Assembly (NCBI GenBank): GCA_009692265.1
Contig: SHZM01000027.1
Span: 1 to 44,266 of the forward strand
Length of the DNA: 44,266 bases
Reading direction: 5' to 3'
Origin: Gammaproteobacteria bacterium
GTDB taxonomy: Bacteria; Pseudomonadota; Gammaproteobacteria; Ga0077536
Shown piece by piece: positions 1 to 44,266 of this stretch. The notes under the pieces were generated by a model. It ran no database searches, was not told where the DNA came from, and saw nothing but the letters and a program-made list of their open reading frames with translations. Numbering within the stretch: position 1 is the stretch's first letter; each line of letters starts with the position of its first letter. Position numbers and translations under genes: made by a program.

Positions 1-197
1 TCGGCCAAGTGGCGGTGCTTCGGTATTTTAGCCATCGGCAAATCATGCCGGATTTATCCTCACCTCAAACAGGCATTAAACCCTATGAAAATAGGCCTCG
101 CTGCTTGAGCAACAACCTCTTTTTACCCACACTCAAACCGGAAGAGCCTCTTTTTATCGATATTTTTGCTGACGCCGTCGATCCCAGAAATCGACCT
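1..197. other. Left-edge noncoding stretch downstream of the phenol operon
   Basis: No convincing gene is seen. A small inverted repeat (GTCGAT/ATCGAC, about 178-196) lies just after the catechol dioxygenase stop on the minus strand, but no T-run follows it, so it is not a clear intrinsic terminator. Confidence 0.4.
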
Positions 198-1118
198 TCA
201 AGTAACCACATTCAAGAAATTCTCGTTCAACTTCCGATCATGGTAGAAAATGGCCTTGCCCAATTTATCCGCAGTCCACGTAATCGGCTCATGATCCGGA
301 TACCAGGTGTAATCACCGCAGAAAACTTCGTTTCGATTACCTGAAGGGTCAAAGAAATAAATTGTGCGGCCACGGGTTAGGCCGTGCCGGGTCGGCCCTA
401 AATCCAGCGAGATATCGTGCATCGAGATCAGATCCGCGGCGCGCAATATTTCTTCCCAGGTGCCGAGCAAGAACGAGGCGTGATGAAATTTTCCCTTCTC
501 GGCGTGACGAATGAAGGCAATGTCATGGACCTTGTTTGAGCAGGACAGAAAAGTAGCTAATTTGAGTTCGCCGTCGACCACTTGCTCGGTCAAGTCAAAC
601 TTAAGCACTTCGGTGAACAATTTGAGATTGGTATCGAGGTCATCGCCGTACAGCAGGACGTGATCGAAGCGTTGCGCTTGCATCCCCTTGAGCCCTTCTG
701 GCCACGGGTCTGGATTCACGCGACCCAGGCCATTGCCCATGTATTCCTTGTGGGCATAAAGCTCGATCAGGTGTCCGGTCGGGATTTCGAAGCGGATCCG
801 CTCGCCACAATGCTTTAGCTCATTCGCCGGAATTCGTTCAACCTTGCAGCCGAAGCTCTTCAACTCCGCTTCAAGCTGGTCGAGCGCCGCGCTACTCACT
901 ACTTTGAAACCGACATAATCCATGCCCGGGCGATCGGCCTCGCGCAACACCACCGAAAACCAATCCTGTTCATCCCAGGCCTTAAAATACACGCGCCCCT
1001 GCGCATCTCGGTCAACTTCCTGTAAGCCCAATCGTTCCCGGTAATGCACTATGGCAGCTTCCATATCGAGGACACGCAGGCTGACGTGGCCGGGTCTCAA
1101 GACGCTTGACTGTGCCAT
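198..1118 (-). CDS. dmpB: Catechol 2,3-dioxygenase (copy 1)
   Basis: Extradiol dioxygenase that opens catechol to 2-hydroxymuconic semialdehyde using O2 and Fe(II) in the cytoplasm. Two glyoxalase-fold halves are visible (about residues 8-130 and 150-270). The iron ligands expected for the XylE/DmpB class fall at H153, H213 and E264, with the conserved H198, H245 and Y254 around the site. At 306 residues it has normal family length. The ATG is chosen because GGAG lies six bases upstream. It is the last gene of the phenol operon in the window, 28 bases after the ferredoxin gene, which in this family reactivates the oxidised iron centre. A second, divergent copy lies at 9958-10887. Function is confident; the exact substituted catechols accepted cannot be read from sequence. 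Confidence 0.95.
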
Positions 1119-1146
1119 GGTGGGCTCCTTTTCGTTCCGTTATAGG

Positions 1147-1485
1147 TTAATCGTTGGCAGACGCCGTGCGCGCGATTTGCGCAAGCACGCTTTTCCGCAT
1201 GGTTCCCAGCACCTGTACCGCGAGATCAGACTCTGGCACCAGGCGGCAGGCCAGCCCAATTCCATTCGACTCTTCTTCGACTGACACATGCGCGCGACTC
1301 ATCTTGCGCGCGGAATACCGTCCGCTGCGGACCCGGACCTTGCACACCCCGCAGCCGCCGCCACGGCAACCGACGGGAATCCCTTTGCGATTGAGGCGCT
1401 CCATCGCCTTCAAAATATTTTCACCCGCCGCGCAGAAAAACCGCTCATCAGTCTCCTCGATCACGATTTCGTACGCCGTCTCCAT
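1147..1485 (-). CDS. dmpQ: 2Fe-2S ferredoxin, DmpQ/XylT type
   Basis: Small plant-type ferredoxin, 112 residues. The cluster ligands are C40, C45, C48 (the Cx4Cx2C loop) and C80. Members of this group (XylT, DmpQ) reductively reactivate catechol 2,3-dioxygenase after its iron is oxidised by poor substrates; the next gene downstream is exactly such a dioxygenase. The start lies four bases from the dmpP stop with no strong Shine-Dalgarno, suggesting translational coupling. No signal peptide. The position between dmpP and dmpB matches the classical dmp gene order. Confidence 0.9.
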   Translation of the reverse strand: METAYEIVIEETDERFFCAAGENILKAMERLNRKGIPVGCRGGGCGVCKVRVRSGRYSARKMSRAHVSVEEESNGIGLACRLVPESDLAVQVLGTMRKSVLAQIARTASAND

Positions 1486-1488
1486 GAA

Positions 1489-2556
1489 CTACAAACGCCG
1501 GAACAGCGGGCTTTTAGCTAACCCTTCGGCTGCATCGGCTGCCGTCAGGAATTTTTCGGTGTAGATATCGCGTTCAAATAAACGCCCCTGCATTAAGGTT
1601 CGAATACAGGCTTCGATCATCGGGGGCGGACCACAGAGATAGGCCTTGAGGCCATCAAAAAGCACCTTAAAATGCCGTGCCGCCGCTTCATGCACCAGAC
1701 CTGTCTCACCTTCCCAGGCGTCATTCGGCGTGGGTTCGGACAGCACCGGAACATAGCGGAAATTCGGATATCGCGCGGCGAGCGCCTGGAACAGGTCCAC
1801 GCAATACAGCTCGGCGCGGGTCCGAGCGCCATAGATCAAGGTCACCTGTTTTGTCTCGCCGCATTCGAAGAGATCGAGGATCATGGATTTCGGGCTCGAC
1901 AAACCCGATCCACCGGCGAGAAATACCATCGGTTCCGGTGCCGAGTCCCTCACAAAAAATCGTCCAAGCGGCCCACTGCAACTGACGCGATCACCAACCT
2001 TTAGACGCTCGCACAGGTAATCGGTCGCGGCACCACCATCGACGCGGCGCACGTTCAGTTCAATCTCGCCGGGCGTGCTCGGTGACGACGCAATCGAAAA
2101 GGCGCGAGGCCCCTCAACCCCTGGCACACTCACGTTCACATATTGACCGGCTTGAAACTGGAGTCCACCCTCGGCGACTTCGAGGAAGATCCCCTTAATC
2201 GTCGGCGTCAAAGCTTCAATTCGCGCGACAGTCGCGAAGAAGTCTCGAATCGGGAAATTCTTTGCATCCGGCTCGGGCTCGATTTCGGCTTCTATTACAC
2301 AATCGGTGACCAGGATAGACGAGCACGCGAGACACTTGCCCTCTTCCCGTTCCAGATCCATCAACGCAAACGAAGACGCCTCTTCGGTATGTTCAATTTC
2401 ACCTTCTAAGACTTGCACCTTGCAGGTTCCACACAGGCCGTGGTTGCATGCATAGGGCAGCCATATTCCAGCACGTAGACAGGCATCAAGGATGCGCTGG
2501 TTATCCGCGACCTCGATGGTTTCGCCCAAGGGTTCTATCGTCAGCTGGTAGGCCAC
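1489..2556 (-). CDS. dmpP: Phenol hydroxylase reductase component P5
   Basis: NADH-dependent reductase that passes electrons to the diiron oxygenase. The N-terminal 2Fe-2S ferredoxin domain has C37, C42, C45 and a fourth ligand at C75 or C78. It is followed by an FAD-binding domain (RAFSIASS, about residue 151) and a C-terminal NAD-binding domain (AGGSGLSSPKSM and CGPPPM motifs). The length of 355 is normal for the family. The start is GTG, with AGGGG immediately upstream and the preceding dmpO stop five bases away; no better ATG exists before the ferredoxin motif. It lies between dmpO and dmpQ as in the classical dmpKLMNOPQB order. Confidence 0.95.
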   Translation of the reverse strand: MAYQLTIEPLGETIEVADNQRILDACLRAGIWLPYACNHGLCGTCKVQVLEGEIEHTEEASSFALMDLEREEGKCLACSSILVTDCVIEAEIEPEPDAKNFPIRDFFATVARIEALTPTIKGIFLEVAEGGLQFQAGQYVNVSVPGVEGPRAFSIASSPSTPGEIELNVRRVDGGAATDYLCERLKVGDRVSCSGPLGRFFVRDSAPEPMVFLAGGSGLSSPKSMILDLFECGETKQVTLIYGARTRAELYCVDLFQALAARYPNFRYVPVLSEPTPNDAWEGETGLVHEAAARHFKVLFDGLKAYLCGPPPMIEACIRTLMQGRLFERDIYTEKFLTAADAAEGLAKSPLFRRL

Positions 2557-2561
2557 GTCCC

Positions 2562-2921
2562 CTACACACCACTTCCGTTGACGCCATCGAGGCCGGGTTG
2601 ATAAAAACTGAGATAACTCATGTGGGTAACACCGTTATCACGCAGCGACTTGGCCAAATCAGGCGACCAGGGCTGACTATCATGGGTCCAGCGCAGCTGC
2701 GTGTAGTCAAGCTGCAGCATCTGCGGATGATGATCGTGATCAGGCTTAAACACCTGTTCCAGAAAGTCGCGCAACGTGATCTCAGGCGACAACCGGTAAG
2801 CCGCCGGGCACGGGATCAACAAATGATGTTCCCAGCAACAGTAGATATTGATGTCGGTGCCGTAATTCTCGACCCGGTCCGCGCACGGGAAATCGTACGT
2901 CCCGATCGTCACCATGCTCAT
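2562..2921 (-). CDS. dmpO: Phenol hydroxylase component P4
   Basis: Small subunit (gamma-like) of the multicomponent phenol hydroxylase, about 119 residues from the chosen ATG. The open frame extends further upstream over the end of dmpN, but the ATG at 2921 is preceded by GGGAGGG at ideal spacing and falls just after the dmpN stop; a second ATG two codons later is also possible. The protein is rich in His, Tyr and Trp and matches the P4 family pattern (GTYDFP near the start, CWEHH and DHHPQML in the middle). In characterised enzymes P4 belongs to the P1-P3-P4 oxygenase complex. Confidence 0.92.
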   Translation of the reverse strand: MSMVTIGTYDFPCADRVENYGTDINIYCCWEHHLLIPCPAAYRLSPEITLRDFLEQVFKPDHDHHPQMLQLDYTQLRWTHDSQPWSPDLAKSLRDNGVTHMSYLSFYQPGLDGVNGSGV

Positions 2922-2934
2922 TGCCAGACCCTCC

Positions 2935-4464
2935 CTAGGCTGCTGCTGTCGTCGGCGACGTGTCGCGTCCGCCGTGCCATTTGAGCCAGTTTTTGTAATC
3001 GTCCGAGCTATAGTAATCACCGGCGTCCGAGCCCATTGGGCAATGCAGCCACGCGGCGTACTCCTGCAAGGTGCGAGCCCCACCCGCATTGCCTTGATAA
3101 ATCTGTTGCGGTGGAATATAGGACTGACAGAATTTTTCAGGTTCGTTGACGAAGATGTCCTTACAACCATCGGAACAAAAATTGAATTTCATGCCACGCC
3201 ACTCGTGATGGCGCACGGCCTGTTTCATCGGATTATCGACTTCGGTAAAGAAATCCGGGACCTGGCAGGTCTGACATACAAAGGGTAGCCGGTTGGTGTA
3301 GAAACGCTTTCCGGCCTTCTCCATCTCACCGAACAGCTCATAGCGTGGCCGATAAAAGCGATCAAAGGTCTCGCCGTACTTCTCCGACAGCCAATCCATT
3401 TCGTAAGGCTGCGGTAACCAGGCATGGAAGCCTGTCGCCGGGCACGCGGTGTAAAACACATTCCATGCCTGATGGGTGATATGCAGCTTCTCCTTGGTCG
3501 CGATTTCATGATACTTGGGCAAGCGAATCCCATAGCGACTGAGATCGTTGAACAGGGCAAAGCCATTTTCTTCCCAGTAGATGCCCCAGGCTTCGGCCCA
3601 CGACATCACCTTTTTGGGCAGCATGTAATCCATCATCGTGCCGACCAATGCGAGTAGGCGATAACCGCGCCAGAACCACTTGTCGATATAGCGCTGCATG
3701 ATCGGCACATTGTCTTCGTGCTGTTCCAACACGAACTTGACGACTTCCAGCCCCAATGTCATGTGTCGGGATTCGTCCGACTGCGCCGAGAAACCGAACG
3801 TCGTAGTCGCCATATCTCCGTTGTACGCGGCACCCGACACGAATGGCATGAATAACAGGTTCGTCAGCACATATTCGAAGGCGAATGATATCGAGGTGAC
3901 GAATTCGAACGGCCCGGAGGTCAGCGCATCTTCAAAAAACGATTTCGGAATGGAGAGGTACCAGGCGCGATCCCGCATGTGGATGGCTTGATGCAGACCG
4001 CTAAAGTACTTGTTGTAATGGCTGAATGCGTGCATTTGGGTTTGCGCGTGGCGCAGCTCATCCAACGCCTGCATCTGACACGCGACGCGGGCACCGGCGC
4101 CGCGAAAGTGGCGTCCGACATGGCAGAAACCGCGGTGGGCATAATATTCGAGCGGCGTAATGCCCTGCGCCCAAAGTTTGATCGCGGTCATGTAACGGGC
4201 GTCGGAGATGTTCAACTGCCCGTTGTTCTGGCTGAAGCTATCAAGAATCGCGTAAAGCTTGCGTTCCTTTTCGGACTGATATTTCCAATACGCATCCATC
4301 GTTAACCGAAATGGATCTTCCCACTTACTCCAATCCTTGATCTTGATACCTTCGTACTTGTCGAACGGGAACACCTTGTCCATAGGCTGATACGTCGTCT
4401 CCCAGTCGAGCCCGCGGGTCATTAATTGATATTTTTCCTTTAGCCCGAGCTTTCTATCCGCCAT
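2935..4464 (-). CDS. dmpN: Phenol hydroxylase large oxygenase subunit P3
   Basis: Catalytic alpha subunit of a soluble diiron monooxygenase that converts phenol to catechol. The carboxylate-bridged diiron ligands are all present: E106, E136 and H139 (DELRH), E197, E231 and H234 (DESRH). The C-terminal region holds a zinc-finger-like Cys pair (CQTC) followed by CSDGC, typical of the YHS-type tail of this subunit. An in-frame GTG lies four codons upstream, but the ATG at 4464 has GGAG six bases before it and gives about 509 residues. Flanked by dmpM and dmpO in the conserved order; intact and free of lesions. Confidence 0.96.
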   Translation of the reverse strand: MADRKLGLKEKYQLMTRGLDWETTYQPMDKVFPFDKYEGIKIKDWSKWEDPFRLTMDAYWKYQSEKERKLYAILDSFSQNNGQLNISDARYMTAIKLWAQGITPLEYYAHRGFCHVGRHFRGAGARVACQMQALDELRHAQTQMHAFSHYNKYFSGLHQAIHMRDRAWYLSIPKSFFEDALTSGPFEFVTSISFAFEYVLTNLLFMPFVSGAAYNGDMATTTFGFSAQSDESRHMTLGLEVVKFVLEQHEDNVPIMQRYIDKWFWRGYRLLALVGTMMDYMLPKKVMSWAEAWGIYWEENGFALFNDLSRYGIRLPKYHEIATKEKLHITHQAWNVFYTACPATGFHAWLPQPYEMDWLSEKYGETFDRFYRPRYELFGEMEKAGKRFYTNRLPFVCQTCQVPDFFTEVDNPMKQAVRHHEWRGMKFNFCSDGCKDIFVNEPEKFCQSYIPPQQIYQGNAGGARTLQEYAAWLHCPMGSDAGDYYSSDDYKNWLKWHGGRDTSPTTAAA

Positions 4465-4528
4465 GACACTCTCCACTGGTACTGGTTGCGCTGAATCGAT
4501 GTTTCGTTTGTTGATAACTACTCAAGTG

Positions 4529-4813
4529 TCAACCCCGTTTCCCCCAGGCCAAAACAAATTCGTCTTCGCTCTCGTCGATATTGCCGGAGAGCGAAATCAA
4601 ATTAATGTGAATGCTTTGTAGATCGAACGCGCGCCCGATGTTTTGCTCGATGGTTTCGCGCTTCACGACCAGACGCTTGGGTACGTCAATCTTAATCATC
4701 GCGGGCATCTCGCTGACGATCGCGCCCGGGTTATCCGCGATGATCGCGTCGATAATCGGACGTGCCTCGTCGTTGTTCTGAAAAGAAATAAAAACTTTGT
4801 CGTGCAGATTCAT
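4529..4813 (-). CDS. dmpM: Phenol hydroxylase effector protein P2
   Basis: Cofactor-less coupling/effector protein of the diiron monooxygenase (MmoB/DmpM family), 94 residues. Family members bind the oxygenase and tune its reduction and substrate access. The MmoB-like core runs through most of the chain (VFISFQNNDEARPII near the start). The ATG follows AGGGGGC and lies nine bases after the dmpL stop. About 65 bases separate it from dmpN, the longest gap within the hydroxylase block; no clear structure was seen there. Confidence 0.93.
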   Translation of the reverse strand: MNLHDKVFISFQNNDEARPIIDAIIADNPGAIVSEMPAMIKIDVPKRLVVKRETIEQNIGRAFDLQSIHINLISLSGNIDESEDEFVLAWGKRG

Positions 4814-4822
4814 ACGTGCCCC

Positions 4823-5821
4823 CTACACCATGAGGCCAAGTTTGACGCGACGCGCGGCGAGATCGGTGAAAATCGAATCGAGCACTCCGGTCGCTTGACT
4901 CGCGAAGGCCGCCACCGCCAGAGGCGTGACGGCCGCACGAACGCGAGGTTCCCACCGTGCAATCCATGTTTGGATCGTGGCCTTGTTCTCTTGAGATTCG
5001 TTCGCTGCAACTCTAATTGTGGAATCTGTCCAGCGCACGGACTCTGTGTACCAATCGCGCATGAATTCAGTCGTCAGCGCATAGGCGATGCCGCCGTGGG
5101 TTGTGATCGCCTGATCAAATTGCGTATAAGCAAACGGATAAATCGCCCCGTCCAGCAGGAAATTCTGCAACACATGCAGCTCGAACCAGTCTTTCGTGAC
5201 CATCGCGTCTTCGACTAGTTGGCGCAGCGGTTGCCAAAGCGGATCGTCCAACCACAGCGCTTTGGCGCGGTCGAGACACTGCGGATCCTGGTGCTGAAGA
5301 ACCAGGGCGAGACGGGTTAAATATTGCGCGACCCCTAAGCGATCCATCGCTTGCATCAACGCCGTTGAGGTAAAGGGTGCTCCATATCCCGTCGCGGCGA
5401 TATAGCAGTTATTGGTGTTCGCGCCCCATTCAAAATGGCGCAACGGAATGATCAACGTTTCAATGTTCGTCAGCCATTCGGGGCTGAGCGCGGAAAACAA
5501 ATTCCGCTTTTCAACGATCCCAAAATTACCGTCTTGCGCTTCCTGCTGACGTGCGCGTTGAATGGTGTACGGCGCGTAGTAGTACTGTCGTGGGTCGAGT
5601 AATTGGTCGAAATCCCCAAGCACGATTGCGCTTCGCCGCTTGTCGAATAAATCGAACTCAGGGTCCCAGGTCGGGCGGTAATGAAAGTTCTGCGTTACCT
5701 GCAGGTCGTGGACCGCTTCCTGGTAGCGGGTCGCGGCTTTCCCCTTGCCGATCCGCGCTTCGAGGTGATCGAAGGTGAGTCGTACCGGCTCGATACTGGC
5801 GGTCTTGATTTCAACGGACAT
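4823..5821 (-). CDS. dmpL: Phenol hydroxylase subunit P1
   Basis: Beta subunit of the P1-P3-P4 oxygenase. At 332 residues it has the usual length and shares the ferritin-like fold with P3 but lacks a complete set of diiron ligands, as expected. Recognisable P1 patterns include YYAPYTIQRARQQEAQDG in the middle and the C-terminal WEPRVRAAVTPLA segment. The ATG at 5821 has GGGAGAG upstream. It is 33 bases after dmpK and nine before dmpM. Structural and required for activity in characterised systems. Confidence 0.94.
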   Translation of the reverse strand: MSVEIKTASIEPVRLTFDHLEARIGKGKAATRYQEAVHDLQVTQNFHYRPTWDPEFDLFDKRRSAIVLGDFDQLLDPRQYYYAPYTIQRARQQEAQDGNFGIVEKRNLFSALSPEWLTNIETLIIPLRHFEWGANTNNCYIAATGYGAPFTSTALMQAMDRLGVAQYLTRLALVLQHQDPQCLDRAKALWLDDPLWQPLRQLVEDAMVTKDWFELHVLQNFLLDGAIYPFAYTQFDQAITTHGGIAYALTTEFMRDWYTESVRWTDSTIRVAANESQENKATIQTWIARWEPRVRAAVTPLAVAAFASQATGVLDSIFTDLAARRVKLGLMV

Positions 5822-5854
5822 CGCGCAACTCTCCCTCGGATTCGGTGTTGCCAG

Positions 5855-6121
5855 CTAGGGTGCTGGTTCTTCGTCGATTTGACCGTCCCACCATTTACGG
5901 CGGTCGCGGTCCACCATGCTGCCCTGTTCGGCGTTCAAGCGCACGGCTTTGTTCGTGACACAAAATTCCTCAAACGCGGCGCGCGGAAGGATCATCTCCA
6001 GGTACAACGTCGGGTCACCGATCGCGAACTGAAACTCAACGAAACCATTGCGGGTGTCATCGGTGATCCGGACGTAGCGCGTTGCTTGATTCAGTCCGAT
6101 GAGGTGCTTGCTAGGCATCAT
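5855..6121 (-). CDS. dmpK: Phenol hydroxylase assembly protein P0
   Basis: Small P0 protein (88 residues), first gene after the sigma-54 promoter. In Pseudomonas, P0/DmpK is not part of the active enzyme but is needed for growth on phenol, with a proposed role in iron incorporation into P3. Two adjacent ATG codons begin the frame, and the Shine-Dalgarno is weak. The predicted transcription start is only about 25 bases upstream, so the leader is short. The family pattern RYVRITDD...GFVEFQF is visible. Confidence 0.88.
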   Translation of the reverse strand: MMPSKHLIGLNQATRYVRITDDTRNGFVEFQFAIGDPTLYLEMILPRAAFEEFCVTNKAVRLNAEQGSMVDRDRRKWWDGQIDEEPAP

Positions 6122-6156
6122 GTTCTACGCGAACAGCGCGTTATCTAGCCGCTGTG

Positions 6157-6172
6157 AGCAGAAAGCGTGCCA
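6157..6172 (-). promoter_or_regulatory. Sigma-54 (-24/-12) promoter for the phenol hydroxylase operon
   Basis: Read on the minus strand the site is TGGCACG-CTTT-CTGCT, against the sigma-54 consensus TGGCACG-N4-TTGCW. The invariant GG (6171-6170) and GC (6159-6158) are exactly ten bases apart. The predicted start is near 6146, about 25 bases before dmpK. It lies directly downstream of the dmpR gene that would activate it. Confidence 0.85.
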
Positions 6173-6234
6173 TGACCGGAAAGTCGTTGAAGGATAGGCA
6201 AAAGGGTTCAGGGGCCGATGGTGCCCGCGAACCG

Positions 6235-6253
6235 ATTTGCTCGATTTGATCAC
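6235..6253 (-). promoter_or_regulatory. Possible DmpR upstream activating site
   Basis: About 90-105 bases upstream of the predicted start the minus strand reads TGATCAAAT followed directly by CGAGCAAAT, two imperfect copies of the TGAnCAAAT-like half site of XylR/DmpR activating sequences. The full palindromic consensus is not present, so this is tentative; position and promoter type support it. Confidence 0.4.
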
Positions 6254-6274
6254 TATTGCTGCTATGCAGCTTTA

Positions 6275-7918
6275 TCATTTCATCTGAACCTGCTTCTTCA
6301 AACGATACGCTAGTTGGGGACGCGTTAGGCCGAGTAAACGCGCAGCCGAACTGAGGTTTCCTTCTGAGCGCTGCACTGCCGCGTCCAATAATTGGGTTTC
6401 TAGATCGTCGAGTGCAATGTGCTCGCGCAACAACACCTCGACCAACGCCTCGACCTCGGAGCGCCCGGCACGATTGACGGGGGCGATAGGCCGCAGCGAG
6501 GCTGGCTGCAGGGGGGAAAACAAGTTGGTCGCCTCGATCGCCTCGCCGCTGGCCGTAAGGATCACGCCGCGTTCGATAATGTTCTCGAGTTCGCGGATAT
6601 TGCCGGGCCATTCGTAGTGGATCAGCGCGTCCATCGCGCGCGGGGTAATGCCAGTGATTTTTTTGTCGTGACGAGCCGAGTGCTTATCGATAAACCGCGT
6701 GACTAACAGTGGAATATCGCTGGCGCGATCGCGCAGCGGTGGGACGAGCACCGGATACACATTCAACCGATAGAACAGGTCCGCTCTAAAGACCCCGTCA
6801 CTGACCGCTTCTCGCAAGTTTTTGTTGGTCGCGCAAATCAATCGCACGTTGACCTTGCGGGTCGTGGTGTCGCCAATGCGTTCGAACTCACCTTCCTGGA
6901 TCACTCGCAATAACTTCGCTTGCGCACCGGGGGAAAGTTCTCCGACTTCATCCAAAAACAAGGTTCCGCCATGCGCGCGTTCAAAGCGACCTGGGCGTGA
7001 CTGATTCGCGCCGGTAAACGCGCCTTTTTCGACGCCAAAGAGTTCAGACTCGATCAAGTCCTCGGGGATCGCCGCGCAGTTAACCGCGATGAATGGGGCT
7101 TTCGCGCGCGGGCTCTGTTGATGCAGGTGTCGCCCGAACAGCTCCTTGCCGACGCCGGTCTCGCCTAACAACAATACCGTGACCTGGCTAGCGGCGGCTT
7201 TTCTAATCAGCTCGAAAGCTGCGTTGAAGGCCGGAGCTGTACCGACCAGTTCCAGAGAATGTTGCCCTTCTTGCACCGAGTAGCGCAGGCGCTCGACCTG
7301 GCTTTGTAATTCGAGCAGGCGATCGGCGACCGGATCCGGGCGCAGATACTTCATGTCGCGCTCCGCGTCGCCCCATTCCACTTCAAGTTTCCCGATGATC
7401 CGGCAGCGGCTGTCGCCTTTTGCGACGCATTCGACTTCCCGGCACAACGTCGATTGCCCCATCAACTCGGAGCAATAGCCGCTGGCGTAGCCAACCTGCA
7501 TCCAACACGCAGGTTCCGCCTCGATCCCGAACGCGGCGGCATGCACCTCGGCCTCGAACGAATTTTCCCAAATAAAATCACCGGAAAAATTGCCGCGTTG
7601 AATATCGATTTCGAGCGCGACGATGCTGACGTTAACAATACCTTCCAAGGTATGCAGCTGCGGCCCTAACGCGAGCAATTCGCTATCGGTAGCGTCCGGC
7701 ATTAAACGCCGTGCAAATTCGGCGTCCCGCTTACCCGACGCATAGCCCATGCGCGTAACGACGCCACGCGCGCGGTCGCGACCCAAGGTCTCGATTAGCT
7801 CTTGGCGCAGCGAACCCATGGTCTCGACGTGAACGAGGATCATGCGTTGCGTATCAAGCCAGATCTGGCCGGCTTCGGGGGCGAAATGTAAGCGCGCAGC
7901 AAGAATTTCTGATTTCAT
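6275..7918 (-). CDS. dmpR: Sigma-54-dependent phenol-responsive activator, DmpR/XylR family
   Basis: Effector-sensing transcription activator, 547 residues as drawn. The N-terminal XylR_N plus V4R sensor region (about residues 5-200, with the Cys-rich CREVEC...SRC segment that binds metal in DmpR) is followed by a B-linker, an AAA+ domain (Walker A GETGVGKE, sigma-54 contact loop GAFTGA, Walker B GGTLFLDEV) and a C-terminal Fis-type helix-turn-helix. It is encoded upstream of and co-oriented with dmpK, rather than divergent as in Pseudomonas CF600. The only ATG upstream of the sensor domain lies inside a palindromic repeat, lacks a Shine-Dalgarno, and leaves the N-terminus about 15-20 residues shorter than DmpR. 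The true start is therefore uncertain. Confidence 0.92.
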   Translation of the reverse strand: MKSEILAARLHFAPEAGQIWLDTQRMILVHVETMGSLRQELIETLGRDRARGVVTRMGYASGKRDAEFARRLMPDATDSELLALGPQLHTLEGIVNVSIVALEIDIQRGNFSGDFIWENSFEAEVHAAAFGIEAEPACWMQVGYASGYCSELMGQSTLCREVECVAKGDSRCRIIGKLEVEWGDAERDMKYLRPDPVADRLLELQSQVERLRYSVQEGQHSLELVGTAPAFNAAFELIRKAAASQVTVLLLGETGVGKELFGRHLHQQSPRAKAPFIAVNCAAIPEDLIESELFGVEKGAFTGANQSRPGRFERAHGGTLFLDEVGELSPGAQAKLLRVIQEGEFERIGDTTTRKVNVRLICATNKNLREAVSDGVFRADLFYRLNVYPVLVPPLRDRASDIPLLVTRFIDKHSARHDKKITGITPRAMDALIHYEWPGNIRELENIIERGVILTASGEAIEATNLFSPLQPASLRPIAPVNRAGRSEVEALVEVLLREHIALDDLETQLLDAAVQRSEGNLSSAARLLGLTRPQLAYRLKKQVQMK

Positions 7919-8016
7919 GGGGTCAGAGTCGTTGATTTTAACTGGTTTGCTAAATGGTTAGTTGGCAAGAAATCAACGACTCTGACCCCATGAAATCACT
8001 CTGACCCCATGAAATC
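7911..8016. repeat. 28-bp perfect inverted repeat plus a further direct half copy
   Basis: Arms 7911-7938 and 7970-7997 are exact reverse complements (core CATGGGGTCAGAGTCG), separated by 31 bases. A third, half-length copy (ACTCTGACCCCATGAAATC) follows at 7998-8016. The dmpR ATG lies in the left arm, and the last codons and TGA stop of dmpD lie in the right arm and third copy. The GGGGTCAGAGT core is reminiscent of repeats associated with REP/RAYT-type transposases. Confidence 0.9.
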
Positions 8017-8820
8017 GCTTACCAACTGGTTAAACCTCGCCGCGTGCTCGATCTGAGTCCAATGCCCACAGCGTCCGAAGACATGTAGTTCCGCGTTCGG
8101 GATCAATTCGAACAAGCGCAAGGTACTCGACAATGGGAGGACCCGATCTTCGCGACCGTGAATTAACAAGGTTGGCGCCTGCAACTCGCGCAGCACAACG
8201 TCCGGTGTCGCCAACGCGTCAATCCACCGTTGGCGCGGAGCCGGGAACATCTGGCTGAATGATTCCTGAAAGCCGGGGCGGATACTGGCCTCGTAGCGCA
8301 GTCGCGCGAGCTCATCGGTGACGAGCGAGCGGTCGAAGGCGAAAATATCGAGCAGCTTGCGCATGTTTTCGAGCGACGGGGTGTAGCCCCACGCGGCGTC
8401 AAGCCCCGGGGTCAGTTCAAAGTGAGTGCCGGCGCTCCCCATCAGCACCAGACTCGCGACCCGCTCCGGCGCGCGAGTCGCGAGCGCCAAGGACAGCGCG
8501 CCACCGAAAGAATTGCCGACGAGATGCACTCGGTCAAGCTTCAGTGCATCGAGAAATCCCAGCGCATGCGCGACCCAATTCTCCAACGAATACACTGCGT
8601 TCGCGGGACGCTCGGTAAAGCCAAAACCGGCCATGTCCGGGGCGACGACGCGAAATTTCCGGGCCAACGCCGGCATCGTTAGACGCCAGTTGGCAAAGGC
8701 GCTGACCCCGGCTCCGGAGCCGTGAATCAGCATTACCGGCGCACCGTGGCCTACATCGTGATAATTTGTTTTCAGACCGTGCGCGAGAATTGTTTGCGAA
8801 ATTTCTGGATTGGCGCTCAT
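7996..8820 (-). CDS. dmpD: 2-hydroxymuconic semialdehyde hydrolase
   Basis: Alpha/beta-hydrolase, 274 residues, that cleaves the carbon-carbon bond of meta ring-fission products such as 2-hydroxymuconic semialdehyde, giving 2-hydroxypenta-2,4-dienoate plus formate. The catalytic triad is visible: S104 in GNSFGG, D225 (GREDRVLP) and H253 (CGHW). The N-terminal LIHGSGAGVSAFANW oxyanion segment matches the DmpD/XylF/TodF group. The final four residues and the stop are encoded by the repeat at 7970-8016, so the natural C-terminus may have been altered. It is separated from the other lower-pathway genes (16957-22002) and groups with a DsbA-like gene between two repeat clusters. Confidence 0.9.
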   Translation of the reverse strand: MSANPEISQTILAHGLKTNYHDVGHGAPVMLIHGSGAGVSAFANWRLTMPALARKFRVVAPDMAGFGFTERPANAVYSLENWVAHALGFLDALKLDRVHLVGNSFGGALSLALATRAPERVASLVLMGSAGTHFELTPGLDAAWGYTPSLENMRKLLDIFAFDRSLVTDELARLRYEASIRPGFQESFSQMFPAPRQRWIDALATPDVVLRELQAPTLLIHGREDRVLPLSSTLRLFELIPNAELHVFGRCGHWTQIEHAARFNQLVSDFMGSE

Positions 8821-8853
8821 AGAATCTACTGCTCGCTATTTAATAATTGCGGC

Positions 8854-9438
8854 CTAGCGTCGCGCGAGGCGCAACTCGTTCAAGTGTTCGAGGACAAAAT
8901 CGATGCGGTCGTTGCCCCAGAAAATTTGATCATCGATCACAAAGCTCGGTACCCCGATCACGCCTTTGTCCTGCGCTTCTTGCCAGTGCGCGACCAGTCG
9001 TTGCTGGTTTACCTCGGCGTTCACATAGTCCTCGTATTCCGCGACATTGAGGCCGACTGCTTGCGCAACGGCGTTCCGCACCCCTGACAACCCGATGTCA
9101 TTGCCGGTGGCCCACTCGGTGCGCATCATTTCAACGACGTAAGGGCGCAAGACGCCGCGTTCTTCGGCCAGCAACGAACCGACTCCCGCCAACGTCGCGT
9201 CAGTGGTAATCGGTGGCGGCACACACGGAATGCCGAGGCGTCGGCAGTGGCGTGCCAGATCCTGTCGCGCAATCGGGATTTTCACTTTCGCGCGATCCGG
9301 CGGTGAACGCCCATCCCAGCCCCCAAAGGGCCGCCACAATAGGTGAGTGTGAAAGTCGTCCACGATGGACCACAGTGTTTTCGAAGCGAGATAGCAATAC
9401 GGGCTGCGGAAGTGGAAATAAAGCGCTACTGATTTCAT
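8854..9438 (-). CDS. DsbA-family protein, 2-hydroxychromene-2-carboxylate isomerase-like
   Basis: Thioredoxin-fold protein of 194 residues related to HCCA isomerase and kappa-class glutathione transferase. It has an N-terminal FRSPYCYLAS motif and the GVPSFVIDDQIFWGNDR segment with the cis-proline characteristic of the family. In naphthalene pathways the family performs a glutathione-dependent isomerisation; in a phenol cluster the substrate is unknown, perhaps an isomerisation or glutathione-linked step on a ring-fission or epoxide intermediate. The only reasonable ATG (codons ATG AAA TCA) lies within a copy of the ACTCTGACCCCATGAAATCA repeat and has no Shine-Dalgarno. It is followed 33 bases later by dmpD. 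Confidence 0.8.
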   Translation of the reverse strand: MKSVALYFHFRSPYCYLASKTLWSIVDDFHTHLLWRPFGGWDGRSPPDRAKVKIPIARQDLARHCRRLGIPCVPPPITTDATLAGVGSLLAEERGVLRPYVVEMMRTEWATGNDIGLSGVRNAVAQAVGLNVAEYEDYVNAEVNQQRLVAHWQEAQDKGVIGVPSFVIDDQIFWGNDRIDFVLEHLNELRLARR

Positions 9439-9470
9439 GGGGTCAGAGTCCTGATTTCAGGGGGTCAGTG
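9431..9470. repeat. Two direct copies of the GGGGTCAG repeat
   Basis: GATTTCATGGGGTCAGAGTC (9431-9450) and a variant TGATTTCAGGGGGTCAGTG (9452-9470). The first copy contains the start codon of the DsbA-like gene; the second contains the stop codon and last codons (CTG ACC CCC TGA) of the SnoaL-like gene. With 7911-8016 it brackets the dmpD plus DsbA-like pair. Confidence 0.85.
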
Positions 9471-9897
9471 GATACCCGAACGCGGCATACGGGTACTCGG
9501 CGATCTCATGCACCGCCACCCCGCGTTGAGCTGGGCACGCGTAATAAGCACGAATCTCGATTATTAATCCATTCTCATCGAATCGATACCATTCGTCGCC
9601 CCGCAAAACCGCTTGGATTTTTGGTTTGAAATGCGTCCACTCGATCACTGCCTGACGTGTTGCCTCGTCGCCAATAAAACTATCGACAGTCCAGGACGAA
9701 CCCCATTCGCCCACACACCGACACCAGCAGTCGGCAATGGCTTCACTTCCGCGTAATGCCCCAAACGGACTACCACTTGGAAAGTAATGCACGGCATCAG
9801 GCGTGAAATAGCGCATCAGTCGCGGTTTATCGGCGGCGCTGCACGCACCGAAATAGGTCCGAATCGTTGCGAGCATTTGCTCCTTACCGAGACTCAT
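9457..9897 (-). CDS. SnoaL/NTF2-like protein of unknown function
   Basis: A 146-residue NTF2-fold protein of the SnoaL-like group (N-terminal helix pair, then YFTPDAVHYFPSGSPFG and a C-terminal sheet with EWYRFDENGLIIEIRAYY). Such proteins are often isomerases, hydratases or small-molecule-binding partners in aromatic or polyketide clusters; no specific reaction can be assigned. The last residues and the stop are contributed by the repeat at 9452-9470. It sits between the second catechol dioxygenase and the DsbA-like gene, so a role on a ring-fission intermediate is plausible but inferred. The start is uncertain; only a weak purine-rich stretch precedes the ATG. Confidence 0.75.
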   Translation of the reverse strand: MSLGKEQMLATIRTYFGACSAADKPRLMRYFTPDAVHYFPSGSPFGALRGSEAIADCWCRCVGEWGSSWTVDSFIGDEATRQAVIEWTHFKPKIQAVLRGDEWYRFDENGLIIEIRAYYACPAQRGVAVHEIAEYPYAAFGYPLTP

Positions 9898-9957
9898 CCG
9901 CCCATACGCCTGGTGGGTGTCCGCATGTTCTCTAACAGCCAGCCGAGGTTTACTCGA

Positions 9958-10887
9958 TCATGTCACGACGTTGAAAAAGCTCGGTCGCGGTTGGTTATCA
10001 ATCGCAAAAGCCGCGTGCCCAAGTTGGGTGGTATCCCAGGTCAGGTGAGGGTGGTCTGGATAATGGATATACCCGCCTGAAAACACTTCGTTGCGATTGC
10101 CCGACGGATCATAGAAATAAATCGTCGCCCCGCGCGTGATGCCGTGGCGAGTTGGACCCACATCAACCGAAATATTGTGTTTCCCCATGATATCGCCGGC
10201 ATGGTAGACATCGGCCACCGAGTCTACGTAGAACGACATGTGATGGAATTTTCCGGGAGCTTCGTTTAACGCGAACGCAATATCGTGCGGCTTGTTCGAG
10301 CAACATAGAAAGACGCTGAGCTGCATGCCGCTGTCGTTGTCGATCAATTCCTCGCCTAGATCGAAATTCAGTACGTCGATAAAAAACTTTGCTGTCTCGG
10401 TAATCTTCGGGCCCGCGAGCAAGACGTGATCGAGTCGCGTGACACGCATGCCGCGAATGACACCTTCGTCCGGCAGCACCCCGGGATTGCGGGTTGGCAG
10501 GCCATTGCCGATCCGCTCCTTCTCCGCGTAGAGCTGCATCGTATGCCCACTCGGCAGTTCAAACTGAATACGCCGGCCACTCCGTGGGTAAGCGCCAGCC
10601 GCGAGGCGTGTCACCGTGAATCCATACGCGCCAATTTTTTCTTCGAGCTCGCGCAAGGTCGGTTCGTCGTGGACTTTATATGCGACGTAATCCAGCCCCG
10701 CCTTGTCAGCTTCGCGGATCACCACACTGTGATGGTCGTGCTCATCCCACGCTTTGTAGTAGACCCGATCCTTCTCGCGCAGAGTTTCGTGCAAACCGAT
10801 GTACTGACCGTAGTGCCTGGTCGCCGCCTCAAGATCGAGCACTCGTACCGCCACTTCACCTATCCGTAATACGCCTCGAATCGCCAT
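9958..10887 (-). CDS. Catechol 2,3-dioxygenase (copy 2)
   Basis: Second extradiol dioxygenase of the XylE class, 309 residues. The iron ligands are H154, H216 and E267, with conserved H201, H248 and Y257. AGGAG lies seven bases before the ATG. It differs substantially from copy 1 in the N-terminal half and in the substrate-lining segments, so it is not a recent duplicate; it probably covers a different range of substituted catechols. It sits in the upstream part of the operon with the HAD, MetE-like and PpsAB genes, far from its classical place after dmpQ. Confidence 0.94.
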   Translation of the reverse strand: MAIRGVLRIGEVAVRVLDLEAATRHYGQYIGLHETLREKDRVYYKAWDEHDHHSVVIREADKAGLDYVAYKVHDEPTLRELEEKIGAYGFTVTRLAAGAYPRSGRRIQFELPSGHTMQLYAEKERIGNGLPTRNPGVLPDEGVIRGMRVTRLDHVLLAGPKITETAKFFIDVLNFDLGEELIDNDSGMQLSVFLCCSNKPHDIAFALNEAPGKFHHMSFYVDSVADVYHAGDIMGKHNISVDVGPTRHGITRGATIYFYDPSGNRNEVFSGGYIHYPDHPHLTWDTTQLGHAAFAIDNQPRPSFFNVVT

Positions 10888-10944
10888 GGCTGTCTCCTTG
10901 GATTAAATCATTGTGTTCGCAGTGGCTTTCCCCGCCGGCTCACG

Positions 10945-11601
10945 TCAGGCCGCAGGGCTCAGCGCGTTTCGCTCGATGTCGGCCCACGCCTGCGCGGGTC
11001 GCCCAACGTCAAACCGCAGAGAAACCATCCCGACCCGCTCACCACCGGCCACGTTGTGTGGCTGATCGTCGACGAACAGAGTCTGTGCGGCAGTACACCC
11101 TAGACCCGACAGCGCTTGATGGTAGGCTTCAGGGGCCGGTTTCATTACACCATACGACACGTCGGTAAACGAATCAATTTCACGGAAAAAGCTGATTTTT
11201 TCCTGCCACTCAGCACCGACGAACGCCGCCAAATCGTTAGTCAGGATCCCTACGCGCAGTCCGGCGGCACGGACTTTTCGAATGCTTGCCACCGCCTCGG
11301 GGCGGATCACGGCGTCCTCGGCCCGATCCACGCACCACCGCATGTAATCACGGGCGGTAAACGTCCGCCCGATGAGGACGCTCAATTCTTCGGCCCGGCG
11401 ATCCCAATATGCGCGCTCCGACAACTCCCCCGCCCAAATCGCGCGCCACAGCGGATCAGTGCTGGGATCTACCGGCCCGAGCCACGTCAACGTGTGTTGG
11501 GCCAAACCCAACTCGCGCTCCACTGTGCGATGCAGCTCCATTGGTAGGCGCAAACACACGCCGCCAAAATCGAGCAGCAGGGCGCGATACTTGTAACTCA
11601 C
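10945..11601 (-). CDS. HAD-superfamily hydrolase
   Basis: A 218-residue haloacid-dehalogenase-like hydrolase. The nucleophile is D11 in LLLDFGGV; the usual second aspartate is replaced by Gly, as in the YihX/epoxide-hydrolase-N-domain-like group. Motif II is GILTND, the lysine is in YGVMKPAPEAY, and the acidic motif is LFVDDQPHNV. Phosphatase activity is the usual role, and next to phenylphosphate-synthase-like genes an aryl-phosphate substrate is an attractive guess, but this is inference. The start is GTG, eight bases after the MetE-like stop, with overlapping spacing that supports translational coupling. No signal peptide. Confidence 0.8.
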   Translation of the reverse strand: MSYKYRALLLDFGGVCLRLPMELHRTVERELGLAQHTLTWLGPVDPSTDPLWRAIWAGELSERAYWDRRAEELSVLIGRTFTARDYMRWCVDRAEDAVIRPEAVASIRKVRAAGLRVGILTNDLAAFVGAEWQEKISFFREIDSFTDVSYGVMKPAPEAYHQALSGLGCTAAQTLFVDDQPHNVAGGERVGMVSLRFDVGRPAQAWADIERNALSPAA

Positions 11602-11608
11602 GAAAACG

Positions 11609-12763
11609 TTATTTCCACAGCCGCTTGGTTGCGAGCGCCGCGCCCTCGCTCAACGCCGCGAGCTTGGCCAAGGCGACCGTCGGATGTACTTCCGGCGCAA
11701 ACGATGCACGCGACGAAAAACCGCAGTCAGCCCCCGCGATCACATTTTCGCGCCCTACCAGCTTGGCGTAATTGACCGCGTAGTCCGCGATCATCTCAGG
11801 ATGTTCGACATAGTTTGTCGCGTGCCCCAGCAAGCCCGGAATCAGAATTTTGCCGGGGGCCAACTTAACCGTCTCCCACAGATGCCATTCGTGATAGTGA
11901 CGCGGATTCGCGACCTCGAATGAATAGGCACCGGCGTTGATCGAAAGCATGAAATCGACCACCTCGCTCATGGGTATGTCGTTCAAGCGCGGCCCGTGAT
12001 TGAGACCGTAGCAGGTGTGCAACCGGATTTTTTCTTCGGGTATTCCGCGCAGCGCATGATTCAGGACTTCCACATGTTGTGCCGCGTCGCGGCGTCTCGC
12101 GGCGTGCTCCAGGGTCGGATCACTCAACATCTCAATCAACCAGGGATCGTCCACTTGCAAGATAAATCCCGCGTTGACGATGCCGAGATATTCCTCCCGC
12201 ATCGCCTCCCCGACCGCGACGTAGTAATCCTGATCGCTCGGATAGAACTCGTTACGACCGAAGCCACGGGGACTGATCGATGGCAAAAATGCTTCGACCA
12301 CTGACTGCTCCTGCAGCGCATCGCGGAGGTTGGCAATATCTGTCTCAAGTGCCGACTGCCCTTCGTAGCGGATCTCGCCACGACAGACCAGAACGCGTAA
12401 CGGTGAGACAGCGGCGGAGTACTTATTGAAATAGCCGTGGTAGTAATCCGGAAAATCCGCGACTTCCTTTTTCCACGACTCCGGCATGATCGGTTCGTCG
12501 TTCGCGGCTTCAAACCCGGTTAGGCGATCCTTGACGTAGTTCAGAAACGCGACTTTGCCCTGTTCACCGTCCGTGACGATATCGATCCCCGCTTTAACTT
12601 GTTCGCGCACGCACTCGGCGACCGCGTCGCGTACTTGTTGTTCAAAGTGAGCATGATCGTACGGTCGGCCGGCTTCTTTCTCGCGCATGGTCTCCAGCAG
12701 CGCATGTGGGCGCGCGAGACTGCCCACATGGGTCGTAAGCATACGGTCACTGCTTCGTTGCAT
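11609..12763 (-). CDS. MetE-like zinc-dependent thiol methyl/alkyltransferase
   Basis: A 384-residue protein of the cobalamin-independent methionine synthase C-terminal family (TTHVGSLARP start, TIM barrel). The zinc site is complete: H249 and C251 (LHTCYG), E283 and C347 (AGADCGFSS). The length fits stand-alone members, which include methionine-synthase-like proteins of unknown substrate and epoxyalkane:coenzyme M transferase; full MetE is about twice as long. The ATG is preceded by GAGG at good spacing; a TTG two codons earlier is less likely. It is encoded directly after ppsB and before the HAD gene, so it is likely catabolic rather than methionine-biosynthetic. Its substrate cannot be assigned from sequence. 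Confidence 0.8.
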   Translation of the reverse strand: MQRSSDRMLTTHVGSLARPHALLETMREKEAGRPYDHAHFEQQVRDAVAECVREQVKAGIDIVTDGEQGKVAFLNYVKDRLTGFEAANDEPIMPESWKKEVADFPDYYHGYFNKYSAAVSPLRVLVCRGEIRYEGQSALETDIANLRDALQEQSVVEAFLPSISPRGFGRNEFYPSDQDYYVAVGEAMREEYLGIVNAGFILQVDDPWLIEMLSDPTLEHAARRRDAAQHVEVLNHALRGIPEEKIRLHTCYGLNHGPRLNDIPMSEVVDFMLSINAGAYSFEVANPRHYHEWHLWETVKLAPGKILIPGLLGHATNYVEHPEMIADYAVNYAKLVGRENVIAGADCGFSSRASFAPEVHPTVALAKLAALSEGAALATKRLWK

Positions 12764-12772
12764 CCTCAATCC

Positions 12773-13825
12773 TCATTTCTTGTTAAACACGTATTTATTG
12801 GCCGCGCTCAGGACATCCCATTGGGGAGTGGCTTTCGCTGTGGTGACCTGGACGGTCTCGGGACGCGCCTGAACGATGGTGATCGGCTCACCTGCTCGCC
12901 GCTGTTGGTCCAATACCCATTCGACATCCACGGGATAATCGTAGTGATCCTCGATCTGTTTGACGGCAGTCACGATCGCGGCAAGTTGTTCGTCGTCGAG
13001 ACTCGCGCGCTCACGCAGCCGAGCAGGCATCGGTGCTTCGACGACCCGACCGTGTTGATAGTCAAACGTCGACACCACGGTTTTAGAATTGATCTCGCGC
13101 CGCAGAACTCGACCATCGCTCTTGTCGATTTCGAAATGATCGGGAGTAACCAGCCCCTGCACGATGGCTTCACCCCAGCCCCAGCTACTTTCGACGACGA
13201 TTCGATCGCGCTTGCCAGTCACCGGATGAATTGAAAACGCGACGCCGGAGGCGCGGGCGTTGACGAGTTCTAGAACACCGACTGCCATGGGCGAATCGTG
13301 GTGCGATAAGCCGCGCTCCCGGCGATAGCCAAGCGCACGCGGCGTAAACAGACTCGCCCAGCATCTGCGCACGCCGTCGATAACTTGCGCGGCACCAGTC
13401 AAGCCTAAATAGGTTTCGAACTGCCCCGCGAAACTCGCGTCGCTGGCATCCTCCCCAGTCGCCGAGGACCGCACGGCGACCGGCAGGGCCAGCGCGGTGC
13501 GCCGATCGCAGAGTTCCTCGTAAGCCTCGGTGATCGCGGTTGCGAGGGTTGAATCGAGCGAATGCAGATCAAACAGGTGTTGAATGTGATTCGCATGTTC
13601 GGTCAATACCGCGATATCGTGTGGATCCTTGATCCGCGCAATTTCGGCGTCCAATGCCTGTGCCAGTCCTGTTCCAGCGAGGTGCGTCTTGAACGCGTGG
13701 GTCGTCACCACGAAACCCGTGGGAACCGTCAACCCCGCGCGTGCGAGTTCCGCCAGGCGGGTAATCTTCGAACCCGCAAGCGGCAGCGAATCATCTGTTA
13801 AGGATTCCAGCCAGCATACGGTCAT
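12773..13825 (-). CDS. ppsB: PEP-synthase N-domain protein, phenylphosphate synthase subunit B-like
   Basis: A 350-residue stand-alone PEP/pyruvate-dikinase ATP-binding domain (ATP-grasp): the GSKITRLAEL...GLTVPTGFVVT start, VRSSATGEDASDASFAGQ nucleotide segment, SGVAFSIHPVTG, and the C-terminal DVEWVLD...ITIVQARPET metal-binding strand. In Thauera, PpsB catalyses ATP-dependent phosphorylation of the swivelling-histidine subunit PpsA, which then phosphorylates phenol; the CreHI pair of Corynebacterium does the same for 4-cresol. It overlaps ppsA by four bases (ATGA), so the two are translationally coupled. The lack of a fused His domain rules out ordinary PEP synthase. The substrate being phenol is inferred from context. 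Confidence 0.82.
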   Translation of the reverse strand: MTVCWLESLTDDSLPLAGSKITRLAELARAGLTVPTGFVVTTHAFKTHLAGTGLAQALDAEIARIKDPHDIAVLTEHANHIQHLFDLHSLDSTLATAITEAYEELCDRRTALALPVAVRSSATGEDASDASFAGQFETYLGLTGAAQVIDGVRRCWASLFTPRALGYRRERGLSHHDSPMAVGVLELVNARASGVAFSIHPVTGKRDRIVVESSWGWGEAIVQGLVTPDHFEIDKSDGRVLRREINSKTVVSTFDYQHGRVVEAPMPARLRERASLDDEQLAAIVTAVKQIEDHYDYPVDVEWVLDQQRRAGEPITIVQARPETVQVTTAKATPQWDVLSAANKYVFNKK

Positions 13826-15546
13826 TCGCGGATCACCCGCACGATGCCTTTACCACCGTCGACTTCCACGGTGTCGCCAGTTTTGATCATCATCGTCGCG
13901 GTGCCGACCCCGACCACGCATGGGATGCGGTATTCGCGCGACACGATCGAGGCATGCGCCAAGGTGCCGCCGCCGTCACACACACAGGCGGCGATTTTGC
14001 CGAAGCACGGCGTCCAGTTTGGCGAAGTCGACTCGCACACGAGAATTTCACCGGGCTCGATCCGATGCAGTTCGTCGGCCGTGAACAACACCCGCGCGCG
14101 ACCGCGAACGAGGCCGGACGACGCCGCGACCCCCACGAGGATATCCACCTGCTTGCCCGCGTTCCGGATCCCCTCGAAGAAGTGATGATGCAGCCCGAAA
14201 ATCTCGATCAACACCGGATCATTGACATGCTCCGGAATCGTGCCAAGCACCTTCGGCATTTGGGGACGGCGTTGATACCAGTAGTCGTAGTAGTCGCGTC
14301 GGTCTTTGATAATTCCGCGCAAGGATCCCCAGGTCCGCGTGCCGTTACAGAGACCGCGAAGCTCTGGCCAGAACAGAAAGCAGGTGTCGTCATTGCGCTC
14401 GGCACCGGCCGCCTCGCCAATCGCCAACGCCGCGCGGCGCAACGGCAAGGTGGAGCGGAGATCGATCAGAAAATTATGCTCGTCGTTCCACCACGCAAAA
14501 TTCGCATGCCGCACAGACTCCAGGCCGGCGTTAAAGGCTTCCACTTCGGCCCGTGAGAGTTGCGAACGCGCCTGCTCCACCGCGGCTTCCCGTTCGTCGA
14601 TCGCGCCGGCACGGGCGTGGTCAAAATCAAAATCGTGCGGCTTTTGCAGAAAGGTGCGGATGGTGCCGAGCGGCGGAATTGGATCTTCCAACCACGACGG
14701 CAGGTAGACATCGCAGGCACCTTCGGTGCGATAGCCGTAGACGCCCAGGAACTCATCGAACTTACCGAGCCAGGTCTGCGCTGGACCGCCTGCACGCTTG
14801 AGCGCCGCGAGAATATTTTCCGGCTCGTTGGCGGCGAAGATGTCGGTGATCCCCAGGCGACGGGCTTCTGCCGTGACCTTCCACAGCTCGCGATCGGTCT
14901 CCAGAATTTTGTTGTCGTAACCCTGACAATACTTGCCAATCTCGGCCGGATCGATCCCAAGCTCCTGGCACAGCCCACGGAAACCGATGTAATTCACCAA
15001 CAGGGGATACATTAATTCGAAATGTATTTCGAAGCTTCGCTTGAAGAAACGACGTGCTTCAAACAGCGGCTGCCACAGCTCGCGCAACGGGCGACTGGCT
15101 ATATTGAGGTTCTCAAAATGATGCAGCGCCGAGGTCAGTTCCTCCACGCGTTCAGCCCAGATTTCCGGAAAGCGTTGCAGGATCGGCGGCAGATTGCGCG
15201 CCATCCGCGCGCCGCGCTGGGCTACTTCGTACTCGGAGCGGACGTCGATCCCGTTGCCATAAATATGGGTTCCCGCAATCCGGCACGCGACGCCATAGCC
15301 GGGTGGCAAGGGCAAGGTCTCGGCGGCAAGTTGGGAACCCCAGGTGTACCCGTCTTCACACCAGATCAACCCCAATGGGGTCATCCCACGCGGCCAATGA
15401 AAGTCCAGAAACCAGAAGCGCGATTCATCCTCTCTGTTAAAAGTCCGAAACGGTTCAATCGACCAGGCGGCGTGTTCGAATCCGGGTTTGAACCCCGGGT
15501 ACCATTCATCGGTGACAAATTCGTCGAGTGCGACCAATTCGGACAT
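13822..15546 (-). CDS. ppsA: PEP-utilising swivelling-domain protein, phenylphosphate synthase subunit A-like
   Basis: A 574-residue protein from the ATG at 15546, chosen for GGAG eight bases upstream; an in-frame upstream start would add 24 unlikely residues. The C-terminus carries the mobile phosphohistidine domain with GGGTLAHASIVSREY, catalytic H531, followed by IPCVVG. The large N-terminal region has no standard PEP-synthase PEP-binding barrel, and fits the layout of Thauera PpsA, where the equivalent histidine carries the phosphoryl group transferred to phenol. It is the first gene of the minus-strand phenol module, divergent from the CBS-domain gene. No phenylphosphate carboxylase genes are visible in the window. 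Confidence 0.82.
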   Translation of the reverse strand: MSELVALDEFVTDEWYPGFKPGFEHAAWSIEPFRTFNREDESRFWFLDFHWPRGMTPLGLIWCEDGYTWGSQLAAETLPLPPGYGVACRIAGTHIYGNGIDVRSEYEVAQRGARMARNLPPILQRFPEIWAERVEELTSALHHFENLNIASRPLRELWQPLFEARRFFKRSFEIHFELMYPLLVNYIGFRGLCQELGIDPAEIGKYCQGYDNKILETDRELWKVTAEARRLGITDIFAANEPENILAALKRAGGPAQTWLGKFDEFLGVYGYRTEGACDVYLPSWLEDPIPPLGTIRTFLQKPHDFDFDHARAGAIDEREAAVEQARSQLSRAEVEAFNAGLESVRHANFAWWNDEHNFLIDLRSTLPLRRAALAIGEAAGAERNDDTCFLFWPELRGLCNGTRTWGSLRGIIKDRRDYYDYWYQRRPQMPKVLGTIPEHVNDPVLIEIFGLHHHFFEGIRNAGKQVDILVGVAASSGLVRGRARVLFTADELHRIEPGEILVCESTSPNWTPCFGKIAACVCDGGGTLAHASIVSREYRIPCVVGVGTATMMIKTGDTVEVDGGKGIVRVIRE

Positions 15547-15709
15547 GTACAGGCTCCAAAGGGGATGATTCGGCGAACGGGACGATAGCCGGAGTAAGCG
15601 ACATCGACAAGCCGGCAATGCAGTACGACGAATTACCGCGCCGCAAGGTGGCTATTCGGCGCGCGGCGGCATACCTTTAATAGTGACCGATTACGCAGGA
15701 CTACGCGCC

Positions 15710-16306
15710 ATGCACTCTCACTATCCACCGTTAAAGCCTGTGACCTTAAACGCGACTACCCGGCTCCCCGACTCGCAGTCCGCGCAAAAGAAATTAACCC
15801 TGGATTCCGCGGCCGTTGAATCAATGACCGATCTGACCCTCGTTTCCGCGGCGAGTATCGAGGCGACGCGGACTATCGATGAGGCAAATAACTTGATGTT
15901 GACGCGCGGGGTGCGCATGCTTTTTGTGCTGGCGGCTAATCGCGATTTAGCGGGGCTGGTGACCGCCAACGATGTGATGGGAGAGAAGCCAATGCGCATC
16001 GTGCAGGCAAATAACGTGTTGCACAAAGAAGTGTTGGTTGGCGACATCATGACGGCGGCTAAAGATCTCGAGGTGCTCGAATACGCTGACGTGAAAGGCG
16101 CGTGTCTCGGCAACATCGTCACCACCTTGCACAACGCCGGGCGCCAGCACGCGTTAGTGGTCGCGCGCTCGGGGGACGGCCCCTACATTCGGGGGATTTT
16201 CTCCGCGGTGCAGATCGCGCGCGACCTTGGAATCGTGGTACAGACCCCGGCCATCTTCAAAACGTTCGCGGAAATCGAAGCTGTAATGCAGCGCCACGCA
16301 CGCTAA
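15710..16306 (+). CDS. Two-CBS-domain protein, possible PpsC partner
   Basis: About 198 residues from the ATG at 15710 (AGGA upstream); an in-frame GTG at 15683 lacks a ribosome site. Two CBS motifs occupy residues of roughly 45-95 and 105-185 (SIEATRTIDEANNLML; ...VRGIFSA-like RGIFSAVQIARDLG at the end). CBS pairs bind adenine nucleotides. In Thauera a CBS protein, PpsC, stimulates phenylphosphate synthase. Here the gene is divergent from ppsA with about 160 bases between, which would suit that role. However, the sequence also resembles a generic proteobacterial CBS protein of similar size, so the assignment stays open. Confidence 0.75.
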   Translation: MHSHYPPLKPVTLNATTRLPDSQSAQKKLTLDSAAVESMTDLTLVSAASIEATRTIDEANNLMLTRGVRMLFVLAANRDLAGLVTANDVMGEKPMRIVQANNVLHKEVLVGDIMTAAKDLEVLEYADVKGACLGNIVTTLHNAGRQHALVVARSGDGPYIRGIFSAVQIARDLGIVVQTPAIFKTFAEIEAVMQRHAR

Positions 16307-16378
16307 GCCTGACCACAACCAGTAAGTGCCAGCCTCGACGACCCCGCCTGCCTTAGGTTCACAAACCGGAGATCCCGA

Positions 16379-16918
16379 ATGCGTTTATATGAACCCTTTT
16401 TCCTGCTGTGCTTCGCGGCGGCGGTCGGTATCGGATGCAGTGCGCCCAGCGACGCCGCCGATCTCGCGGTGGGCGATCCGGCGCCAGAGTTTGACTTGCA
16501 AGGGTCAGACGGAAAGAAACACATGCTAACCGCATACCGCGGCAAAACTGTGGTGCTCGCGTGGTTTCCCAAAGCGTTCACCGGTGGCTGAACCGCGGAA
16601 TGTAAGTCGCTCCGTGAGAGCGGCGAGATCCTGCGCGCTTTTGACATCGCCCTGTTCATGGCGAGCACTGATGATCCGGAAACGAATCGAAAGTTCGCGC
16701 AGGCCAACGCTGCCCAGTTCCCCGTACTCGCGGATCCCCTGAAGCAGACCGCTGAGGCCTACGGTGTGCTCTCACCCCTGGGCTACGCTTCGCGCTGGAC
16801 CTTCTACATTGGAACAGACGGTAAAATTCGCGATATCGACAAAGACGTCAGTGCCCTATCGGCAGGCGCGGATATTGCGAAGCACCTTGAGCAACTAGGA
16901 GTTGCTCGCTCGCATTGA
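16379..16918 (+). CDS. Probable selenocysteine-containing peroxiredoxin (TGA-encoded active site), exported
   Basis: Read through an in-frame TGA (16589-16591) the frame gives 179 residues of a Bcp/AhpC-TSA-like peroxiredoxin. The TGA is codon 71 and falls exactly on the peroxidatic cysteine: FPKAFTGG-U-TAECKS, where relatives have C; a resolving-type Cys follows four residues later. The remaining chain (FMASTDDPETNRKFA, YASRWTFYIGTDGKI) is intact and in the same frame. A hairpin with GU in its loop lies right after the TGA. The N-terminal 25-28 residues form a Sec signal, possibly with cleavage after DAA, or a poor lipobox at GIGC. GGAG precedes the ATG. It would reduce peroxides in the periplasm, sensible beside oxygenase genes. 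Confidence 0.85.
16589..16624 (+). promoter_or_regulatory. Bacterial SECIS-like element
   Basis: UGA at 16589-16591. Stem CGCTC (16608-16612) with GAGCG (16618-16622), extendable by a U-G and a G-C pair to seven pairs; loop CGTGA with GU at 16614-16615, 22 bases after the UGA. This fits the bacterial SECIS pattern in which SelB reads a short hairpin with a GU in the apical loop soon after the codon. Confidence 0.75.
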
Positions 16919-16956
16919 CCTTGAACCGCGCAAATACGAAAAACCGAGGTGGAGCG

Positions 16957-17757
16957 CTAGACAAAGCGCATCCGCACGGCGCCCAAGCTTTGATAATGCA
17001 CCACCACCACGTCACCCGCGTGCACGTGGATCGCTGCGGTGACTCCTCCGGTCATCACCATGCACCCGGCCGGGATCTCGGTGTTGAGTTCGGCGCGCTG
17101 GTTCGCGAGCATCACGACTGCTTCGAGTGGATTGCCCAGTACTGCGGCACCCGCTCCGACTTCAGCGACTTGACCATTGCGGGTCAGCACGATGCCTTCG
17201 GTCAGTAAATCAATTTCACTTAACCGCCGGCTGCGACCACCGACCACGTAGCCCGCCGCCGACGTGTTATCGGCGACCACGCTCATGATGTCGAATTTGA
17301 AGTCGGCGAAACGCGAATCGATGATTTCAATCGCCGGTAGCACAAAATCAATTGCCGCCGCAGCCTGTTGCACAGTGCAGTTCGGGCCTCTAAGCGCGGT
17401 CTTCATCACCATCGCGATCTCGGCTTCGATGCGCGGGTGAATGTAGCGGTTGACGGGGATTTCGGCACCATCGCCGTAAGCGCCGTCGTCCGTGATGAAA
17501 CCATGTAGGGATTCGGACACCCCCATCTGCAGCATCTTCGCACGCGAGGTCAGGCCCATCTTGAGTCCGGTAACCTTGATGCCGCGGGCTTCCATCCGTG
17601 CGCGCAGCGCGTTCTGCACGGCGTAAGCATCGCCCAATTTCATCTGCGGATAGTCGGCCGTGAGCATGCCGATCGCGATCCGATCGCGGGCCGCGTTATC
17701 GACTCGCTCGGCGAGCAAGGTGTGAGCTTTGGTGTTCAGAGCGCATTCGTTAAGCAT
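16957..17757 (-). CDS. dmpH: 4-oxalocrotonate decarboxylase
   Basis: Decarboxylates 2-oxohex-3-enedioate (4-oxalocrotonate) to 2-hydroxypenta-2,4-dienoate; Mg-dependent, fumarylacetoacetase-like fold. Assigned DmpH rather than DmpE by the [13 protein letters not shown] segment; the metal/active-site region EAEIAMVMK and DSRFADFKF follow. The ATG at 17757 overlaps the end of dmpG by eight bases and gives 266 residues; a longer frame starts 16 codons earlier inside dmpG and is unlikely. In Pseudomonas DmpH and DmpE form a complex. Last gene of the lower operon; convergent with the peroxiredoxin gene, 38 bases away. Confidence 0.92.
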
Positions 17758-18790
17758 CGACGAGATTCCTTTGGGCTTGTTGTAGTTCCAGCGCGACTTC
17801 TTCAATCAGATCTTCCTGGCCCCCGACTGTTTTACGCCGCCCCATCTCGGCCAGGATATCGCGTGACGAGACCCCATACTTAGCTGCCGCGCGTTGCGCG
17901 AAGAGCAGGAATGTGGAATAAACCCCGGTGTAGCCTATCAGCAAGGAATCGCGATCAAGTCGGATCTGCCGATCCATGATCGGCAATACACGCTCTTCCG
18001 CCACATCCATAATCTTGTAGAGATCGACATTGGTCGCGATCTGCATGCGTTTACACACCGCGACGAAGGCCTCCAGCGGCGTGTTGCCCGCACCCGCGCC
18101 CAGGCCCGCCGCCGAGCCATCGATCCGAGTCGCGCCTGCCTGCACCGCCACGATCGAATTCGTCACCCCGAGCGCGAGATTGTGGTGGCCATGAAAGCCA
18201 ATTTCGGTTTCCGGCCGCAGTACGCGTCGCAGCGCTGAGATACTCGCGGTGACATCTTCCGGCAACATGTAGCCGGCCGAGTCCGTGCAATAAATGCAGT
18301 TCGCGCCATAGCCTTCCATCTTCTTGCCCTGCTCGGCCAAGCCCGCCGGATCGATCATGTGCGCCATCATCAAGAAGCCAACCGTATCGAGTTTCAGCTC
18401 TTGGGCACGTTTGATGTGCTGCTCGGAAACGTCGGCTTCGGTGCACAGGGTCGCGACCCGCACGGTATGAATGCCGCATTCATACGCGATTTGTAGATCC
18501 TCCACTGTCCCGATGCCTGGGATCAGCAGGACAGAGACTTTCGTGTTTTTTAACGCTGGAATCACATGGCGAAGGTACTGCTCGTCGCTGAAGGCAGGGA
18601 AGCCGTAGTTAATCGACGCACCGCCAAGGCCATCACCATGGGTCACCTCTATATAGTCGACCCCGGCCTCATCCAGGCCGGTCGCAATTGAATGCATTTG
18701 TTCCAGCGAGATCTGGTGCTGCTTTGGATGCATGCCGTCGCGCAGGCACATGTCGTGTACTTTAACCTTGAGCTGAGAGGTACTCATCAT
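17750..18790 (-). CDS. dmpG: 4-hydroxy-2-oxovalerate aldolase
   Basis: Cleaves 4-hydroxy-2-oxovalerate to pyruvate and acetaldehyde; 346 residues. The HMG-CoA-lyase-like barrel starts with [14 protein letters not shown] (metal-binding Asp) and includes [10 protein letters not shown] with the metal-binding histidines. The C-terminal DmpG-type communication domain contacts the dehydrogenase DmpF to channel acetaldehyde. The ATG overlaps the dmpF stop by four bases (ATGA), and the gene end overlaps dmpH by eight, indicating tight translational coupling. Confidence 0.96.
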
Positions 18791-19704
18791 GCAGCTTCCG
18801 TCCGAACACTCGGAAAACTCAAGGTCCCTTCCAACAGGCGCTGCGCGAACATTTCCCCGGTTTGCAACGCGGCCGCCGTCATGATGTCGAGATTGCCGGC
18901 GTACTTCGGCAGGTAATCTCCAAGCCCCGCGACTTCGAGAAACACTGAGACCCGCTTGCCGTCGAAGACGGGATTTTGTTTGAGCTTGTAGCCCGGCACG
19001 TAGCGCTGCACCTGCGCGACCATCGCTTTAATCGACGCGGTGATCCTGGCCTCGTCTGGTTCGCCTTCTGTTAGACAGTGCACGGTATCGCGCATTAAGA
19101 GGGGCGGCTCGGCCGGATTTAAAATGATGATCGCCTTGCCCTTCTTCGCGCCGCCTACCCGCTCCAAACCGAGTGCGGTCGTACGCGTAAACTCATCGAT
19201 ATTCTTGCGCGTACCGGGGCCGGCCGACTTCGACGCGACCGTCGCGATGATCTCGGCGTACGCGACTGGCTGCACCTGGGATACGGCGGCGACGATTGGG
19301 ATCGTCGCCTGCCCACCGCAGCTCACCATGTTCACGTTCGCCGTCTGGCTTTGCATGTGTTGTTCAAGATTCACCGGAGGGACACAGAACGGCCCGATTG
19401 CCGCCGGCGTCAAATCGATCATGAACACACTCTGCGCGAGCGTTTTGCGGCTGTTCTCGGCGTGCACATACGCCGAGGTTGCATCAAACGCGATGCGGAT
19501 CGCATCGGCTTTGAAATGCGGAAGCGCCGCGTCGAGTCCTTCGTGAGTCGCTTTCAAACCGGCGGCGTGCGCTTTCGCAAGCCCGTCGGAGTCTGGATCC
19601 ACCCCGATCATCCATACCGGATTCAGCCAGTCGCTGCGTAACGCCTTGTACATGAGGTCGGTGCCGATGTTGCCGGAGCCGATTAACGCGCAATTGATCT
19701 TCAT
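18787..19704 (-). CDS. dmpF: Acetaldehyde dehydrogenase (acylating)
   Basis: Converts acetaldehyde, NAD and CoA to acetyl-CoA; 305 residues, normal length. The N-terminal Rossmann motif is GSGNIGTD; the catalytic Cys is C129 in SCGGQATIP. It works as a channelling complex with DmpG, encoded directly after it with a four-base overlap. The GAGG Shine-Dalgarno lies in the short gap after dmpE. Not to be confused with MhpF, its close homologue; the dmpC-E-F-G-H context decides. Confidence 0.95.
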
Positions 19705-19713
19705 ATCAGCCTC

Positions 19714-20502
19714 TTAAACGAATTTTGCGGTCAAACGGCCGAGGCCACCCACTGCCAATTCCATTTCGTCGCCGGCGACAATCGGAATTAGGGGCACCAA
19801 CGAGCCCGACAAAATAGTCTCACCCGCCTTTAAGCCAACGCCGTGGCGACCCAGCACGTTGGCGAGCCATGTCACGCAATTGATCGGTGACCCGAGGGCC
19901 GCGGCGCCCGCACCCGTCGCGATTAGTTCGCCGTTCTTCCACAACACCATGCCACAGGTGACGAGATCGACTGTATGCGGATCAACCAGCTCGGTGGACA
20001 CCACAAACATCCCGCACGAGGCGTTGTCGGCGACGGTGTCCTGGATTTTGATCTTCCAATCGCGAATGCGCGAATCGACAATTTCGTAACACACGGCAAT
20101 CCCAGCCGTTGCCGCTAGTACGTCGGCATTGGTCACGCCAGGCCCCTGTAGATCACGCTTTAGTACAAACGCGATCTCGCCTTCGGCGCGCGGCTGAATT
20201 AATTCGCGGCTAATCGGAATCGGTTCCCCGGCCTTGCATTGCATGCGATCGGTCAGGAAGCCGTAGTCCGGCTGATCGACGTTGAGCATCGTTTGCACCG
20301 CGCGGCTGGTGGCACCGATTTTCTTGCCCACGATTTTCTCGCCCGCTGCTTCACGGCGTTTGAGAATACCGAGTGAAATCTGATAAGCCTCATCCTGGGT
20401 GAGTTCCGGCTCGCGTTCCGTTAACGGGGCAATCACTTGCCGAGTGCGTAGGGCTTGATAAATCTCTTCGGCGTAGGCGTCAAGTTTGTTTAAGGCAACC
20501 AT
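19714..20502 (-). CDS. dmpE: 2-oxopent-4-enoate (2-hydroxypenta-2,4-dienoate) hydratase
   Basis: Hydrates 2-hydroxypenta-2,4-dienoate to 4-hydroxy-2-oxovalerate; 262 residues. Paralogous to dmpH in the same operon but assigned DmpE by the GATSRAVQTMLNVDQPDYGFL-type segment and by EGEIAFVLKRDLQGPGV, which are typical of the hydratase branch. The ATG lies three bases after the dmpC stop. The product feeds directly to DmpG. Confidence 0.93.
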   Translation of the reverse strand: MVALNKLDAYAEEIYQALRTRQVIAPLTEREPELTQDEAYQISLGILKRREAAGEKIVGKKIGATSRAVQTMLNVDQPDYGFLTDRMQCKAGEPIPISRELIQPRAEGEIAFVLKRDLQGPGVTNADVLAATAGIAVCYEIVDSRIRDWKIKIQDTVADNASCGMFVVSTELVDPHTVDLVTCGMVLWKNGELIATGAGAAALGSPINCVTWLANVLGRHGVGLKAGETILSGSLVPLIPIVAGDEMELAVGGLGRLTAKFV

Positions 20503-20505
20503 GAG

Positions 20506-22002
20506 TTAGTACCTGATGCAGATGTTGCGGAGTTCAGTATAGAACTCGAGTGAGTGCACGCCGCCTTCGCGGCCGATCCCGGAATGCTTCATGCCGCCGA
20601 ACGGTGTGCGCAGATCGCGCAGGAACCAACTGTTGATCCAGGTGATCCCGGATTGCAGTTGCGCGGCGACCCGGTGCGCGCGCGACAGGTCGCGTGTCCA
20701 CACCACACTCGTTAGTCCGTACGGGGTGTCGTTGGCGATCCGGATAGCTTCTTCTTCGGTGTCAAACGGCGCGATATGGCAGCACGGGCCGAAAACTTCT
20801 TCGCGATTGGTACGCGCGTCTGGCGACAGACCGGTCCAAATCGTCGGCTGGACCCAGGATCCGTTTTTCAATTCGCCGGGCATGTCCGGAATACCCCCGC
20901 CAGTGACGACCGTCGCGCCCTCCTCGACTGCAAGCCTGTAGTAGCTCAGCACCTTGTCGCGATGGACTTGACTGATCAGCGGTCCAAGCGTTACTCCGGG
21001 TTCTTTCGGCGGACCAATTTTCAGTTTTTCGGCTGCTTCCTTCAGTCTTTGCACGAAAGTCGGAAATAGCGATCGTTCGACGTAAATTCGCTCGGTGCCT
21101 AAACACACCTGCCCGCAGTTCACGAACGTGGAGCGGACGGTGTTGGCGATGGCGAGATCTAGATCGCAGTCCGCGAAAACGAGCGCCGGATTCTTGCCGC
21201 CGAGTTCGAACGACACTGCGCGCAGCCCCTTGGCTGCGGCGCGCATGATCGCTTCCCCCGTACGCGTTTCGCCAGTGAAGGTAATGGCGTCGACGTCGGG
21301 GTGCTCGGTAAGGTAGGTGCCAGCTGAATCGGGCCCGAACCCGTTCACAACGTTGTAGACGCCCGGCGGAATCCCCGCTTCATTCATCACTTCGCCCAAC
21401 AGCGAGGTGGTTAACGGCGTTTCTTCCGAGGGCTTCACGACGACTGTGTTGCCGCAGGCCAGCGCCGGGCCGACCTTCCAGGTCATCAACATCAACGGTA
21501 AATTCCACGGGCAGATTGTGGCGACCACGCCCTTCGGCACGCGTAACGCGTAGTTCAAGACATTAGCACCATCGGGCGCGTGCATCGTGAACGCTTCAGT
21601 CGGAATATTTTTGACGATGTCGGCGAACACCCGAAAATTGGCTGCGCCGCGCGGGATGTCAATGTGGCTGCAGTCGCTATACGGTTTGCCGGTATCCAGA
21701 CATTCGGTTTCGACGAACTCGTCGAAACGCTTTTCGATGCAGTTCGCGAGGTGATGTAACAGCGCTGTCCGCTCCGGAGTCGTGAGCTTGCCCCAGGGTC
21801 CGTTCAGTGCCGCGCGCGCGGCGGCCACTGCTTGGTCGACCTCCGCTTTGCCAGCCTCATGCACGGTGGCGATGACGCTACCATCGACCGGGCTAATATC
21901 CTCGAAGGTTTTGCCGCTGCAGGACGGCACGTAGTGGCCGTCGATAAAGTGCATAACCTCTCGGTTGGCTGTCTGCGGCTTGCGCGCGGCGTCTGGCGAC
22001 AT
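20506..22002 (-). CDS. dmpC: 2-hydroxymuconic semialdehyde dehydrogenase
   Basis: NAD-dependent aldehyde dehydrogenase, 498 residues, oxidising the ring-fission product to 2-hydroxymuconate (4-oxalocrotonate branch). The catalytic glutamate is in SFELGGKNPA, the catalytic cysteine in NCGQVCLG; the C-terminal GGMKHSGIGREGG segment is typical of the DmpC/XylG group. An AGGGATAAGG stretch precedes the ATG. First gene of the lower-pathway operon, with a possible sigma-54 promoter 43-58 bases upstream. The branch needs a tautomerase (DmpI), not found in this window. Confidence 0.94.
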   Translation of the reverse strand: MSPDAARKPQTANREVMHFIDGHYVPSCSGKTFEDISPVDGSVIATVHEAGKAEVDQAVAAARAALNGPWGKLTTPERTALLHHLANCIEKRFDEFVETECLDTGKPYSDCSHIDIPRGAANFRVFADIVKNIPTEAFTMHAPDGANVLNYALRVPKGVVATICPWNLPLMLMTWKVGPALACGNTVVVKPSEETPLTTSLLGEVMNEAGIPPGVYNVVNGFGPDSAGTYLTEHPDVDAITFTGETRTGEAIMRAAAKGLRAVSFELGGKNPALVFADCDLDLAIANTVRSTFVNCGQVCLGTERIYVERSLFPTFVQRLKEAAEKLKIGPPKEPGVTLGPLISQVHRDKVLSYYRLAVEEGATVVTGGGIPDMPGELKNGSWVQPTIWTGLSPDARTNREEVFGPCCHIAPFDTEEEAIRIANDTPYGLTSVVWTRDLSRAHRVAAQLQSGITWINSWFLRDLRTPFGGMKHSGIGREGGVHSLEFYTELRNICIRY

Positions 22003-22044
22003 GGCCTTATCCCTATCTAAGTTGACTAATTGTCTGTGTGATTG

Positions 22045-22060
22045 AGCTTGCGGCGTGCCC
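22045..22060 (-). promoter_or_regulatory. Possible sigma-54 promoter of the lower meta operon
   Basis: Minus strand GGGCACG-CCGC-AAGCT: the GGCACG of the -24 element is perfect and the GC of the -12 element is correctly ten bases on, but the TT before GC is AA. The predicted start, near 22034, leaves a 30-base leader before dmpC. It would let DmpR control both operons; no clear activating site was seen upstream. Confidence 0.45.
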
Positions 22061-22154
22061 TACTCAAGCGCGTTGGCGGCATCGACGCGGCAGTTTATGC
22101 TAACGCCGACGGGCATACCAAGGCTCCGTGGCCACGCCACCTTGCGGCCGGGCT

Positions 22155-23384
22155 TTAGACTACAACGCAGTTTCGACCCTTTTTCTTGGCGCGATACAGC
22201 GCCGCATCCGCGGCACCGATGACCGCACCAGGCGTGGGGAACTCCTCGACGCATTCAGCGGCTCCGATGCTGATAGTCACTGAAACTGCCGAGGCGGCGC
22301 GGGGTTATTTGCGCCGACCGCGACGTGGCTTTGCAGTTCTGGTCGAAACCTTGCGCCGCGGAGCATTGCGCAACACCAGCTGATAATCCGCTATCGCCTG
22401 CCGCAGTTCATCTAAATAAGGGCGACAGTGCGCGAGTGTCTTACCGGGAAATACCACGCCGAATTCCTCGCCGCCGTAGCGATAGGCCGTGCCACCGCCG
22501 CCGACGCGGTCGAAGTGTCGGGCGACCATTTTTAGAACATCATCGCCGACCTCATGTCCCCAGGTATCGTTGAACTTCTTAAAGTGATCCACGTCTGCCA
22601 TCGCGATCACATAACGTCGAGGAAGCCCTCTAAGGCGTGCATTTAGGGCACGTCGGCCAAGCAGCCCAGTTAGCTCATCGCGAAATGCCATCTCGTGAGA
22701 TATTCGCAATAGGCTGATACTGAGATTTAGACCCGCGGCGATAAACATCACCACGACCACCCCCGGCTGCTCCAACAACACCAGGATCGCGAAAACAAAG
22801 AACAGAGTCCCGACCAACGCGGCGGTGTCCTCGCGCTGGTGCAGAACTAGCAGGATCAGGCCAGCGACGATCGCGATGCCCATCACGCCGGAGGCGCGTA
22901 GCGACAACAAATAGTTCGGGAATGGATTCAACGGTAGATGTGCTAGTAGCCAGGCATCCGCGCCCGGCGGCGGGTGGTTCAGTAACCCCCAGCTCGCACC
23001 GACGAGCAGCGGGATCAAGGCAATCGTCCACAGACCAAGGCGACCGCGCAGGCCACGCTCCAGAATGAACATCAGTGCCAGCAAAACCAGCGGCGATACC
23101 AAACTTAGCAACGAGTAGAGCAGAAAAGTCTCGGCATCACCCGGTGCGTACCAGCCGTGGTACAGCGCCGTATAGGTCGCCAAGAGGCCCAGTACCGCGG
23201 CGAACACTCGCGCCCGGCCAAAATACACACCCAAAGCACCCGCGACACCCAGGCTGAGAGTCGGTAACCACAGTGCTAGCGCCGAATAAACTGGTGCCAG
23301 TTCACGCCACTGTCGACTAGACATTAGTCCGAGCCCGAGCAAGATCATGGGGACTAGGAGGCGACGCAGGGGAGATAAGAGCAT
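22155..23384 (-). pseudogene. Membrane diguanylate cyclase interrupted by an in-frame TAA
   Basis: The N-terminal part has six or more hydrophobic segments (about residues 8-215), then a GGDEF domain with RDELTGLLGRRAL, ADVDHFKKFNDTWGH and the signature GGEEF, which would make cyclic di-GMP at the membrane. A TAA at 22305-22307 ends the frame after a basic KVSTRTAKPRRGRRK stretch. In the same frame, 49 further codons encode the missing end of the domain (VSVTISIGAAE ... AADAALYRAKKKGRN) and stop at 22155. The lesion is therefore a single nonsense change and looks recent. The truncated protein would lack the last strands of the GGDEF domain and is probably inactive. The start at 23384 is chosen to place the first membrane segment correctly; an upstream in-frame start exists. 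Confidence 0.85.
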
Positions 23385-23482
23385 CGAGATCGATCTCTCA
23401 CTGAGGTCTGAGTCGCATGGGTTACAAGCCTCGTCCCGGGGCAAACCGAGACCCAGTTGTGATAACGGCTATCGCTGCAACC

Positions 23483-23968
23483 CTATTCGTTGATATCAAC
23501 CACGCAGCCAACGGTAACCCGTTCGAACAGCTCGATTACGGCGTCGTTGCGCATGCGTACACAGCCGCGCGAACCGCTAGTGCCGAGAACGGTATCGTCG
23601 GGGGTACCGTGAATATAGATGTAACGAGCATAGGAATCGCGCTCGCCGCCTTGATTGTGGCCAGGCTCGCATCCGGAGAGCCACAGCACCCGCGTGAGGA
23701 TCCAATCTCGGTTCGGCGGCTGGCTCGCGGCAAATGACTTCGAGTAAATTTCACCTGTCGCCTGACGCCCCACGAACACTGTATTCGCCGCCGCACCCGC
23801 GCCAATTTTCGCGGCGATCACATGCCGACCGCGCGGCGTGCATTCACTGTTCAGCTGCTCGCCCGCGCCGTTGCGTGCCGTTGAGATTAGAAACTCACGG
23901 CTCTGGTGCGCCTGTTCGAACAGCACCAGACGCTGGGTCGCGAGCGAGATTTCAATTCGACAGTTCAC
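23483..23968 (-). CDS. L,D-transpeptidase (YkuD domain)
   Basis: A 161-residue YkuD-domain protein with the active-site signature HGTP...SRGCVRM (His and nucleophilic Cys). Such enzymes form 3-3 peptidoglycan cross-links or attach proteins to peptidoglycan. No signal peptide is visible on this start: the chain begins directly at the domain (IEISLATQRLVLFE), as in a group of small cytoplasmic-looking YkuD proteins. It overlaps the end of the upstream binding-protein gene by 17 bases, so the two are probably co-transcribed, perhaps in muropeptide handling; this is inference. Confidence 0.85.
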   Translation of the reverse strand: MNCRIEISLATQRLVLFEQAHQSREFLISTARNGAGEQLNSECTPRGRHVIAAKIGAGAAANTVFVGRQATGEIYSKSFAASQPPNRDWILTRVLWLSGCEPGHNQGGERDSYARYIYIHGTPDDTVLGTSGSRGCVRMRNDAVIELFERVTVGCVVDINE

Positions 23969-25562
23969 GTGACTCCTCGACTAACCGCGAGATCCGAGTA
24001 AGGCCGTCGTAATGTCCATTGAGATCGGTATCGTACCCGAGCACACGACTGCGCTGTACCACGATGGTGTCTTCGAACCACAGCGGGACATACGGCAGGT
24101 CACCTTGAAGCTCGACTTGAATGGCCCGGTACAGCGCACTCTGAAGATCGCGGGTGGGCGCGCCCTCGGCGCGCTCGATGAGTCGATCGACCACTTCACT
24201 GCTGTAGTGACCCCGATTCGCGCCGCTGGGTGGGCGCGAACTGCTGTGAAAGGCATGGCGGAAAATGTCCGGCAGCTGCAAGCCAACCCACGACAGGCTG
24301 TAGAGCTCGAAGCGACCGGCTTTGATATCGCCGTACAAGGTGCCCCAATCGTAGTTTTGAATCTTGAGCGCAATCCCGACCTCGTGCAATTGCGCCTGAA
24401 GAACTGTCGCGATCCGTCGCCGGAAATGATCATTTGAAGTCTTATAGCTGAGGATCAGCGGCCGCCTAGTGGAGTAGCCTAATTCCCGCAGGCGCTGCGT
24501 AGCCGCCGCCGGGTTGTAGGGGATCGGTGGCAAGCTCGGATGACCCGCCCAATGCTCCGGCACCAGGAGTGAATTGGCCAGACGCGCGTGACCCTTGAAT
24601 AAATACTTGACCAGACTTTGGCGATCTATCGCCTGCGCAATGGCCAGCCGTAGACGCGGATCAGCCGTCGGGCCGCTGGCGAGATTGAACCCGAGATAAC
24701 TGAAGACTGTACCCGGCCGTTGTTGCACCCGCAGCGATGGTTGTTCATCTAGCCACTCGACGAGCTCGGGAGAAAACCCACCTTGCGCAAGATCGAGTTC
24801 ACCGCGTGCCAGCTTGAGCGCACGGGTCGTCTCGTTCGGCACGGTCATGAAATCGACGCGCTGGCCGTCACGCACGCGCGTGAGCGAAAGACGATTCGGC
24901 GACAGTGTGTGGGTGACTCGAAACGGGCCGCTGCCGACAGGCTGCGCGGAAATAGTGGTGCGCGCCGCGTCAGCCGCGCGCAGAATTCCAAGCTGGAGTA
25001 ATCCCGGAAAGAGCGGATCCGCGCGTGACAGCTTGAATTCAACCGTGCGCGAATCAAGCGCCGTGATCGCTTGAACATGCGCGAGCGCACTACGATGCGG
25101 CGAGGCACGCGCAGGATCCAAAATTGCGCGATACGTGGCGACTACATCAGCTGCTCTCACCGCCGTACCGTCGTGGAACCTGTGGCTGGACGCCAGCGTG
25201 AATCGGTACTGCGTGTCTGTGATCGCCTGCCAGCTGGCTAACGCGGGAATTGGCGTGAAATGAGTGTCGAAGTCGACAAGGCTTTCATATAGCAGGCGGC
25301 ATAAGCGGGTGGAGACCGCGTCCGAGGCCTGGCGTGGATCGAGGCTCACCGGCGCGGTCGGCAGGCCGAAGCGCAGAATGGCGTCGTCCTCTCGGGTGCA
25401 GCCTACGAGAAGTGCGCCGAGGAGCGCGCATATCGCAGTGCTACCGCGCGTTTTCAAGCGGGAAGCGTCAGTTGAACGGCGGCGAAACAAGGGGGCCGAG
25501 AGCTTGATTGTCTGTCCAAGATCTCTGGCTCCTTGAACTCGCATAAAAGACGGTTCGGCCAC
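23952..25562 (-). CDS. Peptide/oligopeptide ABC transporter substrate-binding lipoprotein
   Basis: Family 5 extracellular solute-binding protein (OppA/DppA-like), about 536 residues as drawn. A hydrophobic segment ends in the lipobox LLVGC (about residue 55), so the mature protein is probably a lipoprotein. The domain start is LRFGLPTAPVSLDPRQASDAV, and FHDGTAVRAADVVATY is the typical family motif. No permease or ATPase genes are adjacent. The start is unclear: GTG at 25562 and ATG at 25544 both lack good ribosome sites and leave an unusually long basic region before the signal. The pairing with YkuD hints at murein-peptide or cell-wall recycling. Confidence 0.85.
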   Translation of the reverse strand: MAEPSFMRVQGARDLGQTIKLSAPLFRRRSTDASRLKTRGSTAICALLGALLVGCTREDDAILRFGLPTAPVSLDPRQASDAVSTRLCRLLYESLVDFDTHFTPIPALASWQAITDTQYRFTLASSHRFHDGTAVRAADVVATYRAILDPARASPHRSALAHVQAITALDSRTVEFKLSRADPLFPGLLQLGILRAADAARTTISAQPVGSGPFRVTHTLSPNRLSLTRVRDGQRVDFMTVPNETTRALKLARGELDLAQGGFSPELVEWLDEQPSLRVQQRPGTVFSYLGFNLASGPTADPRLRLAIAQAIDRQSLVKYLFKGHARLANSLLVPEHWAGHPSLPPIPYNPAAATQRLRELGYSTRRPLILSYKTSNDHFRRRIATVLQAQLHEVGIALKIQNYDWGTLYGDIKAGRFELYSLSWVGLQLPDIFRHAFHSSSRPPSGANRGHYSSEVVDRLIERAEGAPTRDLQSALYRAIQVELQGDLPYVPLWFEDTIVVQRSRVLGYDTDLNGHYDGLTRISRLVEESRELSN

Positions 25563-25727
25563 ATAGTTCTAAGCCTCTTAAGCCAGCAAGTGACTGCTCG
25601 TGATTTTAAGTAGGTTAATACAAAATTCGGGCTTTATTATTCAAACCGGCGTCGCCTTCTGGGTGAAGCCGTTACCGCGCGAGCAGCGCGGCATGCGCGC
25701 ACCGACTGTTTAATCGGGGAGAGCACC

Positions 25728-25991
25728 ATGAATCCCGTTGTTATCGAACACGTGAGAATTAGTGACCTACCTGAGGCATGGCGCGCTAAACCGGGTTTCG
25801 GTGGTGAAGGACGCGTTACCGCGCATATTGACGCCAAACATCCTGTACAGGTGATCGAAGAAAATTTCGCCACTAACGATCCCGCGTTCGGGATTCGGCG
25901 AGCTCGAGAAGATGTCCGTGACGTTGAGGAGTTCCTCCAACAGCTCCGCGCTCCCCGGTATCATCGAGATGGGTCGCGTGGCACGGACTGA
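25728..25991 (+). CDS. VapB-type antitoxin
   Basis: An 87-residue protein. The C-terminal pattern DPAFGIRRAREDVRDVEEFLQQLRAPRY resembles the toxin-binding tail of VapB-like antitoxins (DPxFGMWxDREDxxDVxxYxRxLR in relatives). GGGGAGAG precedes the ATG. The last ten residues run past the normal end, because the original stop seems to have been lost at the junction with the toxin relic. It would normally neutralise the following VapC RNase, of which only a fragment remains, so it is probably without function. Confidence 0.65.
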   Translation: MNPVVIEHVRISDLPEAWRAKPGFGGEGRVTAHIDAKHPVQVIEENFATNDPAFGIRRAREDVRDVEEFLQQLRAPRYHRDGSRGTD

Positions 25992-26076
25992 CATCCATGC
26001 CCTGCACTTACTTACCGGCAACGACAATCACGTTGCAGCGATTACGGGTTTGAAAATCGAAAAATTCGAACCGTAA
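25988..26076 (+). pseudogene. Relic of VapC-type PIN-domain toxin
   Basis: In the frame +1 to the antitoxin, codons up to the TAA at 26074-26076 read DIHALHLLTGNDNHV...GLKIEKFEP, resembling the C-terminal end of PIN-domain toxins (LVTGNxxHF..I.GLxxE.F). The whole N-terminal part, with the catalytic acidic residues, is absent. The assignment rests on a short segment. Confidence 0.5.
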
Positions 26077-26092
26077 GATCGGGGGCGTTGAT

Positions 26093-26118
26093 GTTGGGGT
26101 TCGCGCGCTCACCCCAAC
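26093..26118. repeat. Palindromic repeat (GTTGGGGT ... ACCCCAAC)
   Basis: Eight-base perfect arms GTTGGGGT (26093-26100) and ACCCCAAC (26111-26118) around TCGCGCGCTC. The same core, GTTGGGGTTCGC...GCTCACC, recurs at 29646-29692. The two copies bracket the cyclase pseudogene. Confidence 0.75.
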
Positions 26119-26137
26119 CTACCCTAGCTGGGTCCGG

Positions 26138-29100
26138 TTACCCGACGCTCGACAGCGCCTCAATGAGGGCCTGGGCGTCCCGCAGATCTGGGGTGTCGAA
26201 GCCCTCGGTGAACCAGCTGTAAATCCCGGACAGTAAATGATGAGCGTCGGCGTGTTTTCCTTGCTGCTGCCATAGCCGGGCAAGGCTGGTGGCGGCGCGT
26301 AGTTCCCAGGATTTGGCGGTCTGTGCCCTGGCGACTTCGAGGGCTTTCTCGAAGTACGCTGCGGCTTCTTTCTCGGTGGCCGAAGCGGGATGCTCTCGGC
26401 ATGACTGCAGGGTCAGCTCGCCCTTGAGGCGATACAGTTCGGCCTCGTTCCAGCGTTCGTCGGTCTTCGCCACCAGCGCCAATGCTTCGTCGATGGTCTT
26501 CAGCCCTGCAGCGACCTGGCCGTCGCGCGCATAGCCTTCGGCCAAACCGCTCATGAATAGCGGCATCCACAGTGCTGCCTCCAGCGCCTGCATTGCCGCC
26601 AGCCCCTGCTGAAGCTGCACGAGTCCCGCTTCTCTCTGCTCACACACATCCGAGTGCGCGGCAAGCGCCCACCCCTGGAGGGCGGGTCCAACGGCCAACC
26701 ACCAGGGAAACCCCTGCGCTTCCGCCAGGTTCTCCAGTGACGCCGTGTGCGGGGATGCGGCCTCGCCGTCGCGCGCCATCAGGTGAACCTTAGCAACGGC
26801 ACCGAGCGCTTCGGCGATACTGAACGGATGTGCCAAGTCGCGGGCGACGGCAAGCCCGTGCCGAGCTTGCGTTACTGCCTGCTCCGGGTAGCCGCGCAGC
26901 CAGAGCAACTCGGCGCGATAGGTCAACATACACGATTCCGTGTCCTGACCAACCGTATGCATAAGGTCGCGCTGGAACGTAGGGTTGTAGAATCCAAAAG
27001 CCTGATCATAATGTGCTTGCGCGGATTCGAGCTGCCCCATCCACATCAACGTAAATGCGAGAAAACAATGGACGGTAACGGACAGCGCGGGATCCTGCCG
27101 GGTCTGCGCGACGGGCAGGAACTGCTCCAGTAGCGCGAGCGACGCAGTGTGGTTTCCCCGCACTGAATAAAAAGACACCAACCCGAACAGGACTCCCGCA
27201 ATCTGCAGCGGCTCGCCCACCTGTAGGCATAATTCCCGCGCGCGGTTATAGATCTACTCCACGCCGGCGGCGCTGTACCCACTCGTCACCATCAAAGATG
27301 TCCCGAGACTGAGTTGGAGCGAGAGTTCCTGGCGCGCACGTTCAGCGGCATCCGGCAGCGTTTTGAACGCCTCCAGCGCCGCCGTGAAACAATCAACGGC
27401 CTCGGCATTGGCCGAGCGCCGCGCCGCCTGCTCTCCGGCCAGGGCGAGGTACTCCACCGCCTTGACGGCATTGCCACTGTGGCGGTAATGATGCGCAAGC
27501 GCGGGGTAGTGATCTTCGAGGCTCGCTTAATTGAGCGTTTCCAACGCGAGCGCCGTGCGTTCATGCAGAAGCTTGCGGCTCTCCTGCAGCACGGTGTTGT
27601 AGGCCACCTCCTGCGTGAGTGCGTGCTTGAAAATGTATTCGACCTCGGGGAAGGCCGGCTGCTCGTAGAGGAACTCCTTGCGCTGTAGCGTCGCCAGCAG
27701 TCGGTAGCGCTCTTCGTCCGTCTGCGGCAGCACTTCACGCATCAGACTCAACGGAAAGTTCCGGCCCACCACCGCGAGTTGCTGCAACAACGCTTTCTCG
27801 TCCGCCGCCAGCCGATCGATACGCGCGGCGAGGATCCCCTGCACCGTCGGCGGCAGCTGCAATGAGGCGGTGTGTTGCGTCACGCGGTAATGCTCGGCGG
27901 TCCCGGCCAAGGTGCCGTCCTCGACCAGCGCCTGCACCACTCCTTCCATGAAAAATGGCGTGCCCTCGGTTTTTACCAGTATCAACGCCTTCACCGCCAC
28001 CAGGCTCGGGTCGTCACCGAGCAAGAAGCTCAGCAGTTCCTCCATCTCCGCGCGCCCGAGCGGTGCCAGACGCAGCTGCGTGTAGTAAGTCTTCTGCCCC
28101 CACTCATGCCGATACTCGGGCCGATAATTGGTCAACAGCAACAGCCGCGCACTCGCGATACTTTCGCTGAGCGCGTCCAGGAACCCTTGGGTCTCGCTGT
28201 CGATCCAGTGTAGATCCTCAAACACCAGGACGAGCGGCTGCTTCAGACTCTCCCGCAAGAACAATTTCTTCAGCGCTTCGAACGTGCGGCGGCGGCGGAT
28301 CTGCGGGTCCATCTGCGCCAGCGGTGAGGGCCGCTCGTCGATGTCGAACAAGGTGAACAGGTAAAGGCAGGATGTCTTCGAGGCTGCGGTCAAGGGTCAG
28401 CACCTTGCCGTTAATTTTCTCGCGGCGCGTGCGCTCGTCGTCGGACGGCTCGATGCGGAAATAACTATTGAGCAGATCGATCACAGGCAGGTAGACGGAG
28501 GCCTTGCCGTGCGAGACCGAATACGCCGCGAGGGTGAGACAACCGGCGCCCGACCGGCGCCGGAATTCGTAGAAAAGGCGCGACTTACCCATGCCCGGCT
28601 CGCCCATCACGCCGATCACCTGGCCGTGCCCGGCGCGCGCGTCCTCGAGCGCGTGCAGCATCTGCGTGAACTCCTGCTCGCGGCCGACGAAGCGCGTGAG
28701 CCCCCGTCGCTCTGCCACTTCCAGACGGGTGCGGGCCTCGCCAACCCCGGTCACTTCGAACACCGCGAGCGGCTGCTCCAACCCCCTGATGACGGCCTCA
28801 CCCAGCGGCTTCAACGCGAAATAACCGTCGACAAGCTTCTGCGTATAGGCCGTGATCAGGATCGATCCCGGGGTCGCCATCTGCTCCATGCGCGCGGCGA
28901 GATTGATCGAATGGCCGACCGGCACGTAATCGGTATGTAAGTCTTCTTTACGGATCGAGCGCACCACCACCTCGCCGGTGTTAACGCCAATCCGTAACGC
29001 CAGCGGCGCGCCATGTTCGAGACGCACACGATCGCCGTAGCGGCGCATGGCGTCCTGCATGTGGAGCGCGGCGAAGAGCGCGCGTTGCGCATGATCTTCC

Positions 29101-29561
29101 TGTGCAATCGGCGCGCCGAACAGCGCGAGGATGCCGTCACCCATAACCTGTGCGACATAGCCCTCGTAACGGTGCACGGCATCCATCATGAGCTGCAGCG
29201 CCGGATCGACGATCGCGCGGGCGGCTTCCGGGTCCAGGCCTTCGATGAGCGCGGTCGAGCCCTTGAGATCGGCGAAAACGATAGTAATGGTCTTACGCTC
29301 GCCTTCGAGGGCCGACTTCGACTGCAGGATTTTGTCGGCGGGGTGTTTCGGGGTGTAATCCACGACGCGACGAGCAGGGACGTCTTGCGGGGCCTCGGTT
29401 GAACCGCTTGGCGTGGTTCCCGCGCCGCACTTTGTGCAGAACTTTCTGCCGGGCTTTAGCTCGGCGTCGCACTGGGTACAGCGTCGAAGCAGAGAAACAC
29501 CACATACCCCGCAGAAGCTGTCATCGATGTCGTTGGTAAACTCGCAGGCGGGGCACTTCAT
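26138..29561 (-). pseudogene. Class III cyclase/AAA ATPase/TPR regulator, inactivated by a frameshift and two stops
   Basis: Originally about 1,140 codons. Order: zinc ribbon (CPACEF...CGVCG, CTQC...CTKCG), class III nucleotide cyclase domain (VFADLKGSTALIE, GDGILALFGAP), AAA ATPase (Walker A GEPGMGKS), then a TPR-rich tail to 26138. Lesions: one extra T in CCTTTACC at about 28363-28366 shifts the frame (DRSLEDILP should continue YLFTLFDIDERPS); TAA at 27527-27529; TAG at 27254-27256. Between lesions the chain remains well conserved. Family members are signalling proteins of unclear output. A related truncated gene lies at 37960-38508. Confidence 0.88.
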
Positions 29562-29645
29562 GCAGCGATAGTACTGGATTTTCCGGAGTATTCGGGAGAC
29601 AGAGAGAAGCGAAAACTTGCAAACGCGGGAGAGGAGATGGAGCCA

Positions 29646-29692
29646 GTTCGTAGGTTGTTGGGGTTCGCTTCGCTCACCGCCAACCTACGAAC
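29646..29692. repeat. Palindromic repeat (GTTCGTAGGTTG ... CAACCTACGAAC)
   Basis: Twelve-base perfect arms at 29646-29657 and 29681-29692 enclose TTGGGGTTCGCTTCGCTCACCGC, matching the core of the repeat at 26093-26118. It is of the REP-like class common in gammaproteobacterial intergenic DNA. It coincides with the truncated 3' end of the fragment at 29685-29894. Confidence 0.8.
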
Positions 29693-29894
29693 GGTCCCGG
29701 ATCTGTGTTTTACCTGGCGGTACCGGATAGAAAATGCGATACCAATAGGAAAATCCGGTGCCGGAGCGCAAGGCCAACGTGCCCGGCGACCCCGGGAGTA
29801 ACCGACCGGCACTGAAGGCACGCTCCTTTAATTCGGCGTACTGGGTACGAAAGGCGAGCTCGTGGTGGCGGAAATGATTCAGGTTGTTTGACAT
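29685..29894 (-). pseudogene. N-terminal fragment, possibly of a nucleotidyltransferase-fold protein
   Basis: From an ATG at 29894 the frame reads MSNNLNHFRHHELAFRTQYA, then ELKERAFSAGRLLPGSPG and GFSYWYRIFYPVP, and stops inside the palindromic repeat. The pattern of an N-terminal helix followed by GS...YWYRxFY resembles the start of GSU2403-type nucleotidyltransferase proteins, but this is from memory of the family and weak. The rest of the gene is missing. Confidence 0.4.
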
Positions 29895-29924
29895 AGCCGG
29901 ACGCGCAAAAAAATTACCCAACAA

Positions 29925-30458
29925 AAACGAATTTTATAGGGTAACTCTAGGAGCCTTGCTGGCTTTTTGCGGCACCTGTAGCGCTACGATTCTGAAATCG
30001 ATTCCAGGTTTATTTAATCGGAAGCAAAAAAATAAACCTGACCCCAATATTCGAGAGTGTCTTTTAGAGCAAACGAAGTCCCTTCCTGGAGGCGGATATG
30101 CTGGAAGCGCGCGAAGGGACTGGCTGGGGAAAAGCGCAACACCTCCATCGCCAATTCATTCATCAGGCGGGTGAGCAGCAAGTCGCATGAAGGTGGGGGA
30201 CTGACGCTTGGCGAGTTGATTATGTAACGGTTTATAGTGCACGGACTGCGCGCCGGTCCAAGAAACGGTGGCAGGACTATTTAACGTTAGTGCTCGCAGT
30301 CCAGGTTGCTCTGATGTTCAGTCGTGTTGCCGAAAAATAAACTTGGCACCGATATCTATCCGGTCTTCGCCGTCCGCTAACTTCTCGGTTCCGAATCCAA
30401 TAACGTGCTGAGTTCGATGGCTGTCCCGAAATTCGCGCCGAAATTCCGCGCTTAGCGG
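29925..30458. other. Gene-poor stretch with repeat relics
   Basis: No convincing gene. It contains AAATAAACCTGACCCCAATAT (about 30018-30046), like ends of REP/RAYT-type repeats, and a degenerate relative AAAATAAACTTGGCACCGATAT near 30335-30356. A separate 9-bp perfect inverted repeat, AGTCCCTTC (30077-30085) and GAAGGGACT (30113-30121), has a 27-base loop and no T-run. Small open frames here have no recognisable similarity. Confidence 0.5.
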
Positions 30459-31778
30459 TCATCCGCCGTTTCCAGGTTCGAAAACCGCGAGAGACTCAAC
30501 GTGCGCCGTGTGCGGAAACATATCGATCACCCCGGCCGCCTGCAGTCGCAGCCCGCGCTCGCGCACTAGAATCGCGGTGTCCCGCGCGAGGGTGACCGGG
30601 TTACAGGAGATATACACAAGCCGCGTCACCCCTCGCAGAGAGATCGCACGCAGCAGCAATTCGGCACCACTGCGCGGGGGATCGAGCAGTATTTTAGTGA
30701 AAGGGCGTGCCGACAACGCGCCGAGTTCGTCGGCGCGAAACAAATCAGCGCGAATAAACTCGACGTTAGTAAGACCATTACGCGCCGCGTTGTCACGGGC
30801 GCGTTCGACTAACCCTTGCTCGTTTTCCACGCCGACGACCTGCCCGGCCCGCCGCGCGAGCGGCAGGGTGAAATTGCCGAGGCCACAGAAAAGGTCCAGC
30901 ACACTGTCGGTAGTAGTCGGCGACAAGGCGTCGACTGCCGCGTGCACCAGCGCGCGATTAATGTCCGCGTTTACTTGCACGAAATCACCGGGTTGAAAGG
31001 CGAACGTGAACCCGTCGACGTGATACGCCAACGCCGCGCCAGCCGCGACCGGGACCAGGCTCGCGAGACTGCCAGCTTGCAGATAAATCTTCAGTCCAGT
31101 CTCGACTTCAAAGCCCACGAGAATCTCGAGATCCGAAGGGCTAAACGCCTGCAAATGCCGGAGCACCAACACTGTGGTGTTGTCATCCGCGGCAATTTCG
31201 ATCTGGGGGATGTGCTCAGGAATGCTCAGACTGTTGACCATCGCGCGTAGCGCCGGCAGGCGCTCACCTACCGACGGGACGAGCACCGCGCATACATCGA
31301 TCGCGGTTACATACGCAGTCGCCTTCTCGCGGAACCCGATTAAAACCCCGCCTTTTTTCGGCACGAAGCGCACGCTCAGCCGCGCCCGTCGGCGGTAGCC
31401 CCAGAGCGGCCCGAGTATGGGTTCGAGTACCTGCTCCGGGGTCACTCCCGCTTGGTGTTGCAGATGTTCCAAGAGCACCTGCTGCTTGTGCGCGATTTGC
31501 GTCGCGGGTTCGAGATGTTGTAACGAGCAGCCGCCACAGATCGCGGCGTGCGGACAGCGTGGCGTCACACGGGCGGGGTCAGTCTTAAGAAATTCCACGG
31601 CAACCGCTTCGTCATAACGCCGATGACGCCGCGCGACCTGCGCGACGACGAGTTCGCCAGGCAGCGCATCGGCCACGAACACCGTTTTGCCGAGGTAACG
31701 GCCGACGCCGCGGCCTTCGTGCGAGAGTCGATCGATGGTGACTTCGTAGCGACGCGGCAGATCGCGCTTAGCGCTCAT
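30459..31778 (-). CDS. rlmD: 23S rRNA (uracil-1939-C5)-methyltransferase
   Basis: SAM-dependent RNA m5U methyltransferase (RlmD/RumA), about 439 residues. An N-terminal TRAM domain (residues of about 8-65, YEVTIDRLSHEGRGVG) is followed by the 4Fe-4S cysteines CPHAAICGGC with a further Cys downstream, the SAM motif DLFCGLGNFTLPLA, and the nucleophile in YISCNPVTLARD. The ATG at 31778 overlaps the stop of the exonuclease gene (ATGA); five codons of extra frame upstream are ignored. Housekeeping; no lesion seen. Confidence 0.95.
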   Translation of the reverse strand: MSAKRDLPRRYEVTIDRLSHEGRGVGRYLGKTVFVADALPGELVVAQVARRHRRYDEAVAVEFLKTDPARVTPRCPHAAICGGCSLQHLEPATQIAHKQQVLLEHLQHQAGVTPEQVLEPILGPLWGYRRRARLSVRFVPKKGGVLIGFREKATAYVTAIDVCAVLVPSVGERLPALRAMVNSLSIPEHIPQIEIAADDNTTVLVLRHLQAFSPSDLEILVGFEVETGLKIYLQAGSLASLVPVAAGAALAYHVDGFTFAFQPGDFVQVNADINRALVHAAVDALSPTTTDSVLDLFCGLGNFTLPLARRAGQVVGVENEQGLVERARDNAARNGLTNVEFIRADLFRADELGALSARPFTKILLDPPRSGAELLLRAISLRGVTRLVYISCNPVTLARDTAILVRERGLRLQAAGVIDMFPHTAHVESLAVFEPGNGG

Positions 31779-32563
31779 GCCGGGGGCGGCCACGCCGCGA
31801 GAAAATCTCCGAAATGTGTTTTGCCTTGTTCGGCGAGGTAGGTACGAAGTTTGTCGTGTTCATCGACATATTGCCGCTCGTGCAGGTTGCCGCGCATGCG
31901 CTCAAAGGCGAGAAACAATAAATAGGTATTCAGCACATCCGTTTCGCAATACGCGCGGATCTCCGCCAAGCCACCAGCGAGGTATTGCTTCCACACATCC
32001 CCGCCCGTCATTCCCAGCTTGCCGGGGAACCCCATCAAGGTCGCCATTTCATCGAGTTTGGCGGTTGCCCGCGGTTGGTAACCAGACAGTACATCCATCA
32101 AATCGAGATGACGCCAATGGTAGCGTCCGAGATAATTGTTGTAGCGAAAACTTGTGTCGTCATTACCCGTTTCCCAGTAACGCGGTGCGGCGACGCCGTT
32201 GAGCAGCGCGCGATAGTGCATTACGGGGAGGTCGAAGCCCCCACCATTCCATGAAACTAATGTCGGTGAATAGCGTTCGATCCCATCGTAAAAGCGCTTG
32301 AGCAATTCAGCTTCACTCGCCGCCTCGTCGCCTAAAGACCACACCGTTACCCGATCTTCAAAGCGAAACACCGCCGCAATGGTGCAAATCTTTTGTAAGT
32401 GATGCCGTATAAATTCGGATTGCCCGTCGGTTTCCTGCTGGCGCTTGGCGACCATCACCTTGGCGACGTCTTCGTCGCTCAGACCGTCCAGGTGCCACAG
32501 TCGACGCGCGCCATCGACATCGGGAATCGTTTCGATATCAAAGACAAGGGTATTGAAAATCAT
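31775..32563 (-). CDS. PolB-like 3'-5' exonuclease
   Basis: A 262-residue DnaQ-fold protein of the predicted PolB-like exonuclease family (COG3298). Exo I is FDIETIPD, Exo II WNGGGFDLPV, and Exo III lies in the C-terminal YCETDVLNTYLLFL. Nuclease activity on single-stranded ends is expected from the acidic residues; the cellular role is not well defined. It overlaps rlmD by four bases and follows cysM by three bases, so it sits in a compact operon. Confidence 0.85.
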   Translation of the reverse strand: MIFNTLVFDIETIPDVDGARRLWHLDGLSDEDVAKVMVAKRQQETDGQSEFIRHHLQKICTIAAVFRFEDRVTVWSLGDEAASEAELLKRFYDGIERYSPTLVSWNGGGFDLPVMHYRALLNGVAAPRYWETGNDDTSFRYNNYLGRYHWRHLDLMDVLSGYQPRATAKLDEMATLMGFPGKLGMTGGDVWKQYLAGGLAEIRAYCETDVLNTYLLFLAFERMRGNLHERQYVDEHDKLRTYLAEQGKTHFGDFLAAWPPPA

Positions 32564-32566
32564 CCG

Positions 32567-33457
32567 CTATGCCGGAAATACCTGGGTGGAGAGATAACGA
32601 TCGCCGCGATCACAGATCACCGTAACGATTGTTGCCGCACTGACCTCGCGCGCGAGGCCGAGCGCCGCGTACATCGCGCCACCCGCTGAAATGCCACCGA
32701 AGATGCCCTCGGTCTTGGCGAGTTCACGCGCGGTCTCTTCCGCGTCTTTTTGGGTGACGTCGATAATACGGTCAACCTGTGCGCGGTCGAAAATCGCCGG
32801 CACGTAGGGCGGCTTCCAGCGTCGTATGCCAGGAATTGAAGCCCCTTCCTGCGGTTGAACTCCGACAATCTGGATCGCCGGATTTTGTTCTTTCAGATAA
32901 CGTCCGGTCCCCATGATGGTGCCGGTGGTGCCCATGGCACTGACGAAATGAGTCACGGTGCCCTGGGTCGCGCGCCAAATCTCAGGGCCGGTGGTCTCGT
33001 AGTGTGACTGCGGGTTGTCCGGGTTCGCGAACTGATCGAGCACCCGCCCCTCGCCATCGGCTTCCATGCAGCGTGCGAGATCGATCGCTGCTTCCATGCC
33101 GCCATCCTTCGGTACGAGGATGATTTCCGCACCGTAGGCTTTCATCAGCGCACGCCGCTCGATACTCATGTTTTCGGGCATGATTAGGATTAAGCGATAA
33201 CCCCGCATCGCCGCGACCATCGCGAGCGCAATGCCGGTGTTGCCACTCGTAGCCTCAATCAACACATCCCCCGCCTTAATCTCACCGCGCGCCTCGGCGC
33301 GGAGGATCATATTGCGCGCAGGTCGATCCTTGACCGAGCCAGCCGGATTATGATTTTCTAGTTTCGCGAGGAGGACGCTAGTAGTCGCGCCCGGTAACCG
33401 TTGTAGGCGAACTAGCGGGGTGGCACCAACGGTGTCTTCGATGGTCGGGTAATGCAT
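32567..33457 (-). CDS. cysM: Cysteine synthase B
   Basis: PLP-dependent O-acetylserine sulfhydrylase, 296 residues. The PLP lysine is in NPAGSVKDRPA, the phosphate-binding loop in ATSGNTGIA, and the C-terminal DRGDRYLS segment is the family end. CysM rather than CysK is favoured by the short length and by the PTIEDTVGATPLVRL start. It makes cysteine from O-acetylserine and sulfide or thiosulfate. First gene of the cysM-exonuclease-rlmD run. Confidence 0.92.
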   Translation of the reverse strand: MHYPTIEDTVGATPLVRLQRLPGATTSVLLAKLENHNPAGSVKDRPARNMILRAEARGEIKAGDVLIEATSGNTGIALAMVAAMRGYRLILIMPENMSIERRALMKAYGAEIILVPKDGGMEAAIDLARCMEADGEGRVLDQFANPDNPQSHYETTGPEIWRATQGTVTHFVSAMGTTGTIMGTGRYLKEQNPAIQIVGVQPQEGASIPGIRRWKPPYVPAIFDRAQVDRIIDVTQKDAEETARELAKTEGIFGGISAGGAMYAALGLAREVSAATIVTVICDRGDRYLSTQVFPA

Positions 33458-33551
33458 CGGCCGACTCTAACAAAATGGGCGATGAACAAGAATGGGAATG
33501 TGTTCCCCGCGGAATCGCCGGGTCACGACGAACGCAGACGCGGATAGACGG

Positions 33552-34103
33552 TCAGAACCGATAGCCAAACTCGAACAAATGGAAATTAATCCCCGGGTTC
33601 TTTTCCCCGATGCCGGCGTTGGAGAGATGTTGGAAGCGATACAGAAATTCATAGCGGCCACTTTCGCCTAAGCGCACACCACCACCGACATGGCTACCGA
33701 ACGAAAAACCGATATCGAAATCCTTGTCCTCGATCTCGCTTTCGGTGTGTCCATGGGGACCCGTCCCCAGCTCCAGGAATGGCGCAAAACCGCTTGCGGG
33801 ATCGCGCTGCCAGCGCAGCACCGGCATCATGTACACGTCGACCAACGAATCATTGCCGGTGCGGCCCGGATTGCTGTCCCAAAAATTAACCCCAGCTTCC
33901 CAGTAACCACCTAAATACCAACTACCCGATTGCAGCCAGTGCGCGCTCCAGTCGATCGTCGCCGTGGCACCGTAGCGGTCAATTTCGGCGTCACCGGCGG
34001 ACTTGCCATACTCGAAACCGATTTTGTCGATGGGGTACGCCGGCATCGAGCCGAAGAGAAAAGCCAGGAGCGTCAGCGCTCGCGAGGGGTGTGCTGCTTG
34101 CAT
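33552..34103 (-). CDS. pagL: Lipid A 3-O-deacylase (PagL family)
   Basis: Outer-membrane beta-barrel enzyme removing the 3-position acyl chain of lipid A. From the ATG at 34103 there is a signal peptide (about 22 residues, ALTLLAFLFGSMPAYP) and a mature barrel of about 160 residues. The active-site His-Ser pair is in FQHLSNAG near the C-terminus, and the chain ends in an aromatic residue (FGYRF), as outer-membrane proteins do. A longer frame starts 15 codons upstream but would spoil the signal. Presence supports a Gram-negative host. Confidence 0.88.
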   Translation of the reverse strand: MQAAHPSRALTLLAFLFGSMPAYPIDKIGFEYGKSAGDAEIDRYGATATIDWSAHWLQSGSWYLGGYWEAGVNFWDSNPGRTGNDSLVDVYMMPVLRWQRDPASGFAPFLELGTGPHGHTESEIEDKDFDIGFSFGSHVGGGVRLGESGRYEFLYRFQHLSNAGIGEKNPGINFHLFEFGYRF

Positions 34104-34159
34104 CAGATTGAAAGACTCACTTAGGTGGCAAGGGACTAGCGCCTGCAAGGCTAGCCGAG

Positions 34160-34648
34160 TCAGCCACGTGATTCAACCCGAGAACGGAAAGTCTTGGCCA
34201 AGACCAGGGCGTCTTCGCGACCAACCGCTGCCGGGTAGTAGCCCCGGCGTACCGCCAGTTGTTCAAAACCATTGCGCGCATACAGTCGCCGCGCGCCCGT
34301 ATTCGACGGTCTGACTTCGAGAAAGACCATGCTCGCTAGATGTCGCACGGCGAGCGCCAGCAAATGGTCCAGAACTATTTGCGCGTACCCTTGTCGGTGA
34401 TGCACGGGATCAACACACAGATTCAGGATATGCGCTTCGTCCATGGCGACAGTCATCACGCCGTAACCGACAGTCTGCTCGGCGAGCACGAGACTCCAGC
34501 AACAGTAGCCAGAGCGCAGGCAGTCTGCAAAGATCCCCAGCGTCCACGGAAATTCGTAGGCCCGTGCTTCGATCGCGGCGATGCGCGCGAGATCGTGCTC
34601 GTGCACTGGTCGCAATTCAGGATCCGGTTTCTGCAAGACCGCACTCAT
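34160..34648 (-). CDS. rimI: Ribosomal protein S18 alanine N-acetyltransferase
   Basis: GNAT-fold acetyltransferase, 162 residues from the ATG at 34648, which overlaps the stop of the uracil-DNA glycosylase gene (ATGA). Motif A is VDPVHHRQGYAQIVL; the C-terminal FLEVRPSN and ARRLYARNGFE segments are typical of RimI. It acetylates the N-terminus of ribosomal protein S18. The unusual presence of H-R-Q-G-Y-A in the acetyl-CoA loop is within the family range. Confidence 0.9.
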   Translation of the reverse strand: MSAVLQKPDPELRPVHEHDLARIAAIEARAYEFPWTLGIFADCLRSGYCCWSLVLAEQTVGYGVMTVAMDEAHILNLCVDPVHHRQGYAQIVLDHLLALAVRHLASMVFLEVRPSNTGARRLYARNGFEQLAVRRGYYPAAVGREDALVLAKTFRSRVESRG

Positions 34649-35358
34649 GCAAGCTCCCGAAAGAGCCGTTGCGCGAACAGCAAGTCTTCCCACGCACGTC
34701 GCTTCTCGCTCGGAGAACGTAATAGATACGCTGGATGATAAGTAACGATGAGCGGAATCGCCTGGGGCCCGAAGGCGTGACGCTGGCCGCGCAGTTTACC
34801 GATGGGAGTTTGCACCTTGAGCAGATTCTGGGCCGCGATCCGGCCAACGGCAAGGATCAGCTTCGGTTGCAGAAGTGCAATTTGCGCCATTAAGTAAGGC
34901 TCGCAACACAGAACTTCGTCGGGCTTCGGGTCGCGGTTATTCGGCGGCCGGCACTTCAGGATATTCGCGATGTAGACGGTCTCGCGCGCCAGCCCGATCC
35001 CGGCCAACATCGAATTCAACAATTGCCCCGCGCGGCCGACAAAAGGCTCGCCGCGCTTGTCTTCCTCGGCCCCCGGCGCTTCGCCGATCACCAGCCACTC
35101 GGCATGCCGTGCCCCGACCCCAAATACCGTTTGAATACGACCCGTGTGCAACTCACACTTGGTGCAGGCTGCGACCTGCGCCGCAAGATCTTCCCATCCC
35201 GCCGGCTCGACACTTATCGCTACTGACGCGCCGGACGCCGGTACTACTGGCGCTACTGTCAGCGCTGGTGCCTGAGGTGGCGTAATCGCGCGCCGCTCCC
35301 ATTGCGTTACCTCCATAGCCGCAAGGTACGCGCGCCGCTGAGTGTCAGTGACCGCCAC
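34645..35358 (-). CDS. Uracil-DNA glycosylase, family 4 (Fe-S)
   Basis: A 237-residue family 4 uracil-DNA glycosylase. The catalytic motif region is GEAPGAEEDKRGEPF, the C-terminal motif YHPAYLLRSP, and the Fe-S cysteines include CTKC near residue 65 and the KCRPPNNR...CCEPYL region. It removes uracil from DNA. The N-terminal 55 residues (Ala/Pro/Val-rich) are the linker found in many proteobacterial versions. It sits in a compact run with rimI; the next upstream gene, leuA, ends nine bases before it. Confidence 0.92.
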   Translation of the reverse strand: MAVTDTQRRAYLAAMEVTQWERRAITPPQAPALTVAPVVPASGASVAISVEPAGWEDLAAQVAACTKCELHTGRIQTVFGVGARHAEWLVIGEAPGAEEDKRGEPFVGRAGQLLNSMLAGIGLARETVYIANILKCRPPNNRDPKPDEVLCCEPYLMAQIALLQPKLILAVGRIAAQNLLKVQTPIGKLRGQRHAFGPQAIPLIVTYHPAYLLRSPSEKRRAWEDLLFAQRLFRELA

Positions 35359-35366
35359 GGCGAGGC

Positions 35367-36908
35367 TCAGTTCGCTGGCTGCGGGTGCTCGCGATGCACC
35401 GGATACAGGATTTTATTTAACGCATTCAAATAAGCCTTCACCGACGCCACGAGAATATCGGTGTCCGCGCCCTGCCCGTTCACAATGCGACCACCGCGCT
35501 CCAAGCGTACCGTCACTTCGCCCTGGGAGTCGGTACCAGTGGTAATCGCATTCACCGAGTAAAGCTGAAGTTGCACACCGCTACCCATGATCTGTTCGAC
35601 TGCTTTGTATGCCGCGTCAACCGGGCCATCGCCACCGGAGGTCGCCGCGCGCTCGTTCCCATCGACCGACAAGGTGAGATGCGTCTGCGGTGTCTCGCCG
35701 GTCTCGGTGTGCACTCGCATCGACACGAGCTTAATGTGTTCCTTGGCGGTTTCGACTTCGGCATCGGAGACCAACGCCTGGAGATCCTCGTCGTAGATCT
35801 CCGATTTGCGATCCGCGAGATCCTTGAAGCGCTTGAACGCGGCATTCATGTCCTGCTCGCTCGAAAATTCAATCCCGAGTTCCTTCAGTCGCGTGCGCAA
35901 CGCGTTACGCCCAGAGAGTTTGCCGAGAACGATTCGATTCGAGTTCAAGCCCACATCTTCCGCGCGCATGATCTCATAGGTTTCACGATGCTTGAGCACC
36001 CCGTCCTGATGAATTCCAGATTCATGCGCGAATGCATTGGCACCGACAATGGCTTTATTCGGCTGTACCGGGAATCCCGTAATCGTTGAGACCAGACGTG
36101 AACAATTCATGATTTCAGTGGCGTCGATCCGTGTCTCGCACGGAAAAAAATCATGGCGCGTGCGCACCGCCATCACAATTTCTTCTAATGACGCGTTCCC
36201 TGCGCGCTCGCCGAGACCGTTGATGGTGCACTCAACCTGCCGAGCGCCGTGCATCACGGCCGAGAGTGAATTACCTACCGCGAGGCCGAGATCGTTATGG
36301 CAGTGCACTGAAAAGACCGCTTTGTCGCTATTCGGCACGTTGGCCATGATCCGGCTGATAAAGTCGCCGTACTGTTCCGGCACCGCATAGCCGACGGTAT
36401 CCGGGAGATTAATCGTCGTCGCCCCGGCGTCGATAGTGGCTTCGACGATCCGACACAGGAATTCGAAATCCGATCGACTACTGTCTTCGCAGGAAAACTC
36501 GACGTTGTCGGTGTAGTTACGCGCCCGCTTCACCGCGCGGACGGCTGCTTCGAAAACGTCGTCCGGCTCCATCCTGAGCTTCTTCTGCATGTGGATCGGG
36601 GAAGTCGCGATGAACGTATGAATGCGAAACGAATTAGCGTCTTTCAACGCTTCATGCGCGCGATCTATGTCGGCATCTCCCGTTCGGGATAAGCCGCATA
36701 CCGTGCTGTCTTTAATTAATCGTGCCACCGCTTGCACGGCCTCGAAATCACCTTGGCTCGCGATCGGAAACCCGGCTTCGATAACATCGACCTTCAGCCG
36801 TTCCAGCGCTTTGGCGATGCGAATTTTTTCCGCCTTGGTCATTGCCGCGCCGGGGCTCTGTTCGCCATCGCGCATGGTGGTGTCGAATATTATTAAGTGG
36901 TCTTTCAT
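35367..36908 (-). CDS. leuA: 2-isopropylmalate synthase
   Basis: First committed enzyme of leucine synthesis: condenses acetyl-CoA and 2-oxoisovalerate. At 513 residues it is full length. The HMGL-like barrel has [16 protein letters not shown] and [10 protein letters not shown]; the C-terminal LeuA regulatory domain (about residues 390-500) binds leucine. GGAGAG precedes the ATG. The 5' region holds a promoter (37114-37141) and a short Leu-rich leader peptide gene (37005-37094), implying control by charged leucine tRNA. Intact. Confidence 0.96.
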
Positions 36909-37004
36909 CGTGCTCTCCAGAAGTCGAGGCCTTCGGCAGGCGCAGCTCGCCGTGGCAGTTAATACTGCGAATGATAAGTCGAATGTGGGTGAAGTGGACT
37001 GCCC

Positions 37005-37094
37005 TTAGGGCAGTAGCAGAACGCGGACGAGCGTAAGCACCCGGGTGGTACCGGCGATGCAGGCGAGCTTGGGGGTATTTGGCTCTTTACGCAT
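37005..37094 (-). CDS. Leucine-rich leader peptide of leuA
   Basis: A 29-codon frame, MRKEPNTPKL then ending VLTLVRVLLLP, with five Leu codons among its last ten, plus Val codons, 97 bases before leuA. It starts about 13 bases after the predicted transcription start. The TAA stop lies in the loop of a CTGCCC/GGGCAG hairpin (36999-37013). This is the layout of attenuation leaders of branched-chain amino acid operons. No clear U-rich terminator hairpin was found before leuA, so the mechanism (transcriptional or translational) is open. Confidence 0.7.
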   Translation of the reverse strand: MRKEPNTPKLACIAGTTRVLTLVRVLLLP

Positions 37095-37113
37095 GATTCA
37101 TCTCGTGGCCTGG

Positions 37114-37141
37114 ACTATACCGCAAGCGTGCGGCCGGTCAA
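37114..37141 (-). promoter_or_regulatory. Sigma-70 promoter of the leuA leader
   Basis: Minus strand -35 TTGACC (37141-37136) and -10 TATAGT (37119-37114) with a 16-base spacer, each one base from consensus. The predicted start, near 37107, gives a very short leader before the leader-peptide ATG. Confidence 0.75.
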
Positions 37142-37156
37142 AGGCCGTTTAGGCCC

Positions 37157-37963
37157 TCACGCCGCATCTCGCGAGCGTGACGCACGCTTGCGTTCACGGC
37201 GCCGCCGCTCCATCTGGTCCAGGGTCACCACGGGTCCGGAGCAGGAATAGATCAAGAGGATCAATAAAAACATTGCCGGAGGATTCAAGGAAATGAAGCC
37301 GAACCCCAGCACGACCATGAGAACCATGACAAACGGCACTCTCCCGCGCAGGTCCAGATCCTTGAAGCTGTAATAACGGATGTTACTGACCATCAAAGCG
37401 CCGCACGCGATAGTGATCAGGAACGTCAACCCTACCACCAGCACATGCCCGCGGAAGCCATAGACATCACCGCACCAGATAAACCCGGCGACCAGGGCCG
37501 CGGAGGCTGGGCTCGGCAGTCCTTTGAAATACTTCTTGTCACCGCCGCTCGCCTGCGAATTGAAACGCGCGAGCCGCAGCGCGGCCGCCGAAGCGTAGAT
37601 AAACGCCGCGAGAAAGCCGAGCTTGCTGATTTCATGCAACAGCCACTGATAGGCCAGAATTCCGGGCGCGACTCCAAACGACACCATATCGGCCAAACTG
37701 TCGTATTCCGCCCCAAAAACACTCTGCGTATTGGTTATGCGCGCGATGCGACCATCCATTCCGTCCAATACCATCGCAACGAAGATCGCAATGGCCGCGG
37801 CAGAAAATTGATCGTGGATCGCGCTGACTATCGCGTAGAAGCCCGCGAAAAGCGCGCCAGTCGTAAATAAATTCGGTAGCAAATAGATGCCACGTCCCCG
37901 CATTGTGCGTGGTTCGAGATCGGGTAAACGATGAACGTTAGGGCTTTCAGGTGGTTCGGTCAT
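37157..37963 (-). CDS. pssA: CDP-diacylglycerol-serine O-phosphatidyltransferase
   Basis: Integral-membrane CDP-alcohol phosphatidyltransferase, 268 residues, making phosphatidylserine from CDP-diacylglycerol and serine. The family signature is DGMDGRIARITN, then G(x3)D(x3)D in FGAEYDSLAD. Six or more hydrophobic segments follow; the C-terminus is very basic (RRRERKRASRSR). The first start codon overlaps the stop of the upstream cyclase fragment (ATGA). The adjacency to leuA is common in proteobacteria. Confidence 0.93.
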   Translation of the reverse strand: MTEPPESPNVHRLPDLEPRTMRGRGIYLLPNLFTTGALFAGFYAIVSAIHDQFSAAAIAIFVAMVLDGMDGRIARITNTQSVFGAEYDSLADMVSFGVAPGILAYQWLLHEISKLGFLAAFIYASAAALRLARFNSQASGGDKKYFKGLPSPASAALVAGFIWCGDVYGFRGHVLVVGLTFLITIACGALMVSNIRYYSFKDLDLRGRVPFVMVLMVVLGFGFISLNPPAMFLLILLIYSCSGPVVTLDQMERRRRERKRASRSRDAA

Positions 37964-38508
37964 GGCCGAGAATCCTTCGCAACGTCGGGAATACCCGACC
38001 CTTGCAGCTTATGCCGAAGCGCGGTTGAGGGGAACGGGTTGCGGAGTCTACCGACAGTAATCGGCACGCCCAATCGCATGACGTCGTCGCCGGTGTAATG
38101 GTTGACCGTGCCCTCGAAGCGATAGACCGCGCCCATCAGAATCGCGATGTAGCGCTCGAGCAATTGATGCCACTGTTCTAGTTCAAGTTGGGTGGCGAGC
38201 TGCATAGAACCCTGGATGTCGGCGAACAGCACCGTCACTTGTTTGCGCTCGCCTTCGAGCGCGGACTTCGATTGCAGGATTTTGTCAGCGAGGTGCTTCG
38301 GGGTATAGGCACGTGGATCTAAGTTGGTCGATCGCCCTTCGCGTCTGGTTTCTTTGGTTACGTGCGCAGCGCCGCACTGCAAGCAGAATTTTGCCTCCGG
38401 CGGCAACTCGACCCCACAACTGAAGCACTGCATTGAGAACGCCGCACCGCATTCGAGACAAAAACGAGCGTGGTCGGGGTTATCGTGCTTGCAGGCCGAG
38501 CATTTCAT
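37960..38508 (-). pseudogene. Truncated zinc-ribbon class III cyclase fragment
   Basis: A 182-codon frame related to the gene at 26138-29561. A double zinc ribbon (CSACKHDN...CLECG, CFSCG...CLQCG) precedes KHLADKILQSKSALEGERK, and the cyclase start VTVLFADIQGSM follows. The cyclase domain breaks off just after GDDVMR, where the full gene continues GDGILALFG. The remaining codons to the stop at 37960 have no resemblance to a cyclase. No ATPase or TPR part follows, so it is a relic. An AGGAATT-like stretch lies upstream. Confidence 0.75.
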
Positions 38509-38710
38509 AAGTTCATTCTAGAGGAATTGCCGGGCACCCTGGCGAGAACTTTGATCGAGAAGTTCGGTAATGTGAGCTTGAGAACCCCGCCGCGGTAGTT
38601 GTTTGGGTTGAGATTTTAAAGGTCGTTTTCGCGCTAGCTTTTTGTCTAGATGCCGGTGGAGCTACGCAGAGACGCCTACAGATGAACGATTAATTTAAGA
38701 GGAGTCCATA

Positions 38711-39276
38711 ATGGCTGAAGTTTTTTTCTTCGCAACACCTGGTACTACGCGGGTTGGGACTACGAAATCCACCAGGGCAGGAAAGCGATCATCGCGCGCA
38801 AGATTGCCGGCGAACGTGTTGTCCTGTACCGCAAGCCGGACGGCGGCGTCGTTGCGTTGGAAGACCGTTGCGCACACCGTCAGGCTGCGCTGTCCGTAGG
38901 CCGTAAGGAAGGCAGCGAACTGCGCTGCATGTACCACGGCTTGAAGTTCAATAGGGATGGTGAGCGCGATGAGATCCCCGGCCAGACCGTGACACCCTGT
39001 GATGACGATTCAGTCGATTACTACTACTCGTGGGGCGCCAGCAAAGAAACCGAATTCCCCGGGTTGAGCGATCTGCTCGGGCGCACGCTGGACGAAGCGT
39101 TCAACGAAGATCGCATCATCCTCGAGGCGCAGCATGTGCGGTGTCGCGAACGTCCCGACCGTATATTTTTGAACATTGCGAACGATGCCGGACCGGTCAA
39201 AATGATGTGGGTGTTGGACAAGCTGCTCCACGAAGAACAAGCCTCTGCCGCCCCTTTGGCCCTTGCTTCGGGGTAA
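38711..39276 (+). pseudogene. Rieske ring-hydroxylating oxygenase alpha-subunit gene, decayed
   Basis: Starts ATG GCT GAA after AGAGGAG. A one-base deletion in the T-run at about 38721-38730 shifts the frame; in the corrected frame the chain continues RNTWYYAGWDYEIHQGRK. The Rieske 2Fe-2S motif CAH(x17)CMYH (DRCAHRQ ... RCMYHGLKF) is present. After GERDEIPGQ the sequence jumps in frame to TVTPCDDDSVDYYYSWG and a C-terminal end (AFNEDRIILEAQ ... RIFLNIANDAGPV), so the catalytic domain with the mononuclear iron ligands is deleted. Two lesions; inactive. The original enzyme was probably of the VanA/phthalate oxygenase type. Confidence 0.8.
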
Positions 39277-39356
39277 TTGGACCGACGACCGAAATTGAAG
39301 GGTATGACCCCTGCCAGTTCGATGCTGGACTCTCATGCCGGAGGTTTCATCAGAGC

Positions 39357-39423
39357 AATTGAAAACAGATTGTCAACAGCGTGAAATACTGTTCACCGTT
39401 TTCAATTACTCTGACCCCATGAA
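39357..39423. repeat. Nested hairpin followed by an ACTCTGACCCCATGAA copy
   Basis: AATTGAAAAC (39357-39366) pairs with GTTTTCAATT (39398-39407); inside, AACAG pairs with CTGTT. Immediately after comes ACTCTGACCCCATGAA (39408-39423), the same core as the repeats at 7911-8016 and 9431-9470. No gene in the following 75 bases. Confidence 0.75.
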
Positions 39424-39499
39424 CCGCCCGGCGAAACGTGCCTTGCAGCAACCGCTCGGAAATACCCTCGGTGTGATAAGAATATTTCCGCCCAGGTCC

Positions 39500-40384
39500 T
39501 TACGGCAAACCTTCACCGCGCGGCACCGTGACCTCGTGTAGATACAGCGCAGCCTCGGGCGTGGCGCGGCGCTTAACGTCATCGAAATCCGGAGCGACAC
39601 ACAACAGAAGCTGTCGTCCATTCACCCCACCCAGCGCGCAGGCGTAAACGCCCCAGCCATTCGGTGCTAGAACTTCATCGACGATTTTCCCGCCCGGAGC
39701 GACGCGGCAGACGCGGCCATTGAAGGCGTCGGCTACCCACACGTGATCTTCGGCATCGATCGCGCAGCCATCTGGGGCGTAGGTGGTTTGCTGAATTGTC
39801 TCGAGCGAGTCCCAAGGGGGCGTTTTACCCAGTGCGGCCCAAACCCTGCGATCCGTGAGCGAACCGTCTTCGTCGATGGTGAAGGCAGTCAGCCGCGCTG
39901 CGAAGGATTCGGCGACGATGAGCGTTTTGCCATCGGCGGTAATGACGGTACCGTTCGGACAGCGCAGATCGTCGGCGACGATCGAGATCGAACCATCCGG
40001 ATCGACACGCACGAGCGTGGTCGATGCCGGTTTGGCACCCCCAAAAATATCGAAACCGAAATTCCCCACATACGCTCGCCCTTTACCATCGACAAGCATG
40101 TCATTCGCAGGACCCCCGGTGACCGCGCTGAGATCGGCATGAGTCGTGAGCCTACCGTCGCAATGGCGCAGAATCCGGCGATCCTTCATTGACACCACCA
40201 GCAAACTACCATCGGGCAGAAAGCCGATCCCCGAGGGTTGATTCTCGACCATCACCGTCTCGGCGACCTTACCCTCGAGAGTGATCTTCCGAACTAAAAG
40301 GGAATAGAAATCCGAGACCCACCAAGCGCCGCCATGCCAGCGCGGACCCTCGAAGAACGTGCCGCCATCAAAGAGCTTTTCCAA
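39500..40384 (-). CDS. SMP-30/gluconolactonase-family protein
   Basis: A 294-residue six-bladed beta-propeller of the SMP-30/LRE family. Blade motifs include FFEGPRWHGGAWWVSD (metal-binding Glu), PSGIGFLPDGSLLV, ANDMLVDGKGRAYVGNFG and PNGTVITADGKTLIVAES, with CAIDAEDHVWVADAFNGRV. The family hydrolyses sugar or other lactones with a divalent cation; the substrate is unknown here. No signal peptide. The short ATG context has a weak ribosome site (CTTGGAAAAG). A neighbouring crotonase gene in the same orientation suggests a small catabolic unit, but with 111 bases between them this is tentative. Confidence 0.82.
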   Translation of the reverse strand: MEKLFDGGTFFEGPRWHGGAWWVSDFYSLLVRKITLEGKVAETVMVENQPSGIGFLPDGSLLVVSMKDRRILRHCDGRLTTHADLSAVTGGPANDMLVDGKGRAYVGNFGFDIFGGAKPASTTLVRVDPDGSISIVADDLRCPNGTVITADGKTLIVAESFAARLTAFTIDEDGSLTDRRVWAALGKTPPWDSLETIQQTTYAPDGCAIDAEDHVWVADAFNGRVCRVAPGGKIVDEVLAPNGWGVYACALGGVNGRQLLLCVAPDFDDVKRRATPEAALYLHEVTVPRGEGLP

Positions 40385-40495
40385 GATCCTGCCTCCGAAT
40401 TTCAGATTTGAATTTTCACGATAGTGTACCGATTTAAAACCGGCGACAGGTGCAGCCGGGCTACTTGAACCGAAGTTCGCACCCTGACTCGCGCG

Positions 40496-41395
40496 CTAAC
40501 GTAAACAGCCATTTTCATCACGTAGCTCAGCGCCCTGTACCTTCGCGCGGCCATCACCGAACTTCGCATCGCGGGCGCGGAGCGCGGACACCAAACCGCC
40601 GTCCCGTGCCTGACGTAAAAACTCCTGCGCGCTCGGAGCGAGATGGCCACGCGCGTCGTTCTCGGCGGCGAGCCGCTGCAGGGTCCGCGCGCCCATCAGT
40701 TCCAAGCCGAGATTGACGATGCGCTTGTTGGCCGAGAGCAGCGCGGTATCAATGAGGGCTAAACGATCGAGTAATTGTTCGACTTCTCCCGCGACTTGAT
40801 CGAGTGGTAACGCCTTCATCACGAGCCCGAGCGTCGCGGCTTCGCTACCGGTAATCGTATCGCCCGTGAGCAGTAAACGCTTCGTCCATTGCGGGCCGAT
40901 GTGGTAGAGCCACAGATGGTTCGGTGGGGAGCCGAGATCGCGCACGGCCGGGAAGCCGATGCGGGTGTCCTCGGCGGCGATCACCATGTCGCATAACAAA
41001 GCGAGGTCGGTACCGCCGGCGAGACAAAAGCCGTGGAGCTGTGCGATTACTGGTTTGTGCATGTCGAATAAGGTCATGCGCAAGCGTTGTCCATGCTCTA
41101 GGCGCCAAGCGTCATCGTCGAAATTGCTGAACGCTGCTTGCCGATAACTCGTGGTATTGGTTCCGGCACTCGTCGGCGTCGCTTGCGGTGTGAGATCGTA
41201 GCCCGCACAGAATCCCTTGCCTGCGCCCTTCAGCACCACGGCGTGGACCAAATTGTCATTGTCAGCTTCCCACAGTGCCTGATCGAGTTCAGTCAGCAAC
41301 GCGTGCGACAAGGCATTGCGTTTGTCCGGTCGATTCAACTCGATCCGGGCACGGCCACGCTCAACTTCATAGCGAATAAATTGGAACTCGGGCAT
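40496..41395 (-). CDS. Enoyl-CoA hydratase/isomerase family protein
   Basis: Crotonase-fold protein, 299 residues from the ATG at 41395 (AAGGTGA five bases upstream). Oxyanion-hole segments are KGFCAGYDL and LHGFCLAGGTDLALLCD. In place of the usual catalytic PE there is a FPAVRDLGSPP stretch, so it may be a decarboxylase, hydrolase or isomerase-like member rather than a hydratase. The TTG upstream start giving nine extra codons is less likely. Substrate not assignable. Confidence 0.82.
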   Translation of the reverse strand: MPEFQFIRYEVERGRARIELNRPDKRNALSHALLTELDQALWEADNDNLVHAVVLKGAGKGFCAGYDLTPQATPTSAGTNTTSYRQAAFSNFDDDAWRLEHGQRLRMTLFDMHKPVIAQLHGFCLAGGTDLALLCDMVIAAEDTRIGFPAVRDLGSPPNHLWLYHIGPQWTKRLLLTGDTITGSEAATLGLVMKALPLDQVAGEVEQLLDRLALIDTALLSANKRIVNLGLELMGARTLQRLAAENDARGHLAPSAQEFLRQARDGGLVSALRARDAKFGDGRAKVQGAELRDENGCLR

Positions 41396-41526
41396 CGCAG
41401 TCACCTTATAATGTGTGAGCAAATGTCCTAGAGCATACGTGTTCCGACGATGGTGATCTCCAACAATTCACTCCGACGCCGTTTCCCCTATACTCGCCGC
41501 ACACTCCAAATCGGAAGGAAACCGTG

Positions 41527-42384
41527 ATGACCGAAACCGCGACCTATACCCCACCGAAAGTCTGGACCTGGGACTCCGAGTCCGGCGGCACGTGGGCGAA
41601 AATCAACCGCCCTATCGCTGGCGCTACCCACGAACATGAATTACCGGTGGGCAAGCAACCGCTGCAGCTTTATTCGCTGGCGACACCGAACGGCGTGAAG
41701 GTCACAGTGATGCTCGAGGAGCTGCTTGCGATCGGCAAGGATGGTGCCGAATACGACGCCCACCTCATCGATATCAGCAAGGGCGATCAATTCGGCAGCG
41801 GATTCGTCGCGATCAATCCTAATTCCAAGATCCCTACCCTGTTTGATCGGAGCACCGCGCCCGCCACGCGCGTGTTTGAATCCGGCGCAATCCTGATTTA
41901 CCTCGCCGAAAAATTCGGTGCCTTCCTGCCCACTGCGCCAGCCCCGCGCGCGGAATGCATGTCGTGGTTGTTCTGGCAGATGGGCAGTGCCCCGTATCTA
42001 GGGGGAGGCTTTGGCCATTTCTACAGCTATGCGCCAACCAAGATGGAATACTGCATTAATCGCTTCACTATGGAAGTTAAACGCCAGCTCGATGTGCTGG
42101 ATCGCAACCTCGCGACCCGACGCTATTTGTGCGGTGACGAATACAACCTTGCGGACATCGCGGTCTATCCATGGTACGGCGCGCTGGTGACTAAAAATCT
42201 GTACGAAGCGGCGGATTTCCTCGACGTTAATTCTTATACGCACGTACTGCGCTGGGCACACGACATCGAGGTCCGCCCCGCGGTGCAGCGCGGTCGACGC
42301 GTTAATAAGACCTGGGGACCGGCGGAAGAACAGCTGACCGAACGTCACTCAGCGAGCGACTTCGACCGCACACCCGCGACCTGA
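41527..42384 (+). CDS. yghU: YghU-type glutathione S-transferase
   Basis: A 285-residue glutathione transferase of the nu class (YghU-like). The N-terminal extension (WTWDSESGGTWAKINRPIAGATHEHELPVGKQP) is the family mark. The thioredoxin-like domain has NSKIPTLFD and ESGAILIYLAEKFG; the helical C-terminal domain has YLCGDEYNLADIAVYPWYG. YghU members show disulfide reductase and organic-peroxide activity. The ATG at 41527 has AAGGA eight bases upstream; the in-frame GTG just before it is less likely. Divergent from the crotonase gene. Confidence 0.9.
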   Translation: MTETATYTPPKVWTWDSESGGTWAKINRPIAGATHEHELPVGKQPLQLYSLATPNGVKVTVMLEELLAIGKDGAEYDAHLIDISKGDQFGSGFVAINPNSKIPTLFDRSTAPATRVFESGAILIYLAEKFGAFLPTAPAPRAECMSWLFWQMGSAPYLGGGFGHFYSYAPTKMEYCINRFTMEVKRQLDVLDRNLATRRYLCGDEYNLADIAVYPWYGALVTKNLYEAADFLDVNSYTHVLRWAHDIEVRPAVQRGRRVNKTWGPAEEQLTERHSASDFDRTPAT

Positions 42385-42427
42385 GCTGGCTGCGCGCGAA
42401 ACCTAAAGCGAAGAGCGCGCCGTTACT

Positions 42428-42631
42428 TTACGCCGCTGGTTTTCGCGATTTCCGACCCCCGAGACCTTTGCGCACTTTTACAATCTCGGAATGCAGTTCG
42501 GCGACATGGTTTTCAAGCGAGGTCGTCAAATGCAACAGGCCATCGACGACCGCCAACATCGCGACGTCATGATTCGATTTGATCGCGCGCTGCGCGTCTT
42601 TGAATGATTGTTTGGCTCGAACGTAGGACAT
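42428..42631 (-). CDS. Small basic protein of unknown function
   Basis: A 67-residue protein not recognised. A strong GGAGG lies four bases before the ATG, which makes it likely to be real. The central region is helical and amphipathic (AIKSNHDVAMLAVVDGLLHL, then SLENHVAELHSEIVKV), and the tail is very basic (GLGGRKSRKPAA). This could suit a small helical binding or scaffold protein. No signal or membrane segment. Confidence 0.6.
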   Translation of the reverse strand: MSYVRAKQSFKDAQRAIKSNHDVAMLAVVDGLLHLTTSLENHVAELHSEIVKVRKGLGGRKSRKPAA

Positions 42632-42765
42632 GGCTCCTCCTCAAGGATAAAGTCAGGAATCAAGTAAGCTGTAATATGTTGCACCGTTTCGTAAAGCCTT
42701 AATCAACGCGTTGAACAGTTGCCGTGGTAGGCACTTTTTGGTAACGCGAGCCTGCGCGTTGATCT

Positions 42766-43206
42766 TCAATGCGTAATCACCACCAGCACGCTGCAGTGCG
42801 CATGCTCGATCAAGGCAGGAGACTTCGATCCACTCCACCAGCGGGCTGCCCATCCATCCTGATGTTTATGGCCGACGACGATTAAATCGGCGGCGATCGT
42901 CCGCGCATAGCGGGTGATTTCCTCGACCGATTCCCCAGTAAGGACTTCACCCTTTGCGGTGATCCCCGAACCGCTGATCCGTCGGAGCCCCTCATCAAGA
43001 ACCGCCAGATATTTCTGCGTATCCTGGGTTTCGCTGGCGACTTCATAAAGGCCACCTTCCATCCCGAAAATCGCCGTGGTCAATTGCGGCATGACGGCGA
43101 TGAGGAACAGTTCTCCATGGCTCCACTGGGCGATGTCAAAACCGTCTAGCAAGGCCTTTTGTCCGGATTCCGAACCGTCGTAAGCGATCACAATGCGTTT
43201 ATACAT
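42766..43206 (-). CDS. Universal stress protein (UspA family)
   Basis: A 146-residue single Usp domain. The start is RIVIAYDGSESGQKAL; the ATP-binding signature is VVGHKHQDGWAARWWSGS, with S in the last position. An insertion (MPQLTTAIFGMEGG) lies where many Usp proteins have a short loop. AGGAG precedes the ATG. It binds nucleotide and is induced by stress in known members. No operon partner; a perfect palindrome lies just upstream. Confidence 0.88.
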   Translation of the reverse strand: MYKRIVIAYDGSESGQKALLDGFDIAQWSHGELFLIAVMPQLTTAIFGMEGGLYEVASETQDTQKYLAVLDEGLRRISGSGITAKGEVLTGESVEEITRYARTIAADLIVVGHKHQDGWAARWWSGSKSPALIEHAHCSVLVVITH

Positions 43207-43245
43207 TTTGTACTCCTGGAGACAAAATCATTATCACCGTAGGAC

Positions 43246-43292
43246 ATAAAGGGGACGGAGGGATTAAAATTTAATCCCTCCGTCCCCTTTAT
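43246..43292. repeat. Perfect 47-base palindrome
   Basis: Arms of 23 bases (starting ATAAAGGGGACGGAGGG, ending CCCTCCGTCCCCTTTAT) around one central base. It ends seven bases before the bdhA stop and starts 40 bases upstream of the uspA ATG. This type (GGGGACGGAGGG) is known from REP/RAYT-type repeats; it is also a possible bidirectional hairpin terminator or blocker, though no T-run lies beyond the stem. Confidence 0.9.
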
Positions 43293-43298
43293 CGAAAC

Positions 43299-44072
43299 CT
43301 ATTGCGCTGTCCAACCGCCGTCGACGGCCCACGCCGCGCCGCGCACATTATCAGCCGCCGGCGAACAGAGGAACACCGCGAGTTCACCAAGTTGCTGGGG
43401 CGTCGTGAACTGTAATGAGGGCTGCTTCTCGGCCAGCAACTCGCGGCTAGCTTGTTCGACCGAAATACGCTCCGTCATCGCGCGTGCATCGATTTGCTGT
43501 TGAACCAGTGGTGTCAGCACCCAGCCCGGACAGATTGCGTTGACAGTGACGCCAGTGGTCGCGGTTTCGAGCGCCAGCGCCTTCGTTAGCCCCACGATGC
43601 CGTGCTTCGCCGCGACATAAGCTGACTTTCCAGCCGAGGCGACCAGTCCGTGGCTCGACGCGATGTTGATGATCCGCCCCCAGTTATGCGCTTTCATCCG
43701 CGGTAATGCCAGCCGTGAGGTATGAAAAGCCGAACTGAGATTGATCGCGATAATCGCGTCCCAGCGTTCGATCGGGAAGGCCTCGACATTGGCGACGTGC
43801 TGGATCCCCGCGTTATTCACCAACACATCGACCCCACTGAAGCGAGTGTTGGCGAAAGACATCATGGCTTCGATCTCGCCCGGCTCGCGCATGTCGGCCC
43901 CGTGGTGTTCAACGCTTACCCCGAACGTGGCGAATTGGGCGACGACAGCGGCGTGATCGCCGAAGCCGTTGAGGACGAGATTCGCGCCTTGTCGCGCCAA
44001 CGATAACGCGATGCCCAGCCCGATTCCGCTAGTCGAGCCAGTGACTAGCGCTGTTTTACCTTTGAGGTTCAT
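43299..44072 (-). CDS. bdhA: 3-hydroxybutyrate dehydrogenase
   Basis: Short-chain dehydrogenase, 257 residues from the ATG at 44072; the longer open frame upstream would add 57 unlikely residues. The NAD motif is TGSTSGIGLGIA, the catalytic Ser-Tyr-Lys is in IASSHGLVASAGKSAYVAAKHG, and the C-terminal VRGAAWAVDGGWTAQ is typical of D-3-hydroxybutyrate dehydrogenase, with the TPLVQQQID insertion. It interconverts 3-hydroxybutyrate and acetoacetate, in polyhydroxybutyrate use. GGAGA upstream (GGGAGATCGACTT). Confidence 0.9.
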   Translation of the reverse strand: MNLKGKTALVTGSTSGIGLGIALSLARQGANLVLNGFGDHAAVVAQFATFGVSVEHHGADMREPGEIEAMMSFANTRFSGVDVLVNNAGIQHVANVEAFPIERWDAIIAINLSSAFHTSRLALPRMKAHNWGRIINIASSHGLVASAGKSAYVAAKHGIVGLTKALALETATTGVTVNAICPGWVLTPLVQQQIDARAMTERISVEQASRELLAEKQPSLQFTTPQQLGELAVFLCSPAADNVRGAAWAVDGGWTAQ

Positions 44073-44129
44073 TAAGTCGATCTCCCTATTTTGTTGCGTG
44101 TAGCCACGCCCAGCCATCGGTAGCCTTGT

Positions 44130-44185
44130 CCAATGGGGTATGAGTCTGAACAAAGGGCGTGAATCCAACGGAGTATGAGTCTGAA
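44130..44185 (+). repeat. Tandem direct repeat of 21 bases before the IS-like gene
   Basis: CCAATGGGGTATGAGTCTGAA (44130-44150) and CCAACGGAGTATGAGTCTGAA (44165-44185) differ at two of 21 positions. They lie 20-75 bases upstream of the partial integrase and may be the transposase-binding end of an insertion sequence. Confidence 0.55.
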
Positions 44186-44204
44186 GGGGTAGCTGGGTTC
44201 GGTC

Positions 44205-44266
44205 ATGATGCGAGGCATGGTGATCGATATGAACGACAAACAATTAGTGACGCCGGCCCAGTTGCA
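44205..44266 (+). CDS. Partial gene at the right edge, probable IS integrase
   Basis: The last 62 bases open a plus-strand frame: ATG ATG CGA GGC ATG GTG ATC GAT ATG AAC GAC, continuing DKQLVTPAQL and running off the window. Several in-frame ATGs are possible. The MNDKxLxTxxQ start resembles integrase-type transposases of proteobacterial insertion sequences, from memory of those families; only about 20 codons are visible, so confidence is limited. The preceding tandem repeats fit an IS end. Confidence 0.4.
   Translation, partial: MMRGMVIDMNDKQLVTPAQL

Follow-up and report, generated by a model that had tools for sequence, protein, structure and literature searches.

The locus described here raises the question of what a pair of genes resembling those of phenylphosphate synthase does at the head of a gene run that leads to an aerobic phenol hydroxylase. 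Few phenolic dikinases have been characterised, those treated in PMC12167813 being PpsAB, CreHI and HpeHI, and the reason why such pathways start with a phosphorylation is called unclear by the authors of that work. The window, i.e., the whole stretch of 44,266 nucleotides that was analysed (contig SHZM01000027.1 of a gammaproteobacterium), includes the following features:

198..1118, minus strand: catechol 2,3-dioxygenase no. 2 (TIGR03211, 438.7 bits)
1147..1485, minus strand: [2Fe-2S] ferredoxin, DmpQ-like (Fer2)
1489..6121, minus strand: dmpKLMNOP multicomponent phenol hydroxylase (Pfam families of phenol hydroxylase or reductase)
6275..7918, minus strand: DmpR/MobR-type sigma-54-dependent regulator (XylR_N, V4R, Sigma54_activat, HTH_8)
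7996..8820, minus strand: alpha/beta hydrolase of the DmpD type, which may act on a ring-cleavage product (PF00561)
8854..9438, minus strand: DsbA-family thioredoxin-fold protein (PF01323; 84% to the copy in genome G005)
9457..9897, minus strand: SnoaL-like protein, no role assigned (PF12680)
9958..10887, minus strand: catechol 2,3-dioxygenase no. 1 (TIGR03211, 387.7 bits, cut-off 320.2)
10945..11601, minus strand: HAD-family putative phosphatase with a DxGG motif (PF00702, Hydrolase, E 2e-13)
11609..12769, minus strand: putative zinc enzyme of the cobalamin-independent methionine synthase II family, MetE-C-like (PF01717)
12773..13825, minus strand: PpsB/HpeI-like ATP-grasp subunit, 350 aa (PF01326, PPDK_N, E 9e-100)
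13822..15546, minus strand: PpsA/HpeH-like subunit, 574 aa, with a substrate-binding domain and a C-terminal swivel domain (PF00391)
15683..16306, plus strand: CBS-domain protein, 207 aa, divergent from ppsA (PF00571, E 2e-4, which is under the gathering threshold)
16957..22002, minus strand: lower meta pathway DmpH-G-F-E-C, in the transcription order C, E, F, G, H

Open reading frame calls and Pfam matches confirmed a tight run of PpsA, PpsB, MetE-like and HAD genes, in which ppsB and ppsA overlap by 4 bases and the MetE-like gene (Meth_synt_2, E 3e-12) lies 3 bases from ppsB; the run continues into the catechol 2,3-dioxygenase, then DmpR and then dmpKLMNOP. A co-oriented run of this kind had been described in an earlier sequence-only reading, whose genes were borne out but which had left out the MetE-like gene at 11609-12769. 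The dmp products belong to the families Phenol_hyd_sub (K), Phenol_Hydrox (L and N), MmoB_DmpM (M), Phenol_monoox (O) and Fer2/FAD/NAD (P), and the best solved match of DmpN is the phenol hydroxylase PhN (E 3e-232). The best NCBIfam model for the regulator is MobR (NF041906), whose cut-off of 999 is not reached at 630 bits, and the best models for DmpH (341.8 bits) and DmpE (389.4 bits) each score slightly below the cut-off. The divergent CBS-domain gene and a peroxiredoxin-like ORF separate the dmpC-E-F-G-H genes from ppsA.

In G005, a genome of the same genus, the module is kept as a single co-oriented run, with dmpL to dmpP orthologues at 74-91%; no counterpart of the DmpD-type hydrolase was found in the G005 cluster, and the window copy shares 61-64% identity with those close to PpsAB in mycobacteria (four loci). 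The dN/dS values were 0.058 for PpsA, 0.122 for PpsB, 0.045 for MetE and below 0.084 for HAD, with dS high or saturated, and substitution in these four proteins looks purifying. Because G005 keeps the run, dN/dS looks purifying and the linkage recurs across phyla, the arrangement goes beyond chance. Regarding regulation, the sole sigma-54-like site in a fitting place lies upstream of dmpK (6172-6157, one mismatch). None was found upstream of ppsA, and a sigma-54 promoter driving this gene was rejected, given that matches in the window were no commoner than in shuffles; a scan for sigma-70 promoters and terminators likewise gave nothing exceeding shuffles. Antisense high-GC ORFs gave spurious conserved families that were ignored; part of this set, e.g., c17 and c60, could be genuine, without a Pfam match.

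The two dikinase subunits and their relatives

PpsA carries a PEP-utilizers mobile domain at residues 496-567 (Pfam, E 9e-23) and contains GGGTLAHASIVSREY, with residue 531 as the putative phospho-histidine; H531 (in CDGGGTLAH) is invariant in 40/40 aligned sequences. The motif of two-component phenolic dikinases is T/S-x-x-GG-x-x-x-H (PMC12167813), of which PpsA keeps the glycine pair and the histidine, the T/S position being occupied by C523, invariant in the same 40-row alignment. A Foldseek search with the AlphaFold model of PpsA (pLDDT 91) placed rifampin phosphotransferase (RPH) at the top, with a TMq of 0.60-0.67 for the top four of its six entries, and PPDK and PtsI matched weakly (TMq at most 0.17). 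According to this model, the predicted RPH-like fold spans most of PpsA, which is a separate subunit with an RPH-like substrate domain and a C-terminal swivel His domain. PpsB, in turn, is a stand-alone PPDK_N subunit, as in two-component dikinases, and its conserved residues are intact: R119, S120, S121, E125, D126, E302, Q319 and R321 are identical in 64/64 loci and P322 in 60/64. The swivelling His domain and the separate ATP-grasp protein, both noted before from the sequence, were recovered as PF00391 (with H531) and PF01326.

In a tree from a fast LG+G4 search, which raised long-branch warnings, and built without C. glutamicum CreH, R. rhodochrous HpeH and Thauera PpsA, the window PpsA falls in a separate clade of 67 rows (SH-aLRT 100). 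Its sister clade (SH-aLRT 100) is of the known type and has 8 rows, with three members beside ppc genes, two that are cre-like (a label coined in the present analysis for Rhodococcus clusters) and three of unlabelled context. The fork uniting both clades has moderate support (SH-aLRT 84), and both lie apart from the fused RPH-like outgroups. Thus PpsA stands beside the known-type phenolic kinases and not among them. The window protein is 25-30% identical to the ppc- and cre-linked dikinases, in contrast to HpeH, CreH and PpsA, which share about 45% identity with one another (PMC12167813). Since identity to the known type is this low, carrying its specificity over to the window PpsA is not warranted, and from its placement we read the window PpsAB as part of an uncharacterised clade of two-component dikinases. 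The proposed homology to PpsA/PpsB holds at the level of the superfamily and fails for the Thauera-type clade; a grouping with non-aromatic phosphotransferases, which had been named as a possible refutation, was not seen, the clade being sister to aromatic dikinases.

A Thauera-type phenylphosphate synthase was ruled out by the tree together with the carboxylase searches: UbiD (PF01977) has no match in the 95%-complete genome, in agreement with the carboxylase-free locus first reported, and ppcA, ppcB, ppcD, UbiD and UbiX have none at E 1e-8 across 69 loci of relatives. The linked UbiD-type carboxylase (PpcA/PpcB) that goes with the anaerobic enzyme is therefore missing, and so are the P450 and HD-domain protein that accompany the dikinase in the Cre pathway, neither being reported among the genes scanned from 198 to 25562. 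In size the CBS protein of the window comes close to PpsC (about 24 kDa), but it matches the one encoded in the pps cluster of Azoarcus weakly (22% over 68 aa, E 0.055); its assignment as a demonstrated PpsC was dropped, and it stands as a possible PpsC. Neither of these two CBS proteins gave a match at E 1e-8 in any of the 69 loci, among them G005. A description of the window PpsA clade was not found among the best-ranked papers. In PLSDB, the window PpsA matched 233 records, all below 60% identity and the best-placed at 26.9%, and a Pseudonocardia PpsA had no match at E 1e-60; plasmids of this collection as carriers of the clade were rejected on these low-identity or missing matches.

Recurrence of the aerobic linkage and the accompanying proteins

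Relatives were gathered by a contig scan with two peptide patterns, which is not exhaustive; of the 69 loci, 66 were tallied, L092, L096 and L101 being dropped for a PpsA match that failed the coverage and identity rule. Meta-cleavage labels were given by tblastn (E 1e-10, 45% query coverage), with interchangeable DmpE and DmpH labels, and the label DmpL plus DmpN required more than 34% identity of both. When the tally is confined to the 47 loci flanked by 9.6 kb or more in each direction, 34 have two or more types of meta-cleavage gene in their neighbourhood (33 at stricter identity), 27 the HAD family, 29 the Rieske oxygenase and 5 DmpL plus DmpN. Over the 66 loci, a LigXa-type Rieske oxygenase is present in 36, DmpL plus DmpN in 6 and both in none; L061, outside these six, has a DmpN (56%) at the locus edge. 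In 18/66 loci, part of which have short flanks, no meta-cleavage gene is in view; in certain others a generic aldehyde dehydrogenase is the sole one. These counts are not independent because Pseudonocardia and Actinomycetospora account for 30/66 relatives. Ten host genomes of 4.9-8.0 Mb hold 17 copies of DmpG (E at most 1e-40), therefore about 0.6% of 22-kb stretches would contain it by chance; it is found in 23/69 PpsAB loci, always with at least 44% identity. Runs of PpsAB, HAD and meta genes occur in a Marinimicrobia MAG, Nocardia and G005, and the linkage of PpsAB to meta-cleavage genes recurs in three phyla, which upholds the connection of the dikinase with an aerobic phenol/meta-cleavage pathway that the sequence-only reading had drawn from this single locus.

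The linked Rieske enzyme carries a LigXa domain at its C-terminus, and its nearest relative among solved structures is phthalate 4,5-dioxygenase. No gene of this type lies near the window module, and close relatives in G000 and G005 were rejected, the best candidates showing 28-33% over short stretches; a truncated window ORF is 39% identical to the linked Rieske gene over 81 residues.

HAD phosphatases usually have the motif D-x-D, with an Asp two residues past the nucleophile, from which D-x-G departs. The window protein has the nucleophile Asp, T/S, Lys and acidic motif IV of a HAD phosphatase (D11, T/S121, K154 and D178 in 37/37 linked copies; the last Asp in 36/37, with one gap), and at nucleophile +2 a Gly in 37/37 instead of the general acid/base Asp. 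Its best solved match is the glucose-1-phosphatase YihX, which departs from Asp at this position as well. The locus copy is the best genome-wide match in 10/10 genomes, picked for having a local HAD; for ten loci without a nearby HAD, a match was found in 5/10 genomes and a strong one (E 1.7e-32) in 1/10, and two weak matches (G419, G422) may sit a few kb beyond the fetched stretch. HAD is not in view in 30/66 loci, including 7/10 from Mycobacteriaceae. From these data, the HAD protein looks like a dedicated partner of the dikinase, in line with the release or processing of the phosphate first suggested for it; HpeD sets a precedent, being a phosphatase of the HAD family that acts downstream of a dikinase, with NagD as a listed homologue (PMC9618137).

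The MetE-like protein is found in 10/69 loci, an extra copy in L039 falling below the coverage rule. Residues H251, C253, E285 and C349, which from MetE chemistry we take to be zinc ligands, are present in 10/10 linked copies, and in the seven of these ten loci that were tested, in genomes chosen for having the protein, the locus copy is the best genome-wide (7/7). Counterpoints to the explanation favoured below are C523 in place of T/S, the Gly at nucleophile +2, the low identity to the known type, the uneven make-up of the counts and the loci with no meta-cleavage gene or no HAD in view.

Possible roles of the dikinase

The two-part enzyme probably attaches phosphate to phenol-like molecules. 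The explanation that we favour, with roughly even credence, is that PpsAB is a two-component small-molecule dikinase of an uncharacterised clade that serves aerobic meta-cleavage, the HAD protein removing the phosphate; it draws on the subunit architecture, the conserved catalytic residues, the separate clade, the linkage in three phyla and the locus-tied HAD. PpsB would bind ATP, release AMP and phosphate and load H531 of PpsA with a phosphoryl group, which the swivel domain would deliver to a phenolic substrate held in the N-terminal domain of PpsA. The resulting aryl phosphate would be trapped in the cell and bear an anionic handle; an oxygenase, here the diiron phenol hydroxylase and in most Pseudonocardiaceae relatives the LigXa-type Rieske enzyme, would together with HAD yield catechol for meta-cleavage by the adjacent catechol 2,3-dioxygenase. 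A phenol as the substrate and the hydrolysis of an aryl phosphate by HAD are inferences, and oxygenation may come before or after dephosphorylation. Phosphorylation would seem superfluous if the phenol hydroxylase accepts phenol directly. A more specific version, which we consider rather unlikely, is that the oxygenase of either type, or the MetE-like protein, acts on the aryl phosphate itself, the phosphate being lost or removed by HAD before meta-cleavage, in at least three phyla.

LigX/VanA-type Rieske demethylases need an anionic group on the substrate. A route in which PpsAB phosphorylates guaiacol-type phenols, the Rieske or MetE-like enzyme demethylates them and HAD frees catechol would accord with the LigXa domain and phthalate dioxygenase kinship of the linked Rieske, with the ties of MetE-like and HAD to PpsAB loci and with the conserved zinc ligands; nevertheless, we consider it unlikely, since this Rieske is missing near the window module and has no close relative in G000 and G005, MetE-like occurs in so few loci, and a MetE-type aryl O-demethylase was not found among the best-ranked literature matches. 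The substrate could also be an enol-type ring-cleavage product or downstream intermediate, e.g., a 2-hydroxymuconate derivative: lower-pathway genes are linked as strongly as any hydroxylase, and in L035 PpsAB adjoins DmpE-F-G-(DmpE/H-like)-C-C23O-HAD, with DmpL, DmpN and Rieske unmatched within 10 kb on each side. However, the acceptor domain matches RPH, nothing resembling a PEP-synthase substrate domain was matched, and the nearest sister clade holds phenol kinases, which makes this quite unlikely.

The role first proposed, a true phenylphosphate synthase that traps or activates phenol at low oxygen and feeds the aerobic hydroxylase, is compatible with the dikinase architecture and the dmp linkage, but PpsA lies outside the ppc-linked clade, the genome has no UbiD match, and nothing seen in the cluster points to low oxygen. 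Most relatives are actinobacteria, and Pseudonocardia, Actinomycetospora and Mycobacterium, which host the majority, are aerobes; we regard this role as very unlikely. That a detoxifying or antibiotic-modifying RPH-like kinase sits in the cluster by happenstance is hardly credible: RPH is indeed the closest solved fold, but the meta-cleavage linkage spans three phyla, HAD is tied to the locus and the subunits are split, as in catabolic dikinases.

Comparison with known systems

The recurrence of the dikinase/meta-cleavage partnership in very different bacteria points to an undescribed handling of aromatic compounds. This clade, with its meta-cleavage genes, tied HAD and one of two oxygenase types, offers a direct test system that could tell whether phosphate acts as a trap, gives the oxygenase a handle or is a leaving group, and it may reveal new routes for lignin-derived phenols. 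The hydroxyphenylethanone kinase HpeHI of Rhodococcus rhodochrous GD02, with its phosphatase HpeD, likewise has separate ATP-grasp and swivel/substrate subunits, an RPH-like fold, a phosphatase partner and an aerobic pathway (PMC12167813, PMC9618137); in contrast, the Hpe route uses a biotin carboxylase and leads to vanillate or 4-hydroxybenzoate instead of meta-cleavage. CreHI, acting on 4-cresol in Corynebacterium glutamicum, shares the aerobic, phosphorylation-first catabolism of phenolics (PMC12167813, PMC9618137). The cre-like Rhodococcus clusters, however, have P450, SDR, HD-domain and aldehyde dehydrogenase genes, and their PpsA belongs to the other clade. The PpsABC-PpcABCD system for anaerobic phenol degradation (Thauera/Aromatoleum; a plasmid of Azoarcus sp. 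KH32C) resembles the window in its two-subunit dikinase and nearby CBS protein, whose match to the Azoarcus one is weak, and differs in its UbiD-type carboxylase, PpsA clade and anaerobic setting. RPH shares the fold of the substrate-binding and swivel domains, but it is a single chain with an antibiotic substrate. Finally, in aniline dioxygenase systems a glutamyl tag is attached before Rieske dioxygenation. If oxygenases do act on the aryl phosphate, PpsAB would follow the same tag-first logic in at least three phyla, with phosphate as the counterpart of the glutamyl group, although the tag is different and the tagging enzymes are unrelated.

The dikinase gene run and its conservation

The sequence-only reading had placed ppsA- and ppsB-like genes at the head of a run passing through a HAD hydrolase gene and a catechol dioxygenase gene to DmpR and dmpKLMNOP. 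This arrangement was borne out, with a MetE-like gene to be added to the run, so that 10945-15546 contains four genes:

15546-13822, minus strand, ppsA-like gene (first)
13825-12773, minus strand, ppsB-like gene (second)
12769-11609, minus strand, MetE-like gene (third)
11601-10945, minus strand, HAD gene (last)

Their spacing is minimal, with a 4-base overlap, a 3-base gap and a 7-base gap, in that order. After the HAD gene the same run continues with catechol 2,3-dioxygenase (C23O), SnoaL, DsbA-type and DmpD-type genes, and beyond these are found DmpR, dmpKLMNOP, a ferredoxin gene and a second C23O gene. Upstream of ppsA, a CBS-domain gene in divergent orientation and a peroxiredoxin-like ORF intervene before dmpC-E-F-G-H.

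This ORF (16379-16918, plus strand; AhpC/TSA family, E 4e-29) has an in-frame TGA at the position expected for the catalytic Cys (FTGG-TGA-TAECK); since the genome also carries a tRNA-Sec scoring over the Rfam cut-off, the ORF likely encodes a selenoprotein. The hairpin 3' of the TGA was no better than shuffles. Elsewhere in the window, a short Rieske/VanA-type ORF of 139 residues (38857-39276, plus strand) is apparently a fragment.

The genome of the window comprises 3.4 Mb and is 95% complete. Among five other genomes of the genus, a close PpsA was found only in G005 (88%), where the order on one strand is dmpC-E-F-G-H-ppsA-ppsB-metE-HAD-C23O-dsbA-dmpLMNOPQ-C23O. The dN/dS values were 0.045-0.122 for ppsA, ppsB and metE, below 0.084 for the HAD gene, and 0.028-0.062 for the dmp genes measured, all of them rough because dS was high or saturated throughout. 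Across 369 genomes of the class (E 1e-30), this PpsA was present in genomes G000 and G005 only, and distant PpsA proteins (27-30%) occurred in three more.

Neighbourhoods of PpsA relatives

A collection of 84,980 genomes was scanned for PpsA relatives, which gave 69 loci, mostly from actinobacteria, but also from a Marinimicrobia MAG, Rhodobacterales, G005 and delta/myxobacterial MAGs; tallies were made on the 66 with an adequate PpsA match. At least one meta-cleavage gene was in view in 48/66 loci and at least two types in 38/66; a HAD gene was seen in 36/66, a LigXa-type Rieske oxygenase also in 36/66, and DmpL together with DmpN in 6/66. When only loci with flanks of 9.6 kb or more on each side were considered, these counts were 42, 34, 27, 29 and 5 of 47, respectively. 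The Rieske oxygenase never occurred together with DmpL and DmpN (0/66), and 24 loci had neither. PpsB lies within 160 bases of PpsA on the same strand in 55 of the 64 loci having it. DmpG was found in 23 of the 69 loci; by chance it would be expected near PpsA in about 0.6%, given that ten host genomes (4.9-8.0 Mb) contained 17 matches in total.

Given that Pseudonocardia and Actinomycetospora contribute 30/66 loci, independent support comes from recurrence across groups: the linkage recurs in Gammaproteobacteria, Marinimicrobia, Pseudonocardiaceae, Mycobacteriaceae and Nocardiaceae, and that with phenol hydroxylase appears on three separate branches (the window and G005; Nocardia L078; Mycobacterium L049, L055, L099 and L102). 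Counting against it, meta-cleavage genes were not in view at Nocardioides, Streptomyces, Nanopelagicales and other loci, some with short flanks, and at the Nonomuraea, Amycolatopsis and Rhodobacterales loci the sole such gene is an aldehyde dehydrogenase of 34-41% identity.

The four mycobacterial loci with phenol hydroxylase, as well as the mycobacterial L052, have lower meta genes and no HAD; their PpsB is 35-40% identical to that of the window, as compared with 45-59% in the remaining loci (except L091, 39%, and L034, 73%), perhaps reflecting a swapped or fast-evolving ATP-grasp subunit. In some other mycobacterial loci the module is accompanied by a long pyridine-nucleotide disulphide oxidoreductase (L050, 701 residues; L058 and L061) and/or a PhaC-like protein (L050 and L053), and L058 and L061 carry a diiron monooxygenase set just 26-32% identical to Dmp. 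In Rhodobacterales L075, L088 and L094, PpsB is 6-7 kb away from PpsA on the same strand; in L075 the scanned genes in between encode a GMC oxidoreductase and a branched-chain-type ABC transporter. A Pseudonocardiaceae MAG (L046) has both dikinase clades close together, i.e., a PpsAB pair of the window's clade and a second pair with a PpsA sharing about 50% identity with that of Azoarcus, along with Rieske, IclR, HAD, MetE-like and two C23O genes.

The HAD and MetE-like partners

Ten genomes were selected because their locus has a HAD gene, and in all ten the locus copy was the best whole-genome match to the HAD of the window; of ten selected for its absence, five had no match and one had a strong match elsewhere. 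No HAD was in view at 7/10 Mycobacteriaceae loci. The 37 linked HADs have all retained the nucleophile Asp, the T/S, the Lys and acidic motif IV, the second Asp of which is present in 36, with one gap. All 37 have Gly at +2 from the nucleophile; as aryl phosphates carry a good leaving group, an acid at this position may not be needed.

The four putative Zn ligands are kept in 10/10 MetE-like proteins, and in seven of seven genomes tested because their locus contains the gene, that copy was the best genome-wide. Pseudonocardia dioxanivorans CB1190 had not been picked on this basis, and its best copy (65%) is found some 4.4 kb past the fetched end; two further genomes searched had none. MetE-like relatives also occur on plasmids, with 28 of 79 plasmid records from Klebsiella.

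A sister clade of phenolic dikinases and its possible role

In BLAST comparisons, the window PpsA is 25-27% identical both to PpsA from ppc clusters (the Azoarcus sp. KH32C plasmid; genome G049) and to those of cre-like Rhodococcus clusters, and up to 30% identical to the known type in separate class-wide alignments; the known-type proteins compared here share 42-72% identity. In a tree of 81 rows, the window PpsA falls into a clade of 67 sequences and eight known-type sequences make up another (SH-aLRT 100 each), and the branch uniting them has a support of 84. The window PpsAB belongs to a clade that is sister to the two-component phenolic dikinases, placed in an aerobic meta-cleavage setting. 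No description of this clade was recognised among the best-ranked matches of the literature searched.

Over most of its length, the AlphaFold model of PpsA (mean pLDDT 91) aligns with rifampin phosphotransferase: TMq is 0.60-0.67 for the four best entries, at an identity of about 19%, and 0.47-0.48 for two mutant entries; PPDK and PtsI are weak matches (TMq at most 0.17). The same structural picture is described for HpeH in PMC12167813. The putative phospho-histidine H531 is invariant in 40/40 aligned PpsA, and eight ATP-grasp positions in 64/64 PpsB. The window clade has an invariant Cys at a motif position where known members have T/S.

The absence of a carboxylase, noted from the sequence alone, held up: no UbiD match was found in the genome of the window, which rules out carboxylation as in Thauera as far as 95% completeness allows. 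At the 69 loci of PpsA relatives, ppcA, ppcB, ppcD, UbiD, UbiX and CBS gave no match at E 1e-8. We propose that PpsAB would phosphorylate a phenolic substrate via H531 at the expense of ATP, the phosphate serving as a trap and a handle; oxygenation and dephosphorylation by the HAD protein, in either order, would then lead to meta-cleavage. The MetE-like enzyme, and the LigXa-type Rieske oxygenases of the relatives, make methoxyphenols candidate substrates. A precedent for such a scheme is HpeHI with HpeD (PMC9618137), and CreHI is a further precedent in which phosphorylation comes first.
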